Shown: one piece after another, positions 1 through 64,000 of the stretch
How positions within the stretch are numbered: the stretch's first letter is position 1
Layout of the letters: every line of letters begins with the position of its first letter
Translations under genes and position numbers: made by a program
Notes under the pieces: generated by a model
What the model was told of the DNA's origin: nothing
What the model saw: only the letters and a program-made list of their open reading frames with translations
Database searches by the model: none
NCBI RefSeq assembly: GCF_040529185.1
Contig: NZ_CP159510.1
Span: forward strand, 2,790,001 to 2,854,000
Direction: 5' to 3'
Length of the DNA: 64,000 nt
From: Sporolactobacillus sp. Y61
GTDB lineage: Bacteria > Bacillota > Bacilli > Bacillales > Sporolactobacillaceae

Positions 1-988
1 TCTCAAGAGAGCGTCCTGTTCCGATTGCGACACAGTCGAGAGGATTTTCTGCGACAATCACCGGCATTTTCGTTTCATCGCTGAGCACGTGGTCAAGATT
101 ATGCAGCAAGGCACCGCCGCCTGTCATCACAATGCCCCGATCCATAATATCAGCTGCCAGTTCCGGCGGCGTTTTCTCAAGCGTCACTTTGACTGTTTCC
201 ACAATCCGGCCCACCGTATCGCTTAGTGCCGCTGCTACTTCTTTACCGGTGACTTCAATCGTTTTTGGCAGACCTGTCAGAAGATCCCGGCCGCGAATAT
301 CCATTTTGGCCCTTTCCTGTTCTTCTGAATGACCTGCGGAGCCAATTTCGAGTTTCAGCGTCTCCGCCGTTCTTTCACCAATCATCAGATTATATGATTT
401 CTTAATATACTGAATAATGGCTTCATCCATGTCATCACCGGCAATGCGGATCGACTGACTGGTCACAATACCACCGAGAGAAATAATAGCCACTTCAGTC
501 GTACCACCACCGATGTCGACAACCATACTCCCCGTGGGTTCCCAAACCGGAAGATCTGCGCCAACTGCTGCCGCAAAAGGTTCTTCAATGGTATAGGCTT
601 CACGTGCCCCGGCCTGTTTTGTAGCATCCTCAACGGCACGCTTTTCAACCGCAGTAATGCCGGAGGGCACACAAACCATTACATTCGGCTTACGTGAAAA
701 AACGGAGCGTTTCTTCTGTGCTTCATTTATAAAATATTTCATCATTGTCGCCGTTGTATCAAAATCAGCAATCACACCATCCTTCATCGGACGTACGGCA
801 ACAATGTTTCCAGGCGTTCTGCCAATCATATCTTTTGCCGGACTTCCCACCGCTTCAATCAGTCCGCTGTCCGTATGCAGGGCAACCACAGAGGGTTCCC
901 TTACAACGACACCTTTCCCTCTGACATAAACAAGCGTGTTCGCCGTCCCGAGGTCAATCCCCATATCTCTAGAAAATCCGCCAAACAT
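1..988 (-). CDS. mreB: Rod-shape determining protein MreB (3' end cut by window edge)
   Basis: Actin-like ATPase that forms membrane-associated filaments and steers lateral cell-wall synthesis. The frame is open from 988 to base 1, about 329 codons, so only the last few residues of a roughly 335-residue protein are missing. The phosphate-1 motif ([18 protein letters not shown]) begins near residue 9, and the second phosphate loop ([12 protein letters not shown]) and the late GTGGG-type region (MTGGGALL) follow in order. The start is set by a GGGAG ribosome site just upstream. radC lies upstream on the same strand, the usual Bacillus neighbour; mreC and mreD would be expected beyond base 1. 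Confidence 0.96.
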
Positions 989-1091
989 CTATGTAATCTC
1001 CCTTCAATTTGCAGAACTCATAAGTTTAATTATATCTTAATTAGGAATAAAATTATAGTGACTTCCGATTCATTTGCCTATCAACTGCCTG

Positions 1092-1778
1092 TTACATCAT
1101 TCCTTTTTGTTTCAGACTGATATATTTCCTGTCGCCGATGACAATATGGTCGAGTACATCAACACCGAGCATCTTCCCACAGGAAACCAGTCTTTTGGTC
1201 ACATCAACATCTTCGCGGCTTGGGGAAGGATCTCCGCTCGGGTGATTATGAAAACAGATCATGGACGCTGCAGAACGTCTCACCGCTTCTTTAAACACTT
1301 CACGAGGGTGAACTATGGACGCGTTCAGGCTCCCGATAAAGATCGTTGACTTGTGCAGCACCTGATTTTTTGTATTGAGAAACACGGCGACAAAATGTTC
1401 CTGCTTCAGCGTTCGCATCTCTTCCATCACAAATTGTGCTCCGTCTTCAGGTGATCGTATCGTATACCGCTGATCGCTCCGGTGTCTGACCAGCCTTTTC
1501 GCAATTTCGAAACTGGCAAGAAGCTGTACGGCCTTGGCTGTGCCAATTCCGCGAATTTTCCCCAGTTCTTCGACACTGGCTTCCTGCAGATTTTCTATGC
1601 CTCCAAATTCACTGATCAGTCTGCCTGACAGTTCAAGGACAGATTCATACCTGGATCCTGAGCGAAGTATGATAGCGAGCAGATCTCTGTCCGATAACGA
1701 TTGGGCCCCATCCCTGATCAGGCGCTCCCTTGGCCGGTCTTCACATGGAACATCCTTCATCATAATCCTTTCATCCAT
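1092..1778 (-). CDS. radC: RadC family JAB-domain protein
   Basis: About 228 residues. An N-terminal helix-hairpin-helix-like part (GIGTAKAVQLL) is followed by an MPN/JAB domain with the metal motif HNHPSGDPSPS and a downstream Asp (REDVDV). Family members are called RadC, although a role in DNA repair is doubtful; the biochemical function is unsettled. The start at 1778 is preferred because a GAGGGGG ribosome site sits six bases upstream; ATG codons at 1793 and 1763 are alternatives. It lies between spoIIB and mreB, as ysxA/radC does in B. subtilis, where maf often intervenes; no maf is seen here. Confidence 0.93.
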   Translation of the reverse strand: MDERIMMKDVPCEDRPRERLIRDGAQSLSDRDLLAIILRSGSRYESVLELSGRLISEFGGIENLQEASVEELGKIRGIGTAKAVQLLASFEIAKRLVRHRSDQRYTIRSPEDGAQFVMEEMRTLKQEHFVAVFLNTKNQVLHKSTIFIGSLNASIVHPREVFKEAVRRSAASMICFHNHPSGDPSPSREDVDVTKRLVSCGKMLGVDVLDHIVIGDRKYISLKQKGMM

Positions 1779-1947
1779 CCTGATCCCCCTCATCTGTACG
1801 TATCAGATATATGTGATCTAAACATACTCTGCCTGCGTATTTTTTTCAGAGAGAGAAATCAATATAAATGGCTTATTATGAGCGATCAATGTTAATATTT
1901 TCGACAATCATTCTATATTTATGACAATAAACACAAATTCCAACTAA

Positions 1948-2793
1948 TTATTTTTTCTCAAAGCCGATGATTTTCTGATAGGAAGCAGACAGTTCCAGCA
2001 AATGCTGCTGGAAGGCGTAGTAAGTTGCTTCATCTTTTTTTTCAGCGAAAATGTGCAGGGTACGCATTGTCGCTTCAGCGGTCTCGAGAAAGGTACGCGA
2101 CAGATCCGTCTTTTCCATCCCTTTCAGAGTGTTCAGCTGACGATTCAGCCGCTCCATCAGTTGCTGATTCGGATATCTCTCGTCTGCCTTAAGATCAGCG
2201 ATCTGATGCATGCCCTGTAAATATACTTTGGCCCGGGCAGCAAAAACAGCCATGCTTTTGCTTTTTAATACGGATGACTGATCTGTGACACGATAATCAT
2301 ACTTTCTGGTATAGAAGGACACACCCTTCTCTTTATAATCATTCGTCAGGACCTTCGCGCTTTGCACGGTTGAGGCTGCACCTATGAATACGGTGTTCAT
2401 CCTGCCTGGAAATGCGAGAGACGGTATCCCCTCGTTTCTCAGACTTTCGGCCACCTGACTGGCTTTTTCCATTGTTGAGAACACACCCGCCTGGATCATG
2501 CCTGTCGAAAACTCGAGATCTTTTCGTGTCGGGAGACGCTGCTGCTCCTGAACAGAAGCATCCCCGTCTGATTGTGCCCATGACTGCCCGGCCGGCTTGT
2601 CCGCACCGGAAAAGAACATCAGCATGGTCATTCCGCTTGCCAGACCAATGACGACAGCCGCAAGAACCGGTAACCATAACCTGACCAGAATCGAAACAGG
2701 ATCCGCTGCTCCTTTTCTGCCCCTCTTTTTTTTCTTCGATTTTTTATCTTTATGGCGGGGAAAAAGACCTGTATCTGTATCCTGCTTATTCAT
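1948..2793 (-). CDS. spoIIB: Stage II sporulation protein B, main part (SPOR domain)
   Basis: This frame gives 281 residues: a very basic N-terminus (KDKKSKKKKRG), one membrane helix (about residues 34-60) and a SPOR-type domain starting at IQAGVFSTMEKASQVAESLR. SpoIIB localises to the division septum early in sporulation and helps septal thinning and engulfment. The usual cytosolic N-terminus is missing from this frame but is found in another frame at 2790-2948. Adding one base joins the two frames into about 333 residues, close to the B. subtilis length. The gene lies between the cyclase gene and radC, within the conserved folC-spoIIB-radC-mreB order. Confidence 0.8.
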   Translation of the reverse strand: MNKQDTDTGLFPRHKDKKSKKKKRGRKGAADPVSILVRLWLPVLAAVVIGLASGMTMLMFFSGADKPAGQSWAQSDGDASVQEQQRLPTRKDLEFSTGMIQAGVFSTMEKASQVAESLRNEGIPSLAFPGRMNTVFIGAASTVQSAKVLTNDYKEKGVSFYTRKYDYRVTDQSSVLKSKSMAVFAARAKVYLQGMHQIADLKADERYPNQQLMERLNRQLNTLKGMEKTDLSRTFLETAEATMRTLHIFAEKKDEATYYAFQQHLLELSASYQKIIGFEKK

Positions 2794-2948
2794 TGTATCC
2801 TGCTTTTCCGGAATGAACGGCTCCAGTCAAGCGAACGATCTTTATTGGCAGCCGTTTCCTTTTCCGCCCAATCCTGAAGTGAGTATTTCCGCCCATTAAA
2901 GGTCACAGTGACGTTGCACTCATTCTGCTTTTTCTTGTCCACCTGCAT
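2790..2948 (-). CDS. spoIIB: Out-of-frame N-terminal piece of SpoIIB
   Basis: A 52-codon frame whose TGA overlaps the ATG of the main spoIIB frame. It encodes NVTVTFNGRKYSLQDW, an acidic KETAANKD stretch and then LDW, the pattern at the start of SpoIIB proteins (a VT-x-NG strand, then an acidic stretch with DW). One extra G in the TGGAG near 2830 would run LDW straight into the main frame as EPFIPEKQDT. It is therefore best read as the 5' part of a frameshifted spoIIB, not a separate gene. The ribosome site is weak (ATGGGGC). Confidence 0.6.
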   Translation of the reverse strand: MQVDKKKQNECNVTVTFNGRKYSLQDWAEKETAANKDRSLDWSRSFRKSRIQ

Positions 2949-3002
2949 GCCCCATTTCGAAAGTCAGCATCTTTCCCCACAGAATAGCACAGGAAAAATA
3001 AA

Positions 3003-3035
3003 AAAGGTCAGGACTTTTGTCGTCCTGAACCTCTT
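3003..3035 (-). terminator. Terminator after the GGDEF gene
   Basis: AGGTTCAGGAC and GTCCTGACCT form the stem and a run of T follows on the minus strand. It lies right after the cyclase stop codon and separates that gene from spoIIB. Confidence 0.8.
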
Positions 3036-3062
3036 TATTTTTCGATAAAATTCACATTGTTT

Positions 3063-4754
3063 TTATACAAATCGAGACACACGATTTTTTCCTTTTCGTT
3101 TTGCACCTGAATACATGGCAAAATCAGCATTATTAATCAGCGCAGCAGGGGCAGAGGCTTCCGATCGTGCGGTCGATGTTCCCAGACTGATCGTAATATG
3201 CACCTGTTTATAGCGCTTCTCCTTTTCCAGGTAAACCATAAACGGTTCAGAAACAACCGCGATTCGAATGGATTCAGCGATGGCAAAGCACATGTTCCGA
3301 TCCATTTTCGGCAACAATACAGTAAACTCCTCCCCACCATAACGGGCGACAATGCCCTTATCACCGACCGTTTTCCGCAACCGGTTGGCTACTCCGATCA
3401 GGATCGCATTACCGTTCTGGTGACCGTATGTATCATTCACCTGCTTAAAGTCATCAATGTCCATCATAATAATGGAAAAAGTGTCTAATGATTCATCCTT
3501 AAACATCTGATCCAGATGCCTCATCATATAACGATAATTATACAGATCAGTGAGGGGACAATGTTCGCTCTCTTCCCGCTTTTTCTCGAAATTTTTTGCA
3601 TTCTCAAGAGCGATTGCGAGAAAATCTCCGATGATTTCCATACCAATCCGATTCGTCTTCGTATAGGCTTTCGGTCGATTTGATGCGACAGTAAGAACGC
3701 CCAGTACCTGTCCGTGGTACATCATCGGTACAGCGAGAAAAGATCGGGCTTTCCCCGAAGACAGGGCCTTCAGAAAAGGATATATTTCATGGCTCTTATA
3801 TCCGCTTACCGCTTTTGCCAGTCGGTAAACTTCCTGACTGGGATCCGCTTCCTGCTGGAATGGCACAAAGTTTTTCTCATCATCCCGGCGGAATATACGG
3901 AGCAGCTTCGGTTTGTCCGGCTGCCTGTAGCTGATAATATACAGATAATCGAGCGGCGTCATGACCGGTATCTTCTCGAAAAGTAAATTAATCACGTGTT
4001 CCACCGACAGCTCCTCGGTCAGTTTCTGGCCCAGATGGTTGACCTGCTGCAGAAAGCGGATCAGTTCCTGACTGTTATTCACCAGTCTCATAATCACAGA
4101 AAGAGCAATCATCGGAACAGAGATCATAAACATACCTGTAATGCCCCGTGACAGATACATAAAATAAAAGGCAAGACCAAGCGGCATCATCAGAAAGGTG
4201 ACCACAATCTCCCAGGCCATATCCTTTGTAAAAAGGCGGGCCGTTTCGTCCGCGATGAGCCAGCGGTGATAAAAATAAATAAAGACTTCATTGACGATAT
4301 AAGCGGCCAGGTAGAAACCGACTACAGGAATGAGACTGAGCGGCAGAAAATCCTGATGACTGATCTCTGCCTGTCCGCCCAGGGCATAGTAGACGGCAGC
4401 TGCTGAAACCGATACGCCCAGGAACATGATGGAATTCATCGGAATCCGGTAGGTATCCTGTTTACTCAGTCGCTGGTTAATCAGATAAACAAGTATCCCG
4501 AACTGTGTCAGAAGGACTTCAATAAATAAACCGAAAATTAAAAAGGCAGCAAGTCCGATCCCCTGCAGTACAATGATATCGGTTCCCTGCACTTTAAAAC
4601 TGAAGAGTGCGGTGATCAGAAATACCGCAGCAACCATTGCGACTGACCATATGGAATGATTGCGCGGGGGATCAGCGATATAAACCAGTGGAAGTGACAC
4701 GGCAAAAAGGATCATCCATGTCAGCCAGAGGCATCTTTGTTTTGCTTTACTCAT
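3063..4754 (-). CDS. Membrane GAF-GGDEF diguanylate cyclase
   Basis: Predicted to make cyclic di-GMP at the membrane. The 563 residues show about seven hydrophobic segments (roughly residues 8-225), a GAF-like sensor region (about 245-390) and a C-terminal GGDEF domain with an intact active site, RYGGEEF, at 473-477, followed by the usual NADFAMY-x-AK tail. The product-inhibition RxxD motif normally found five residues before GGEEF is absent (TVGD instead), so feedback control may be weak. It sits alone between folC and spoIIB with its own terminator. The signal sensed cannot be told from sequence. Confidence 0.88.
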   Translation of the reverse strand: MSKAKQRCLWLTWMILFAVSLPLVYIADPPRNHSIWSVAMVAAVFLITALFSFKVQGTDIIVLQGIGLAAFLIFGLFIEVLLTQFGILVYLINQRLSKQDTYRIPMNSIMFLGVSVSAAAVYYALGGQAEISHQDFLPLSLIPVVGFYLAAYIVNEVFIYFYHRWLIADETARLFTKDMAWEIVVTFLMMPLGLAFYFMYLSRGITGMFMISVPMIALSVIMRLVNNSQELIRFLQQVNHLGQKLTEELSVEHVINLLFEKIPVMTPLDYLYIISYRQPDKPKLLRIFRRDDEKNFVPFQQEADPSQEVYRLAKAVSGYKSHEIYPFLKALSSGKARSFLAVPMMYHGQVLGVLTVASNRPKAYTKTNRIGMEIIGDFLAIALENAKNFEKKREESEHCPLTDLYNYRYMMRHLDQMFKDESLDTFSIIMMDIDDFKQVNDTYGHQNGNAILIGVANRLRKTVGDKGIVARYGGEEFTVLLPKMDRNMCFAIAESIRIAVVSEPFMVYLEKEKRYKQVHITISLGTSTARSEASAPAALINNADFAMYSGAKRKGKNRVSRFV

Positions 4755-4901
4755 CAGAACTGCCTCCTTTTCGTCTGGTTGCGAAAAGGTAAAATCATAC
4801 TATTTGACTAAGTGTATTGTATCAAATTTTATAATAATTTGGAAAGGTTTTTCAAAACCTTCTTCATTCTCCCCCTGTTTTTTAAGATTCGGCATAAACG
4901 T

Positions 4902-6230
4902 TCAATTCAGATGAAGCTGCAAATCCTTATGGTGTCTGTAAATATAGCGGCGGATCTGTGCAATAAAATACAGGGAACCACAGGCAAGCAGCACATCCCG
5001 ATCTTGTGTTTCAGAAATCAGCTTTTCAAGTGCTGTCTGCCAGCTTCTATTTTCCCTTTTTCGTGTATGAGATGAAACTTCATAAAGATCGTGGCTGTGC
5101 GCCGCACGGGAAGAGGCAATCGTGGTAAAAGTCATATCTGCAGCAATGGATTCGATCCGTGGAATCATCCGGCTGTACTCCTTGTCTTTCATAACCGCAT
5201 AGAGGACATGGATTTTTCTTCCCGGATAATAACGCTTAACGGTCTGAACCAGGGCTTCTGTCCCCTGCAGGTTATGCGCCCCGTCCAGAATAATCAGCGG
5301 ATCTCTGGATACGGTTTCAAAACGGCCCGGCCATACGGCTTTCCGCAGTCCGTTCCGAATGCTTTCTTTTTCAGGTGTCAGGCCAAAAAAGCTCTGAAGA
5401 AAATCAACAGCCATCAGTGCCGCCGCAGCATTCTTCAGCTGATACTGGCCCTTCATCCGGATCATCAGATCTTTTTCATGAATATATAAACTGTCAAAGT
5501 CAAAATGTTCGCCGGCTTCATCATGTCCGGCAGATTGCACCCGGAATTCATCCCCGATCACATAGATGTTTGCCTGTTCTGCCTTCGCCGTCCTGCGCAG
5601 CACGCTGAGGACCTGTGGATTCTCGACTGTTGTAATCACACCGACGCCATGTTTTATGATCCCTGCTTTCTCTTTTGCAATCTTCTCCAGCGTGTCCCCA
5701 AGCTGCTGCATGTGGTCCATCCCCACATTCGTAATGATCGAAACGAGCGGGAAAATCACATTGGTTGGATCCAGGCGACCACCAAGCCCCACTTCATAAA
5801 GAACCAGATCACAGGGATTCATCCGGCCAAAATAAACAAAACTGATCAGGGTCACGACTTCGAATTCCGACGGCCGGCCAAGATTTGTTTCATGGGCAGC
5901 CTCTTTCACCACGGGATAAACGATATTGGCTGCACGTACCAGATCGTCATCACTGATCGCTTCCCCGTTGACCATCATCCGTTCATTAAATGATGTGATA
6001 TAAGGAGAGGTGAAGGTACCGACTTTCAACCCTTCTTCCTGATAGATATGCCAGAGAAAGCAGACAGTCGATCCCTTGCCGTTTGTTCCTCCGACATGGA
6101 CGGAACGCAGCCGATGTTCGGGATGCCTCATTCTATCCAGCATCCACTTCATTCTTTCCGTCCCGGGTTTGCCTGGCTCATTGTTCAGACCGTGAATCCA
6201 TGAAAGCGCTTCTTCAGCAGATTTAAACAT
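4902..6230 (-). CDS. folC: Folylpolyglutamate / dihydrofolate synthase
   Basis: ATP-dependent ligase of the Mur ligase family that adds glutamate to folates, and in many bacteria also makes dihydrofolate from dihydropteroate. 442 residues, full length. The P-loop VGGTNGKGST is near residue 47, and the family motifs ITNVGMDHMQQLGDT and DGAHNLQG (C-terminal domain) follow in order. It lies downstream of valS, as in B. subtilis, but a strong hairpin at 6249-6289 separates them, so it probably has its own promoter or depends on read-through. Confidence 0.96.
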   Translation of the reverse strand: MFKSAEEALSWIHGLNNEPGKPGTERMKWMLDRMRHPEHRLRSVHVGGTNGKGSTVCFLWHIYQEEGLKVGTFTSPYITSFNERMMVNGEAISDDDLVRAANIVYPVVKEAAHETNLGRPSEFEVVTLISFVYFGRMNPCDLVLYEVGLGGRLDPTNVIFPLVSIITNVGMDHMQQLGDTLEKIAKEKAGIIKHGVGVITTVENPQVLSVLRRTAKAEQANIYVIGDEFRVQSAGHDEAGEHFDFDSLYIHEKDLMIRMKGQYQLKNAAAALMAVDFLQSFFGLTPEKESIRNGLRKAVWPGRFETVSRDPLIILDGAHNLQGTEALVQTVKRYYPGRKIHVLYAVMKDKEYSRMIPRIESIAADMTFTTIASSRAAHSHDLYEVSSHTRKRENRSWQTALEKLISETQDRDVLLACGSLYFIAQIRRYIYRHHKDLQLHLN

Positions 6231-6248
6231 ATAACCTGACCTCCAAAA

Positions 6249-6289
6249 AAAATAAACGATAAGGGGAAAACCCCCTTACCGTTTATTTT
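6249..6289 (-). terminator. Terminator between valS and folC
   Basis: AAATAAACGGTAAGGGG pairs with CCCCTTATCGTTTATTT around a short loop, followed by T residues on the minus strand. It comes directly after the valS stop codon. Confidence 0.85.
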
Positions 6290-6316
6290 GCGCAGCTATA
6301 TGTGTTTTGTCTACTT

Positions 6317-8956
6317 TCAGGCTTTCAATTCAGCAATTCGTTTTTCAATTTTGTCACGTTTCTGCAGATAGTCGGTTTCTTTTGCCCGTTCTTTATCAAC
6401 GATCGCAGCCGGCGCTTTATCCACGAACCTCTGATTGCTTAATTTTTTCCGTACGCGTTCCACTTCAGCATTCATCTTTTCCAGTTCTTTTCCCAGCCGG
6501 CTGACTTCATCCTCAATATTGATCAGGCCTGACAGCGGGAGAAAAATATCCGCCCCGGTAATCACTTTTGAAACTGCCTTATCCGGAGCCTGAATATGTG
6601 TGCTGATTTTCAGTGAGGAAGGATTGCAGAACTTTTCAAGCGTGACACGGTTTGCTTCCAGTAGTTCGCTCTCCTCATCCGATTCCGTTTTCACAAGCAT
6701 ATCAATGGGTTTTTTAGGTGCAACATGCATCTCAGAACGGACACTGCGCACCGTACGGATCACATTCTGCAGCAGGCTCATCTGTTTTCCCACTGCTTTA
6801 TCATTCCACTCCGCTTTCGATTCCGGCCAGCTACTGTGCATAATGGTTTCCCCTTCGTGGGGCAGATGCTGCCAGATCTCCTCTGTAATAAAAGGCATAA
6901 TCGGATGCAGAAGTTTCAGGATCTTATCCAGTACATAAGTAAGAACGGATTTTGTTGTCCGACTGGCCGATTCATCGTCTCCGTAAAGCGGCAGTTTGGC
7001 CATTTCAATATACCAGTCGCAGTAGTCATCCCATATGAACTGATAGAGATAGTGTCCCGCTTCGCCGAAATCATAGTTTTCGTAAAGTGAGGTCACCTTT
7101 TTTATCGTTGCATTCAGACGGGAAAGAATCCAGCGATCGGCAACTGATTTTTCTCCTGACAGATCTACTTCACTGATCGAGAAACCGTCAAGATTCATGA
7201 TCACAAATCGCGAAGCGTTCCATATTTTGTTGGCAAAATTCCAGTTTGCCTCAACTTTACTCCACTGGAACGTAAGATCCTGTCCCGGTGTCGTTCCGGT
7301 CGCAAGTGTATAGCGCAGCGCATCTGCTCCATATTTGTCAATCACATCCATCGGATCGATGCCGTTGCCGAGCGATTTACTCATTTTCCTTCCCTGTTCA
7401 TCACGGACCAGACCATGAATCAGAACATCCCTGAATGGACTTCTCCCGGTAAATTCAGTAGACTGGAACATCATCCGTGCTACCCAGAAAAAGATAATAT
7501 CATATCCGGTGACCAGCGCGTTGGTTGGAAAATACCGTTTAAAATCCGATGCCCCTTCATCCGGCCAGCCCATCGTCGAGAAAGGCCAGAGCGCCGAACT
7601 GAACCAGGTGTCCAGAACGTCTTCGTCCTGTTTCCAGTTCTCACTGTCCTTCGGCGCTTCCGTCCCGACATACACTTCTCCAGTTTTCTTATGATACCAG
7701 GCCGGTATCCGGTGCCCCCACCAGAGCTGGCGGGAAATACACCAGTCACGAATGTTTTCCATCCAGTGTCTGTATGTACCTTCAAAGCGGTCCGGTATAA
7801 AATGAACTTTATCATCTGTTTCCTGCATCTTCAAAGAGGCTTCGGCGAGTGGCTTCATTTTAACGAACCACTGCGTGGACAAGATGGGCTCAACCACCAC
7901 ACCGGTGCGTTCTGAATGACCGACGGCATGGGTATGTTCTTCCGTATATGCCAGAGCACCGGTCTCTTTCAGGTCGCTGACAATCTGACGGCGACAGGCA
8001 TCACGATCCATTCCCTGATACTTGCCGGCATTCTCATTCATTTTTCCGGCTTCATTAATAACAAGAATTCGCGGCAGATGATGCCGGTTGCCTACTTCAA
8101 AGTCGTTTGGATCGTGCGCCGGTGTAATCTTCACAGCACCGGTTCCAAATGTACGGTCAACATAGCGGTCGGCAACAATCGGTATTTCACGACCGACAAG
8201 GGGCAGGATTGCCGTCTTTCCAATCAGATCCTTATACCTCTCATCATCCGGATGAACGGCAATGGCTGTATCACCAAGCATGGTTTCCGGGCGCGTTGTG
8301 GCAATCTGAATGGAACCGGAACCCTCTTTTAATGGATAATTAACATGCCACAGATAGCCGGGGATTTCTTTGTAGATGACCTCAATATCCGACAGGGCGG
8401 TCCGGGCAGCAGGATCCCAGTTGATGATATAAGCCCCGCGATAGATCAGCCCTTTTTTATACAAGGAAACAAATACTTTACGAACCGCACGCGACAGACC
8501 TTCATCAAGCGTAAAGCGTTCCCGGGAATAATCCAGCGACAATCCAAGCTTCGCCCATTGTTTACGAATCAAAGCCGCATATTCCTTTTTCCATTCCCAT
8601 GCCACTTCCAGAAACTTTTCGCGACCCAGATCATATCGGGATTTCCCTTCCTTACGCAATTTCGCATCGACCTTGGCCTGCGTGGCAATTCCCGCATGAT
8701 CCATACCGGGAAGGTACAGGGCGTCATATCCCTGCATCCGTTTGAAGCGGATCAGGAGATCCTGCATCGTTGTATCCCAGGCATGCCCAAGGTGCAGTTT
8801 ACCGGTGACGTTTGGCGGCGGAATAACGATCGAATAAGGCTTCTTCGCCGGATCACCATCAGCCTTGAAATAGCCTTTTTCCCGCCATGTCCGATACCAT
8901 TTGTCTTCCGTTTTTGCAGGATCGTATTTCGTTGCCATTTCTTTTGTCTCTTCCAT
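6317..8956 (-). CDS. valS: Valyl-tRNA synthetase
   Basis: Class I aminoacyl-tRNA synthetase charging tRNA-Val. 879 residues, typical size. The HIGH-type signature [13 protein letters not shown] lies near residue 49 and the KMSKS loop ([14 protein letters not shown]) near residue 525. The editing domain lies between them, and a C-terminal coiled coil ([17 protein letters not shown]) closes the protein. The start at 8956 has an AAGGGG ribosome site; ATG 8938 is an alternative. Expression is governed by the T-box leader upstream. Confidence 0.98.
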
Positions 8957-9068
8957 TACTTACAACCCCTTTTTGGAAAATGAAGAAAAACTTACCGGCC
9001 GGCACGTTGCGTGCGCCGCCGGAGCATCGTTTTTCTGATTTTTTCCCCGCAAAAATTTTTAAAGTATA

Positions 9069-9345
9069 AAAAGAGCTTTCTCCATCGCAAGGACGAAGAA
9101 AGCTCCGTGGTACCACCTTAATTTACGTATCAGATACGTACACTTAAATACGTTAACGGATTAACCGGTCATTCCTACTCAGCCGTTGCCTTTAAGAATG
9201 ACTGCTCAGGGGCAACTTCCACTCCGCCAGCCTGGGAAACTTCTCAGCGTATCGGTTTCCCTCTCTTGCAGAAAGATCCATCAGAAATCCTTCTTCAGGC
9301 CTGAAGACGTGTACTACTCCCCGTCATGGCATTTTACCTTGTAAC
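9069..9345 (-). promoter_or_regulatory. T-box leader of valS
   Basis: The minus strand holds the T-box sequence AAGGTGGTACCACGGAGC (9101-9118), an AGTAGTA element, an AGAGAGGGAAAC distal stem-I hairpin and a stem-III-like CCGGTTAATCCGTTAACG. A terminator hairpin (GAGCTTTCTTCGTCC with its complement, then T) ends the leader before valS. In this class, uncharged tRNA binds the leader and prevents termination. The tRNA should be Val from the gene downstream; I could not place the specifier codon with certainty (a GTT in GGAAGTTGCCCC is one candidate). Confidence 0.92.
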
Positions 9346-9414
9346 GCATGACGCGTGTTTATATTAAATATAATATACACTATATCATTGTCAAGTCAAC
9401 GTTCACACTTCTTA

Positions 9415-9608
9415 TCCCGCCTGAACGGGCAGGATCCCTCAGCGTCATGAGGGTAAACGAGCAAGACCGGGTGAGGGCGTACTTTTCGCAGAAACCCGAC
9501 AGGTTCAACGAACGATCAGTGGGGATAGGCGCAGGCTAAAAACGGGAGCGTCCTGTCGCAACGCCTGCACGAGTACGTCCTGTGCGTCCGAAAAGCCCCC
9601 TCACTGAT
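9415..9608 (-). repeat. Dispersed structured repeat, copy 1
   Basis: On the minus strand it runs from ATCAGTGAGGGGGCTTTTCG to CCCGTTCAGGCGGGA. A second copy lies at 31842-32018 and a shortened one at 41691-41772. The best-conserved part is GCGTTGCGACAGGACG, then CCCGTTTTTAGCCTGCGC. ATCAGTGAGGGG can pair with CCCCACTGAT about 80 bases on, and GCAGGC with GCCTGC inside it, so the first half can fold as RNA. No protein is evident. It occupies the gap between the valS leader and the small gene at 9701. Confidence 0.85.
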
Positions 9609-9700
9609 TTTTTTCTCACCCTTTCCTGTTACGATACATAAACTATAGCAACAGCCCGGACAATGCGTTTGTAATCGACGACCAGGGGAGAGGGTTCTGT

Positions 9701-9880
9701 ATGTTTAAAAAAAGATTTCCGCCATTTTTCAAAAAATGTCGTGAAGGGCTCGCGATTATCATCCTTCCGCTGGCGTTCTTCCAGCTGATCCGTACCATTT
9801 TTCTTCCAACCTCTTTTGATGTTCTCCTGACTGCCCTGCTTTTTTTTATCTATATTTCCTTTCTGAAAAAATGGTTCTGA
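9701..9880 (+). CDS. Small membrane protein, 59 residues, unknown function
   Basis: The frame starts at ATG 9701 behind a GGGGAGAGGG ribosome site and ends one base before the converging ysxE stop. The protein has a basic N-terminus (MFKKRFPPFFKKCREG), two hydrophobic stretches (about 18-33 and 38-54) and a KKWF end. I do not recognise the family. The strong ribosome site and clean membrane profile support a real gene; it runs opposite to its neighbours. Confidence 0.6.
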   Translation: MFKKRFPPFFKKCREGLAIIILPLAFFQLIRTIFLPTSFDVLLTALLFFIYISFLKKWF

Positions 9881-9881
9881 T

Positions 9882-10919
9882 TCACTCCGCCTCTTTCGGA
9901 CTGGCAGCTTCTGCCTGTTTTTTTTCTTTTTCCAGCCAGCTCCACAGACTGCTGAGCATCAGTTTATGATTTCTGCTGAAACGCATCCACTTCCGGATAG
10001 AACCCGGTTCATCCTTCTTCTTTTCAGTCAGGTAGCTGTTGAAAAAGAGAGACGGTGCTTTCGGGCAGAGCATCAGATGAAATAAAAAAATACCCTCCTC
10101 CTCGCGCAGTGGACAGGCAGTCAGATAGTCATGAAGCCATTTTTCCCATTGTGGCGCCCCGTTATACATCACACAGGCCTGTTCCATTAGTGAGGCGGTC
10201 TCCAGAATAAAAAAATCTTCCCGGCATTCCTCCAGATTAACCAGCAGACACCTTTCGCGTTCAATCAGAAGATGCCTCGGATTCAATCTGCCGTGGCATA
10301 GCGCGCGACGCATGCCGATGCCCTTTCCTTCCTCATCTTTTGGCTCCCCGCGTGAAAAAAAGGTCATGGCCTGCTGAATATGAGACAGACGGATACCGGC
10401 CGAATCAAAGACCACCTGCTCAAAGGGAGAGGGGTATACATGATGTTCCGCAACGTTTAGAAAGCCCTCCCATTCCTGCTTTCTTGCCATTGCAATCTGA
10501 GTCAGCTGAGCGTATAAATCATCAGAATTCTGAGTATCCCTGCGCATCGTCGCTCTGTGCATCTGGCCGGCTTTGATAAACAGCATTCGGTAGCGCTCCT
10601 TTAGATCTGTAACCGGTACCGTTTCTTCAATCCACGGCATCAGATAACAGGTTTCCCCATCTCCGCTGATCACCAGATCTCCGTATTTTGAAGGAAGTGG
10701 CGTGACAGCGTCGATCACCAGATTTTGCGACAACTGATACGTAACTTTCAGATGCTCGATCTGGTGAACCGTCAATTTTTTCTTTTTTAACGCAAAAAGA
10801 CCTCTGTCCGTCTCAATTTTATATACGCGTTCAAACGGTGTGATCCGGTACGGGTACAGGTCATATTGAAAAAGAAGGCGATTGAGCACGACATCAGTTT
10901 CAGCAACCATCAGCAGCAT
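9882..10919 (-). CDS. ysxE: Spore coat protein YsxE, kinase-fold (CotS-like)
   Basis: 345 residues, similar in layout to the YsxE/CotS spore-coat family, which has an aminoglycoside-phosphotransferase-like fold. An N-terminal lobe (VYKIETDRGLFALKKKK) is followed by a C-terminal lobe in which ALCHGRLNPRHLLIE takes the place of the usual HGDxxxxN catalytic loop. The Asp is replaced, suggesting a structural rather than enzymatic role. The start has an AAGGAG ribosome site. It follows spoVID and a divergent relative, as expected for a SpoVID-dependent coat protein made in the mother cell. Confidence 0.85.
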   Translation of the reverse strand: MLLMVAETDVVLNRLLFQYDLYPYRITPFERVYKIETDRGLFALKKKKLTVHQIEHLKVTYQLSQNLVIDAVTPLPSKYGDLVISGDGETCYLMPWIEETVPVTDLKERYRMLFIKAGQMHRATMRRDTQNSDDLYAQLTQIAMARKQEWEGFLNVAEHHVYPSPFEQVVFDSAGIRLSHIQQAMTFFSRGEPKDEEGKGIGMRRALCHGRLNPRHLLIERERCLLVNLEECREDFFILETASLMEQACVMYNGAPQWEKWLHDYLTACPLREEEGIFLFHLMLCPKAPSLFFNSYLTEKKKDEPGSIRKWMRFSRNHKLMLSSLWSWLEKEKKQAEAASPKEAE

Positions 10920-10928
10920 CTGCTCCTT

Positions 10929-11846
10929 CTAGACTTCAAAATAAGCAAGAAATAAAGCAATTAACCGATTTTTACTGTCCCAGATCTTTTTAAATCCGTT
11001 CACATGCTGGTTCGACAGTTCCATACCCGGAGGCAGACCAGATAACAGATCGACCAGATAAATCCATTCATCCGGTTCATACCAGGCGGCTTTAATCAGG
11101 TCAGAGGTCTCCTGATCCATTCCTCCTTTTTCAATCATGAGCTGGAGAAGGGCCTGCATGACAGATTCTCCCTGATTATTGAGAACCTGCTGCATAAATC
11201 CTGCAATCCGGTCATAGCCCTGTACCGGCCCGGATTGTCCGAGATTAATAAATAATACATCAAAAAGCTTTTTAATCTGATCAAATGAAAAATCATCAGG
11301 CAAAACAAATGACCGGCGGCGTCCCTGATGCTTTGCCCGCAACTGATCAGCAATTTTTGCCCGCTCGCAGACCGATGGATAACAGGACTGCGCGATCTTC
11401 CCCGCATGGCTGCTGAACAGGTCCGCCCGTTCAGCCTGTTCATAATACGTTTGTACTGTACCCAAAAGACTGCTCTCAGAAACAGGAAGCGGCATACGGC
11501 TTCGGGTCAGAAGCGTGTGCATCACTTCTGCCCATAACGCTTCATAACCGCTCATAACGGCTTCTTCCTCAGGCGCATCATGGCAGGTCAGACGAAAACG
11601 GTCATAGCGGATATAAGGGAAGCCCTGAACGGTTACATACATGCGATCTATAAAAAAAGAAGGGGTCAAAAGTTTCAGCCGCCATTCCAGATGTCTTTTT
11701 AAAAGCCCTTCATTTTCCCAGAAACGAATCCGCTTAAGTCCTTTCTCCGTGCTGATGATCATCGGGTTTTCCCGGATCAGATTCAGTTCCTGGAAACGAA
11801 AATGATTGCGGATGAGAGCAAGAATCATGCTCTGTCTGTCATTCAT
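10929..11846 (-). CDS. Divergent kinase-fold spore-coat-like protein
   Basis: About 305 residues from ATG 11846, which overlaps the end of spoVID by eight bases and implies coupled translation. The N-terminus (ISTEKGLKRIRFW, then a YVTVQGFPYIRYDRFRL strand pair) lines up with the start of YsxE, but no catalytic HGD-type loop can be seen. It looks like a degenerate relative of the CotS/YsxE/YutH group, placed between spoVID and ysxE. Function is inferred from this position only. An ATG at 11897 would extend the protein but lies well inside spoVID. Confidence 0.65.
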   Translation of the reverse strand: MNDRQSMILALIRNHFRFQELNLIRENPMIISTEKGLKRIRFWENEGLLKRHLEWRLKLLTPSFFIDRMYVTVQGFPYIRYDRFRLTCHDAPEEEAVMSGYEALWAEVMHTLLTRSRMPLPVSESSLLGTVQTYYEQAERADLFSSHAGKIAQSCYPSVCERAKIADQLRAKHQGRRRSFVLPDDFSFDQIKKLFDVLFINLGQSGPVQGYDRIAGFMQQVLNNQGESVMQALLQLMIEKGGMDQETSDLIKAAWYEPDEWIYLVDLLSGLPPGMELSNQHVNGFKKIWDSKNRLIALFLAYFEV

Positions 11847-13305
11847 TCTTTCCCGACCGCGCAGCCTTTGGGATATAAAGAATTTCACCGGGTTCAATAT
11901 GAGCTGTCGTCAGTTCATTCTTTCTGAGGAGACTGGTTACCGGGACATGATAACGTTCGGATATGCTCTCGAGGGAGTCGCCGGTCTGGACGATGCATAA
12001 TCTGACCTGAGTCCTCTGTTCGGCTTCATCCCCCGCTAGAACTTTGGTCAGATAATTGCTGCTCTCACCGGATGTTTCCTTCTCTTCAGATAAAATGGCT
12101 TCCGGTTCTGTCTGTTCGCCAGGAGCAGCCTGGGGCAGGACAGCTTCTGTTCTCTCGGAAAACGCAACATGGGGGACCTCCTCTTCTTCAATCAGCTCCG
12201 GCCTGCGCATGGTCTGATAACTGAATGCCGCAAGTGTGCCGTCTTCCTCATACTGGCTGTCTGTCGGCATTTCTTCATACTCGCCGGAAAGCAAGACATC
12301 CTGGTAGTCGTCTTCTGTCCTTTTTCCCTTCCCCGCTTTTGAAGCCTTTTCAACCGGCTGCGGCATCGCCTTTTTTGCCGCTTTCAGAGGGTTTGCTGCC
12401 GGTTGAACGGAAAGATGATCCACTTTCATCGCAGGGGCCGGATTCTCCTTTTCCGGCTTTAGCTGCGTCTTGTCGGCTTTCAGAGCTGCTTCTTTTTTGG
12501 CTGCCGCTTTTTCCGCCTTCGGAGCTGCTGCTTCTTTCTTGGGCGCTGCTTTTTCCGCTTTCGGAGCCGACGCTTCTTTCTTGGGCGCTGCTTTTTCTGC
12601 TTTCGGAGCCGCAGCCTCTTTTTTAGGCGCTGCTTTTTCTGCTTTCGGAGCCGCAGCCTCTTTTTTAGGCGCTGCTTTTTCCGCTTTCGGAGCCGACGCT
12701 TCTTTCTTGGGCGCTGCTTTTTCCGCCTTCGGAACCGCAGCCGGTTTCTCTGCCGGTTTCTTTACCTCCTTTTTCTTTTCGGACGGAGCAGCGGGCGGCG
12801 CAGGCTGAGGTGGAGCCACAGGTGGCTGAGCTTTCACAGGTGGCTGAGCTTTCTTTAACGCTTTTTCCTTCCTCACAGGGTCGGCAAGACCGGTGATGGC
12901 GATATCCGCCTGAAGTTGCATATGACGCTGTCCCGTTAACTCATAATCGAAGGAATCGATAACGAGGAAGAGTTCCTCCAGGTTCGGAACGCGTTCCACG
13001 GGAATGGTAATATCAAGTGGAAAACGGTGCTCCAGTACAGCCGTTCCAGTATCGGTTTCCATGATTTCCTCGATCGTTCGGAAGGGTGCCGGAATCTCCT
13101 GATTATCCGATACGGAACTATTATCCGGAATATATTCACCCGTAAGTCGGAGAAAGCCTTTAATCGTCACGTCATTCACATTTTCCTCGACTGTGATGTC
13201 CGGCTCCAGCGCCATGGACAGTATTTCTTTTGCCGGCGCGTCATTTCTCAGCCATACTGACTCATTTATTGAAAACTGCAGACGATCATCAGATGCTTGA
13301 GACAT
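11839..13305 (-). CDS. spoVID: Spore coat assembly protein SpoVID with LysM domain
   Basis: Morphogenetic protein that helps the coat encase the forespore. 488 residues from ATG 13305, chosen for its AGAGGGTGG ribosome site. The conserved N-terminal domain (LQFSINESVWLRNDAPAKEI, then LEPDITVEE) is followed by a long Ala/Pro/Lys region holding about six 14-residue repeats. A C-terminal LysM domain follows (VQTGDSLESISERYHVPVTSL); in B. subtilis this domain binds SafA and lipid II. It precedes ysxE as in B. subtilis. A sigma-E-type promoter can be seen upstream. Upstream frame extension to 13467 lacks support. Confidence 0.93.
   Translation of the reverse strand: MSQASDDRLQFSINESVWLRNDAPAKEILSMALEPDITVEENVNDVTIKGFLRLTGEYIPDNSSVSDNQEIPAPFRTIEEIMETDTGTAVLEHRFPLDITIPVERVPNLEELFLVIDSFDYELTGQRHMQLQADIAITGLADPVRKEKALKKAQPPVKAQPPVAPPQPAPPAAPSEKKKEVKKPAEKPAAVPKAEKAAPKKEASAPKAEKAAPKKEAAAPKAEKAAPKKEAAAPKAEKAAPKKEASAPKAEKAAPKKEAAAPKAEKAAAKKEAALKADKTQLKPEKENPAPAMKVDHLSVQPAANPLKAAKKAMPQPVEKASKAGKGKRTEDDYQDVLLSGEYEEMPTDSQYEEDGTLAAFSYQTMRRPELIEEEEVPHVAFSERTEAVLPQAAPGEQTEPEAILSEEKETSGESSNYLTKVLAGDEAEQRTQVRLCIVQTGDSLESISERYHVPVTSLLRKNELTTAHIEPGEILYIPKAARSGKNE
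12483..12745 (-). repeat. 42-bp tandem repeats inside spoVID
   Basis: About six near-identical units of 14 codons, each encoding APKAEKAAPKKEA plus S or A. The last units degenerate (AAAKKEAALKADK). The units differ mainly at third codon positions, so they have been kept at the protein level. The frame opposite is also open and Ala/Phe-rich, but that is a by-product of the repeat. Confidence 0.9.
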
Positions 13306-13336
13306 GCATTCCACCCTCTCATCCATTCTTAATAAA

Positions 13337-13365
13337 AGGAATATGCATGGAAGAGAGAAATATGC
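13337..13365 (-). promoter_or_regulatory. Candidate sigma-E promoter of spoVID
   Basis: GCATATT (13359-13365) matches the sigma-E -35 pattern, and CATATTCCT (13337-13345) is near its -10 pattern, 13 bases apart. It lies 32 bases before the chosen spoVID start. Mother-cell expression is what SpoVID is known for. Confidence 0.5.
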
Positions 13366-13396
13366 CCGCAAGAGGCTGAGTCGTTCTTTACTGTGT

Positions 13397-14071
13397 CTAT
13401 TTCTTTTCGAGGTAAATCCCTTCACCCTTTTTCCATTCACAATAAAAAACATCCTGAAACTGATCAATATGATTTTTTTTCAGTTCTTTTGCAAGCCATG
13501 CTTCATTCAAACCTGATCGTTCCAGATTCTCCCAGTCGACCTCACCGTCCATGATCAGTGTCACCGGCAGACAGACCGGTTTATCCGGCAGTTTCAGCAT
13601 GTCGCTGGTCGGCTGGTCATACCGGTTTTTTTTCAGCGCACTGATGGATCCGTCTGTCTCCAGAATCGCATAAGCGACTTCACGGATGGAGAAGATATCC
13701 TTTTGTCTCAGAAGATTTTGCAGCATATTCAGGTCAAGTTTCTCTTTCTTCATCTGCTCTCTGTCCAGATGCCCGTTACGAATGACAATTGACGGTTTCC
13801 CTTCAAGGAATCCTCTTGTGGCACGAAATTTTTGCGTACACCACTCCACGATGTAGATCATAACACCCCATAAAACGATGGCAAAGAGCACGGAACCGAT
13901 ACCTACTTCTTTGTCATAGAGCGCATTCCCGACGAATTCACCAAGCACAATCGCAGAGATAAAATCAAAAGCAGTAACCTGTGAAAGTGTCGCTTTACCT
14001 AATATCTTGGTCAATAAAAACAGAGCAATAAAACCGATGATCAATTCGGTTGCAATCTGGAGAAAATGCAT
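13397..14071 (-). CDS. DUF421 membrane protein (YetF/YrbG family)
   Basis: About 224 residues from ATG 14071, which has a GGGAGGGTGG ribosome site. Three hydrophobic helices (about residues 1-85, including the family pattern LTKILGKATLSQVTAFDFISAI) are followed by a cytosolic domain with GFLEGKPSIVIRNGHLD, LLRQKDIFSIREVAYAILE and the end domain VTLIMDGEVDWENLERSG. Proteins of this family are common in spore formers and some act in spores, but the molecular role is unknown. It sits between spoVID and the flavoprotein gene, a position not seen in B. subtilis. Confidence 0.85.
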   Translation of the reverse strand: MHFLQIATELIIGFIALFLLTKILGKATLSQVTAFDFISAIVLGEFVGNALYDKEVGIGSVLFAIVLWGVMIYIVEWCTQKFRATRGFLEGKPSIVIRNGHLDREQMKKEKLDLNMLQNLLRQKDIFSIREVAYAILETDGSISALKKNRYDQPTSDMLKLPDKPVCLPVTLIMDGEVDWENLERSGLNEAWLAKELKKNHIDQFQDVFYCEWKKGEGIYLEKK

Positions 14072-14197
14072 GGTCAGCCCACCCTCCCGCAACAGGAATA
14101 TAGAATATCCTTATTGTGGCTCAGTCTCGTTGAAATATCAGAAATTAGTGGGTTGCCCGCAACATAACCCATCCTGCCCTTTCTCAGCACACAAAAA

Positions 14198-14234
14198 AAC
14201 AGGACACCGTTTGCTTTGGAAGGTGCATCCTGTT
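14198..14234 (-). terminator. Terminator after the flavoprotein gene
   Basis: AACAGGATGCACC and GGTGTCCTGTT form a stem followed by seven T residues on the minus strand. Confidence 0.8.
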
Positions 14235-14245
14235 TGATTTTTTGA

Positions 14246-16015
14246 TTAATTTATTTCAGCTGCAGCTGTCTGACCGGCAATCCTGCCGAAAGTGATAATA
14301 TCTGCAACAGCATTTCCGCCCAGACGGTTGCCTCCGTGTACCCCGCCGGTGACTTCACCCGCTGCATACAGCCCCTTAACCGGGCGACCCGATGAATGGA
14401 GCACATGTGCCTTTGTGTCGATTTTCAGACCACCCATTGTATGGTGGACTGACGGGACCACCGGAATCGCATAATATTTTCCTTCCGTAAGCGGTTCTTC
14501 AAGATGTGCCCGACCAAATTCTTTATCCTTTCCCTTCTGAACATATGAAGCGTAGTCCGCCATGGTTTTCTCCAGCGTTCCCGGATCAACCTTCATTGCC
14601 CGGGCAAGTTCCTCTACATTACTTCCTTCAACCGCATAACCATCTTTAATATATTGGGCGAGTGACGCATTTTTTTCCTTAATTGCATCGTTCGTCACAA
14701 GAAACGCCTGATGGTCCTTCTGGGCAATGATGGCATCAGATACGACATCTCTCGTTTCCATTTCATCAACGAAGCGTTTCCCTTCGCGGTTGATCAGCAG
14801 GCCTCCATCACCACGGACCGCTTCGGTGAACATAAAACCGGTTTCGGGATCCGTCGTCGGATGGGTCTGAATCTGATCCATCTGGGTGACAGCAGCACCG
14901 GCATCTACGGCCATCCTGATGCCCTCTCCTGTTGCACCTTTATGATTGGTGGTAAAATAGCCTTTCAAATCAGGACGATATTTCTCAACCATATCACTGT
15001 TTGCACTGAATCCGCCTGTAGCCATGATGACAGCAGGGGCATGGACCTGAAACAGATTTCCTTTGGCGTCTTTTGCTTCCACCCCTGCAACTGTTCCATT
15101 CTTTACCATTAATTTCTCAGCGCGGGTATTCAATAATATATGGATGCCTTCTGCCTTGATTTTCTTTGTCAGCACATTAACCAGTACAGGACCAACAGGT
15201 GAGCCGTCAGCCGGCCGGTGCAAACGTTTGTTTGTCGCTCCGCCGCCCAGCGTCACGTCGGTCAGACCCGCACCGAGCTGATTGACCCATTCAACTGTTC
15301 CAGGCGCGTGATCGACCAGAGTCCGGACCAATTTTGGGTCGTTCAGATTCTTTCCGCCCTTCATCGTATCATTAAAAAATGTCTCCCTGGAATCCTTAAT
15401 GCCCGCTTTTTTCTGAATACTTGTTTCTGCCGCATTCATACCCCCCGTCGCCCGGTTGGTATTTCCACCGATGATCGGCATCTTTTCCAGAATCACGACG
15501 GATTTTCCTGCCGCGTCTGCTTCAATCGCTGCGGACAGTCCTGCGCCGCCGGATCCGATAACTGCAACATCTACATTCAGATCCTTCTGTTTTTGTTCTT
15601 TGACCGTTATTTTATTTTTCGGATCTTTTAATGCCTCAATGTCACCGCCCGCCTTCTCAAGTGCCCGAGTGACGGCTTCCAGAATAGCAGCACTGGACTC
15701 GCTCGCCCCGGATACCGCATCCACAGCCAGACTTTGCGTGGCAATAATTTCATCGGTCAGCTGACGGGCGGCTCCGGATCCAATCTGTCCGGTTTCACCT
15801 TTTGCATCCACCGTAATACTCTTGATTTTATCCTTTGTGACTGTTACTTTTGCTTTTACGTCTCCCCCGTGCCCCTTAGACACGCCTTCATAGGTTCCGG
15901 GATCAAACTTCCCTGTGTCTGATGAAGCGTTGCTGCTGCACCCCGACAGGATCGTGCCGGCAACGAGAAAGAGCATCAATATCAGACATACGGTCTTATG
16001 ACACCTGAAAGTCAT
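14246..16015 (-). CDS. FMN-binding, FAD-dependent fumarate-reductase-like lipoprotein
   Basis: 589 residues from ATG 16015 (GGAGGCG ribosome site). A lipoprotein signal with lipobox ILSGC is followed by an FMN_bind domain (VDAVSGASESS near residue 100) and a flavocytochrome-c/FrdA-type flavoprotein domain (DVAVIGSGGAGLSAAIEA near 150; the HPTTDPETG and GDGGLLINREGKRFVDE active-site region; HHTMGGLKI). Family members such as urocanate and fumarate reductases pass electrons through covalent FMN to a soluble acceptor outside the membrane. The flavinylation motif is usually SGAT; here it is SGAS. Substrate unknown. It is a single-gene unit with a terminator on each side. Confidence 0.88.
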   Translation of the reverse strand: MTFRCHKTVCLILMLFLVAGTILSGCSSNASSDTGKFDPGTYEGVSKGHGGDVKAKVTVTKDKIKSITVDAKGETGQIGSGAARQLTDEIIATQSLAVDAVSGASESSAAILEAVTRALEKAGGDIEALKDPKNKITVKEQKQKDLNVDVAVIGSGGAGLSAAIEADAAGKSVVILEKMPIIGGNTNRATGGMNAAETSIQKKAGIKDSRETFFNDTMKGGKNLNDPKLVRTLVDHAPGTVEWVNQLGAGLTDVTLGGGATNKRLHRPADGSPVGPVLVNVLTKKIKAEGIHILLNTRAEKLMVKNGTVAGVEAKDAKGNLFQVHAPAVIMATGGFSANSDMVEKYRPDLKGYFTTNHKGATGEGIRMAVDAGAAVTQMDQIQTHPTTDPETGFMFTEAVRGDGGLLINREGKRFVDEMETRDVVSDAIIAQKDHQAFLVTNDAIKEKNASLAQYIKDGYAVEGSNVEELARAMKVDPGTLEKTMADYASYVQKGKDKEFGRAHLEEPLTEGKYYAIPVVPSVHHTMGGLKIDTKAHVLHSSGRPVKGLYAAGEVTGGVHGGNRLGGNAVADIITFGRIAGQTAAAEIN

Positions 16016-16055
16016 GTCGTAACGCCTCCAATTAGTGATTTTTTTCACAAAATAA

Positions 16056-16070
16056 TGTAATCGCTTACTT
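16056..16070 (-). promoter_or_regulatory. Candidate CcpA (cre) site before the flavoprotein gene
   Basis: The minus strand reads AAGTAAGCGATTACA, one mismatch from the cre consensus WTGNAARCGNWWWCA. It lies 41 bases before the start codon, where binding would block transcription when glucose is plentiful. Confidence 0.5.
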
Positions 16071-16120
16071 GCCTATGCTACCATATCCCGTAATTACTGT
16101 TGATGACATCAGTCACAAAA

Positions 16121-16170
16121 AAATCCCTTCAAAAATGGCACCGGAAACTGCGCCACTTTTGAAGGGATTT
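16121..16170 (-). terminator. Terminator of the hem operon
   Basis: AAATCCCTTCAAAAGTGGC and GCCATTTTTGAAGGGATTT form a long stem just after the hemL stop, followed by T residues. Confidence 0.88.
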
Positions 16171-16188
16171 ACAGATCATTCAATTTTC

Positions 16189-17481
16189 TTATTCAGATTC
16201 CGCAATCTCCTTAAATGCCTGTTCGGCTGCATCAATCGTTTTCCTGATATCCTCCATGGAGTGCTTTGTCGACAGGAAGACCCCTTCAAACTGAGAAGGA
16301 GGCAGGGAAATGCCCTGTTTGATCATCGCGGCAAAATACTTTTTAAAATGTTCCAGATTGGATCCTTTCGAACGTTTATAATTAATGACTTTCTGATCAG
16401 TGAAGAAAAAGCCCATCATTGCGCCGGCCTGGTTAACTGACAGCGGAATGTGATATTTTTCTGCTGCTTTCCTGTAGCCCTTTGCAAGACGGTCCGCCTT
16501 TAATCTGAAATCATCATAGTCCTGAGGTTTCAACTGCTTCAGCGTCATATAACCTGCTGCCATCGCCAGCGGATTACCGGAAAGTGTGCCGGCCTGATAA
16601 ACCGGTCCTTCCGGCGCCACCTGGCTCATGATATCGTTTCTGCCGCCGTATGCGCCTACTGGCAGACCGCCGCCGATTACTTTTCCGAGCGTGGTCAGGT
16701 CCGGAGTAACCCCATAATAACCCTGCGCACAATGATAGGCGACCCGGAATCCGGTCATGACTTCATCAAAAATCAGAAGCGAGCCGTACTGTCTGGTAAT
16801 CCGCCGCAGTTCTTCCAGAAATCCGGGAACAGGAGGAACGACCCCCATATTCCCGGCGACAGGCTCAACTATGATGCAGGCAATGTCGTGTCCAAATTGT
16901 TTGAACACGTCATCAACCTTTTCTGCATCATTGTAGGGAACGGTAAGTGTATCCTTGGCAAGCTGTGCCGGAACACCGGGGCTGTCCGGAAGGCCGAGCG
17001 TTGCGACCCCGGAACCGGCTTTGATCAGAAGTGAGTCCGAACTCCCGTGATAACTGCCTTCGAACTTGAGAATCTTATCTCTTCCCGTGTAGCCGCGGGC
17101 AAGTCGGATCGCGCTCATGGTCGCTTCTGTCCCGGAGTTCACCATGCGCACCTTTTCAACTGAGGGCACACGATCAATGACCAGTTCCGCAAGTTTGGTC
17201 TCAAGAATATGCGGGGCACCGAAACTGGTCCCTTTTTCCACAGTTTTCTTGACGAATTCGACGACTTTCTCATCAGCGTGTCCGAGAATCAGCGGTCCCC
17301 AGCTGAGGACGTAATCGATGTACTCGTTTCCGTCAAGATCATAAATTTTTGACCCCTTCCCGTGATCCATATAAATCGGATTCAGATCAACGGCAGGAAA
17401 GGCCCGTACCGGACTGTTTACGCCTCCCGGCATCAAAGGCTTCGCTTCCTTAAAAGCTGCAATTGATTTACTGAAATCCAT
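16189..17481 (-). CDS. hemL: Glutamate-1-semialdehyde 2,1-aminomutase
   Basis: PLP enzyme turning glutamate-1-semialdehyde into 5-aminolevulinate, second step of C5 heme synthesis. 430 residues from ATG 17481, five bases after the hemB stop, with a GAAGAGGG ribosome site. The N-terminal [13 protein letters not shown] signature, the PLP lysine in [18 protein letters not shown] and the [13 protein letters not shown] motif are present. It is the last gene of the hemA-C-D-B-L operon. Confidence 0.97.
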
Positions 17482-17485
17482 ATTC

Positions 17486-18472
17486 TTAACCCTCTTCCCG
17501 GAGCCAGCGGACGGCATCCTTTGCATGATATGTAATGATCAGATCGGCACCGGCCCTCTTCATCGAAGTCAGCGCTTCGAGAACGACAGCCTTCTCATTG
17601 ATCCAGCCGTTCTGCGCGGCTGCTTTCACCATAGCATATTCGCCGCTGACGTTATAAGCAACAAGTGGAAGGTTGATCGAATTCCGGACATCTCTCAGAA
17701 CGTCCAGATAGGGCAGAGCCGGTTTAACAATGATAAAATCAGCACCTTCCCGGACATCGGAATCCGCTTCTCTGAGTGCCTCCCGGCAGTTTGCCGGATC
17801 CATCTGATAGGTTTTACGATTGCCAAACTTCGGTGCACTTTCGGCTGCATCACGAAAAGGTCCGAAGAATGCGGAGGCATATTTTACCGCATAGGACATA
17901 ATCGGGATCTGCTGGTAGCCTGCCTCGTCCAGTGCATGACGGATCGCCGTCACAAAGCCGTCCATCATGTTTGATGGTGCGATAATATCAGCACCTGCCT
18001 CCGCCTGAGAAACAGCCGTCCTGGCCAGGTAATCCAGACTTTCATCATTATCCACATCTCCATTGTGAACGATCCCGCAGTGTCCGTGATCTGTATATTC
18101 ACACATGCACGTATCTGCGATCACAACCAGATCCGGGTAGTTCTTTTTCGTCAGCCGTATGGCTTCCTGCACGACGCCATGCGCGTCATAGGCCCCGGAG
18201 CCGACGGCGTCTTTTTTCTTCGGAATGCCGAAAAAGATGACGGATGGAATGCCGAGATCCGTAACTTCTTTCAGTTCTTCATCCAGTCTGTCCACAGAAT
18301 ACTGAAAGACACCGGGCATCGATGGGATCTCCGACCTGATATGGCTGCCTTCTTCGGTAACAAAAATCGGATAGATAAAGTCAGAGGGTCTGAGAAAGGT
18401 TTCCCGAACCATTTCTCTGAGTACGGCTGTTCTTCTGAGCCGTCTGTGACGATCAAAATGTAGTTCTGTCAT
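17486..18472 (-). CDS. hemB: Porphobilinogen synthase
   Basis: Joins two 5-aminolevulinate molecules into porphobilinogen. 328 residues. The zinc cysteines [12 protein letters not shown] are present, so this is the zinc-dependent type, and the two Schiff-base lysines are in MSYAVKYAS and IVKPALPY. Its start overlaps the hemD stop by four bases, showing tight coupling within the operon. Confidence 0.97.
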
Positions 18473-19266
18473 GTTGAGGACTTCTTTCTTTTATTATAAA
18501 AATTTGCCAGAGCGTCAATAAGATCAACGGATGTGAAGTATTTTGGAATCACATCAGCAGCGAAGCCGAGTGCATCAAGGCTTTGGGCCGTTGACGGTCC
18601 AATTGCTCCGACGACACTCGCAGTCAGGGCTTTTTTCCACGTCTCTTCATTAAGCATTTCCGTAAAAAAGCGGACGGCAGAGGGACTGGCAAAAGTCAGT
18701 GCATCCATTTCCCCGGAACGCATGATTTCAGCCAGTCTCTCTTTTTGAGACAGATCCGGTACGGTTTCATAAAGCGTCCGCTCTGTCACGTTAAAGCCAT
18801 GTGACTTCAGATCATGAATCCAGGACGGGTCAGTCAGCGAGCCATGAGGAAAAACAATCCGCTCTGCATGTAATGTTCCGGTCAGGAGTGCTTTCCCCAG
18901 CGCTTTGCCTGTGTACTTTTCCGGAACATAGACGTTTTTCAGACCGGCATCTGCAAGTTTCCGGGCTGTCTTGCGTCCGACGGCCGCCAGTCGTTTTCCT
19001 CTGATTCTGGCCGGGGTATCGAGCGTACGCATAAAAAAATCGACACTGTTCCCGCTGGTCAGAATGATCAGATCAGCCCGGCTAACGTGATCCAGCCAGC
19101 GTGTTCGTTCGTCACGGGGAACCGGTACGAATCGGTAGCTCATCAGTGGAACCGTTACCGCCTCTCCGCCATAATCCTGTACCCGGGCAATCATTTCTGA
19201 AGCCTGACCGGCAGATCGGGTAATCAGTACACGTTTCCCTTTCAGTACCTGTATCATTTGACTCAT
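18469..19266 (-). CDS. hemD: Uroporphyrinogen-III synthase
   Basis: Closes hydroxymethylbilane into uroporphyrinogen III. 265 residues, a fast-changing family recognised by the N-terminal [18 protein letters not shown], the middle TSGNSVDFF and the late [14 protein letters not shown] and [12 protein letters not shown] motifs. It overlaps hemC upstream and hemB downstream by four bases each. The position between hemC and hemB makes the call firm. Confidence 0.94.
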
Positions 19267-20195
19267 TCCCTTCCCGGTTCAGACGGACGGAAGGCAGCCA
19301 GTATTTTATCCGCACCCCGGTTAAGCAGGGATTCTGCGACCAGGTAACCCAGTTTCTCAGGATTCCGGCCATCCCTTTCTGTTCGCAGCAGGGTCTGCCC
19401 GTCCGGTGAAGCAACGAGCCCGTCGAGAGAAAAGCAGCCGTCATCCCGCAATACACAATGGGCCGCGATCGGCACCTGGCAGCCACCCTCCAGTTTTTTC
19501 AGGAACGCCCGTTCAGCCAGAACCGTACGCCACGTCTTCTCATCACTGATTTTCTTCAGCAAGGCTTTCAGTTCTGCATCTCCGGACCGGCACTCAATCG
19601 CCAGTGCCCCCTGGCCAACAGCCGGGAGCATGACGGCAAACGGAATCGAGATTGCCTGTTCTTTTCTCTCTAATCGATTCAAACCGGCTCTGGCAAGGAC
19701 GATGGCATCAAACGCCCCGGACTTCAGCTTTGAGAGACGGGTATCGACGTTGCCCCGCAACGTTTTAATCTTAAGATCCGGCCTTTTATACAAAATCTGA
19801 GCTGCCCGGCGCAGGCTGCTTGTCCCAATGATTGCGCCGGGCGCGAGTGTGTCAAGATCACCCCCGTTTCGCGAAATCAGAACATCACCCGGGTCCTCAC
19901 GAGCCGGAATTCCGCCAATTTCCAGCCCTTCAGGGAGGTCTGCAGGCATATCCTTCATGCTGTGAACCGCCAGATCAATTGACCCGTCAAGCAGTGCCCG
20001 TTCAATTTCTTTGACAAAAAGACCCTTTCCACCTGCTTTCGACAGGGCGACATGCTGAATCCGGTCACCGCGGGTCACAATATGCCTGATCTGAACGTTA
20101 AGGCCGCCTGAAGCCGCCTTCAGTATTTCCATCACTTTCCGGCTTTGTACAAGAGCCAGTTTGCTTCTTCTTGAACCTATGACAAGGGTCCTCAT
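19263..20195 (-). CDS. hemC: Porphobilinogen deaminase (hydroxymethylbilane synthase)
   Basis: Polymerises four porphobilinogens into hydroxymethylbilane. 310 residues. The N-terminal IGSRRSKLALVQS, the central IGTSSLRRAAQI with the catalytic Arg pair, and the dipyrromethane-binding cysteine in LEGGCQVPIAAH are all present. It follows hemA directly; the hemX gene that sits between them in B. subtilis is absent. Confidence 0.97.
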   Translation of the reverse strand: MRTLVIGSRRSKLALVQSRKVMEILKAASGGLNVQIRHIVTRGDRIQHVALSKAGGKGLFVKEIERALLDGSIDLAVHSMKDMPADLPEGLEIGGIPAREDPGDVLISRNGGDLDTLAPGAIIGTSSLRRAAQILYKRPDLKIKTLRGNVDTRLSKLKSGAFDAIVLARAGLNRLERKEQAISIPFAVMLPAVGQGALAIECRSGDAELKALLKKISDEKTWRTVLAERAFLKKLEGGCQVPIAAHCVLRDDGCFSLDGLVASPDGQTLLRTERDGRNPEKLGYLVAESLLNRGADKILAAFRPSEPGRE

Positions 20196-20240
20196 TCTGC
20201 CTGGTCATCTCTCTCCCTGAGTAAAATCATAGCTGAAAAA

Positions 20241-21620
20241 TTAATGGATTTGAACCGCCTGTTCCGTTTTTTTCCCTGTTTTTCCATCCATTTCATCCTG
20301 TTCAGCGGTCTTTCCGCCTTTTGAGGTATCATCGTGAGACGTCCCCGATGTGACGCTATCCGAAATATGAAAGATATCGGCAAAGAGACGGATGGCTTCC
20401 CTGCCGCTGTTTTGAACGGCAAGTTCCTTGATTTTACTGATCGGATCCCTCAGCAACTGATTAATCATGCTTTTGGTATGTTTGCTGATTACCTTTCTTT
20501 CGTGTTCGGTCATCTCCGGAAGTTTGTGATCAAGACTCGTCATCGTTTCCGCATGAATCTCCAGTGCCTTTTTCCTGAGCGCGGTGATCACCGGAACAAC
20601 CCCGAGGGTCTGCAGCCATTCCTCATACTTTACCATCTGCTGCTCAATCATCGGAACGATGCGCTTAGCAGCCTGCAGACGTGCCTCTCTGTTATTTTCG
20701 ATGACATCTTTAAGATCGTCGATATCAGAAAGAAACACGCCTTCGATTTTTCCCGCCTCAGGATCAATATTGCGCGGAACACCAATATCTACAAGAATAA
20801 GAGGACGCCTCTCACGCCCGGACATTGCGGAATGAATTTCTTTTCCCGTAAGCAGATACTCATGTGCCGAAGTCGCCGTAATCACAATATCCGACTCTCT
20901 GATTAAATGATTTCGACTGTCAAAGCGCACCGGCCTTCCGCCACACTGCGCTGCAAGGTGAACCGCTTTCTCTGTGGTTCTGTTCGCAATCAAAAGATCT
21001 CCGGCACCATTACCGGCAAGATGCTTCAGAGCCAGTCTGCTCATTTTACCGGCACCAATCATCAGTACCGTTTTATCTTCAAGAGTGCCAAACCGGTGGC
21101 GCAGCATTTCTACAGCCGCATAACTCACGGAAACCGGATGATCATTAATCTGTGTGACATGCTGAGCTTTTCTGGCTACGGTCAGTGCTTCCTTGAACAG
21201 TTCATTAAAAAACGTCCCTGTTGTCCCCGCCGACTGTGCAGTCAAAAAACTGTTTCTGACCTGTCCGAGAATCTGTGTCTCCCCCAGAATCATGGAATCA
21301 AGTCCGCAAGTCACACGAAAAAGATGATCCATTGCTTCCCTGCCATGCTTTATAAAAAGGAAGGGTTCAAGATCTGCTATGGAAAGATGGAACCATTCAG
21401 CAAAGAATCTTTTTGTATAATAGCGTCCCGTGTGCAGTTGATCACTGACAACATAGATTTCTGTGCGATTACATGTAGAAATAATGACATCTTCAAAAAT
21501 ACTTTTCGTATTCCGCAAAATTGTTAGCGCTTTCTCAATACCTGATTTATTAAACGCCAAATGTTCCCTTATATGGACCGGAGCACTGTGATAGTTGACT
21601 CCCACTGCCAGAATGTGCAT
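20241..21620 (-). CDS. hemA: Glutamyl-tRNA reductase
   Basis: First committed enzyme of C5 heme synthesis; it reduces Glu-tRNA to glutamate-1-semialdehyde with NADPH. 459 residues from ATG 21620, set by a GGGGGAG ribosome site. The catalytic cysteine is in IISTCNRTEIY, the substrate motif is MILGETQILGQVR, and the NADPH fold is VLMIGAGKMSRLALKHL. A C-terminal dimerisation helix and an extra acidic tail follow. First gene of the operon, with a sigma-A-type promoter just upstream. Confidence 0.97.
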   Translation of the reverse strand: MHILAVGVNYHSAPVHIREHLAFNKSGIEKALTILRNTKSIFEDVIISTCNRTEIYVVSDQLHTGRYYTKRFFAEWFHLSIADLEPFLFIKHGREAMDHLFRVTCGLDSMILGETQILGQVRNSFLTAQSAGTTGTFFNELFKEALTVARKAQHVTQINDHPVSVSYAAVEMLRHRFGTLEDKTVLMIGAGKMSRLALKHLAGNGAGDLLIANRTTEKAVHLAAQCGGRPVRFDSRNHLIRESDIVITATSAHEYLLTGKEIHSAMSGRERRPLILVDIGVPRNIDPEAGKIEGVFLSDIDDLKDVIENNREARLQAAKRIVPMIEQQMVKYEEWLQTLGVVPVITALRKKALEIHAETMTSLDHKLPEMTEHERKVISKHTKSMINQLLRDPISKIKELAVQNSGREAIRLFADIFHISDSVTSGTSHDDTSKGGKTAEQDEMDGKTGKKTEQAVQIH

Positions 21621-21708
21621 GAAACTCCCCCACATATAAATAAACACTTCACAAGACCATGTATGATCGTATGATAAAGAGATTTCCTTTATTTATGCCT
21701 CTTATTTC

Positions 21709-21737
21709 AAAATAACAAATCAGTTTATTAAAATCAA
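21709..21737 (-). promoter_or_regulatory. Candidate sigma-A promoter of the hem operon
   Basis: TTGATT (21732-21737) and TATTTT (21709-21714) are 17 bases apart on the minus strand, about 90 bases before hemA. A 14-base perfect palindrome (GTGATAATTATCAC, 21757-21770) lies 20 bases farther upstream. Confidence 0.5.
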
Positions 21738-21788
21738 AAGTTAGGTGCGTTATGTAGTGATAATTATCACCCGGTGTTCACAAAGTAT

Positions 21789-22379
21789 TCACATGTCATT
21801 TACGATCAGACGGTCAATTGCCTGCCAGGCTTCGTCTGTACCCATACCTGTCATCGAAGAAAAAAGGAGAAGGGGTTCATCTTTCTTAAGTGAAAGTGTA
21901 TGCGTAATCATCTTTTTCTGTTTTTGATAGCTTCCCCGGGACAGTTTGTCCGCTTTCGTAGCCACGGTAATGACCGGGTGACCGTAAAATTTCAGGTATT
22001 CGTGCATCTGAATATCCTGATGTGTGGGCGGGTGGCGCATATCGACGAGATGAACAACAGCACGTAATGTGCCCCGTTCTGAAAAATATTTATCCAGCAT
22101 TTTCCCCCAGGCTTCCCGCTCTTTTTTAGAGACTTTGGCATAACCATAACCCGGTACATCTACAAAATAAAAACAACCATTTATTTTAAAATAGTTCAGT
22201 TTCTGAGTCTTGCCCGGCTTTTCAGAAATCCTGACCAGGTTCCTGCGTCCGAGCATCTTATTAATAAATGAAGATTTACCGACATTTGAACGGCCGGCAA
22301 GCGCTATTTCCGGGAGTCCGTCTGCGGGGTACTGTGCCGGACCTACTGCACTGATGATATATTCCGCCTGAGTAATTTT
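21789..22379 (-). CDS. ysxC: Ribosome biogenesis GTPase YsxC/EngB
   Basis: Essential GTPase acting in late 50S ribosomal subunit assembly. About 196 residues from ATG 22379, behind an AGAGGAG ribosome site. G1 is GRSNVGKSS, G3 DVPGYGYAKV and G4 TKADKLS, all intact. It sits between lonB and hemA as in B. subtilis, except that lonA, which normally separates ysxC from lonB, is missing. Confidence 0.96.
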   Translation of the reverse strand, partial: KITQAEYIISAVGPAQYPADGLPEIALAGRSNVGKSSFINKMLGRRNLVRISEKPGKTQKLNYFKINGCFYFVDVPGYGYAKVSKKEREAWGKMLDKYFSERGTLRAVVHLVDMRHPPTHQDIQMHEYLKFYGHPVITVATKADKLSRGSYQKQKKMITHTLSLKKDEPLLLFSSMTGMGTDEAWQAIDRLIVNDM

Positions 22380-22512
22380 CATGGTTAACTCCTCTATGGG
22401 ATACTCTTTTTGTACAAACCATTCTAACGTATGTTTCATACTTTATACAATAATAACATATTCTCACTTACTCATGACTGAAGTAACGAGTGTGCGTTAT
22501 AAATCAATTTGA

Positions 22513-22540
22513 AAAGCCGGACCTCTGCATGAAGTCCGGC
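22513..22540 (-). terminator. Terminator after lonB
   Basis: GCCGGAC and GTCCGGC form the stem with an 11-base loop, followed by TTTTC on the minus strand. Confidence 0.75.
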
Positions 22541-22554
22541 ATCATTCTTCTCTA

Positions 22555-24276
22555 TTAACCGGGTTTTCTGATCTGCTGTTCCGTCCCTCTGGCCGACATT
22601 TCCTCATTCATCTGATCCGAGTAGGGTGCTTCCTGCACAAACCGTCGCTCCTCAGCAGTAAGTAATGCCAGATCCAGAACCTCGCGAAATGAATCGACGG
22701 GGATCACTTCAACACCCTGGACCTTTTTTAACGCTTCCTGCATATTCTCACGGGGAATCATCACGCGGACTGCCCCCGCTTCACAGGCTGCTCCAACTTT
22801 CGCCATAATCCCTCCAACCGGTTTGACCTGTCCATGAAGACCAAGTTCACCGGTCATGGCCAGATCCGGACACACAGCGCGTCCCATGATTGCCGAACAG
22901 ACAGCAACAGCCATGGCTATACCCGCGGATGGACCATCCACCAGAGATCCGCCGGGAAAATTCACATGCAGGTGATACTTATAGGTTGCAAAACCCATTC
23001 TGTTTAACACGGTCAGGACATTTTCAATCGATCCCCTGGCCATACTTTTTCGTGTAACCGACCGGCCTGAGGAGCCCATGGTTTCTTCCTCAGCGATCCC
23101 GGTCACGGTCAGGCTACCGCCATGGCGACTTTTCACAGCAGACGCCTCAACTTCCAGAAGGGCTCCCTGACCTGATCCGTAAACGGCGAGTCCGCTGACC
23201 AGTCCGATTTCCGGCTTTACAGGGACTTTTCGATTCGGTTTGGGAACAAGCCGGCTGGAACGGATCACCCACTCAATTTCATCCAGGCCGATCTTCATCG
23301 CCGCGTTTCCCTGAAACATAGCCATGCCCGCCGCAATTTGAATCATATTGACGGCTTCACGGCCGTTCTTTGCATAATCCGCAATTTTTTCGAGGCACGC
23401 CTGAGGTACATCAAGATGCAGTTTCTTCCCGGCGCGTTCGGCAATCCGCTGAATATCCGACCGGCTCAGTTCGCTGAAGAAAATTTCCAGGCAGCGTGAA
23501 CGGATGGCCGGCGGGATTTCTTCAGGGCGCCTTGTGGTCGCCCCGACCAGTCTGAAGTCGGCGGGAAGTCCTTTCTGAAAGATATCGTGAATGTAAACGG
23601 GAATCTGACGATTTTCTTCGCTGTAGTAGGCACTTTCAAGAAAAACTTTTCGATCTTCGAGCACTTTCAGCAGCTTATTGAGCTGAATGGGGTGAAGTTC
23701 CCCAATTTCATCAATAAAGAGGAGGCCTCCATGTGCCCGGGTCACGGCTCCTTCTTTAGGCTGAGGAATACCCGCCTGTCCCATGGCGCCTGCCCCCTGA
23801 TAAATAGGGTCGTGTACCGAACCGATCAGCGGATCAGCGATACCCCGTTCATCAAACCGCGCCGTTGCTCCGTCCAGTTCAACAAATGGCGAAGAAGGGG
23901 TAAAGGGGGATTTTATGTTCTTTTTTGCTTCTTCAAGGACAAGCCGTGCAGCAGCAGTCTTTCCAATACCCGGAGGTCCATAAATAATGACATGCTGTGG
24001 ATTGGCTCCGCAAAGTGCGGCACGCAGCGCCTTTATTCCCTCCTGCTGACCAATGACGTCTTCAAGCGTCTTCGGCCGAATCCGTTCCGACAGAGGTTCC
24101 GACAAGGATCGGCTGCGCATCCTGTTCAGATGTTCCATTTCCTTTTTCGATTCCCTGTCTACCGAAATCCGCTGTACGCGCTGGTTGCGCAGCAGATTCC
24201 AAAAATAAAGTCCGATAATAGCTCCAAAAAAAATCTGAGTAAAAATAAGTAAAACCATCCAGTTCATGCTCTGCAT
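22555..24276 (-). CDS. lonB: ATP-dependent protease LonB
   Basis: Membrane-anchored Lon-type protease; in B. subtilis it is made in the forespore under sigma F. 573 residues: an N-terminal helix (WMVLLIFTQIFFGAIIGLYF), an AAA domain with Walker A GPPGIGKTAAAR and Walker B GGLLFIDEIGEL, and a C-terminal Lon protease domain with the catalytic Ser in DGPSAGIAM and Lys in GQVKPVGGIMAKVGAA. The start could be ATG 24276 or ATG 24267; the GGGAGG ribosome site is better spaced for the second. Confidence 0.95.
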   Translation of the reverse strand: MQSMNWMVLLIFTQIFFGAIIGLYFWNLLRNQRVQRISVDRESKKEMEHLNRMRSRSLSEPLSERIRPKTLEDVIGQQEGIKALRAALCGANPQHVIIYGPPGIGKTAAARLVLEEAKKNIKSPFTPSSPFVELDGATARFDERGIADPLIGSVHDPIYQGAGAMGQAGIPQPKEGAVTRAHGGLLFIDEIGELHPIQLNKLLKVLEDRKVFLESAYYSEENRQIPVYIHDIFQKGLPADFRLVGATTRRPEEIPPAIRSRCLEIFFSELSRSDIQRIAERAGKKLHLDVPQACLEKIADYAKNGREAVNMIQIAAGMAMFQGNAAMKIGLDEIEWVIRSSRLVPKPNRKVPVKPEIGLVSGLAVYGSGQGALLEVEASAVKSRHGGSLTVTGIAEEETMGSSGRSVTRKSMARGSIENVLTVLNRMGFATYKYHLHVNFPGGSLVDGPSAGIAMAVAVCSAIMGRAVCPDLAMTGELGLHGQVKPVGGIMAKVGAACEAGAVRVMIPRENMQEALKKVQGVEVIPVDSFREVLDLALLTAEERRFVQEAPYSDQMNEEMSARGTEQQIRKPG

Positions 24277-24362
24277 CTGCCTCCCATTTATGACAATTGT
24301 TCACAGTCGGTTCATTTGAATGTTCTACCGGCCAGTATTGCCAGACGTGAGAGGAGCTAAAC

Positions 24363-24410
24363 AAAAAAGGACCGGGATATCGGATCTGTAAATCCTTTTC
24401 CCCGGCCCTT
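24363..24410 (-). terminator. Terminator after clpX
   Basis: AAGGGCCGGG pairs with CCCGGTCCTT, with an inner GGAT/ATCC stem, followed by six T residues on the minus strand. Confidence 0.8.
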
Positions 24411-24433
24411 CTGTGAAAATATACCTGCCCTTA

Positions 24434-25708
24434 TCAGGCACTCTCTTTCGGTGACTCCAGATTTTTAATGACAGTGGTTCCATCATTCAGGAGCAGTGTC
24501 GGACGTTCCTTTCCTTCCACCGTTTCCTTGGTGATGACGCATTTTTCGATGTCGTCCCGTGAAGGCAGTTCATACATCACATCAAGCATCATACCTTCAA
24601 TAATTGAACGCAGCCCGCGGGCACCCGTTTTCCGTTCAATCGCCTGTTTGGCAATAGCACGCAGTGCATCTTCAGAAAATTCGAGTTCGACATTGTCCAG
24701 ATCAAACAGCTTTTTGTATTGTTTGGCAAGCGCGTTCTTCGGTTTCGTCAGAATGTCGACGAGCGCACCCTCGTCCAACTGTCTCAATGTGGTAATGACG
24801 GGCAGACGGCCGATAAATTCAGGAATCAAACCGAATTTAAGCAGATCTTCAGGAAGAACATGTTTCAGAGCGTCATCACGTTCCAGATCCTGAGCCTTCG
24901 AGGAAGCTCCGAAGCCGATCACCTTTTTGCCAAGACGGCGTTTGATGATCTGTTCAATCCCGTCAAAAGCACCACCACAGATAAACAGGATATTCGTGGT
25001 ATCAATCTGGATGAACTCCTGATGCGGATGTTTACGCCCGCCCTGCGGCGGTACACTGGCCACTGTGCCCTCGAGAATCTTCAGAAGGGCCTGCTGTACC
25101 CCTTCGCCGGAAACATCTCTTGTAATGGACGGGTTTTCCGATTTGCGAGCGATCTTATCGATTTCATCGATATAAATAATGCCCTTTTCGGCCTTCTCAA
25201 CATCATAATCCGCCGCCTGTATCAGCTTCAGCAGAATATTCTCAACATCCTCACCGACATACCCTGCTTCAGTAAGCGATGTGGCATCAGCAATCGCAAA
25301 CGGTACATTAAGAATGCGGGCCAGTGTCTGGGCAAGAAGGGTTTTCCCGCTTCCGGTAGGACCGATCATCATGATATTACTTTTAGAAAGCTCAACATCA
25401 TCCGGTTTCTGTTTTGAATTAATTCTTTTGTAGTGATTATAAACGGCTACAGACAGGTTCTTCTTGGCTTCTTTCTGACCGATGACATAGTCCCCAAGAA
25501 TCGAGCAGATTTCCTGCGGCTTCGGAATATCCTTGAATTCAACTTCATCGTCCGTCCCCAGTTCTTCTTCAACAATTTCTGTACATAGTTCAATGCATTC
25601 ATCACAAATATAAACGCCCGGTCCGGCGACAAGCTTACGGACCTGATCCTGTGTTTTGCCGCAGAATGAGCATTTCAGCTGTCCTTTTTCTTCATTAAAT
25701 TTAAACAT
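24434..25708 (-). CDS. clpX: ATP-dependent Clp protease ATP-binding subunit ClpX
   Basis: AAA+ unfoldase that feeds proteins to ClpP. 424 residues from ATG 25708 (GAGGGGTG ribosome site). The N-terminal zinc finger uses C13, C16, C35 and C38. Walker A is [15 protein letters not shown], Walker [11 protein letters not shown] and the pore loop GYVGEDV. It lies downstream of tig in the usual order but separated by more than 450 bases, with its own candidate promoter. Confidence 0.98.
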
Positions 25709-25726
25709 GTTTTCACCCCTCATCAT

Positions 25727-26096
25727 TTCTGTGCCATTTCAAACTCCAGACAAGAGCGAAGCATTCTTTCTTTCTATCGCCGGCACACTTCCATCAGCAT
25801 AAGCGTACGCTGATTCATTGTTCATTATTCTTTCCCTGTCAGCGATAAAACATTTTGCAGGTATGGATTACCTGCTGCCTGTTTTACCTTGCTTTGTACA
25901 GCCGGAAAACGCGGCCTCAATGTCAGCCTGTTTTCTGTATGTAGGCATTGTAACATAAAAAAACTATCCCGATAAGCCATATGCCCTGTTTCAAACAATA
26001 TGTACCCCTTTACCCACAGGTCTGTGATCTGAAAGCATGGAACAGAAAGATAACTGACCCACAGAACCTGGTTCTGAAGGGATGGTCATTTAAGAA
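25727..26096. other. Long tig-clpX intergenic stretch
   Basis: No gene is seen here on either strand. The minus strand has an extended -10 (TGT followed by TACAAT, 25947-25952) that could start clpX, giving a leader of roughly 230 bases. A small CAGAACCTGGTTCTG hairpin lies near 26061. No CIRCE or CtsR operator was recognised. Confidence 0.4.
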
Positions 26097-26130
26097 GATG
26101 GACAGGCGCATACAGACGCGTCTGTCCATT
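26097..26130 (-). terminator. Hairpin after tig
   Basis: ATGGACAG and CTGTCCAT pair with an inner CGCGT/ATGCG stem. The T tract after it is weak (CTTCTT), so termination may be partial. Confidence 0.55.
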
Positions 26131-26167
26131 TATCTCAATGTATCCGGCACAGGTTCGCTGTGCATAT

Positions 26168-27496
26168 TTATTTTTCTTCTTCGGCTTTCTTTTCAGCTTT
26201 ATCAGCGGGCTTGGGTTTGCTGGATTCTACGAGCAGATCAACCGCTTTGCGCAGCCGGAGTTCTTCCTTAATAAAATTATTGCTTCCGAGTGCTTTTTTC
26301 AGCTGATCAACACTGATTTTGTAGGATTCAGACAGTTTTTTCAGTTCTTCTTCTACTTCTTCTTCAGCCGGCTCAATATTTTCAGCTTTGGCGATCGCTT
26401 CAAGTGTCAGATTGGCGCGTACTCTCTTTTCGGCGTCTGCTTTCATCTGGTCACGAAGCGCATCTTTATTTGTACCTGACAATTTTGTGTACATATCGAG
26501 TGACAGACCCTGTGCTTTCAGACGCTGTTCAAATTCCTTCAGCATGTTATCCTGTTCATTGGTAATCATAACTTCAGGAATGTCGATCTCAGCGTTTTCA
26601 GAGGCCTGCTCAACAACGCTGTCACGTTTGCTGTTTACTGCGTCCTGTTCTCTGTGTTCTTTCAGATGATTTTTAATTTTCTCCTTCAGAGCATCGAAGG
26701 TATCCACATCATCGTCCACGTCCTTGGCAAATTCGTCATCCAGCTTCGGAAGCTGTTTCTGCTTGATTTCGTGAACCTTTACCTTAAAGGTCGCTTTTTT
26801 CCCTTTCAGCTCCTCTGCATGATAATCTTTCGGGAATGTCACGTTGACATCTTTTTCATCATCGACCCCGAGACCGATCAGTTGATCTTCAAAGCCGGGG
26901 ATGAAGGAACCGGAACCAATTTCAAGAGAATAATTTTCCGCTTTGCCGCCTTCAAAAGGTTTACCGTCAACGTATCCGTCAAAATCGATGACCGCGGTAT
27001 CCCCTTTTTCAATTTTACCGTCATCCTTAACAACCAGTTCCGCATAGCGTTCCTGGAGATGACTGATTTCGTGGTCCACATCTGCATCAGTGACTTCAGT
27101 ATTCTTGTCTTCTACTTCAAGGCCTTTGTAGTCGCCGAGTTTTACTTCAGGTTTTACCGTAACATCAGCCTTCAGGACGAGCTTTTTGCCCTTGCCGATT
27201 TCTTTCACATCAACCTGCGGCTTGTCCACCGGTTCAATTCCCGTCTGGTCAATAGCTTCGGAATAAGCAGACGGCAGAACAAAATCAATGGCATCTTCAT
27301 ACAGCGCTTCAACCCCGAAACGGCGTTCGAACAGACCGCGCGGGACGCGTCCTTTACGGAAACCCGGGACAGTGACTTTTTTCACTACTTTTTTAAAGGC
27401 TTTGTCAAGTGCCTGATCAAAACTGTCGGCATCGACTCCAAATGTCAGCGTACCCACATTGCCCTTTGTTTTTTCCCATTTTGCTTCTACAGTCAT
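26168..27496 (-). CDS. tig: Trigger factor
   Basis: Ribosome-bound chaperone and peptidyl-prolyl isomerase. About 442 residues from ATG 27496 (GGAGG ribosome site). The ribosome-binding signature [13 protein letters not shown] is near residue 40. The FKBP-type domain ([19 protein letters not shown]) is central, followed by the long helical C-terminal arms and a Lys/Glu-rich tail. It lies between ysoA and clpX as in B. subtilis. Confidence 0.98.
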
Positions 27497-27674
27497 TTCA
27501 TTCTTACCTCCAACATCTATCTTCATTCTTTGCAGCAGAGCTGTATCTTCCCCTTTTCAGGCGGGCATCCGCCGCGCAATAAATACCCACAGTAACAGTA
27601 AAACAATGCAACTACGCTATTATAACATAAGTCCCTTCTCTGAAAAACCGAAATGAACGAAATCGCACCCGTCC

Positions 27675-28712
27675 TTATTCATTTATTCCGAAACGCTCAA
27701 CGTCGCTGATCATGGAACAGGCTTTTTGAAAGTCACTTTCCTGAACATCAAACAGTCTGAGCATACCGGCAATATCCTTTTGCATGTTTCCTGCCTCTGC
27801 AGCCTGAACAGTAAATACAGCGGCCCATACATTGATTGACGGGGGTTCAAAAGGTCTGGGATAGATCTGCATGGTGAAGAAACGGCACACGTCCGCCGCC
27901 AGATCAGCCAGTGTCGGATTTTCGGAATCCAGCACGTCCCGAATATGTTTTTCAACCCGTCCGGCAAAGGTTTTGTTCAGAAAATTTTCGTTGAACGTTG
28001 CATGATACACTTTCCCGAACTTCCACACATTAACCCCGTCAACCAGACCACTCTCCTTAACGGCACACATTAAAACCGTTTTGATTTCGGAATTCTGATT
28101 CTTGTCAAGCAGAAACTGCTCAACTTTCGGCAGGCTCTTACGGTTCAGCTGATTCGCCAGATTTCTGGCAAGCAGCAGCCGGGTCTTTTGATCTGCCTGC
28201 TTAAATCCGGATAAATCCAGTGAAGCATCATCAGGACTTTTCGCGGTCCGTCCGGGCGCTCCACCCCTGTTTTGTTTCTCATTCAAACGAATCTCACAAA
28301 GCTTTTCCATCTGCCTGAGAAATTCCTGAAGATCGGCGGACATGTCCTTTTCTTTGTTCACTTTCCGGATTTCATGAAGAGCCATATGATAATCCTTTTT
28401 CTCGATTAAAATGGTCAGATAGAGTCTGAACACATCATAATAATAAGGGGCACCGTCGGTCAGAAGCTGTCGGACGGCACCTTCAGCCTGGCTGTATTCC
28501 CCGAGTTCCACCGAACAGATCGCCCATCCGTACAGACCTTTGATATCATGAACATTCAGCCTCAGAAGTTTGCCGAACAGGGGGCGCGCTTCCCTGTATT
28601 TTTTTTCTTCAACCAGGGTCATCGCTTTGTTCAAAAGCCGGCTTTCAAGATCGGGAAAAAGGACCAGATTGCCGTCATGCCGTACCGGTCTTTTTTTTCT
28701 GTTTCTTTTCAT
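27675..28712 (-). CDS. ysoA: TPR-repeat protein, YsoA-like
   Basis: 345 residues. A basic N-terminus (MKRNRKKRPVRHDGN) is followed by several TPR-like helix pairs (KAMTLVEEKKYREARPLFGK, YGWAICSVELGEYSQAEG, ILIEKKDYHMALHEIR) to about residue 125. A Lys/Gly-rich linker and a second helical domain with no known motif follow. The place upstream of tig is that of ysoA in B. subtilis. TPR proteins bind other proteins; the partner is unknown. Confidence 0.8.
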   Translation of the reverse strand: MKRNRKKRPVRHDGNLVLFPDLESRLLNKAMTLVEEKKYREARPLFGKLLRLNVHDIKGLYGWAICSVELGEYSQAEGAVRQLLTDGAPYYYDVFRLYLTILIEKKDYHMALHEIRKVNKEKDMSADLQEFLRQMEKLCEIRLNEKQNRGGAPGRTAKSPDDASLDLSGFKQADQKTRLLLARNLANQLNRKSLPKVEQFLLDKNQNSEIKTVLMCAVKESGLVDGVNVWKFGKVYHATFNENFLNKTFAGRVEKHIRDVLDSENPTLADLAADVCRFFTMQIYPRPFEPPSINVWAAVFTVQAAEAGNMQKDIAGMLRLFDVQESDFQKACSMISDVERFGINE

Positions 28713-28797
28713 CCTGTCCCGTCCCGTTCCATTTTATGGTTGTTTTTAGAATATCAGTTTCGCTGATACTTCGCAATGTGGCATCCGTACCCACTCT

Positions 28798-30042
28798 TTA
28801 GTTCATGGGCAGAGCCCATTCACCCTTGCGGAACACAGGGACCTGTGTGCCATCCGTCTGTACCCCGTCAATATCAAGTGCTTCGGACCCGACCATGAAA
28901 TCCTCATGGACAATGCTGTTATTGATACCGGCCTGATCAAGCTGCGCCTGATCCATCGTGCTCCCGCCTTCTGCACAGGTCGGGTAGGCTTTGCCCAGCG
29001 CCAGATGGCAGGACGCATTCTCATCGAACAGCGTATTGTAAAAAATCAGTCCGGATTCCGATACCGGAGAATGATGCGGGACCAGAGCCACTTCACCGAG
29101 CCGGCAGGATCCCTCATCCACCTCAATCAAATGTCTCAGTGCCTCTTCACCCTTCTCTGCCTTAAAAGCAACAACAGCTCCGTCTTTAAACGTCACAGAA
29201 AAGTGATCAATTACCTTGCCATCGTAGTTCAGCGGCATCGTACTGGATACGGTTCCGTTTACCCCCCGTTTATCCGGCAGGGTAAACACTTCCTCAGTTG
29301 GAATATTCGCGTTAAACGGCACGCCGGCTTCACTCGATTCATCGCCGCCGCACCAGATATGTCCTTCAGGCAAACCGATCGTCAGATGGGTTCCCGGCGC
29401 GCTGTAGATCAGCTTTTTGAATTTTCGTGCGTTTAAAAAATCCTTGACTGTGTGAAGTTTTCTGTCATGTTCCTTCCACGCGGCAACCGGATCTTCATGA
29501 CCTGCCACACGGCTGATCCGCAGAATTTCCTTCATCAGCAGTTCCTGTCCCCTGGCGATCGGCTGATCCGGAAAGACTTTCTTCGTCCATGCAACAGTCG
29601 GATAGGCGATAATCGACCACTGGACCCTGTTGTTCATCATATACTCCCGGAACGTCGCACTGTTTTTGCCGGCTGAACGCATATAGGCAGCCACACGTGC
29701 GCCGTCCACTTCTTCCAGAAGATCCGGATTCGGTCCATAAATGCTCAAAAAGGCATAATTATCTTTCACCGCTTCATTTTCCGCATAGAATTTCCAGGGC
29801 GCGGGATTTTTGAGTGCTTCAAGCGGCGCATGCTGAAAACGAAGCAGCCGGGTCGTATCGTCAAGCCACTCAAGGTGAACATCTCTGGCCCCTGCCTTGT
29901 AGGCCTCCTCCGTGACCTTATTTGCAAAACGGGCAGCTTCGATCGGTGCAGCGATGACAAGACCCTGCCCTTTCTGAAGATTGACACCGGTTTTTACCGC
30001 GAGCCGTGCAAATTTCCTGAGTTCTTCCTGAAATTTTTCCAT
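28798..30042 (-). CDS. M29-family aminopeptidase (AmpS type)
   Basis: Metal-dependent aminopeptidase of the thermophilic aminopeptidase family. 414 residues from ATG 30042 (AGGTGG ribosome site). The metal-binding residues lie in PTEEVFTLPDKRGVNG (Glu), DEGSCRLGEVALV (Glu), NTLFDENASCHLALG (His) and IVHEDFMVGSEALDIDG (His and Asp). It is likely cytosolic and acts in peptide turnover. It is divergent from the polymerase gene at 30213; the 170-base gap holds the promoters of both. Confidence 0.93.
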   Translation of the reverse strand: MEKFQEELRKFARLAVKTGVNLQKGQGLVIAAPIEAARFANKVTEEAYKAGARDVHLEWLDDTTRLLRFQHAPLEALKNPAPWKFYAENEAVKDNYAFLSIYGPNPDLLEEVDGARVAAYMRSAGKNSATFREYMMNNRVQWSIIAYPTVAWTKKVFPDQPIARGQELLMKEILRISRVAGHEDPVAAWKEHDRKLHTVKDFLNARKFKKLIYSAPGTHLTIGLPEGHIWCGGDESSEAGVPFNANIPTEEVFTLPDKRGVNGTVSSTMPLNYDGKVIDHFSVTFKDGAVVAFKAEKGEEALRHLIEVDEGSCRLGEVALVPHHSPVSESGLIFYNTLFDENASCHLALGKAYPTCAEGGSTMDQAQLDQAGINNSIVHEDFMVGSEALDIDGVQTDGTQVPVFRKGEWALPMN

Positions 30043-30131
30043 ATGATCCACCTCTATGTATGTTCCTTTTATTATAACCGACTTGATTTCAACAGAAAAC
30101 TGCGAAGCAATCGATGATCGCTCATGCGTCA

Positions 30132-30183
30132 GGAACATATGTTTTTATTTTCCTATCATAAAGAACATATATTCGTGTATAAT
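30132..30183 (+). promoter_or_regulatory. Promoter with two LexA-like SOS boxes
   Basis: GAACATATGTTT (30133-30144) and GAACATATATTC (30163-30174) both resemble the Bacillus SOS box core GAAC-N4-GTTC. The second ends just before a perfect -10, TATAAT (30178-30183). LexA bound there would cover the promoter of the polymerase gene 30 bases downstream. Confidence 0.7.
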
Positions 30184-30212
30184 ATAATTACTATTTATTC
30201 GGGGGACTGAAA

Positions 30213-31439
30213 ATGGATCGTGTGATCTTTCTTGTAGATATGCAGACGTTTTATGCTTCCTGTGAGAAGGCGGATCACCCGGAGTTCAGAAACAAACCGC
30301 TGATTGTCGCCGGTGATCCGAAGCAGCGGAGCGGCATCGTGCTTGCGGCCTGTCCTCTCGCCAAATCGTATGGTGTCTCCACTGCCGAGCCGCTCGGGCA
30401 GGCGCTTGCCAAATGTCCGCAGGCTGTGATCTGCAGACCGAGGATGCAGCATTATATTGATGTTTCCATACAGATTACCCGGATTCTCGAACAATTTACC
30501 GATCTTGTTGAGCCCTACTCCATTGACGAACAATTTATCGACATGACCGGAAGCATGCATTTCTATACATCACCGCATGCAGCCGCCCGGGAAATCCAGC
30601 AGACGATACTGAACCAGGCCGGCATCTACGCCAGAGTCGGTATCGGACCCAATAAGGTTCTGGCCAAGATGGCCTGCGACCATTTTGGTAAAAAGAATGA
30701 AACGGGTATTTTCGAGCTGAATCACGATAATCTGGAACATTGCCTGTGGCCGCTTCCGGTCGGTGAACTGTTTGGCGTCGGCCATCGGATGGAGCGTCAT
30801 CTGATCGGCATGGGCCTGAGGAAAATCGGCCATCTGGCCCGTTATCCGCTCAGCCTGTTGCGCAGAAGATGGGGCGTGAACGGTGAACTGCTGTGGATGA
30901 CCGCCCATGGCATCGATTCTTCCCCTGTCTCTTGTGGCACCTTCAGCGGACAGAAGGCTGTCGGACATCATATGACGCTGCCTTACGACTATCCGGACAT
31001 TAAAGATATTCGTGTGATTCTGCTTGAACTCAGTGAAGAAGTGGCCTACCGGGCACGTTCGAAAAATTACATGGGATGCGTGGTATCCGTCGGCATCTCC
31101 GGCAGTTTTGACCGCCATACCGGTTTTCACCGGCAGACCAGGCTGCCTTTTGCCACCCGTTTCGGTATGGATATTTACCGGGCGGCAAACCGGCTGTTCA
31201 CAGAGAACTGGGACCGGTTGCCGGTACGTGCCGCCTCCGTCACCCTGTCTGAACTTCAGCCTGCCGACAATTGCCAGCTGGATCTTTTCGGACGGCTGGA
31301 TGAAAAAGAACGTCTAAGTGCAGCCGTTGATACGATATACCGAAAATACGGGAGAACGGCGATTTTCCGCGGGCCTTCACTGCTGCCTTCCAGTCAGTTA
31401 CGGGCACGTGCATCAAAAATAGGGGGGCATTATAAATGA
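30213..31439 (+). CDS. Y-family DNA polymerase (YqjW/PolY2, UvrX group)
   Basis: Translesion polymerase of the DinB/UmuC type. 408 residues. The catalytic carboxylates are in LVDMQTFYASCEKA (near residue 8) and YSIDEQFIDM (near residue 107). The thumb hairpin-helix motif VGHRMERHLIGMGL and a C-terminal little-finger domain follow. The ribosome site is GGGGGACTGAAA. The last codons overlap the YolD-like gene by four bases, matching the pairing of UvrX/YqjW polymerases with YolD proteins. Two SOS boxes suggest damage induction. Confidence 0.93.
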   Translation: MDRVIFLVDMQTFYASCEKADHPEFRNKPLIVAGDPKQRSGIVLAACPLAKSYGVSTAEPLGQALAKCPQAVICRPRMQHYIDVSIQITRILEQFTDLVEPYSIDEQFIDMTGSMHFYTSPHAAAREIQQTILNQAGIYARVGIGPNKVLAKMACDHFGKKNETGIFELNHDNLEHCLWPLPVGELFGVGHRMERHLIGMGLRKIGHLARYPLSLLRRRWGVNGELLWMTAHGIDSSPVSCGTFSGQKAVGHHMTLPYDYPDIKDIRVILLELSEEVAYRARSKNYMGCVVSVGISGSFDRHTGFHRQTRLPFATRFGMDIYRAANRLFTENWDRLPVRAASVTLSELQPADNCQLDLFGRLDEKERLSAAVDTIYRKYGRTAIFRGPSLLPSSQLRARASKIGGHYK

Positions 31440-31786
31440 AAAAAAATAAACTGACTCCGGGACAAAATCTGCGCTGGGAGTCCAGTCGGATGATGCTTCC
31501 GGAACATGTTCAGGCACTCCGAAACCATCTCCGGGATAATGAAAAAATAGAGCGCCCGCTTCTTGATGAACAGGAAAGGGAAGAAATCGGGCAGAAGATC
31601 GCCCGGGCAGCTGCCGGGAGGATACCTGCCACCGTCTCATACTATAAAGATGGATTTATCAGGAAGATGTCCGGACAACTCCGGCTTCCGGACGGTCCTT
31701 TCCGTGAAATTGAGATCAGCGACCACTTTGGCGTCACATGGAAAATCGCATTCCGGGACATCACAGGGATCTGCCTCAAAGAATAA
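31436..31786 (+). CDS. YolD-like protein
   Basis: 116 residues, coupled by an ATGA overlap to the polymerase gene. The YolD-like family is recognised by the N-terminal LTPGQNLRWESSRMMLPEHVQ and the C-terminal strand set (GQLRLPDG, then FREIEISDHFGVTWKI). These proteins accompany Y-family polymerases in Firmicutes and phages and are thought to be UmuD-like partners; direct function is not established. Confidence 0.9.
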   Translation: MKKNKLTPGQNLRWESSRMMLPEHVQALRNHLRDNEKIERPLLDEQEREEIGQKIARAAAGRIPATVSYYKDGFIRKMSGQLRLPDGPFREIEISDHFGVTWKIAFRDITGICLKE

Positions 31787-31841
31787 GTCAGTGTCAAAAA
31801 CCGTCCTTATGATCAGAACGGCCTGATAAAATGAAGCTTCA

Positions 31842-32018
31842 ATCAGTGGGGGCTTTTCGAGCGCACAGGATGTGCTTGTGCGGGCGTTGCGACAGGACGT
31901 CCCCGTTTTTAGCCTGCGCGCATCCCCTGCTGATTGTTCGTTGGATTCATCGGGCTGCGCGGGCAGTGATCCCCGGCATGCTCATGACCCTGAGGTAGAC
32001 CTGCCCGTTCAGGCGGGA
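31842..32018 (+). repeat. Dispersed structured repeat, copy 2
   Basis: Same element as at 9415-9608, opposite strand. It begins ATCAGTGGGGGCTTTTCG and ends CCCGTTCAGGCGGGA. The core GCGTTGCGACAGGACG, then CCCGTTTTTAGCCTGCGC, is almost unchanged. Where copy 1 pairs GCAGGC with GCCTGC, this copy has GCGGGC, which still pairs through a G-U. The middle part has diverged. It fills the gap between the converging YolD-like and alcohol dehydrogenase genes and ends eight bases from the latter's stop. Confidence 0.85.
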
Positions 32019-32025
32019 AAAAAGA

Positions 32026-33189
32026 TCAGAGCGACGCGCGAAGGATGGCCAGCGTATCTTCACGGTCCAGCTGCTTAAACTGGCCAAAGTTACCTCTGGC
32101 CATGGCCCGGTCGGCAATCAGATCAATCTTGCTGTCATCAATATCATAATCGGCGAGGCGGCTCGGTGCACCTATGGACGACCAGAAACGGCGCAGTGCT
32201 TCAATCCCTTCGAGGGCTGTATCACGGTCTGATTTTCCCTGCGGATCGACATGAAAAACACGTACGGCCAGTTGCCTGAAACGATTGACGTTTACATCCA
32301 CATTATGTTTCATCCAGTTCGGGAAGAGGATCGCGAGTCCGCCGCCATGCGGAATATCATATACCGCGGATACAGCGTGCTCAATATTATGCGATGCCCA
32401 GTCGCCATTGAAACCCATCGACACCATGCCGTTCAGTGCCATCGTGCCGCAGTACAGGATCGTTTCACGGAGTTCATAATTATGCAGGTCATTAACCAGT
32501 TCAGGTGCTTCTTCCATGACCGTTTGCAGAATAGACTCACACATTCTGTCCTGAAGAGGGGTATGCTTCGCCTGGTGAAAGTAGTGTTCAAAAACATGGG
32601 CCATCATATCGACCATACCGTAAATGGTCTGATTCTTTGGTACAGAAATGGTAAACGTCGGGTCGAGAATGGAAAATGCCGGATAGGAATAAGCACAGCT
32701 CCATCCATATTTTTCATGCGTGTCCCAGTTCGTAATGACTGAATTAGGATTCATTTCCGATCCGGTTGCGGCAAGCGTCAGCACCGTTCCAAAAGGAAGC
32801 GCATCGTAAACCGGCTTTTTCCGGGTGACAAATTCCCACGGGTCGCCGTCAAAGCGTGCGCCGACCGCAATGGCTTTCGTGCAGTCGATAACGCTGCCGC
32901 CGCCGACTGCCAGAAGAAACTGGATGTCCTCTGTCGCACAGATATCAATGCCTCGTTTAACCGTTGTCAGTCTCGGATTCGGTTCTACTCCGGACAGCTC
33001 AGATACTTCAGCGTGCAGGCCGTCCAGGATCGCCTTGACCTGATCGTAAAGTCCGGTCCGTTTAATACTGCCGCCGCCATATACAAGCAGCACTCTTCTG
33101 CCGTATTTCGGTATTTCTGTTTTCAGTTTCTCAAGCTGGCCCTTTCCGAAAATCAGCTTTGTCGGATTATGAAAAATAAATGGATCCAA
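32026..33189 (-). CDS. Iron-dependent alcohol dehydrogenase (YugJ/YugK, butanol dehydrogenase type)
   Basis: NAD(P)H-dependent reduction of aldehydes, 387 residues. The nucleotide loop is [15 protein letters not shown]. The metal ligands lie in [15 protein letters not shown] (Asp and His) and in [22 protein letters not shown] (two His), all intact. The ribosome site is GGGGGAATG. Likely fermentative role, single-gene unit. The exact substrate cannot be told from sequence. Confidence 0.93.
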
Positions 33190-33457
33190 AACACATTCCC
33201 CCGTTTTGCATAGTAACAGTCATACTTTTATTATACCGCTGTGATGCGACCCGGTCATCTGTCAGGAGGTCCTCTGCAACCCGGCCCATCCATTAGTACA
33301 TATACGTTATGACTTTCTGCTAAATCCCCCACCGGGAAATATTTTACACATAAAGGTTCGTTCACATTTACGATCATACCAGGCTATTTCTCTTCACGTG
33401 CTGTTTCTGGTATCATATAGAACAGAATAGCTTTCTATCAAAATTGCATCACCATTC

Positions 33458-34117
33458 ATGGCTAAGGATGTGTCCACTTTGCCTTTTTCCGCTTACCGAA
33501 TCTATCAGCTGCTGCTCTCTTTCAGCCTCGCCCTTTTTATCATTTGTACAGCTGTTCAGATTACACTTCTTTTTAAGCCGCTTTATTATTTTGATATCGG
33601 TTATCTGAATATTGAAGAGCAATCCGGCCTCGACCGGGATACGATAACTGAAAATTACGATTACATGATCAATTTTCTAATGAATCCGGTTCCTCAGGAG
33701 TTTCATCTTCCGTCCCTGGACTATTCAAGCCATGGAGCGATCCACTTTCAGGATGTGAAGCGGATCTTTACCGCCATCTATTTACTTATCGCTATAACCG
33801 GGATCATCAGTGCAATCGGTCTGTATGTCAATATTAAGAAAAAAGATTTTCACTTTCTGAAAATCACGGCGACTGCTTTAGCTCTGTTTACGGCGATCCC
33901 ACTGATTGCATTTGTACTGGATTTCAACGCAGCCTTTGTCTTTTTTCACGAAATACTTTTTACAAATGATTACTGGATTTTCGATGCGGCTTCAGACCCG
34001 GTCATCACCATTCTCCCGGAAACCTTCTTTCTGCATGCCGCACTGCTCATCCTTGGCCTTATTGCCATCGGGATGATCATCCTGCTTATCGCAGGAAAAA
34101 AGCTGAGCAAAAAATAA
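33458..34117 (+). CDS. TIGR01906/DUF1461 membrane protein, Lit-like
   Basis: 219 residues with four to five membrane helices. The family patterns HGAIHFQDVKRIF (after a large outer loop) and FVFFHEILFTNDYWIFDAASDPV are present. Members of this family include Lit, which moves an acyl chain within lipoproteins in low-GC Firmicutes and uses conserved histidines. The match to that activity is inference. ATG 33458 has no clear ribosome site; the in-frame TTG at 33479 sits behind AAGGATG and may be the real start. Confidence 0.7.
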   Translation: MAKDVSTLPFSAYRIYQLLLSFSLALFIICTAVQITLLFKPLYYFDIGYLNIEEQSGLDRDTITENYDYMINFLMNPVPQEFHLPSLDYSSHGAIHFQDVKRIFTAIYLLIAITGIISAIGLYVNIKKKDFHFLKITATALALFTAIPLIAFVLDFNAAFVFFHEILFTNDYWIFDAASDPVITILPETFFLHAALLILGLIAIGMIILLIAGKKLSKK

Positions 34118-34213
34118 ACCGGATCAGGCCGGATGACAAAAAATTTGAGAATACATTGACAGACGTTCAACGAAACACTAAAATAATAAAGGTCGTTAAC
34201 ATAAAGATAATTT

Positions 34214-34287
<74 letters not shown>

Positions 34288-34293
34288 TCGTGG

Positions 34294-34319
34294 AAAGCCT
34301 TGATACATAAGGCTTTTTT
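34294..34319 (+). terminator. Terminator of tRNA-Arg
   Basis: AAAGCCTT and AAGGCTTT form the stem, followed by T residues, seven bases after the tRNA. Confidence 0.85.
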
Positions 34320-34329
34320 ATTTTGCCAT

Positions 34330-34844
34330 TATTTGGTTGAAAGAGGGATTGGGAGCGAATTGGGGCAGAATTTTATTTTTAGTGACATCATGCACCTTTT
34401 CAAGTGACCAGATAGATATAGCCCATTTCCCCGAGAGTATTTTATTTTCCATTACCATTTTTCTCACTCTATCCCTTGATTCACCGTCTCTGTTAACTGC
34501 TTAAGTACGCGTGCAACGGGATAAATGCATCGTCTTCACCATCAGGAAAGTCTCTTCTGATTCGGATTTTATAAGCGTTGGTCTTTGACCCTATTTCTTT
34601 TTGAAAAAGTCCATGGTCGTCTCCCGAGAAACCATGGGACTTTTGTTCCGCATCGATATGATAGCAAGAAATAGCGTACGTTTTTTATTTGGAAATCAAA
34701 AAAGAGCCAGGACGTTCGCGGTACCGCGAACCATTCTTCACCATCCCTCCATGAAGATTCGTGTCTGTTTCCATGCAAGCCATTTTTATTCACTCTATCG
34801 CGCAGCCACTTGCACATTCTGGCCAGGACGTTGTGTACTTTCAT
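34330..34844 (-). pseudogene. Decayed or doubtful coding stretch next to tRNA-Arg
   Basis: An ATG at 34844 follows a good GGGAG ribosome site and opens a frame (MKVHNVLARMCKWLRD) that stays open to 34569, but its later part loses protein-like character. A second frame, ending at 34493, then reads like real protein (AYKIRIRRDFPDGEDDAF, then IPLHAYLSS), and a third ends beside the tRNA (ILPQFAPNPSFNQIMAK). The change of frames suggests a broken gene of unknown kind. A strong hairpin (34604-34644) and an 18-base perfect palindrome (34714-34731) lie inside it. Confidence 0.3.
34604..34644. terminator. Two-way hairpin in the post-tRNA stretch
   Basis: AAAAGTCCATGGT pairs with ACCATGGGACTTTT around a 12-base loop. 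T runs occur on either strand, so it could end transcripts from both sides. Confidence 0.6.
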
Positions 34845-34949
34845 TACGATCACTCCCTTTTTTGTTTTTTTCACGCGATAAGAGAAATATATTTAATAGA
34901 TAGATTGCAATAATAAATTAGCCATCTGGACATTCAGCGGTATCACTGG

Positions 34950-34981
34950 GTTTGTTCCTGCCGCCCAGGTGGCAGGAACAA
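34950..34981. repeat. Strong inverted repeat upstream of pepX
   Basis: TTTGTTCCTGCC and GGCAGGAACAAA form a perfect 12-bp inverted repeat with an eight-base loop. No T tract follows on the plus strand, so its role as a terminator is unclear. Between here and pepX no gene is seen. Confidence 0.6.
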
Positions 34982-35136
34982 AAGGCAACTTAGTCCGCCA
35001 ATTTCTATAGTCCCGAACGCTTCAGCAGGCCTCCCCTACTGTACAAATCCTCAATATGAATGGAGTTATCTCATCATTTAACTGCATTTGAAATCCGGTT
35101 CACCTGGCATGAAAGCCGGAAGGTCCTGCTGCATGC

Positions 35137-35150
35137 TATAATAACTCCAT
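35137..35150 (+). promoter_or_regulatory. -10 region of pepX with inverted-repeat arm
   Basis: A perfect TATAAT (35137-35142) lies 38 bases before the pepX start. ATAACTCCAT (35141-35150), overlapping it, is the exact complement of ATGGAGTTAT at 35057-35066, so the pair could be an operator or could form a long-range loop. No good -35 is visible. Confidence 0.4.
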
Positions 35151-35179
35151 CAGGACTAATACATAAGGAGTTCTTTTCA

Positions 35180-37602
35180 ATGAAAAATAATCAATTTGCA
35201 AGGCTTAACGCCGATCATCAGATGGTGATTGAAGAATTGCAGCGCATTCATTTTATTGATGACTCAGTTCAGGCTGCTTCAACGCCGTCAGCTGCATATC
35301 GTTTATTACTGCGCAAAGCTTTTTTAAATGTCAAAGGAGAAAGTGCCTTTGACGCCAAACTGAAAAATATTCTCGCAGCCCCTGATATCAATCTGGCAGA
35401 TTACCTGAGCTCAGGTCAGCCTGTCACCCGGAAAGTCTTCTATCTTGTCGCTCTTCAGCTGTGCGGATTCCTCGCAGATATCGACTATGATATAGAGGAT
35501 CCGCTGGCGGCTATGGAGAAAATACAATTGCCCTATCTTCATGCCAGGGGAGAATGGGATACAGATCGGTTACTGGATGCCTGGTACCTGCTTCTGACCA
35601 CCCATACTAAGGGAGGACAGACCTTTCTGGATCAGTTGACGAATCAGGGATATTTCGTCCCATTTTATGATTTACCGGCTGACAGAAAGCCCCTGTTCTT
35701 TAATGGAAAAGCCCAGGCCGTCTTCGATACCTCCCGACTGATTCGCGAGGTCGTCTATGTCGAATCCTCTGTTGACGCCGATCAGGACGGTATGCGTGAT
35801 TTACTCAAAGTCGAAATCATCCGCCCGGAGGATACAAACAAAGGGCTCAAAGTCCCCGTCCTCTATACTGCCAGTCCTTACAATCAGGGAATCAATGATG
35901 AAGCCGGGAAGAAAGCGACCCATAATGTGAATGTCCCTCTTACAGAAAAAAAGCCGGATGACGTTCACTATGAGGATATTGCCTGGAAGGGCAGAAAATG
36001 TTCACTGCCCGACCCGCGCCCGGTTGCCGGAACAACAAAAGACACATGTGAAACATTCAGTCATGAATGGTCATATACATTAAATGATTATTTTCTGGCA
36101 CGCGGGTTCGCCGTCGTTTATTCTGCGGGAATCGGTACACGGGATTCAGACGGGATACAGACCTGCGGGGACCCACAGCAGACAGAGGCGACGATTGATG
36201 TGATCGAATGGCTAAGCGGCAGGCGACGGGCGTTTACCAATCGCACCGATAACATGGCAATCGATGCCTGGTGGTGCTCGGGTTCTGTCGCCATGACCGG
36301 CCGTTCGTATCTGGGAACGCTGGCTACGGCAGCCGCTGCAACCGGTGTTGAAGGCCTGAAAACAATAATTCCCGAAGCAGCTATCTCTTCCTGGTACGAT
36401 TATTACCGCGCCGGCGGCCTGACCCTGGCTCCCGCGGTTTTCCCGGAGAAGACGCGGATGTGCTGGCTATTGAAACATTAAGCAGGATGAAATCCGCCGC
36501 CGATTACCAGTTAAACATAAAAAACTTCTTTGAAAAACAAATGAAGCAAATGGCCAGGGATATGGACCGTGAATCGGGCAACTACAATACCTTCTGGGAT
36601 GCCCGTAATTACTTAAACAATGTTCAAAAGATCAAATGCGATGTTCTGATGGTCCATGGTCTGAACGACTGGAACGTCAAACCCCGCCAGGCGGAACAAT
36701 TATGGCAGAAACTGCGTCATGTCCCGGTATGCAAAAAAATCATTCTGCATCAGGGACAGCATATTTATATCAATGCCTTTCGTTCTATTGATTACACAGA
36801 TATCGTTAATCTCTGGATCAGCCACGAACTGTATGGCATCTCAAACGGGGTAAAAGAGCTTCTGCCGCCGGTTATCGTACAGGATAATGTCGTTCCGGAA
36901 ACCTGGCATGCTTATCCGGATTGGTCTGAACCGGATCTGCAAAAATCCACCCTTTATTTTTCCCCGGGAAAGCTGGCCTCAGAGCCCGATTCACATCAGA
37001 TTCTGTCATTTAAAGATCAGCTGCCCGAGGAGGTCTTTAATCGCTATTGTGCGCATGTTGATCAATGGTCCCATGATATTCTCGATGATCAGAAAAACCC
37101 GCTGAGTGAAAACCGGTTGCTGCTTAAGTCCGAAAAAATGACCGGGGACAGAATCATTGATGGAAAGGTCGGCGTTCATGCCCGGGTCGCTTCGAACCGC
37201 CCGTTCGGCCTGCTCAGTTTTCAGCTGGTCGACTACGGTGAAGCGCGCCGGCTGAATGCTTCACCTTCCCCGATTCAGCGCCTGGATCTGGGCTATCACT
37301 GGCGTGAGGACAGGCTTCGTGAATTCACATTAGCCAGGTTTCCCACTCCCTTCAAAATGATCACAAAAGGTCATATCAATCTGCAAAACAGAGAAAACAC
37401 CTGGAAGGTGGATGAGCTGAAGCCGGATCAGTTCTATGATATAGCCACTGAATTACAGCCGACCTTCCATAAACTGGTTACCGGTCACCGTCTGGGCTTG
37501 ATCGTCTATGCCACTGATTTCGGCATGACTGTGCGCGGTAACCAGCCTCTGCGTTATTCACTGGCACTGGACCACAGTTTTCTTACGATTCCTTTCAAAT
37601 AA
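35180..37602 (+). CDS. pepX: X-prolyl dipeptidyl aminopeptidase, broken by one frameshift
   Basis: Serine peptidase releasing X-Pro dipeptides, typical of lactic acid bacteria. The first frame runs from ATG 35180 (AAGGAG ribosome site) to 36481, the second from about 36436 to 37602. Adding one G in CCCGCGG (36431-36437) restores LAPGGFPGEDADVL and gives about 807 residues, normal for PepX. The catalytic triad is intact across both parts: Ser in GRSYLGTLA, Asp in HGLNDWNV and His in HQGQHIYINAF. Either a recent pseudogene or a sequencing error. A terminator follows. Confidence 0.93.
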
Positions 37603-37615
37603 TCAAAAATGAACT

Positions 37616-37650
37616 GAGCAGCCGATAAAATTCCTCACCGGCTGCTTTTT
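37616..37650 (+). terminator. Terminator after pepX
   Basis: GAGCAGCCG and CGGCTGCTT form the stem around a loop, followed by TTTTT. Confidence 0.85.
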
Positions 37651-37688
37651 CTATGTGAAAAATCACAGAACGAAGCGGTCCCCTTTTG

Positions 37689-37741
37689 TATAATGAATGT
37701 TAATGGTTTCCATCAGCAACGATCATGCTGCTTTGGAAACT
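37689..37741 (+). promoter_or_regulatory. Promoter and structured leader of the SCIFF gene
   Basis: TATAAT (37689-37694) is a good -10; no clear -35 is seen. The leader then has GGTTTCC and AGCA pairing with TGCT and GGAAAC (37704-37741), a hairpin about 50 bases before the peptide start. No known riboswitch was recognised. Confidence 0.45.
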
Positions 37742-37788
37742 GTTCGGGTGAAGATATAAAAATGTTTTTAATCAAAGGGGACGAACCG

Positions 37789-37938
37789 ATGAAAAGAATC
37801 ATCTCACTGAACACGATGGATCTGAAAGAATCGATGAAACATGGCGGCCATGGTGAATGCCAGACTTCCTGCCAGTCTGCATGCAAAACCTCCTGTGGCG
37901 TTGCTAATCAGAAATGTGCTGAACCGGCAGGTAAATAA
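37789..37938 (+). CDS. scfA: SCIFF-type ranthipeptide precursor
   Basis: 49 residues. A leader MKRIISLNTMDLKESMKHGG is followed by a core with cysteines at 24, 28, 32, 36 and 43 (CQTSCQSACKTSC, then GVANQKC). This is the SCIFF (six cysteines in forty-five residues) family pattern, whose maturase crosslinks Cys sulfur to partner residues as thioethers. Only five cysteines are present: position 21, three before the first one, is His where I would expect another Cys. The ribosome site is AAAGGGG. The maturase gene follows after a hairpin, as in Clostridia. The biological role of SCIFF peptides is not known. Confidence 0.93.
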   Translation: MKRIISLNTMDLKESMKHGGHGECQTSCQSACKTSCGVANQKCAEPAGK

Positions 37939-37951
37939 GTGGTCTTTGCGA

Positions 37952-37986
37952 AACCGTCTGCCTGATCTGCGGCAGACGGCTGTTTT
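37952..37986 (+). terminator. Hairpin between peptide and maturase genes
   Basis: ACCGTCTGCC and GGCAGACGG form the stem, followed by CTGTTTTT, 14 bases after the peptide stop. Partial termination here would give more precursor than enzyme. Confidence 0.8.
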
Positions 37987-38101
37987 TCATCCCATAAGAA
38001 GAATCACATTGTCAAAAAAGTATTCGAAAAACAAAGCCCCCGCAACGCCCGCGACTTGCCGGCCGGCAGATTTTTCTTCATAAAGGAGTCCAACACCACT
38101 T

Positions 38102-39511
38102 ATGATTCACCAATATAAACTGAACGGGTACAATATTGTTCTTGATACCTACAGCGGAGCCGTACATGTTGTCGACGACCTGGCCTATGATGTCATTGCC
38201 CTGTACTCACATCACACCGCTGAAGAAATTATTTCGCAGCTGATGGAGAAATATACGGGACATGAAGACGTCACGAAGGAGGAGATAAGGAACACATGGA
38301 ATGAAGTCGGCAAACTGAAAGAAAACGGACAGCTGTTTAGCGAAGATGCATACAAAGATCTGTCCTTCGATCTGAGTAAACGAAAAACGTATATTAAAGC
38401 GCTCTGTCTGAATGTGGCCCATACCTGCAACCTGTCCTGTGATTACTGCTTTGCCAGTCAGGGAAAATATCATGGCGCACGGGCAATCATGAGCTTTGAA
38501 GTCGGTAAACGGGCGATTGATTTTCTCCTTGAAAACTGTGGTTTCCATCGAAATCTCGATGTCGATTTCTTCGGCGGTGAACCGCTGATGGACTGGAAAG
38601 TAGTCAAACAGCTGGTTGCCTACGCCCGAAGCAAGGAAAAGGCATGTGGCAAAACTTTCCGTTTCACCCTGACGACGAATGGCATGCTGCTGAAAGACGA
38701 GATCGTTGATTTTCTGAATAAGGAAATGCACAATGTGGTTCTGAGCCTTGACGGCAGGAAGGAAGTCCACGACCGGCTGCGTAAAACGGTTAATGGAAAA
38801 GGCAGCTACGACTATATTGTTCCGAAATTCCAAAACTTCGTCAAAAAGCGCGGAGATAAAGAATATTACGTACGCGGTACATTTACTCATAATAATGTGG
38901 ATTTTACTAATGACATTTTCCATATGGCTGACCTGGGATTCAAACGGCTCTCCATGGAACCGGTCATTTGCGACCCGAAGGAACCTTATGCCCTGAAGCA
39001 GGAAGACCTTCCGGAGATTTACCACCAGTACGAATTGCTTGCTGAAGAGATGCTCAGACGCGAAGAACAGGGCCACGGCTTCATCTTCTATCACTACATG
39101 CTGGATTTGACGGAAGGTCCCTGCATCCATAAGAGGATTTCCGGGTGCGGATCCGGAACAGAGTATCTCGCGGTCACACCATGGGGTGAATTATTCCCGT
39201 GTCATCAGTTTGTCGGCGACCCGGCCTACAGCATGGGCAACATCTGGGACGGGATCATAAAGCCGGAGATTCAGAACCGGTTCAAACAGGTCACCTGCTA
39301 CAGCAAACCGGAATGCCGGGACTGCTGGGCGAAATTGTATTGCAGCGGCGGATGTCCGGCTAATGCACTCCATGCCACCGGTTCGCTGAACGGAAATTTT
39401 TCTTTCAGCTGTGACGTTTTCCGTAAACGGATCGAATGTGCCATGATGATTAAAGCAGCTGAATCGCTGAAGGCTATGAAGGATCAGAAGCAAAGGGCAA
39501 CTGAAGCCTGA
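38102..39511 (+). CDS. scfB: Radical-SAM SCIFF maturase
   Basis: 469 residues. An N-terminal peptide-recognition region (QYKLNGYNIVLDTYSGAVHV, residues 1-90) is followed by the radical-SAM motif CNLSCDYC (near residue 110) and the GGEP motif (FFGGEPLMDW). A C-terminal SPASM domain carries many cysteines (ISGCGSGTEY, GELFPCHQF, CRDCWAKLYCSGGCPANALH, SCDVFRKRIEC) for two extra Fe-S clusters. It forms thioether links in the SCIFF peptide. GGAG lies about 13 bases before ATG 38102. A terminator follows, so peptide and enzyme form a closed two-gene unit with no exporter or protease. Confidence 0.95.
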   Translation: MIHQYKLNGYNIVLDTYSGAVHVVDDLAYDVIALYSHHTAEEIISQLMEKYTGHEDVTKEEIRNTWNEVGKLKENGQLFSEDAYKDLSFDLSKRKTYIKALCLNVAHTCNLSCDYCFASQGKYHGARAIMSFEVGKRAIDFLLENCGFHRNLDVDFFGGEPLMDWKVVKQLVAYARSKEKACGKTFRFTLTTNGMLLKDEIVDFLNKEMHNVVLSLDGRKEVHDRLRKTVNGKGSYDYIVPKFQNFVKKRGDKEYYVRGTFTHNNVDFTNDIFHMADLGFKRLSMEPVICDPKEPYALKQEDLPEIYHQYELLAEEMLRREEQGHGFIFYHYMLDLTEGPCIHKRISGCGSGTEYLAVTPWGELFPCHQFVGDPAYSMGNIWDGIIKPEIQNRFKQVTCYSKPECRDCWAKLYCSGGCPANALHATGSLNGNFSFSCDVFRKRIECAMMIKAAESLKAMKDQKQRATEA

Positions 39512-39554
39512 CTGCCCGGCGAGATACGGACACCTTGAAATAGAATCATACCTG

Positions 39555-39584
39555 ACACCGGCAATCTGCCCGGTGTTTTTTTAT
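39555..39584 (+). terminator. Terminator after the SCIFF maturase
   Basis: ACACCGG and CCGGTGT form the stem, followed by seven T residues. Confidence 0.85.
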
Positions 39585-39665
39585 TTTCATTTTTCCGGTT
39601 AAAGTCTGGTAACACATTTTGATCATTGTTATATCATATTTTACCCTCTGACCCTGTTTTCCTTG

Positions 39666-39701
39666 TATAATAGATGATGAAAGACAGTGTAATCGTTTAC
39701 A
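39666..39701 (+). promoter_or_regulatory. -10 and cre-like site before fbp
   Basis: TATAAT at 39666-39671 is followed by GTGTAATCGTTTACA (39687-39701), which has two mismatches to the cre consensus but is a near-perfect palindrome (TGTAA and TTACA). CcpA bound just downstream of the start point would repress this gluconeogenic gene on glucose. Confidence 0.4.
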
Positions 39702-39734
39702 GCTTGTTTTCGGCAAAAATGAGGAGGCTGGCCA

Positions 39735-41741
39735 TTGGATAAAAAGTATAAAAAGTATCTTGATTTACTTGCTGAGAAATATGACTGTGAAGAGAAAGTC
39801 GTTACTGAGATTATCAACCTGGAGGCGATATTAAACCTGCCAAAGGGAACGGAACATTTTGTCAGTGATCTGCACGGCGAATTTCATGCGTTCCAGCATG
39901 TGCTCCGAAACGGATCAGGAAATGTGAAACAGAAAATCAGGGATTTATTCCAGAATGAACTGCCTGAAGAAGAGATGAATGAGTTTGCTGTCCTCGTCTA
40001 TTATCCGGAGGAAAAACTCAAACTGATCAGAAGCAGTATCAGAACTGAAGACGAACTGAATCAGTGGTACAGTCAGACGATTGCCCGAATGATTCGTCTG
40101 GTCGCTTTCGCCTCATCGAAGTATACCCGCTCCAAAGTTCGCAAAGCCCTTCCTGAACAATTCGTCTATATTACAGAGGAACTCTTATATAAAACCGATG
40201 AATTTTCCAACAAAAAAAGCTACTATGCGAAAATCATCCAGAGCATTCTGTCACTCGGTGAAGCTGGTAAACTGATTACTGGCCTTGCGTACACCATTCA
40301 GCGACTGGTGGTCGATCATCTCCATGTCGTAGGCGATATTTATGACCGGGGGCCGGATCCGGATAAGATTATGGATACCCTGATGCATTACCACTCAGTA
40401 GACATCCAGTGGGGAAACCACGACGTCCTGTGGATCGGCGCTTTTTCCGGATCAAAGGTTTGCCTGGCCAATATTCTCCGCATATGTGCCAGATATAATA
40501 ATCTGGATATTATTGAGGATGTGTACGGAATCAATCTGATCCCGCTGCTCAATCTGGCAGAAAAATACTATGATGACAATCCGGCATTTCGGCCAAAACT
40601 GGGACCGGATGACGGTCAGCTGACCCAAAATGAGATCCTGCAGATTACTAAGATGCATCAGGCTATCTCTATCATCCAGTTTAAACTGGAAATGCCAATT
40701 ATTAAGCGCCGGCCAGATTTTCAAATGCAGCGCCGTCTGGTTCTGGAGAAAGTAGATTACAACCGTGATACCATTGAACTGGGCGGTAAAACATGGAAGC
40801 TGAAGAACACCTGTTTTTCCACTATTGACCCTGAACATCCTGAACGGTTGCTCGATGAAGAAGAAAAAGTTATTGATAAACTGCTGTTCTCTGTGCAGCA
40901 TTCTGAAAAACTCGCCAGACATATGCAGTTTCTTGTCAGAAAAGGCAGCCTTTATCTGAAATATAACGGCAATCTGCTGATCCACGGGTGCATCCCGCTC
41001 AACGAAGATGGCAGTATGAAAAAGATGACCATTGAAGGAAAAACATACGCAGGAAAAGAGCTGCTTGATCTTTTTGAACATAACCTGCGTGAGTGCTTCG
41101 CGCACCCTGAGAAGACGGATGATCTGGCAACCGACATGGTCTGGTATTTATGGACAGGTGAGAATTCATCACTTTTCGGGAAAAGGGAAATGACCACCTT
41201 CGAACGGTATTTTATCAGTGAAAAAGAAACGCATGTGGAAAAGAAAAATCCCTATTACCGTCTGCGCGCTGAAGAAGGAGTCTGCCGCAAGATATTGGCA
41301 GAATTCCATCTGGATCCAGATGAGGGACACATCATCAACGGCCATACACCGGTTGAAGAAAAAAACGGAGAAAATCCAATTAAGGCAAACGGTAAAATGA
41401 TTGTCATTGATGGTGGATTTTCTAAAGCTTATCAGCCAAAGACGGGGATCGCCGGATACACGCTTCTTTATAACTCTTACGGTATGCAGCTTGTCGCCCA
41501 TCAGCACTTTTCATCGAAAGCCGATGTCCTGCGAACCGGTTCCGATGTCCTGTCCGTCCGCAGGCTGGTCGACCGTGAACTGCGTCGAAAAAAAGTTGCA
41601 GAAACAAATACCGGCAAAGCGCTGAAAGAACAGATCTTAATCCTTAAAGATCTTTTAAAATATAAATATTCCAAAATAAGTAAAACATCAATCAGTGAGG
41701 GTTTTACGGGCAGTGATCCTGCACCCGGCCATGTTCGTTGA
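39735..41741 (+). CDS. fbp: Fructose-1,6-bisphosphatase, class III
   Basis: Gluconeogenic phosphatase of the type found in Bacillus and Clostridium, with a calcineurin-like metal site. 668 residues, normal length. Metal motifs [12 protein letters not shown] (near residue 36), [25 protein letters not shown] and, late, [13 protein letters not shown] are intact. The start is TTG 39735 with a GAGGAGG ribosome site. The final 16 residues ([16 protein letters not shown]) are encoded by a copy of the dispersed repeat, so the native tail has been replaced or extended. Confidence 0.95.
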
Positions 41742-41772
41742 CCCTGAAGCAGCACTGCCGTTTCATGCGGGA
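41691..41772 (+). repeat. Dispersed structured repeat, short copy 3
   Basis: It starts ATCAGTGAGGG and ends TGCGGGA like the other copies. The conserved core (GTTGCGACAGG to TAGCCTGC) is missing, and the join passes directly to GGGCAGTGATCC, a part also seen in copy 2. It overlaps the last 16 codons and stop of fbp and lies just before the fbp terminator. Confidence 0.75.
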
Positions 41773-41794
41773 TAAAATAAACGTATATTCATCT

Positions 41795-41831
41795 GACTCC
41801 GGGGATGCTCAGCCATCCCCGGAGTTTTTTT
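41795..41831 (+). terminator. Terminator after fbp
   Basis: ACTCCGGGGATG and CATCCCCGGAGT form a strong stem, followed by TTTTTTT. Confidence 0.92.
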
Positions 41832-41981
41832 GTCCCATTGTTTGCTTATATTCAATATATAATTATCGTTTATCAATAAATTTATACTGTTTTTCAACAT
41901 AAAATATGTTATACTCAGTTCTGAAAAATAATTCTGCTCATAGCTTAAACCTGAAAATGACATGTAAAGGAGTGTCACACA

Positions 41982-43550
41982 TTGAACCCTCTTAAAACAC
42001 AAAAGACAGACGGAGACATGCAACCTGCTGCCCTTCATCAAAAACGATGCTGGATACTGATTGTCAGTGCTGCTCTTATCGGTATTCTGGCGAATGTCCT
42101 CTTTTTTGATAAAAATCCGGGATTGTCTTATCCGATTTTTGTGATCGCCTTTTATGGCGCATTTTTCCTGAACGCCGGTAAGGCAATGAGGATCAGGCCG
42201 GATTTCGGCTGGCTGCTGCTGATTCCGGTGAGCCTGCTGTCACTGACCTGGCTCATCTTCTCAAATCCGCTGTTCCATGCACTGAATTTTATTGCCATAC
42301 CCATACTTATTGTCATTCAAACGACACTGATCAGCGGCAGAGCCAGTGAGCAATGGTCTTCCTTCTTTTTCATCAGAGATGTACTCTATGGCTTTTTCTA
42401 TCGGCCGTTCGCCTATATTGCGCTTCCCTTTCGGATCATTGCCGGATTCATTCGTTCGCGATCGGGCCTGAAGAAAAACAGCACATTTCTGAAGGTCATA
42501 CTGGGCGTGATAGCTACTGTTCCTCTGCTGGTCATTATTGTCTCGCTTCTCGCATCGGCAGACATTGAGTTTGAACGTCTGGTTAACCGGCTTCCCGGGT
42601 TTTTCTTTCATTTAAATTTTAATGATTGGTTACCACAGTTTCTATTTGCTGCGGGGGTAGCGATCCTGACCTTCAGTTATTTGTGGAGCCTGATTATTCC
42701 TTCCGGTGCAGATCGGTCTCCGAAGAAAAGACAGACGGTCACGGATAGCGGTCTGGATCCTGTCATCTCTGTGACCATGCTGAGTATGATCAATATGATC
42801 TACCTGCTGTTTACCTGGATCCAGTTCTCCTATCTGTTCAGCGGCTTTTCCTTCTCGCTCCCGGATCATTTCACTTATGCCGAATACGCCCGACGCGGGT
42901 TCTTTGAACTGATACTGGTCACACTGATTAATTTTACCATTCTGATTATCCTGATTTACTTTACCAGAAAAAGTAGCACAGGCATGAACTTGGTTTTAAA
43001 AAGTTTTCAGTCCCTGCTTGTTCTGTGCACAGGCATCATGCTACTTTCCGCATTCATCAGAATGTACCTGTATGAAATGATGTATGGTTTTACGTATTTA
43101 CGCATTCTGACGCATGCCTTTATGATCTTTCTCTTTGTCCTGCTCATCCTCACTCTGGTCCGTATCTGGAGGGAAAACATCAATTTGTGGAAGGGGCTGA
43201 TCCTGAGTTCTGTTACGGCTTTTGTTCTTATTAATTATCTGAACATAGATGCTCTGATTGCCAACTACAACATTGACCGATACCAGATGACCGGTAAAAT
43301 AGATACCGTCTATCTTGGGACCCTGTCAGATGATGCTGTACCGGAGCTTGTCCGACTGCTTGGTGCAAAAGATGAACGTGTCTCGGCAAGAATGGAAAAT
43401 GAATTGCTGGAGCGTAAAAAGCGCCTTGACGCTGATCTGCCCTGGCAGTCATTCAACCTCTCAAAGGAAAGAGCACGAAAAATCCTGTCCGGATACCATT
43501 TGACCTTCCATCCCGGTTATGAATCCCATGTGGAATACCAGGAGCCCTGA
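41982..43550 (+). CDS. DUF4173 multi-span membrane protein
   Basis: 522 residues with about a dozen membrane helices. The layout and the C-terminal pattern LINYLNIDALIANYNIDRY, then KIDTVYLGTLSDDAVPELV, match the DUF4173/DUF4153 family of unknown function. The start is TTG 41982 behind AAAGGAGTG. It is flanked by the fbp terminator and the cation-efflux leader, so it is probably transcribed alone. Confidence 0.8.
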   Translation: MNPLKTQKTDGDMQPAALHQKRCWILIVSAALIGILANVLFFDKNPGLSYPIFVIAFYGAFFLNAGKAMRIRPDFGWLLLIPVSLLSLTWLIFSNPLFHALNFIAIPILIVIQTTLISGRASEQWSSFFFIRDVLYGFFYRPFAYIALPFRIIAGFIRSRSGLKKNSTFLKVILGVIATVPLLVIIVSLLASADIEFERLVNRLPGFFFHLNFNDWLPQFLFAAGVAILTFSYLWSLIIPSGADRSPKKRQTVTDSGLDPVISVTMLSMINMIYLLFTWIQFSYLFSGFSFSLPDHFTYAEYARRGFFELILVTLINFTILIILIYFTRKSSTGMNLVLKSFQSLLVLCTGIMLLSAFIRMYLYEMMYGFTYLRILTHAFMIFLFVLLILTLVRIWRENINLWKGLILSSVTAFVLINYLNIDALIANYNIDRYQMTGKIDTVYLGTLSDDAVPELVRLLGAKDERVSARMENELLERKKRLDADLPWQSFNLSKERARKILSGYHLTFHPGYESHVEYQEP

Positions 43551-43574
43551 AATCATGAACGGTTTGGATTGAAG

Positions 43575-43636
43575 TTAAAAACTCACGTCAGTCATGATAT
43601 AATAGAGATTCCCTGCACCTGCTGCAGGGAGTTTTT
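43575..43636 (+). promoter_or_regulatory. Promoter and hairpin leader of the cation-efflux gene
   Basis: TTAAAA and TATAAT (43598-43603) are 17 bases apart. Right after the start point CCCTGCA and TGCAGGG form a hairpin followed by AGTTTTTG, like a terminator. ACCTGCAGG farther on could pair with one arm instead. This leaves about 130 bases of leader before the gene and suggests attenuation. I could not match it to the known Mn or Ni/Co riboswitches. Confidence 0.4.
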
Positions 43637-43764
43637 GTTACCTGCAGGCAAATATTTTTCAGCATGGTGAATTTGATAAGCATCAGAAAAAAAGTTCCCG
43701 TAGACACACCCACAGCCATACTGGTAATATGTGGAGAGATTAGCGAAGCTGAGGACGTGTTCGT

Positions 43765-44661
43765 ATGATTCAGGATAAATATATGAATTTGAAGCGTGGG
43801 GAACGGGGAGCAGTGATCAGCATCATGGCTTACCTTGTTCTGTCGTGCCTCAAACTGATTATCGGGTTCTTCATGAATTCGAGGGCTTTAAGCGCAGACG
43901 GTCTGAACAATGCGACTGATATTGCTGCATCGCTTGCTGTGCTGATTGGTTTAAAAATGTCCCGCCGTCCCGCGGACAGTGATCATCCTTATGGACACTG
44001 GCGCAGTGAAACCATCGCTTCACTGGTTGCTTCATTCATCATGGTCGCTGTTGGACTGAATGTACTATACGACAGCATTCGGTCCATTTTTGCAGGTGAT
44101 CAGACCATTCCTGACGTCACAGCTGCATGGACAGGTATTTTTTGCGCAGTCATTATGTATTTGGTTTACCGTTATAATAAAAAACTTGCCAGAAAAATCA
44201 ACAGCTCTTCGGTCATGGCAGCTGCGAAAGACAATCTGTCTGATGCCTGGGTAAGCATCGGGACTGCTGTCGGTGTTTTCGGATCTCAGTTACATCTTCC
44301 CTGGCTGGATACCGTTGCCGCGATACTTGTTGGCATCCTGATCTGTAAAACCGGCTGGGATATTTTCAGAGAATCATCCTTTAATTTATCCGATGGATTT
44401 GATGAAAAAAAGATCAATGAATATACAGAAACGATCCGTTCTATCTCTGAAGTGGATGACGTCCGGACGATCAAGGCAAGGAACTATGGAAATAATACCA
44501 TTGTTGATGTGGTCATTCTGGTCAATCCCGAATCCGGACTGACCCATGCACATGATATTTCAACAGAAGTTGAGAAGGTCCTGGAGAAGAAACATGGCAT
44601 TTTTTCAGCCACGGTTCACGTGGAGCCAAATCTTCCGAAAAGTCGTCCGGTTCAGCAGTGA
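43765..44661 (+). CDS. Cation diffusion facilitator (metal efflux) protein
   Basis: 298 residues, six helices plus a C-terminal cytosolic domain. The metal site of helix 2 is in LSADGLNNATDIAAS, the loop has HPYGHWRSETIASL, and helix 5 has KDNLSDAWVS; these fit the Mn/Fe-type CDF group (B. subtilis MneP/MneS). The C-terminal domain ends VHVEPNLPK. It probably exports Mn(II) or another divalent metal by proton exchange. The start could be ATG 43765 or 43783. No clear terminator follows before the converging ligD operon. Confidence 0.88.
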   Translation: MIQDKYMNLKRGERGAVISIMAYLVLSCLKLIIGFFMNSRALSADGLNNATDIAASLAVLIGLKMSRRPADSDHPYGHWRSETIASLVASFIMVAVGLNVLYDSIRSIFAGDQTIPDVTAAWTGIFCAVIMYLVYRYNKKLARKINSSSVMAAAKDNLSDAWVSIGTAVGVFGSQLHLPWLDTVAAILVGILICKTGWDIFRESSFNLSDGFDEKKINEYTETIRSISEVDDVRTIKARNYGNNTIVDVVILVNPESGLTHAHDISTEVEKVLEKKHGIFSATVHVEPNLPKSRPVQQ

Positions 44662-44808
44662 CGCCTCATGTTTTTTATGTACTCCCTCTGCCTCCCTGCC
44701 CTCGCCGAATTTTGAAAAGAAAAAAGAGAACCGGCGGGTCCTCATATGGGGGGTATTGCTTTATTTATTGCTCATATACTATAGCATATATTTTATCACT
44801 TTACCATA

Positions 44809-45729
44809 TTAGTGTGTAAAATTATTTTGAAAAGTTTTTTCTTTCAGTTTCCATACAATATGAATCAGGACTTGATTGTCAGTTTCAAAATAACCCGCCA
44901 TCGGGTTGCCCTTGTGTTTGATCCTTTTCAACATTTCTGGAATGGTATATCGATTCCTCTGCAGCTGTTCGTTGACCTCCTCCCAGAACAGGGGTGCTGC
45001 GACTTTCCCGCCCGCCTTTCCACGTGGTGAATACGGGCAGATCATGGTTTTACCAGGTGCATGCTGCACATAATCAATATACAGCTTCCCGCCACGTCGC
45101 CTCTTCAGCCTTTCTGTCGTAAACAGGTCCGGATAAGCGTCAACGAGAAGGCTTGCGACAAATGATGTAAACAGACGCGTCTCCTGATACGTCAGTGATG
45201 CCGGCCGGAGAGGGATATGAATCTGCAGCCCTCTGCTTCCGGTAAGTTTAGGGAAGCTTCGAATATTCAGGCGGTCAAAGATGGATTTCATTTCCTGCGC
45301 CGCCTTAATCGCAAGGGCAAACTTCGAATCATCCGGTGGATCCAGATCAAAGACAATTTCCACCGGTCCGGATGAATCCACACGACTGAAGGGAAGATGA
45401 TATTCGAGAGCCAGCTGATTTCCCAGCCAGATCAGCGTTCGTAAATTGTTACAGAGTATGGCCCGTGTTTCTCTGTAAACTGCCGTCATCACGTAATCCG
45501 GCGCATAATCCGGACAGTTTTTTTGAAAAAAAGACGGGCCCTCCGCTCCATGAGGGAAGCGAATCACCGTCAGCGCCCGCTGCCTTAAAAAAGGCAGCAT
45601 GACCGGTGCGACCGCGACAAGGTAGGAAAGAAACTGAACCTTGTTAATCTCAGGATCAGCCCAGATGATCTTATCCGGATGTGTGATGTTGATTTCCTCT
45701 TCAAGTAACATCTGTGCCTCTTTATTCAT
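44809..45729 (-). CDS. ligD: LigD polymerase domain protein (NHEJ primase-polymerase)
   Basis: Archaeo-eukaryotic primase-type polymerase that fills ends in bacterial non-homologous end joining. About 307 residues from ATG 45729, within the end of the ligase gene, with a GAGG ribosome site. Motifs: ITHPDKIIWAD, FFQKNCPDYAPDYV, the metal pair in EIVFDLDPP and GSRGLQIHIPL, and LYIDYVQHAPGKTMICPYS. In B. subtilis this is the C-terminal half of a single LigD chain; here it is a separate gene at the end of the ku operon. Confidence 0.94.
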   Translation of the reverse strand: MNKEAQMLLEEEINITHPDKIIWADPEINKVQFLSYLVAVAPVMLPFLRQRALTVIRFPHGAEGPSFFQKNCPDYAPDYVMTAVYRETRAILCNNLRTLIWLGNQLALEYHLPFSRVDSSGPVEIVFDLDPPDDSKFALAIKAAQEMKSIFDRLNIRSFPKLTGSRGLQIHIPLRPASLTYQETRLFTSFVASLLVDAYPDLFTTERLKRRRGGKLYIDYVQHAPGKTMICPYSPRGKAGGKVAAPLFWEEVNEQLQRNRYTIPEMLKRIKHKGNPMAGYFETDNQVLIHIVWKLKEKTFQNNFTH

Positions 45730-46678
45730 GCGACTCATCCTCAAACAGGCCGGCCGCGGCCTGATGTCCGGTAATCGCCTGAATCACCGGCTGCCGAAGA
45801 TTGCCTCCCCGCGTCCACTCCCTGTAGACCACCTTAACGGTCAGATCCGGTTTCAGCCACTGCACATCTTTGATGGCTTCCGGCGGGTTGCTAAACGGGC
45901 AGACAGAGGTTTTGATCAGCCCGACATGATTGGTGAAGATCTGCCACTGCTGTTCCGAAAGTCTGCCCGGCCCCGCACGACCAATATAAACAAGCTGGCC
46001 CTGTCTGTTATAGAGACCAAGCATCAGCGCATTGAACCGGGATGACCGCCGCGTCACACCACCGATTACGGCAATGAGATCCCGCTCCGTTTTGATTTTC
46101 TTCCATGACCCATTTTTCCCCTTGATCAAGTATTTGCTGTTCAGATTTTTCGATACGATGCCCTCCATGCCCTGCTGCTTCACAGCCTGATATAGAGCAA
46201 ATCCATCCTCTTCAGAAGTGACCCTGCGGACCTGGCCAGTCTCGATCAGCACATCTGACAGCATGTCGCATCTTCTTTCGAGTGGAACTTGATCAATCCA
46301 CTCGCCATCGCGATAAATTAAATCAAAAATCATATAGGTAATCGGAACTTCCCGGCGAAGAACAGGTATTTTTTCCATACGACTGATCCCGTCACGCCTC
46401 ATTACTTCATGGAAAGAAGGCTTTCCAGATGTATCCAGAGCAATCACTTCACCATCAACAATGGCCGATGAAGCGGACAGGTAATTCTGAGCTCGTGCAA
46501 TTTCAGGAAAGACTGCCGTCCGTTCGTTCCCGTGCCGGTTAAACAGACGCGTCTCTGTTCCCTCAAAATAAGCCAGTACTCTCACGCCATCCCACTTGAC
46601 CTGATGAATCCATTCCTTTCCATCAGGTATTTCATCGGACATAACCGGTTCAAAAGGGATGATCGGCTCCCATTTCAT
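45722..46678 (-). CDS. ligD: ATP-dependent DNA ligase (LigD ligase half)
   Basis: Seals double-strand breaks with Ku. 318 residues. The adenylation lysine lies in HQVKWDGVRVLAY (near residue 29). Motif III YMIFDLIYRDG, motif IV GMEGIVSKNL and motif V SWKKIKTERD are present, followed by an OB-fold (RRSSRFNALMLGLYN). Its start overlaps the ku stop by four bases and its stop overlaps the polymerase start, so the three genes are translated together. Confidence 0.94.
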   Translation of the reverse strand: MKWEPIIPFEPVMSDEIPDGKEWIHQVKWDGVRVLAYFEGTETRLFNRHGNERTAVFPEIARAQNYLSASSAIVDGEVIALDTSGKPSFHEVMRRDGISRMEKIPVLRREVPITYMIFDLIYRDGEWIDQVPLERRCDMLSDVLIETGQVRRVTSEEDGFALYQAVKQQGMEGIVSKNLNSKYLIKGKNGSWKKIKTERDLIAVIGGVTRRSSRFNALMLGLYNRQGQLVYIGRAGPGRLSEQQWQIFTNHVGLIKTSVCPFSNPPEAIKDVQWLKPDLTVKVVYREWTRGGNLRQPVIQAITGHQAAAGLFEDESHE

Positions 46679-47493
46679 CCGACTGTCTTCTTCCTGCGTC
46701 CGCCTGCCCTTTTCTTCGGCTTTGATTCTCTGACACTGGCCTCCAGCGCCGACAGGAGGTCGACAACACTGGTCTGCGCTGCGGGAGCCTTTTTCTTTTC
46801 TGGCGGAATACCGGCAACTTTGTCCTGTATCAGTTTCTCAAGTTTCATCCGATAATCGTCTTTATATTTTTTCGGTTCGAATGCGGCCGTCAGCTGGCTG
46901 ATCAACTGCCCGGCAATCGAGAGCTCTTTTTCGTCATTCTGGATTGTCACATCCCCGAGTCCGGGAACCTCATTCATATGACGTACTTCATCCGGATAAT
47001 ACAGGGTTTCGAGCAACATGCCGTTTCCATAACTGCGTATAGCAGCCAGATGCTGCTTGGAACGAATGATGATATTGGCCAGTCCAATCTTGCTGGAATC
47101 GCTGATTGACTGACGGAGCAGTGAATAGGCACGCAGCCCTTGTCCGCTGTCCGGACCGATAAAATATGACTTTTCAAAGTAAATGGGATCAATTTCACTG
47201 AGATTGACAAAATGGATGATTTCGATGCTCTTATTTCCGTCTTCCTGCAAATCGCTCATTTCCTGTCCACTGATTGGCACAAACCGCCCCGGTGAAAATT
47301 CATAGGCCTTGACAATGTCCTCACCGGCAACGGATTTGCCGCATTTTGAACAGGTTCGCGTGTATTGAATCGGAGCCATGCAGTCCTTATGCAGCATGCG
47401 TAATTTGATGTCTTTATCTTCTGTCGCGGTATATAGTTTAATGGGAATATAAACCAGTCCGAATTGTATGGAGCCCTTCCACATGGTACGCAT
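46675..47493 (-). CDS. ku: NHEJ protein Ku
   Basis: DNA-end-binding ring that recruits LigD. About 272 residues from ATG 47493 (GAGGTGAAC ribosome site). The Ku core begins MWKGSIQFGLVYIPIKLY. A small zinc-like motif (CSKCGK, with a Cys upstream) and FEKSYFIGP follow. The basic C-terminal tail (KPKKRAGGRRKKTVG) probably binds DNA. First gene of the ku-ligD(lig)-ligD(pol) operon. In B. subtilis this system is used mainly in spores and stationary phase. Confidence 0.96.
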   Translation of the reverse strand: MRTMWKGSIQFGLVYIPIKLYTATEDKDIKLRMLHKDCMAPIQYTRTCSKCGKSVAGEDIVKAYEFSPGRFVPISGQEMSDLQEDGNKSIEIIHFVNLSEIDPIYFEKSYFIGPDSGQGLRAYSLLRQSISDSSKIGLANIIIRSKQHLAAIRSYGNGMLLETLYYPDEVRHMNEVPGLGDVTIQNDEKELSIAGQLISQLTAAFEPKKYKDDYRMKLEKLIQDKVAGIPPEKKKAPAAQTSVVDLLSALEASVRESKPKKRAGGRRKKTVG

Positions 47494-47554
47494 TTTGTTC
47501 ACCTCGCGGATAGTATGAACGATCCGTACCACGACTATGCAGAAAACCGGATAT

Positions 47555-47599
47555 AACAAACCTCCTGAACCGGATGGGTCACATCCTATTCAGGAGGTT
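47555..47599 (-). terminator. Hairpin after the 31-residue membrane gene
   Basis: AACCTCCTGAA and TTCAGGAGGTT form a stem with inner GGATG/CATCC, followed by TGTTATAT on the minus strand. It begins at the stop codon of the tiny gene. The arms contain both an AGGAGG and its complement. Confidence 0.65.
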
Positions 47600-47693
47600 A
47601 GAAAACAAACAGCAGAACACAAATGACGAGCGCCCAGAATGGCAGGCAAATCAGCATAGCCCATGCAGCACCCTTAAAAAAGTTCCCGTCCAT
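47598..47693 (-). CDS. 31-residue single-span membrane protein
   Basis: MDGNFFKGAAWAM followed by an 18-residue hydrophobic helix ending LLFVF. ATG 47693 sits behind a GGAGTGG ribosome site, and a terminator-like hairpin follows the stop. Small membrane peptides of this kind are common in Bacillales, but the family is not one I can name. It is a separate unit upstream of ku. Confidence 0.55.
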   Translation of the reverse strand: MDGNFFKGAAWAMLICLPFWALVICVLLFVF

Positions 47694-47838
47694 ATGGAAC
47701 CACTCCGATGCACTTTTACGAAGCAGTCTGTCCAAAAACAATGGCTTTCATACCTGTCATACGAAAGCGGATAAAAAAAGGCCTTTCGACCGCTCCGTAT
47801 ACCCGCTCATACTGATGGACAGGAACATAAAGTATTAT

Positions 47839-47869
47839 GGATCAGACAGATTTTCAGACTGTCTGATCC
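47839..47869 (-). terminator. Hairpin downstream of ysnB
   Basis: GGATCAGACAG and CTGTCTGATCC form a perfect 11-bp stem. A smaller ATGACACC/GGTGTCAT hairpin lies at 47902-47924. T tracts are weak. No gene is seen between 47694 and 47937. Confidence 0.45.
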
Positions 47870-47937
47870 GCCGGCCAGAGCACCTCTCTTCATCACTCCT
47901 TATGACACCTTAACAGGGTGTCATTTGTATGTACCTC

Positions 47938-48458
47938 TTATTTCTCCCATGTATACGTTGCGGAAAATGAATCAACCGGCTGTCCTTTAAGCGTAAAATA
48001 ATTCACTTTAATCTTCTTCTTATCTTCACTGAGGTCGAGAATGACATATGTACCCGTCTTATAATTACGGGGCAGACGCAGACTGCCCGGGTTAATGCCG
48101 ATCATCCCGTTTTCCTTAAAAGAGCCGGCGAAGTGCGTATGCCCGAAACAGAGAATATCTGCTTTGACTTCCAGACCCCGGTAAATGAGCCTTGCCGGAG
48201 AATTCCGGACACCCAGCAAGTGCCCATGGGCAATCAGAAAGGTTAATGAACCCGACTGACGGACGACTTCATCCGGATAGGCCCCGGAAAATCGCAGTTT
48301 CCTTCAACGGCAAGGTAATCCTTCATTTCAGGACTATCCGCGTGTAATTCCGAATCGCCGCAGTGGATGAAAGCTTCAACTTTCCCGGCATACCTGTCCT
48401 TCAGTTCCTCAACCTCACGCTTCAGACCATGCGTGTCACTGACAATCAGCCATTTCAT
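47938..48458 (-). CDS. ysnB: YfcE/YsnB-type metallophosphoesterase, broken by one frameshift
   Basis: Calcineurin-like phosphodiesterase. The first frame starts [16 protein letters not shown] (ATG 48458) with HCGDSEL and EGNCDF. It leaves frame just after CDF. One extra T in GATTTTCC (near 48290) restores CDFSGAYPDEVVRQ and continues into FLIAHGHLLGV, CFGHTHFAGSF and INPGSLRLPR in the second frame. The joined protein is about 173 residues, normal for the family, with all metal motifs. It follows rdgB with a four-base overlap, as ysnA-ysnB in B. subtilis. Confidence 0.88.
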
Positions 48459-49060
48459 TGACCGGCCCCCATCCATTCTGTCCATTTCGCTTTGAGCTCC
48501 TGCAAAGCCTTTGCCCGGTGGCTGATCCTGTTTTTTACATCCTCACCCATTTCTGCGAAGGTCATCTGTTCTTCCGGAACGAAAAAGACCGGATCATAAC
48601 CGAAACCATCGGCACCTCTTCTTTTATCTGTAATCACGCCGGAACAGTGTCCCTCAGCGAAGTGTGTCTTTCTGCCAGGCAGGCTGAGCGCAAGAACGCA
48701 GGTAAAGTGAGCCGTCCGCTTCTCAACCGGGACACCTTTTAAATGATTAAGCAGTTTATCGATATTATGTTCGCTGTTTTTATCAGGCCCGGCATACCGT
48801 GCGGAGAAGATCCCCGGTTCACCACCCAGAGCGTCAACACACAGCCCTGAATCGTCGGCAAGCGCCGGCAGATTCATTTTTTGGGAAAGGGTTTCTGCCT
48901 TCAGAGCAGCGTTGTCACGAAAAGTTTTGCCTGTTTCAGGCACGTCAATGGTTACATTCAGATCTTTCAATGAAAACACATCCACATCAAAATCCGCCAG
49001 TATTTTTTTTATTTCTTTAATCTTCCCCTGATTATTTGATGCAATCAGAATACGTGTCAC
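48455..49060 (-). CDS. rdgB: XTP/dITP pyrophosphatase (RdgB/HAM1, YsnA)
   Basis: House-cleaning enzyme that removes inosine and xanthosine triphosphates. 201 residues. The N-terminal [15 protein letters not shown], the active-site [25 protein letters not shown] and the late [10 protein letters not shown] and ISHRAKAL motifs are intact. It overlaps rph upstream and ysnB downstream by four bases each. Confidence 0.96.
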
Positions 49061-49808
49061 CGCGATCTTCCCACCTTTTGCTCTGTCAAAATGTCACCAA
49101 TGATGGCTTTCTCTTTCTGAATCAGTTCATGGATGCCCTTCCCGGCCAGCCGGATCAGTTTTCGAAGCTCATCTTCACTGAATGTGGCCTCTTCTCCAGT
49201 GCCCTGTATTTCCACAAATTCACCTTTACCGTTCATCACAATATTCATATCAACATTCGTTGTTGCGTCCTCTTTATAACACAGATCAAGAATCGGTCCA
49301 TACTGTGGATGGATCCCGACAGACGTCGCTGCCAGATAAGTTCTGACCGGCAGCTGACTGATCATATTCCGTTCCAACGCTTTTCTGAAAGCCAGTACCA
49401 TGGCGACAAATGCCCCGGTGATTGAGGCTGTTCGTGTACCCCCGTCTGCCTGAATTACGTCACAGTCAATCCATATCGTGCGTTCCCCTATTTTTCCCAG
49501 ATCAACAACAGAACGTAATGCCCGGCCAATCAGGCGCTGAATTTCCATGGTCCGTCCGGCCTGCTTTCCGCGCGAGGACTCGCGAATGGTTCGCTCAGGT
49601 GTCGCCCGGGAAGCATGGCATATTCTGCTGTAATCCATCCCTTCTTCTGCCCGCGCAGAAACGGAGGCACTCTGTCCTCAATGCTTGCGTTACAGATGAC
49701 CTTTGTCCGCCCGACAGTCATCAGTACAGAACCTTCAGGATGGATAATAAAATCAGGCTGTATCAGAATGTGTCTGAGCTCGTCACTTGCTCTTCCATCT
49801 GGTCTCAT
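49057..49808 (-). CDS. rph: Ribonuclease PH, broken by one frameshift
   Basis: Phosphate-dependent 3' exonuclease that trims tRNA ends. The first frame starts [12 protein letters not shown] (ATG 49808) and runs through [21 protein letters not shown]. One extra C in CTTCCCGGG (near 49610) restores [18 protein letters not shown] and joins the second frame, which holds [14 protein letters not shown] and [21 protein letters not shown]. The joined length is about 250 residues, normal for RNase PH. It lies between gerM and rdgB as in B. subtilis. Every catalytic motif is otherwise intact. Confidence 0.92.
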
Positions 49809-49944
49809 TTCAGTCAGTTCCTTTGAATTACAGAATTCAGGATCTGTCAATGGATAAAATACAACAGTATCCTGTACGATCACTACACGAATAGAGGAGC
49901 GGCAGGCCGCTCCTTTTTACTATACCATAATACGCAAGAAATCA

Positions 49945-50961
49945 TTATAGGCCTGAAGCACTCACCATGGATTCTGAAACCGGACCCGTCAGTGTTTTAC
50001 CGGACTCCAGCATCACTTTATCCGAATCTCCCGCTTTTATCTCGACTTTATTGATTCCTTTCTGACTGGTCAGTGTCCTGACAAGACAGCGGAGCGCCCG
50101 TTCACTGATTGTCTTTGCCGCTTTATCCTCATAGACGGCATCGTTAAAGTGCAGAGATACTACGCCATCTTTTATCATGGGTTTATCAATCAGACGTGTG
50201 TCGGGATTGAAAGTTGAGATGAACGGACTGTCCGCAGGTTCATCGACCAGTGCAGAAACCAGGTCGGATACTCTGTCATTTCCCGTGATCGCTCGTACGG
50301 TAACCGGAACTTCATAGGTTTTGTTTTTATACGTCGTGAGATAAAAAACAGTCAATGATCCACTGGCCGCAACATCTGAAACATCGCCGAATGTGGTATT
50401 AATCCCGTCCTGGCGTGTCAGGCCTCTGCCGATCGACCGTCTGGTATCCGGCCATTCGTCCAGGACTTTACCGTCCACACTGATGGAAACACTTTTTACA
50501 GTATTAAATTCCGTCAGTGTCCAGACCACTGACTGGACGGCACGCTCCTGGTCCTCAGGCCGTGTCTCAAGAAACTCCCTGGAAAAATCGACCGTCAGAT
50601 TACCACGCTTATCCATATCCACATTGACGACCTCCGTTTCGGCAGGAAGAACGGTCTGGAAGCCATTAGGCAGGAGTTCCGTCACCGGCCCCCCTTTGAC
50701 GAGATAATTCAGAACCTGACTTTCAGGTGCGCCGGATTCAGGCAAACCTGTAACTTGCGGTATAAGCAGGCCGTTCGCATCGGAAAGATAGAGTGTCCGC
50801 TGAATGTATGTTGCGTTTTTTGATGCCTCCTTCAATGCCTGCCTGTCTTTAACATATTTTATCGTGTCAGGCTCGCTGTCCTTATCTCCGCACGCAGACA
50901 ACAGCGTAAAAGATAACAACACTATAACCGAAGCCAGTACAAAAAATGACCGACGAATCAT
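49945..50961 (-). CDS. gerM: Germination/sporulation lipoprotein GerM
   Basis: 338 residues from ATG 50961 (GGGGGGTC ribosome site). A lipoprotein signal with lipobox LLSAC is followed by two GerMN domains, one around GLLIPQVTGLPES to VDFSREFLE and a second around SLTVFYLTTYKNK to VSLHFNDAVYED. In B. subtilis GerM is a lipoprotein needed for efficient engulfment and for germination, acting at the spore envelope. It precedes rph as usual; racE and ysmB, normally upstream, are not present. Confidence 0.93.
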   Translation of the reverse strand: MIRRSFFVLASVIVLLSFTLLSACGDKDSEPDTIKYVKDRQALKEASKNATYIQRTLYLSDANGLLIPQVTGLPESGAPESQVLNYLVKGGPVTELLPNGFQTVLPAETEVVNVDMDKRGNLTVDFSREFLETRPEDQERAVQSVVWTLTEFNTVKSVSISVDGKVLDEWPDTRRSIGRGLTRQDGINTTFGDVSDVAASGSLTVFYLTTYKNKTYEVPVTVRAITGNDRVSDLVSALVDEPADSPFISTFNPDTRLIDKPMIKDGVVSLHFNDAVYEDKAAKTISERALRCLVRTLTSQKGINKVEIKAGDSDKVMLESGKTLTGPVSESMVSASGL

Positions 50962-51223
50962 CGTTTGACCCCCCTGATCCCCGTAGGTTGTACTACCATG
51001 TATACGGGGCTGTCCACCAAAAAGACCAACGACTTTTACAAGGTCATGATTTCGATCACATTCGTGAGAGATGAAATTTATTTTCACGGGTGATCATGGT
51101 ATACTTGTACAACAGAAGTAAAATAAAGAAAAATTTGCCAGCTGACAAATTTGGATGATTTCTGAAAATATGGACCACCTGTCCGGGTGATACCCGGCAA
51201 GTTAAGATTCGGAGGTTTTTACA

Positions 51224-51631
51224 ATCAGACTTGAACCGATTCGTTATATAAAAGTCCCCCTGATGACGCAAATCCATGCTCATGATTCCTCTTCGTTATC
51301 GCCATCCGGTCATTTTTATTCCTGCCCGGTCGGAAAGGGCGAGCAGGTTTATCCGGGTACATTCGCTCTGGACACTTGCGGTGCCAATATTATCGACTAT
51401 ATTGGACAGTCACACTTTCCTGTATGGATTATAGAACCCCGTCGTATGTTCATCGATAACGACCGAATTGTCGCCCTGATGCAGGATGGCCGGCTTTTTA
51501 CCGGAAAGTCGAAACTGCTGACCAGTGACAATCTGATTATCAGAAACAACAAAAATATTAACTGCGAGGTGATCGATTTTCACAAGGTCTGCTTTATGGG
51601 TCGCCTGATTAAAGGGATTTACCTTCTGTAA
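51224..51631 (+). CDS. Unrecognised protein, about 135 residues, with unclear start
   Basis: The frame is open from a stop at 51203 to 51631. A strong GGAGG ribosome site (51211) is followed at normal distance by ATC AGA CTT GAA CCG, giving xRLEPIRYIKVPLMTQIHAH. There is no ATG, GTG or TTG there; the first standard start is ATG 51263, which lacks a ribosome site. Either ATC is used, or a base is wrong. The protein is mixed in character with four cysteines (CPVGKGEQ, DTCGAN, NCEVID, VCFMG) and no membrane helix. It converges on gerE and shares its two-way terminator. Confidence 0.5.
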   Translation: MRLEPIRYIKVPLMTQIHAHDSSSLSPSGHFYSCPVGKGEQVYPGTFALDTCGANIIDYIGQSHFPVWIIEPRRMFIDNDRIVALMQDGRLFTGKSKLLTSDNLIIRNNKNINCEVIDFHKVCFMGRLIKGIYLL

Positions 51632-51736
51632 TGGGTTCAGGGATATCCGGCGCTCTTTTTCTGAGCCGAAAGATGCTCCTGCATTTCTGATCCTGTCGAT
51701 CATCCGTCCTTCGCAAAGAATCAGGCTGAAATAAAT

Positions 51737-51778
51737 AAACAGGAGGATGGGTCTGTCGGGACTCATCCTCCTGTTTTT
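51737..51778. terminator. Two-way terminator between the 51.2 kb gene and gerE
   Basis: AAACAGGAGGATG and CATCCTCCTGTTT form a 13-bp stem, with T tracts on both strands. Confidence 0.9.
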
Positions 51779-51815
51779 CGAATAACACAGCCGGCTCAAC
51801 CAGAGCCGGCCAGTG

Positions 51816-52043
51816 CTATAGCTTTAGTTCTCCGAGCCTGAGCAGTTCGACAACCGCCTGGGAGCGTCCTTTCACACCCAGCTTCTGCATGGTGTTTGAT
51901 ATATGGTTTCGAACTGTTTTTTCACTGATAAAGAGTTCTTTGGCAATGTCCCTCGTTGTTTTATCTTGAACGAGCAGTTCAAAAACTTCTCTTTCCCTCT
52001 TTGTCAGTAAAGGTTTCGGACGGTAATAATCTTCCTTCAACAA
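51816..52043 (-). CDS. gerE: Spore coat transcription regulator GerE
   Basis: LuxR-type DNA-binding protein of 75 residues that adjusts late mother-cell (sigma K) transcription, including coat genes. Nearly the whole protein is the helix-turn-helix domain (LLTKREREVFELLVQDKTT, then FISEKTVRNHISN). It matches B. subtilis GerE along its length. The start is one of two adjacent TTG codons after GGAGGGGG. It lies next to sdhB as in B. subtilis, with ysmA missing. Confidence 0.96.
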   Translation of the reverse strand: MLKEDYYRPKPLLTKREREVFELLVQDKTTRDIAKELFISEKTVRNHISNTMQKLGVKGRSQAVVELLRLGELKL

Positions 52044-52096
52044 TTCCCCCTCCTTGCTCAGCAGGAGAGCGGGCGGGGAAGGCTTTTAGTCATCTT

Positions 52097-52124
52097 TATT
52101 TTATGAAAGGTGTAAATGATTGGT
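52097..52124 (-). promoter_or_regulatory. Candidate sigma-K promoter of gerE
   Basis: ACC (52122-52124) and CATAAAATA (52097-52105), 16 bases apart, fit the sigma-K pattern AC and CATANNNTA. It lies 54 bases before the gerE start, and gerE is a known sigma-K gene. Confidence 0.5.
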
Positions 52125-52139
52125 GAGACCCTTTTATGC

Positions 52140-52910
52140 TTATACTTTGTCGCTGCCGAAGAAATCCCGGAAGGACTGACCGACTGTCGCACGGTTCAGG
52201 GCTGCGATTGATGTGGTCAGAGGAATCCCTTTCGGGCAAACCTGAACACAGTTCTGCGAGTTGCCGCAGCCTTCAATACCGCCTTTACCCATAATGGCAT
52301 GCAGCCGTTCTGCCCGATTGAGCGCTCCAGTCGGGTGGGCGTTGAACAGACGTACCTGAGACAGTGGGGCAGGTCCCATAAAATCAGATTTACTGTTGAC
52401 ATTCGGGCAGGCTTCCAGGCAGACCCCGCAGGTCATACATTTTGACAGTTCATAAGCCCACTCACGTTTACTTTCGGCCATTCGGGGACCGGGTCCCAGA
52501 TCATATGTGCCGTCAATCGGAATCCATGCTTTGACTTTTTTCAGTGCGTCAAACATCCTGCTACGGTCGACAATCAGATCACGGACGATCGGAAAGGTCT
52601 TCATCGGTTCCAGATGCACCGGTTTTTCCAGTTTATCGATAAGTGCGGTGCAGGCCTGGCGCGGACGTCCGTTAATGACCATCGAACAGGCACCGCACAC
52701 TTCCTCCAGACAGCTCATCTCCCATTGCGGCGCAGTGGTCTTCTCTCCGCTGGCATTGACCGGATTTTTTCTAATCGCCATCAGTGCTGAAATCACGTTC
52801 ATATTCGGGCGATAGGGGACATTAAACGTTTCCTGATAAGGGGTTGAACCCGGCCCGTCCTGTCGTGTGATAATCAGCTGAAAAGATTTCGGATGATTAG
52901 ATTCACTCAT
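52140..52910 (-). CDS. sdhB: Succinate dehydrogenase iron-sulfur subunit
   Basis: 256 residues from ATG 52910. It carries the three clusters of SdhB: [2Fe-2S] in SCLEEVCGACSMVINGRPRQAC, [4Fe-4S] in CMTCGVCLEACPN and [3Fe-4S] in CGNSQNCVQVCPKG. It passes electrons from SdhA to the cytochrome b of SdhC. Last gene of the sdhCAB operon, starting inside the end of sdhA. Confidence 0.97.
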   Translation of the reverse strand: MSESNHPKSFQLIITRQDGPGSTPYQETFNVPYRPNMNVISALMAIRKNPVNASGEKTTAPQWEMSCLEEVCGACSMVINGRPRQACTALIDKLEKPVHLEPMKTFPIVRDLIVDRSRMFDALKKVKAWIPIDGTYDLGPGPRMAESKREWAYELSKCMTCGVCLEACPNVNSKSDFMGPAPLSQVRLFNAHPTGALNRAERLHAIMGKGGIEGCGNSQNCVQVCPKGIPLTTSIAALNRATVGQSFRDFFGSDKV

Positions 52911-52926
52911 GGTTTCTTCCCCCCTG

Positions 52927-54678
52927 TTAATGTGCATGAGTATAATCTCTTTTACGCGGTTTAATCAAAGAAATGTCAACGTCTTCATATTCAAAGTCCG
53001 GTCCGTTTTTCTCCGGATTGAACTTCGCTTTCGTTGTTTTCAGCCAGTTTTTATCATCACGCTCAGGGAATTCCGGTTTATAATGGGCACCCCGGCTTTC
53101 ATTACGATTATAAGCACCCAGTGTAATGACTCTGGCGAGCTGAAGCATATCCCACAGCTGACGTGTGAAGGATACAGCCCCATTACTCCATTTGGACGTA
53201 TCATTAATGTTTATGTTCTTGAACCGCTCCATTAATTCCTGAATATGTTCATCCGTCTCCAGCAATGTTTTATTTTCGCGAACGACGGTGACGTATTTGG
53301 TCATCCATTCACCAAGTTCCTGGTGCAGAGCGTAAGCATTTTCCGTCCCGTCAAGTGAGATAATTTCCTTGTATTTTTCTTTTTCCTGCATCAGCGCGTC
53401 GTCGAAGATATAAGACGGTACATCGTCGCCACTCTTTTCCAGTCCTGAAATGTAGGAAACCGCATTCGGACCGGCCACCATGCCGCCATATAGCGCGGAG
53501 AGAAGTGAATTGGCACCGAGACGGTTGGCACCATGATACTGGTAATCACATTCACCACAGGCAAACAGACCCTTAATATTGGTCATCTGGTTAAAATCAA
53601 CCCACAGTCCACCCATTGAGTAATGAACGGCCGGGAAAACTTTCATCGGTACTTTATGTGGATCCTCGCCGACAAATTTTTCATAAATATCAATGATGCC
53701 GCCCAGTTTCACATCAAGTTCATGTGGATCCTTAAACGAAAGGTCCAGATAGACCATATTTTCTCCGTTGATACCAAGGTGCTTATTGATACAAACGTCA
53801 AAGATGGCGCGTGTTGCGACGTCACGTGGCACAAGGTTACCATACGCCGGATACATCTCCTCAAGGAAGTACCACGGTTTGCCATCTTTATATGTCCAAA
53901 GCCGGCCGCCTTCGCCACGGGCGGATTCACTCATCAGTCTGAGTTTGTCCTGACCGGGAATCGCTGTCGGATGGATCTGAATGAATTCCCCGTTAGCGAA
54001 GAAGGCTCCCTGCTGATAAAGGGTGGAGGCAGCTGAACCTGTGTTGATCATCGAGTTTGTTGATTTCCCATAAACCATTCCCAGGCCACCGCTTGCCATG
54101 ATCACCGCATCAGCACGGAACACCGAAATCTCCATCGATCTCATGTTCATGACCACAACGCCCCGGCAGACATGATCTTCATCGATAACCGCCCTCAGGA
54201 ACTCATAGTATTCGTGTTTGTGGACAAGGCCTTTCACTTCCTGGCGTCGGGTCTGTTCATCCAGCGCGTAAAGCAGTTGCTGTCCTGTTGTTGCTCCGGC
54301 ATACGCCGTGCGATGAAAGGTCGTTCCACCGAACCGGCGGAAATCCAGCAATCCCTCATGCGTACGATTAAACATGACACCCATACGGTCAAGCAAGTGA
54401 ATGATGCCCGGTGCCGCTTCACACATTGCCTTTACAGGGGGCTGATTTGCCAGAAAGTCTCCGCCATAAATCGTATCGTCAAAGTGATGCCATGGTGAAT
54501 CTCCTTCACCTTTTGTATTGACAGCCCCGTTGATCCCGCCCTGTGCACAAACCGAATGGGAACGTTTCACCGGGACAACTGAGAACAAATCAACTTCCAC
54601 ACCGGCTTCGGCCGCTTTAACCGCCGACATCAGTCCGGCGAGGCCGCCGCCGACTATGATTAATTTTCCTTTACTCAA
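52927..54678 (-). CDS. sdhA: Succinate dehydrogenase flavoprotein subunit
   Basis: 583 residues. The FAD fold is IIVGGGLAGLMSAVKAAEAG, and the FAD-linking histidine is in KRSHSVCAQGGINGAV. The active-site region FIQIHPTAIPG and SESARGEGGRLW, and the C-terminal HYSMGGLWVDF and CGECDYQYHGANRLGANSLLSALYGG, are intact. It oxidises succinate to fumarate in the TCA cycle. It lies 36 bases after sdhC. Confidence 0.97.
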   Translation of the reverse strand: MSKGKLIIVGGGLAGLMSAVKAAEAGVEVDLFSVVPVKRSHSVCAQGGINGAVNTKGEGDSPWHHFDDTIYGGDFLANQPPVKAMCEAAPGIIHLLDRMGVMFNRTHEGLLDFRRFGGTTFHRTAYAGATTGQQLLYALDEQTRRQEVKGLVHKHEYYEFLRAVIDEDHVCRGVVVMNMRSMEISVFRADAVIMASGGLGMVYGKSTNSMINTGSAASTLYQQGAFFANGEFIQIHPTAIPGQDKLRLMSESARGEGGRLWTYKDGKPWYFLEEMYPAYGNLVPRDVATRAIFDVCINKHLGINGENMVYLDLSFKDPHELDVKLGGIIDIYEKFVGEDPHKVPMKVFPAVHYSMGGLWVDFNQMTNIKGLFACGECDYQYHGANRLGANSLLSALYGGMVAGPNAVSYISGLEKSGDDVPSYIFDDALMQEKEKYKEIISLDGTENAYALHQELGEWMTKYVTVVRENKTLLETDEHIQELMERFKNININDTSKWSNGAVSFTRQLWDMLQLARVITLGAYNRNESRGAHYKPEFPERDDKNWLKTTKAKFNPEKNGPDFEYEDVDISLIKPRKRDYTHAH

Positions 54679-54714
54679 GTGGGCTCACTCCTTTTCATTT
54701 GGTAGTCAGATAGT

Positions 54715-55326
54715 TTAGATGAATGCGAACAGTGCGCGGACGCCCACGTAACCCAGCAGGACAAAAATAACAAGCGCTGCATAGGTACCGAATCTCTGAG
54801 ATTTGGGAGAAACAAGTATTCCCCAATGGACACAGAACGACCAAAGTCCATTTGAGAAATGGAACACAGCACTCAAAATGCCGATAATATAAAACACGAT
54901 AATACCTGTATTACCCAGAACATTTGCCATTAAGTCAAAATTAAGCGGCGTGCCTAAAGCCATGGCGACCCGCGTCTCCCAGACATGCCATGCGATAAAG
55001 ATGACCAGAAATAAACCCGATAATCTTTGCAGCAGGAACATCCAGTTTCTTAAAAACCCGAAGTTTCTGACATTGCTTTTTGCGGTAAAAGCAATATAGA
55101 TGCCGTAAATAGCATGGAACAGAATCGGCAGATAAATCAGCACGATCTCCATAAACAGCAGGTACGGCAAACTCTCCATAAACGCCGCGGCATTGTTGAA
55201 CGCACCAGGCCCCTTTGTTGCCTGATAATTGACAGTCAGATGCACAACCAGAAATAACCCGACAGGAACCACGCCAAGCAGAGAATGCCAACGGTGTCTG
55301 GCATACTCATGATCAGCCAAAGCCAT
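54715..55326 (-). CDS. sdhC: Succinate dehydrogenase cytochrome b558 subunit
   Basis: 203 residues with five membrane helices, anchor of the complex. Histidines in RWHSLLGVVPVG, FLVVHLTVN, LFHAIYGIY, IAWHVWETR and AVFHFSNGLW are placed as the heme ligands of the Bacillus two-heme type, which reduces menaquinone. The ribosome site is GGGGGAGAGG. First gene of the operon, divergent from yslB. Confidence 0.95.
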   Translation of the reverse strand: MALADHEYARHRWHSLLGVVPVGLFLVVHLTVNYQATKGPGAFNNAAAFMESLPYLLFMEIVLIYLPILFHAIYGIYIAFTAKSNVRNFGFLRNWMFLLQRLSGLFLVIFIAWHVWETRVAMALGTPLNFDLMANVLGNTGIIVFYIIGILSAVFHFSNGLWSFCVHWGILVSPKSQRFGTYAALVIFVLLGYVGVRALFAFI

Positions 55327-55351
55327 GTTTCCTCTCCCCCTCCAAGTGAAT

Positions 55352-55366
55352 TGTTACCGCTTTAAA
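55352..55366 (-). promoter_or_regulatory. Candidate cre site in the sdhC leader
   Basis: The minus strand reads TTTAAAGCGGTAACA, one mismatch from the CcpA consensus, 26 bases before the sdhC start. Confidence 0.5.
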
Positions 55367-55381
55367 TTTTATTTAACCCGA

Positions 55382-55418
55382 ATTGTAGTAAGACTAGCTG
55401 ATCAAAAAATACTACAAT
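55382..55418 (-). repeat. Inverted repeat in the sdhC leader
   Basis: ATTGTAGTA and TACTACAAT, nine paired bases with a 19-base loop, lie just after the start of the sdhC transcript. It could stabilise the mRNA or be a regulator site. Confidence 0.5.
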
Positions 55419-55431
55419 CTGTCACAGATTT

Positions 55432-55460
55432 ATTGTAAACCTCGAATTTTGCACAGTCAA
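55432..55460 (-). promoter_or_regulatory. Sigma-A promoter of sdhCAB
   Basis: TTGACT (55455-55460) and TACAAT (55432-55437) are exactly 17 bases apart on the minus strand, each one base from consensus. Confidence 0.75.
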
Positions 55461-55466
55461 TCCATA

Positions 55467-55481
55467 ATGTAAGCGTTATCT
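55467..55481 (+). promoter_or_regulatory. Candidate cre site between sdhC and yslB
   Basis: ATGTAAGCGTTATCT has one mismatch to WTGNAARCGNWWWCA. It abuts the sdhC -35 on one side and a yslB -10 (TATAAT, 55481-55486) on the other. Confidence 0.55.
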
Positions 55482-55542
55482 ATAATATTCTCATAGTGAA
55501 CAGAAGTAAAAAAAGTTATAATACTATTGGAGGGATGGAAAG

Positions 55543-56019
55543 ATGACGAGACGTGAAACCTGTCCGCAGCCGGAGCAGTTCGGCGATGCCACTGTTCCGG
55601 CTTTCGGTTACGAATTAATCAGAAATCAGCTAATTCCCGAATTGCTCGGTAAAGAATCCGCATCAATTCTCTACTGGTCGGGGCGCAAACTGGCGCGCCT
55701 TTATCCAGCCGGGAGTGAGGAGAAAATCCCATTGTTCTTCGAGCAGGCTGGATGGGGAACGCTGAAGCTAGTGGATAAAAGCAGAAAAAAAATGGATTTT
55801 GAATGCCGTTCCTCACTTATCGATTATCAAATCAAGGAAGATCAGGATTCGGCTCTGTTTTCCCTTGAAGCCGGATTCATTGCAGAACAGATCCAGCAAA
55901 TATACGGTTTTATTGCAGAAGCTGTTACAGAAATTAAAACGGGAAAAAATAAAAAAGTTATCTTCCATATTAAGTGGGATGCGTCAGACCCTGTACCTGC
56001 CAATCAGTCATCAAAATAA
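55543..56019 (+). CDS. yslB: DUF2507 protein YslB
   Basis: 158 residues of the YslB family, near VPAFGYELIRNQLIPELLG, ILYWSGRKLARLYP and FEQAGWGTLKLV. A mostly alpha-beta domain of unknown function found next to sdhC and lysC in Bacillales. The ribosome site is GGAGGGATGG. Converges on lysC through a shared terminator. Confidence 0.92.
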   Translation: MTRRETCPQPEQFGDATVPAFGYELIRNQLIPELLGKESASILYWSGRKLARLYPAGSEEKIPLFFEQAGWGTLKLVDKSRKKMDFECRSSLIDYQIKEDQDSALFSLEAGFIAEQIQQIYGFIAEAVTEIKTGKNKKVIFHIKWDASDPVPANQSSK

Positions 56020-56031
56020 CGCCCGGGTAAT

Positions 56032-56072
56032 GAAAAAGGTTTCGGAGGAGACGTCCTGCCGAAACCTTTTTC
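56032..56072. terminator. Two-way terminator between yslB and lysC
   Basis: AAAAAGGTTTCGG and CCGAAACCTTTTT form a 13-bp stem around a 13-base loop, with T runs on both strands. Confidence 0.93.
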
Positions 56073-56084
56073 AATACGGATTGA

Positions 56085-56594
56085 TTAATTCCCCGGCCGG
56101 AAGCTGTTCGATTCCTCTTCCGCAAGATGGAACGTCTCGTGCAGCGTGTCCAGTGCTGCAGGCAGCTTTTCTTCATCAATAATTGTTGAAACCTTGATTT
56201 CAGACGTACTGATCATTTTTACCTTTATTTTTTCCTTTGCCAGGGTATGAAACATCTCCGCGGCAACCCCGGGATTCGATGCCATGCCAGAGCCGACGAT
56301 GGACACTTTAGCAAGACCCGATTCGAAAATCAGCCGGTTAAATTCAAGGTCCTTCTCGTGAGTCCGCAGAACGTCCAGTGTCTCATCCAGCAAATCCCTG
56401 TCTACTGTAAAGGAAAGGTTTGTTTGTGCCTCATCAAGTACATTCTGAACAATAACATCAATACTGATCTGTTTTGACGCAATGACATCGAAAACCCGTG
56501 AAACAGCACTCACAGAATTTGACAGACCAAGAAGTGTAACCTTACTGACATTTTTCTCAAAGGCCAGACCTCTGACCAATTTGGTTTTCTCCAT
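56085..56594 (-). CDS. lysC: Internal lysC product (beta subunit)
   Basis: In-frame start at ATG 56594, eight bases or so after AAAGGAGGAAG, gives MEKTKLVRGLAFEKNVSKV and both ACT domains. B. subtilis aspartokinase II is an alpha2-beta2 enzyme made this way; the site here suggests the same. The product shares the frame and stop of lysC. Confidence 0.75.
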   Translation of the reverse strand: MEKTKLVRGLAFEKNVSKVTLLGLSNSVSAVSRVFDVIASKQISIDVIVQNVLDEAQTNLSFTVDRDLLDETLDVLRTHEKDLEFNRLIFESGLAKVSIVGSGMASNPGVAAEMFHTLAKEKIKVKMISTSEIKVSTIIDEEKLPAALDTLHETFHLAEEESNSFRPGN

Positions 56595-57329
56595 CCCGAC
56601 TTCCTCCTTTATCACAGTTCCCGGTTCATTGGAAAACGAGGAACGGACAACCAGCTCAATATGATTATCCTTAGCATATTCTACAGCGCGGGGGTGCAGG
56701 ACACCTGCACCGAGATAGGCTAGCTCCAGCATTTCATCGTAGCTGATTTCCCGCAGTTTTCTCGCCTGGTCTACATAACGGGGATCTGTTGTGAATACGC
56801 CGGTGACGTCTGTATAAATGTCACACCTTGAAGCACCGAAAGCCGCAGCCAGCGCTACAGCTGAGGTGTCGGATCCTCCTCTGCCAAGCGTCGTGATGTC
56901 TCCGGACTCTGTCACCCCCTGAAAACCTGCGACAACGACAATGCCCCCCTGCCTGAGACAGGGACGGATCAGTGAGGTATCGATAGCAGAAATCCGGGCA
57001 TGCCCATAGCTCGCTTCCGTCCTTATACCTGCCTGCCAGCCTGTGAAAGAAACGGCCTCATACCCTTTTTCAATGAGTGCCATAGACAGCATAGCAATCG
57101 TGACCTGTTCCCCCGTAGACAGAAGTACGTCCGTTTCCCGTTTTGATGGATGATTTGAAATCTGTTTCGCTTTTGCAAGCAGGTCATCCGTTGTTCCGCC
57201 CATTGCAGAAACCACAACAATGATCTGGTTTCCCGCCTCTTTCTCCTGAATAATTCTGTCTGCTGCCCTTCGGAGACGCTCAACTGTCGCTACCGACGTC
57301 CCGCCGAATTTCATTACTAATAAAGCCAC
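56085..57329 (-). CDS. lysC: Aspartokinase (lysine-sensitive, alpha and beta subunits)
   Basis: First enzyme of lysine, threonine and methionine synthesis. 414 residues: kinase domain with MKFGGTSVATVERL, VVVSAMGGTTDDL, TLGRGGSDTSAVALAA, then two ACT domains (VTLLGLSNSVSAVSRVF, VSIVGSGMASNPGVAAEMF). A very strong internal ribosome site (AAAGGAGGAAG) precedes ATG 56594, which would give a 169-residue beta subunit made of the ACT domains, as in B. subtilis. It sits behind a lysine riboswitch. Confidence 0.97.
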   Translation of the reverse strand: MALLVMKFGGTSVATVERLRRAADRIIQEKEAGNQIIVVVSAMGGTTDDLLAKAKQISNHPSKRETDVLLSTGEQVTIAMLSMALIEKGYEAVSFTGWQAGIRTEASYGHARISAIDTSLIRPCLRQGGIVVVAGFQGVTESGDITTLGRGGSDTSAVALAAAFGASRCDIYTDVTGVFTTDPRYVDQARKLREISYDEMLELAYLGAGVLHPRAVEYAKDNHIELVVRSSFSNEPGTVIKEEVGMEKTKLVRGLAFEKNVSKVTLLGLSNSVSAVSRVFDVIASKQISIDVIVQNVLDEAQTNLSFTVDRDLLDETLDVLRTHEKDLEFNRLIFESGLAKVSIVGSGMASNPGVAAEMFHTLAKEKIKVKMISTSEIKVSTIIDEEKLPAALDTLHETFHLAEEESNSFRPGN

Positions 57330-57427
57330 TCGTCACTCGCTCCTTTATATGATCACGGCTTGCCTGCGCTGTTCTTTATACCCTTTCCGGGATCCGAAAC
57401 TTTCTGCCGGTATTTTCCCCGGATGAC

Positions 57428-57652
57428 AAAAAGCAGCGAGAATCTCCCGCTGCTGAACTGTTTTTCCACAACATGCTGAGATAGTTCTCCACACCCGAAA
57501 AGTATGACAGCCCTGCATTTGTTCAATACAGATCCAGCACAAATCCGCGATGAACCGGACCGGCTTCGGCAGATTCCCCTTTCCCGCAGTACTCATCGAA
57601 TTTCATCCTTCTCATACTGCCTATTCATGGAATCTGCGCCTCTATCACATTA
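57428..57652 (-). promoter_or_regulatory. Lysine riboswitch (L box) of lysC
   Basis: The minus strand shows GTGATAGAGGCGCAGATT, AGTA, GGAAAGGGGAATCTGCCGAAG, GGGCTGTCAT and GAGAACTATCTCAG, the ordered elements of the lysine aptamer. AGCAGCGGGAG and CTCGCTGCT with TTTTTG (57428-57458) form the terminator. Lysine binding would stop lysC transcription. Between this and uvrC only a small CTGGC/GCCAG hairpin is seen. Confidence 0.93.
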
Positions 57653-57788
57653 GAAATATGAATTTAAGTGAATAAAGAAAAACACATCCACTGGCGCCGC
57701 CAGAGCCTCAGTTTTTCTGATTCTTATTCCGCAAAAATACTGTACTTTTCTAAAGTATAACAAAATAAAAGTTCTGAAACAAACACTT

Positions 57789-59573
57789 TCAGTCGGAGTT
57801 GTCCAGATATTTTTTTACGGACTCCGCTACTTTCTGCGGCAGACCGGCTTCCTTCAGTTCTTCACTGCTTGCTTCACGGATTTTTTTTATTGATCCGAAC
57901 TTGCGCAGTAAAGTCCTTTTACGCTGCCTGCCCACCCCCGGAATATCGTCCAGGACGGAGTGCAGCATTTCTTTCTGACGTACATGACGATGAAATGTAA
58001 TCGCGAAGCGGTGTACTTCATCCTGAATCCGCTGCAGCAGATAGAAAGCCTGGCTGTTACGGGCAAGCGGAACAATCACGGGAGGCTCTCCGGCAACCAG
58101 CTGGGCTGTTCTGTGCCGGTCATCCTTGGCCAGTCCGCAAACCGGGATATAAAGGCCAAATTCATTTTCGAGCACATCGATGGCTGCTGATAACTGGCCT
58201 TTTCCCCCATCGATCAGAATCAGATCCGGAAGCACCGCTCCTTCCTTCAGCAGACGGGTATAGCGGCGACGCACCACTTCTTTCATGGTTGCGTAATCAT
58301 CCGGACCATGGACCGTCTTTACCCGATACTTGCGGTAATCACTTTTCTTTGGACGTCCGTCTTCAAAAACGACCATGGCCGATACCGGATCCGCACCCTG
58401 AATATTGGAATTGTCAAAGGTTTCGATTCGATGCGGTGCCGGCATGTCAAGTGCTTCACCAAGCTGTTCTACCGCTCCGGTCGTCCGCTTCTCGTCTTTT
58501 TCAATTAATGCGAATTTCTCCCGTAACGCAATCTGGCCGTTCTTGACTGCCATTTGCACAAGATCCTTCTTCCGCCCGCGCTGAGGCTGAAGGACCGTAA
58601 TACCCAGCATCTGTTCGGCAAGATCGCGGTTGACACGATCCGGTATAAGGACTTCCTTCGGCTTGATATGATTCTGACGAGAGTAGAACTGACCCATAAA
58701 AGTCAGGAAATCTTCTTCCGGTTCCTGATAAAAAGGAAACATGGATACCGCCCGTTCGATCAGCTTTCCCTGGCGCATGAAGAATACCTGCACACACATC
58801 CAGCCTTTATCATAAGCATAGCCGAATATATCACGGTCATCCATGTCGTTCAATATAATCTTCTGTTTCTCCATCACCGTTTCAATACTTCGGATCTGAT
58901 CACGGAGTTCTTTTGCTTTTTCGAAATTCAGCTTATCTGCTGCTTCCATCATCTTTTTTTTCAGTTCCCGTTTCACATCCCGATAGCCTCCACCGTTCAG
59001 AAAATGGGTAATATCCTCCGACATTTTCCGGTAGGTGCTGGCGGGAATATCATTCACACAGGGAGCGAGACACTGGCCAATGTGATAATACAGACATACT
59101 CTTTTTGGCATAATGTGACACTTGCGAAGTGGATAGAGTCGGTCAAGCAGCCGCTTGGTTTCATTCGCCGCGGTCACGTTGGGATAGGGGCCAAAATATT
59201 TGCCGCTTCTCCGGTTCACTTTCCTGGTAATAATCAGACGCGGATATTTTTCAGACGTTAATTTGATGTAGGGATAACTTTTGTCATCCTTTAACATGAT
59301 GTTGTAGTGGGGTTCGTGTTTCTTTATTAAGTTGATCTCAAGCAATAAAGACTCAATTTCTGAAGAAACAACGATGTATTCAAAATCGGCAATGTCCGCC
59401 ACCAGGCGCTGCGTTTTAGCATCATGCGACCCGCTGAAATACGAATGGACCCGGTTGAAAAGATTTTTTGCCTTTCCGACATAGATGATTTCACCGCGGG
59501 CATTCTTCATCAGGTAGCAGCCGGGCTGTTTGGGAAGTAGACTGAGTTTTTCTTTTATTTTCCTGTTTTCCAT
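57789..59573 (-). CDS. uvrC: Excinuclease ABC subunit C
   Basis: Makes both incisions in nucleotide excision repair. About 594 residues from ATG 59573. The GIY-YIG nuclease ([21 protein letters not shown]) is N-terminal. A UVR helix pair (KEL, then RDQIRSIE) lies near residue 210. The RNase-H-like nuclease ([32 protein letters not shown]) follows, then a helix-hairpin-helix ([18 protein letters not shown]) closes the protein. It lies between trxA and lysC as in B. subtilis. Confidence 0.97.
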
Positions 59574-59657
59574 AACGTGTACATCCTTTACAATCATTCA
59601 TACAGACCGTTTTTATTATTAGTCACAAGCGCCAGACAATCAACTGTCCGGGCAATG

Positions 59658-59690
59658 AAAAAAGAGCTATCCTGCCGGACAGCCCTTTTT
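59658..59690 (-). terminator. Terminator after trxA
   Basis: AGGGCTGTCC and GGATAGCTCT pair with two mismatches, followed by six T residues on the minus strand. Confidence 0.75.
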
Positions 59691-59716
59691 AATGAATCTT
59701 TGTCAGAATAAAACAA

Positions 59717-60034
59717 TCAGCCGACATGCTCGTTAATCCGGTCAACCAATGCTTCTTTAGGTGTGAAGCCGACGATCTTATCCGCAATTTCGCCATCCTT
59801 GAACAGGAACATGGTCGGAATGCTCATGACGCCATACTTGCTTGCAGTCGACTGATTTTTGTCGACATCCAGTTTAACGATTTTCACCTTATCTGCTAAT
59901 TCAGAATCCACTTCTTCAAGAACCGGAGCCATCATTTTGCATGGTCCGCACCATGTAGCCCAAAAATCGGCCAGTACAAGTCCTTTAGACGTTTCATCCG
60001 CAAAATTTGCGTCTGTTACCTGACTGATAGCCAT
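59717..60034 (-). CDS. trxA: Thioredoxin
   Basis: 105-residue redox protein with the active site WCGPCK near residue 28 in FWATWCGPCKMMAPVLEE, and the cis-proline loop VMSIPTMFLFKDG. It reduces disulfides in cytosolic proteins. The ribosome site is AAGGAGG. Located between mutS2 and uvrC, as in B. subtilis. Confidence 0.98.
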   Translation of the reverse strand: MAISQVTDANFADETSKGLVLADFWATWCGPCKMMAPVLEEVDSELADKVKIVKLDVDKNQSTASKYGVMSIPTMFLFKDGEIADKIVGFTPKEALVDRINEHVG

Positions 60035-60120
60035 TCAAAAAAACCTCCTTAGTTCATTCTTCCACAAAGTATAGCATCTCCGGGCAGGTTATGCCATTAT
60101 TCAGCTTACGGGTATTTACA

Positions 60121-62484
60121 CTATTTAAACTCGACAACGGTCACGCCACTGCCGCCTTCGCCCTGACTGCCCAGGCGTGCATTCTTAATCCGTGTATTAC
60201 CTTCAACCAGTCGGGCGACACCCTTTCTCAACGCGCCGGTTCCTTTCCCGTGAATGATTGAAACACGTGGATAACCGGCCAGCATGGCCTCGTCCAGGTA
60301 TTTCTCCACTTTCCGCATGGCCTCTTCATATCGTGCCCCGCGCAGGTCCAGCTCCGGCTTCACGGTGTCCCCGGCGGTTCTGACATTGACAACAGGGGTC
60401 ACCTTTTTTTCTTCTTTGATTTTTTTCAGATCATCTGCTGCAACGTTCATCTTCAAAATACCTGCCTGCACCAGGTATTCCCGGCTGTTTATCTTTTCGA
60501 CAATGTAACCCTCCTGACCGAAACTGAGAATCCTGACGTGATCGCCGGCAGCAAATGCTTCATTATGTTTCTTCACGCGGATTGGGTGCGACGTGCGTTT
60601 TTCCGGCTCATCCAGAGCATCCATAGCATGGGAAAGACGCGTTTTTGCATCAATGATCTGGTGCTGCCTGGCTCCTCCTTTTTGCTTGAATTGCCTGAGT
60701 TCCTCGATAATTTCTTCTGCCTCATATCGCGCATTTTTCAGTGAACGTTCGGCTTTTTCTCTGGCCTTGTTCAGAATCTGTTCTTTATTACGATCCAGTT
60801 CTTTGAGTTTCCTGTTCAGTTCAGAGGTTTTCTCCTCTGCTTCCAGCCTGAGCCGGTGCGCGTTCTCTTCTTCCTTCTCTGCCATCTTGCGATTCTTCTC
60901 CAGTGACGCAATCATTTTATCAATCTGGTTGGTTTCCTGGCTGATTCTCTCTCGCGCTTCGTCAATAATTTCGCCTGGCAGTCCAAGCTTTTTTGAAATT
61001 TCAAAGGCATTACTTCGCCCCGGTACGCCCAGAAGCAGCCGATAGGTCGGACTAAGGGTTTCAACATTAAATTCAACACTGGCATTCATCACACCCTGGC
61101 GTTCATAGGCGTATGCTTTCAGTTCACTGTAATGCGTGGTACAGACGATCGTTGCGCCGCGGCCTAGGGCTGCATCCAGAATGGCAATGGACAAAGCTGC
61201 CCCTTCCTGAGGATCTGTTCCCGCGCCCAGTTCATCAAAAAGCACCAGACTTTGATCATCCAGTTCTTTTAAGATATCGACAATGTTCGTCATATGCGAG
61301 GAGAACGTACTGAGACTCTGCTCGATCGACTGTTCATCACCGATATCAGCAAATATTTTCCGAAAAACACTGACTTCAGATCCTTCATCCGCAGGAATCT
61401 GTAACCCGGATTGTGCCATTAATGTGATCAGCCCCGTGGTTTTCAGGGATACCGTCTTGCCGCCTGTATTCGGTCCGGTAATAATCAGAGCATGCGTGTG
61501 TTCATCAAAAATAACATCAATCGGCACGACGCGGTCAGCCGGAATCAGAGGATGACGGGCTTTTTTTAATCTGATCTGTCCACTGTCATTGAGTTTCGGT
61601 CGTGTCCCCCTCATCTGATGACCATATGACGCCTTCGCAAAAATAAAGTCCAGACGGGCAAGCCGTTCAACATCCTCCAGCATCTCATCTGCAGATTCAG
61701 CTGCTTCACCCGTGAGCACGCGCAGGATACGTTCAATCTCATGACGTTCTTTTGCTTTTGCTTCGCTTAACTGATTATTCAGATCGACAATGGCCTGCGG
61801 TTCTATAAAAAAGGTTGCTCCGGAAGCGGACTGATCATGCACGATTCCGCCAAACGACCCGCGGTATTCCTGTTTCACCGGGATCACCTGCCTGTCGTTG
61901 CGGATGGTAATAATCGCTTCGGACAGCATTCGGCCGCTGGACCGGACGATGTTGTCCAGCTTCTGCTTGACGCGGCCGTCACAGGTGCGGATCTGCGCGC
62001 GAATATGACGGAGCGCCGGACTGGCTGAGTCCATGACACCCCCCTGGTCGTCTATCGCACTCCGGATACGCCTTTCCAGTCCCCCGGGCACGCTCATTTC
62101 ACCCGCAAGTCGGGACAGGACAGGCAGTTCAAGCTCTTTCTCATCCACCAGATCAAGAATGAATTTCTTCATGATCCGTGTACCACGAACAGTATCAGCA
62201 ATATCGATCAGTTCTTTTGCCTGAAGCATGCCACCGATTTTTGAACGTTTCAGAGCCGGACGAATATCTGTGATCCCGCCAAAAGGCACGGAACCTTTTA
62301 AGCGCAGAACAGTCGCTCCTTCATCTGTTTCTTCCTGAAGTTTCTCCACTTCCTCCTGAACACCGGACGGCCTGAGTTGCGCAATCCGGCTTTTTCCCAG
62401 CGAAGACGCCGTATAGTTCATGAGCTGTTGTTTAATTTTGTTATACTCCAAAGATTTTAAAGCATGTTCATTCAAGGTACGCAT
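60121..62484 (-). CDS. mutS2: MutS2 ATPase with Smr domain
   Basis: 787 residues. The core and clamp lie N-terminal; the ATPase has Walker A ITGPNTGGKTVSLKTTGL, Walker B LVLFDELGAGTDP and the CTTHYSELKAYAY switch. A long coiled coil (about 520-610) leads to a C-terminal Smr domain with LDLRGARYEEAM and HGKGTGALRKGV. MutS2 proteins limit recombination and rescue collided ribosomes; which role applies here cannot be told. It follows polX directly. Confidence 0.97.
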   Translation of the reverse strand: MRTLNEHALKSLEYNKIKQQLMNYTASSLGKSRIAQLRPSGVQEEVEKLQEETDEGATVLRLKGSVPFGGITDIRPALKRSKIGGMLQAKELIDIADTVRGTRIMKKFILDLVDEKELELPVLSRLAGEMSVPGGLERRIRSAIDDQGGVMDSASPALRHIRAQIRTCDGRVKQKLDNIVRSSGRMLSEAIITIRNDRQVIPVKQEYRGSFGGIVHDQSASGATFFIEPQAIVDLNNQLSEAKAKERHEIERILRVLTGEAAESADEMLEDVERLARLDFIFAKASYGHQMRGTRPKLNDSGQIRLKKARHPLIPADRVVPIDVIFDEHTHALIITGPNTGGKTVSLKTTGLITLMAQSGLQIPADEGSEVSVFRKIFADIGDEQSIEQSLSTFSSHMTNIVDILKELDDQSLVLFDELGAGTDPQEGAALSIAILDAALGRGATIVCTTHYSELKAYAYERQGVMNASVEFNVETLSPTYRLLLGVPGRSNAFEISKKLGLPGEIIDEARERISQETNQIDKMIASLEKNRKMAEKEEENAHRLRLEAEEKTSELNRKLKELDRNKEQILNKAREKAERSLKNARYEAEEIIEELRQFKQKGGARQHQIIDAKTRLSHAMDALDEPEKRTSHPIRVKKHNEAFAAGDHVRILSFGQEGYIVEKINSREYLVQAGILKMNVAADDLKKIKEEKKVTPVVNVRTAGDTVKPELDLRGARYEEAMRKVEKYLDEAMLAGYPRVSIIHGKGTGALRKGVARLVEGNTRIKNARLGSQGEGGSGVTVVEFK

Positions 62485-62549
62485 CTCCCAGTATGAGGAT
62501 GATCATACGGTTTTACCGTTTTTTATAAATGTGGTGAATTCTTCTTTTG

Positions 62550-64000
62550 TCATGGTATTGATGACTGTTTCCGGCGAATCCATCCCCGTACGGCGGTGCT
62601 GACGCCAAGTGCCATATCATCCATCATTTTTTTCGAATGGCTGTCCGTGTCGATTGCAATGCGTACGCCTGCCGCCTGCGCTTTCCTTACCCATTTCGCC
62701 GACAGGTCAAGCCGCCTGCGATTACTGTTCAGCTCCAGCACGGTGCCTGTCTCTGCCGCCATGTCGATCAGCCGGTCGACATCTGCAGCGTAACCGGGGC
62801 GTTTGCCCAGCAAACGGCCGGTCGGGTGTGCGATCAGACGGACGTAAGGATTGTTACAGGCTGCTTCCATCCGTTTCATAATCTGATCCGTGCTTTGCGA
62901 AAAAGCCGTATGAATCGATGCAATCACAAAGTCCAGCTGTTTTAAAAGCTCGTCGGAGAAGTCCAGAGTTCCGTCCGGCAGAATGTCCATCTCTGTTCCG
63001 GAAAACAAGGTAAAATCATTGAAAAGGGCATTAACACGGGCCACTTCTTCCTGTTGTTTCAGGAGCCGGTATTCGGATAAACCGGAAGCCACACGCAGGG
63101 ATTTTGAATGATCTGTTAAACAGGCATAGGCGTATCCTTTTGCCCGCATTGCCTCAGCCATTTCCTGGATCGTATAGGATCCGTCACTCCAGGCAGAGTG
63201 CATATGCAGGTCACCTTTTATATCAGACAGTTTCAGTAAACCAAGCGGAGCCTGACCGGCCCGCTCAACTTCCTCCGTCCCTTCCCTGACCTCCGGGGGA
63301 ATCTCATACAGCCCGAAATGGCCGTAGAAATCTGCTTCACTGGAAAAAGTGCGGATTTTTCCGTTATCCGTCTTTACCCCGTACTCACTGATTCTTTCGT
63401 CACGTTCTTTGGCCAGATGGCGCATCAGAATGTTATGTTCCCTGGATCCGGTAAAGTGATTTAATGTCGTTATATAAGCAGCGGGGGAAGCAAAACGAAA
63501 GTCAACCGAGGTATGATATCTGTCTTCGAGTGTCACCGTCATTTTTGCTTCCCCGCGACCGACGACATCATGGACGGGCAGGGCATCCAGCACATGGTCA
63601 GCTGCTTGATCAGGAGTTTCTGTCTCCAGTACAAAATCAAGATCTTTCATGTATTCTTTTGCCCGGCGGAGACTGCCCGCACATGAAAAACGGCTGATTT
63701 CCTCCACCTGAGTCAGTACCTCATCAATTTGTTCGGCAAGACCGGCCATATAGGAGATCGGTAAAACATCAGGACGTTGATTTATATCATTCATCGCTTT
63801 CAGCAATTTTCTTTCCGTTTTTTCACCGAATCCGGCCAGTGCACGTACCTGTCCGCTTTCACAGGCTTTCCGGAGTTCTATTGGACCGGTTACACCGAGC
63901 TCTCGATACAACTTTCCGATTTTTTTGCCGCCAAGCCCGGGAATAGCCACAAGTTCAAGCAGGCCTGGGGGTGTTTCTTCCTGAAGGGTCTGCAGCCGGG
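62550..64000 (-). CDS. polX: DNA polymerase X with PHP domain (5' end cut by window edge)
   Basis: Family X repair polymerase with a C-terminal PHP exonuclease. The frame is open to base 64000; about 90 N-terminal residues lie outside. The helix-hairpin-helix IPGLGGKKIGKLYR is followed by palm carboxylates in GSLRRAKEYMKDLDFVLE and HTSVDFRF, then PHP metal motifs GDLHMHSAWSDG, CLTDHSKSL, SGTEMDILPDG and IAIDTDSHSK. Acts in base-excision and gap repair. It precedes mutS2 as in B. subtilis. Confidence 0.96.
   Translation of the reverse strand, partial: RLQTLQEETPPGLLELVAIPGLGGKKIGKLYRELGVTGPIELRKACESGQVRALAGFGEKTERKLLKAMNDINQRPDVLPISYMAGLAEQIDEVLTQVEEISRFSCAGSLRRAKEYMKDLDFVLETETPDQAADHVLDALPVHDVVGRGEAKMTVTLEDRYHTSVDFRFASPAAYITTLNHFTGSREHNILMRHLAKERDERISEYGVKTDNGKIRTFSSEADFYGHFGLYEIPPEVREGTEEVERAGQAPLGLLKLSDIKGDLHMHSAWSDGSYTIQEMAEAMRAKGYAYACLTDHSKSLRVASGLSEYRLLKQQEEVARVNALFNDFTLFSGTEMDILPDGTLDFSDELLKQLDFVIASIHTAFSQSTDQIMKRMEAACNNPYVRLIAHPTGRLLGKRPGYAADVDRLIDMAAETGTVLELNSNRRRLDLSAKWVRKAQAAGVRIAIDTDSHSKKMMDDMALGVSTAVRGWIRRKQSSIP

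Follow-up and report, generated by a model that had tools for sequence, protein, structure and literature searches.

The closest described system to the locus considered here is CteA-CteB of Clostridium thermocellum (PDB 5wgg, 5why), the sole SCIFF maturase sequence among six matches in the PDB. In the available text of PMC8326336, a single thioether is reported for both Tte1186a and CteA, joining Cys32 (the fourth cysteine) to Thr37, and co-expression of CteA and CteB in E. coli is described as giving a Cys32-Thr34 link through the C-gamma. The same text places CteA Cys21 outside any thioether and, in the co-crystal with CteB, on the open Aux I iron, proposes that Cys21 at this cluster mimics Cys32, and leaves open whether further cysteines are crosslinked in the native SCIFF product. 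In the accessible part of PMC6231123, density at CteB Aux I is attributed to this CteA cysteine, which is residue three of the core, and what Aux I does in CteB is described as unclear. With regard to function, two reviews (PMC8326336, PMC8102284) point to quorum sensing in clostridia, with Chen et al. 2020 as their source, which makes the "unknown function" assigned to SCIFFs in a sequence-only reading of the present locus a dated description. As far as the available text of PMC8102284 goes, disruption in C. beijerinckii (Chen et al. 2020) was accompanied by lower expression of sporulation genes and higher expression of agr, and no link to sporulation could be made in C. ljungdahlii. Another ranthipeptide, also from a Bacilli host, is freyrasin (PapA-PapB, Paenibacillus polymyxa), for which the available text of PMC8172795 describes six Cys-Asp links in Cys-X3-Asp motifs.

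The window, a stretch of 64,000 nucleotides from the Bacillales bacterium Sporolactobacillus sp. Y61, contains a SCIFF precursor gene and, after an intergenic gap of 163 bases, a SCIFF maturase gene (Table 1). The precursor translates to MKRIISLNTMDLKESMKHGGHGECQTSCQSACKTSCGVANQKCAEPAGK and in profile searches lies well above the cut-offs of TIGR03973 (50; E 3.6e-21) and of the Pfam SCIFF family PF13165 (27). The maturase scores 752.8 bits against TIGR03974 (cut-off 425), and the runner-up model, NF040492, reaches 550.8 bits against its own cut-off of 855, as all 24 other models listed (77 matched) likewise fall under their own cut-offs. Membership of the maturase in another SPASM subfamily, a possibility that the sequence-only reading had itself raised, is thus ruled out, and its recognition of a SCIFF peptide with a radical-SAM/SPASM maturase in a Bacillales host holds. 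Both genes have a single match each in their own genome (3,224,419 bases, ~3.22 Mb). An identical maturase (100%) occurs in Sporolactobacillus sp. THM19-2 (locus L003), a separately deposited genome with which the locus DNA shares 99.5% identity across 13.4 kb.

Table 1. Features of the SCIFF locus and its surroundings, with positions counted from the first nucleotide of the window.
Feature	Position	Strand	Basis
Heme genes	16192-21647	minus	
Lit-family lipoprotein intramolecular transacylase	33458-34117		PF07314
Xaa-Pro dipeptidyl-peptidase, directly upstream of the pair	35060-37602		frameshifted in this assembly
Ribosome-binding-site-like AAAGGGG ahead of precursor	37774..37780	+	read from sequence
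SCIFF precursor (ScfA), 49 aa, five cysteines	37789..37938	+	TIGR03973 74.8 bits, PF13165 75.5 bits
His21, codon CAT, where the family's first cysteine (CteA Cys21) stands	37849..37851	+	sequence, alignment; role of CteA Cys21 from PMC8326336, PMC6231123
Cys32-Lys33-Thr34, donor cysteine and the acceptor used on CteA co-expression in E. coli	37882..37890	+	numbering matches CteA/Tte1186a per PMC8326336; conserved
Gly37, aligned with Thr37, the acceptor in vitro	37897..37899	+	sequence, alignment
Terminator-like 9-bp stem-loop with CTGTTTTTCA after it, in the gap between the two genes	37954..37979	+	folding; covariation, 21 distinct Bacilli segments
Ribosome-binding-site-like AAAGGAG ahead of maturase	38082..38088	+	read from sequence
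SCIFF maturase (ScfB), 469 aa: N-terminal RRE-type region (by homology to CteB), radical SAM core, SPASM domain	38102..39511	+	TIGR03974, PF04055, PF13186, 5wgg match
Radical-SAM CX3CX2C: Cys109, Cys113, Cys116	38426..38449	+	in 100/100 counted rows of maturase alignment
SPASM region: Cys341, 349, 367, 405, 408, 414, 418, 437, 446	39122..39439	+	all in 13/13 Sporolactobacillus rows
sdhCAB	52143-55326	minus	

The maturase resembles CteB, with which it shares 52% identity and the same SPASM cysteines (phmmer E 1.7e-162 against 5wgg), and the radical-SAM CX3CX2C and SPASM cysteines of CteB are conserved at their places in all 13 Sporolactobacillus rows. Its predicted fold has chain A of 5wgg as the top Foldseek match (TM 0.83), and the AlphaFold model has a mean pLDDT of 79.9, with low values around residues 117-122 and 412-416. 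A sequence search of the PDB with the precursor gave zero matches. Against the PapB model (NF047865) the maturase scores 269.3 bits, under the cut-off of 340, which places it outside the PapB family, and unlike freyrasin, the Sporolactobacillus peptide is without any Cys-X3-Asp. As a separate observation, the maturase carries an extra cysteine, Cys399 (39296-39298), six residues ahead of SPASM Cys405; this residue is present in 13/13 Sporolactobacillus rows and 9/9 rows from Bacilli whose precursors bear Cys21, and in 0/67 clostridial rows, and it could in principle alter cluster ligation. Long open reading frames also run antisense to the maturase, at 38207-39130 on the minus strand of the window (307 aa) and at 7299-8693 of locus L142 (465 aa), where the antisense frame was called in place of the maturase in the comparison; these frames are presumably a by-product of codon usage.

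Cysteines occupy residues 24, 28, 32, 36 and 43 of the precursor, giving five in place of the six in ~45 residues from which SCIFF takes its name. Because the first cysteine is replaced by His21, and because the cysteine count is not invariant elsewhere (Cys36 is absent from 13/272 cores outside the genus), the peptide is filed here as a five-cysteine variant and not as a typical member. The numbering of CteA can be used unchanged, because residue 32 here corresponds to the fourth cysteine of SCIFFs that have six. By this numbering, His21 falls at the Aux I contact, and the donor Cys32 and acceptor Thr34 are present as in CteA, while the precursor differs from CteA in having His for Cys21, Gly for Thr37, and a Bacillales genus as host. 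Residue 21 is of interest because CteA Cys21 is the peptide cysteine that the CteB co-crystal shows on the open iron of Aux I, a point absent from the sequence-only reading.

The five cysteines and His21 noted in the sequence-only reading were confirmed, and the check that it had proposed showed the missing cysteine to be lineage-wide. Among 15 Sporolactobacillus genomes (the genome of the window, one of the same species, and 13 others), residue 21 is His in 14, Arg in one (G393, codon CGC), and Cys in none, and all 15 retain Cys24, 28, 32, 36 and 43 as well as Thr34. Of the eight database clusters that carry the name Sporolactobacillus (P0001-P0005, P0007-P0009), six have His at this residue and two have Arg. 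A sequencing error at codon 21 is very unlikely, as L003 has the same codon and the other loci of the genus have CAT, CAC or CGC. The locus encodes a real five-cysteine SCIFF variant, and within the genomes searched this variant is fixed in a single genus.

Outside the genus, residue 21 is nearly invariant. A wide, gapless precursor alignment of 132 loci and of 240 database proteins (the top 120 of 1489 matches from one search and the top 120 of 675 from another) yielded 290 distinct cores covering residues 1-43, a sample that follows two queries and is not random; rows ending before residue 43 were left out, as were P0071 and P0193, which are without the QSAC anchor and both have Cys21. Eighteen of the cores were chosen by the motif GG[H/R]GEC, so that residue 21 in them is no independent count, and every one is named Sporolactobacillus or comes from a genome of that genus. 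The other 272 cores have Cys at residue 21 in 270 cases, and the two exceptions have Ser (P0051) and Phe (P0093); Cys36 is found in 259 of them and Cys43 in 270, and the 13 cores without Cys36 all have Thr37 and Cys21. Since the pattern used in the locus search itself required Cys24, 28 and 32, the 240 database rows were recounted with the ACK anchor only, which gave Cys21 in 229/231 rows outside P0001-P0009 and both Cys24 and Cys28 in 240/240. The CA-x-P tail of P0001-P0008 is absent from every Cys21 row among these 240.

The same counts bear on the acceptor residue. Thr37, the acceptor in vitro, is Gly in about half of the sampled precursors (Gly 153 and Thr 119 in the 272 cores; 120 each in the recounted rows), while Thr34 is constant (240/240 recounted rows). 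These sequence counts favour Thr34, rather than Thr37, as the general SCIFF acceptor. The Sporolactobacillus peptide, without Cys21 and without Thr37, bears both on the need for Cys21 ligation and on Thr34 as the lone acceptor.

From the missing cysteine, the sequence-only reading had expected a crosslink pattern differing from that of other SCIFFs, with a thioether set unlike that of six-cysteine members. This expectation does not follow, as Cys21 forms no thioether in the characterised products; in the available text of PMC8326336, Tte1186a and CteA show one thioether, from Cys32 to Thr34 or Thr37, and both Cys32 and Thr34 are intact in Sporolactobacillus. Were Cys21 a donor in vivo, its loss would drop one ring, and the same source does leave the crosslinking of other cysteines in the native product open, but a different set of crosslinks is on the whole unlikely. 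By analogy with CteA, the Sporolactobacillus product is inferred to carry the same crosslink, with Cys32 as the donor and Thr34 as the acceptor.

The simplest reading of the change at residue 21, by analogy with CteB, is that ligation by Cys21 is dispensable and that Aux I takes the donor thiol. If the contact of Cys21 in the CteB crystal stands in for the donor cysteine, the genus could lose Cys21 and drift to His or Arg, and the presence of two such unlike residues at this position fits a lost need for a thiol. Dispensability leaves unexplained some role that Cys21 has elsewhere, given its retention in nearly all cores and rows outside the genus. In this respect Sporolactobacillus, which removed exactly the substrate cysteine bound to Aux I yet kept the enzyme, provides a natural test of the role of that cysteine.

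A bolder alternative is a swap of ligands, in which His21 or Arg21 would take over from Cys21 at the open Aux I iron, tuning or gating the cluster while the core is threaded, so that the contact stays functional with no thiolate. His can ligate Fe-S clusters. The restriction of residue 21 to His and Arg, in all 15 genomes of the genus and the eight clusters bearing its name, would suit such a swap, but the two are very unlike as ligands, and their codons lie one or two transitions from Cys (TGY -> CGY -> CAY), so that mutation alone could yield this set. Non-cysteine Fe-S ligands, including Arg in BioB, are named in the accessible part of PMC6231123. Seven maturase sites that divide the 13 Sporolactobacillus rows from the 9 rows of Cys21-bearing Bacilli may also point in this direction (e.g., Arg282 in Sporolactobacillus, which is Lys in the Cys21-bearing Bacilli and Glu in 66/67 clostridial rows, and Ile/Val328, which is Thr in the Cys21-bearing Bacilli), although the sites are known by their position in the sequence and differences of this kind are expected between two clades. 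The swap is improbable, even though His and Arg, the sole residues observed here in the genus, are both able to bind iron; the more specific proposal of a genus-wide change at Aux I, with the His (or Arg) of the precursor and not Cys ligating the open iron during core modification, is slightly more doubtful again. If true, an auxiliary cluster of a SCIFF-type radical-SAM enzyme would receive a nitrogen ligand from the peptide substrate, and we know of no other such enzyme.

The pair is a constant feature of the genus. Both the maturase and the precursor exceed their cut-offs in the same 15/15 Sporolactobacillus genomes, whereas the precursor was found in 0/11 genomes from nine other genera of Sporolactobacillaceae. 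This confinement within the family, together with the loss of a nearly invariant residue, might be expected of a decaying relic, i.e., an acquired pair that is now losing function and shows the cysteine loss as a first sign. However, none of the 15 maturase matches has an internal stop, the remaining core residues of the precursor are retained, and its mean dN is low (0.067) against a mean dS of 1.53, a value near saturation, as computed from 73 of the 105 pairings of 15 sequences (44 codons; 32 pairs with undefined, saturated or zero values excluded). Decay, which also has to contend with the presence of both genes throughout the genus, is therefore very improbable.

SCIFF systems in Bacilli are uncommon yet already annotated. 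The precursor cut-off was exceeded in 11 of 397 genomes in a sample of the order (ten Sporolactobacillus and G184; a twelfth match, G322, was weak at 24.9 bits) and in 13 of 398 genomes in a sample of the class, two of which were Sporolactobacillus. The sequence-only reading called SCIFF, as a Clostridial system, unexpected in an aerobic-type spore former, and the rarity that this implies is borne out; the implied novelty is not, since NCBI names already call SCIFF in Sporolactobacillus and in the Bacillus cereus group, and the claim of presence is nearly ordinary. In the open-access full text, outside which most subscription papers lie, no paper on Sporolactobacillus with a ranthipeptide or SCIFF was found. 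The aerobic-type features of the host cited in that reading, heme genes and succinate dehydrogenase, are indeed in the window. Loss of Cys21 as an adaptation to oxygen was considered and rejected, as the precursor sequences of other Bacilli carriers retain this cysteine.

The closest maturases, with 72-81% identity to that of Sporolactobacillus, come from other Bacilli (Bacillus sp. EB600, Trichococcus palustris, and others). These systems resemble the Sporolactobacillus locus in having a similar intergenic hairpin and Gly37, and they differ in keeping Cys21 (GGCGAC) and in their CEN ends, compared with GG[H/R]GEC and mostly CA[E/D/A/V]P tails in Sporolactobacillus. A further group of SCIFF-like Bacilli precursors (L095, L096, L103-L109), each with a related maturase in its locus, is also one short of six cysteines, but here Cys36 is missing while Cys21 and Thr37 are kept. 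From the Bacillus cereus group (P0102), the precursor alone was seen.

One clade (100/98) of a 55-row maturase tree unites Sporolactobacillus with the Bacilli that bear Cys21 (Bacillus sp. EB600, Trichococcus palustris, and other genomes, from three families). The clostridial rows, for which the sample was 67 loci among the best 80 ranked maturase relatives plus CteB, lie outside this clade. Sporolactobacillus is not one clade in this tree, as L091 falls outside with weak support. A 29-row tree splits Sporolactobacillus from the Cys21-bearing Bacilli at 98/94. The most economical history would be a single loss of Cys21 (one change); the branch of the 29-row tree that separates Sporolactobacillus from all others has a support of only 53/27. 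The scattered carriers suggest transfer among Bacilli. A plasmid-borne system was also considered and rejected; a tblastn search with the maturase matched 227 plasmid records, all below 60% identity, and the top-ranked one (52%) was a 2.6-Mb Acetoanaerobium record.

The terminator-like hairpin between the two genes recurs among relatives. An ungapped hairpin detector found 17 in 25 distinct Bacilli spacers and 16 in 63 clostridial ones, compared with 6.0 expected in the 88 from mononucleotide shuffles. A comparable stem is present in each of 25 Bacilli entries, with z from -1.5 (L120) to -6.1, where the entries are segments cut by a pattern for that stem and include near-copies. Across the 21 segments that are distinct, pairing holds in 89.0% of pair cells, versus 25.8-45.6% in slid controls, with the structure having been read from the same sequences, a bias in its favour. 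Eight two-sided changes were counted against a shuffled mean of 1.9, a number that 0 of 500 shuffles attained; four pairs changed on both sides, which was equalled by 10 of 500 shuffles and by one slid control. One pair, at columns 8-22, fails to form in 14 of 19 cells. A smaller count of pairs on 16 hand-picked segments of the 25 gave a like result.

Taken with the conservation of both genes, these features lend themselves to the following sequence of steps, and it is fairly probable that the operon is complete and in working order along these lines, with a precursor that does without Cys21. The terminator-like hairpin, being conserved and covarying, would let just a fraction of transcripts continue into the maturase gene, yielding more precursor than enzyme. 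To judge from the CteB structure, the leader would then dock on the N-terminal RRE of the maturase. If the homology to CteA and CteB extends to the chemistry, the radical-SAM cluster would cleave SAM, the resulting 5'-deoxyadenosyl radical would remove a hydrogen atom at Thr34, and the thiol of Cys32, positioned on the open iron of the SPASM cluster Aux I, would close the thioether to Thr34. Cys21 would not be needed at any of these steps if its contact with Aux I in the crystal stands in for that of the donor cysteine. The clostridial reports suggest that the product is probably a regulatory or signalling peptide, which would be exported and trimmed by genes located elsewhere. AgrB (PF04647) was not found in the genome of the window, and the same search gave a weak, below-cut-off match in one of 14 control genomes.

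The surroundings of the pair were also compared. Genes scanned at 33458-44661 (Lit, the Xaa-Pro peptidase, fructose-bisphosphatase, DUF4153, and a cation diffusion facilitator) include no exporter. The sequence-only reading stated that neither an exporter nor a protease was nearby; the first half of this statement stands, but the second does not, as the Xaa-Pro dipeptidyl-peptidase adjoins the precursor upstream. In the available flanks of ten Sporolactobacillus loci, fructose-bisphosphatase occurs in five and the Xaa-Pro peptidase only in L003. A role for the peptidase as the dedicated leader protease was rejected on this distribution, and the enzyme is probably unrelated to the pair. Six other Bacilli loci share with the window no additional gene of its 26-50 kb region, and no further gene of this region accompanies the pair in all of the relatives compared.

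Three single-base length differences from L003 occur at 34432, 36433 and 38041, each next to a C run, and they are possibly a systematic assembly error and not biology. The difference at 36433 lies within the Xaa-Pro peptidase gene. One single-base difference cuts this gene into two open reading frames, and the L003 copy is intact (847 aa). A 16-base stretch at 44667-44682 is missing in L003. The window also contains several RNA elements, namely a T-box leader (9086-9336), a lysine riboswitch (57474-57652), and two Bacillaceae-1 RNAs (9522-9586 and 31862-31928).
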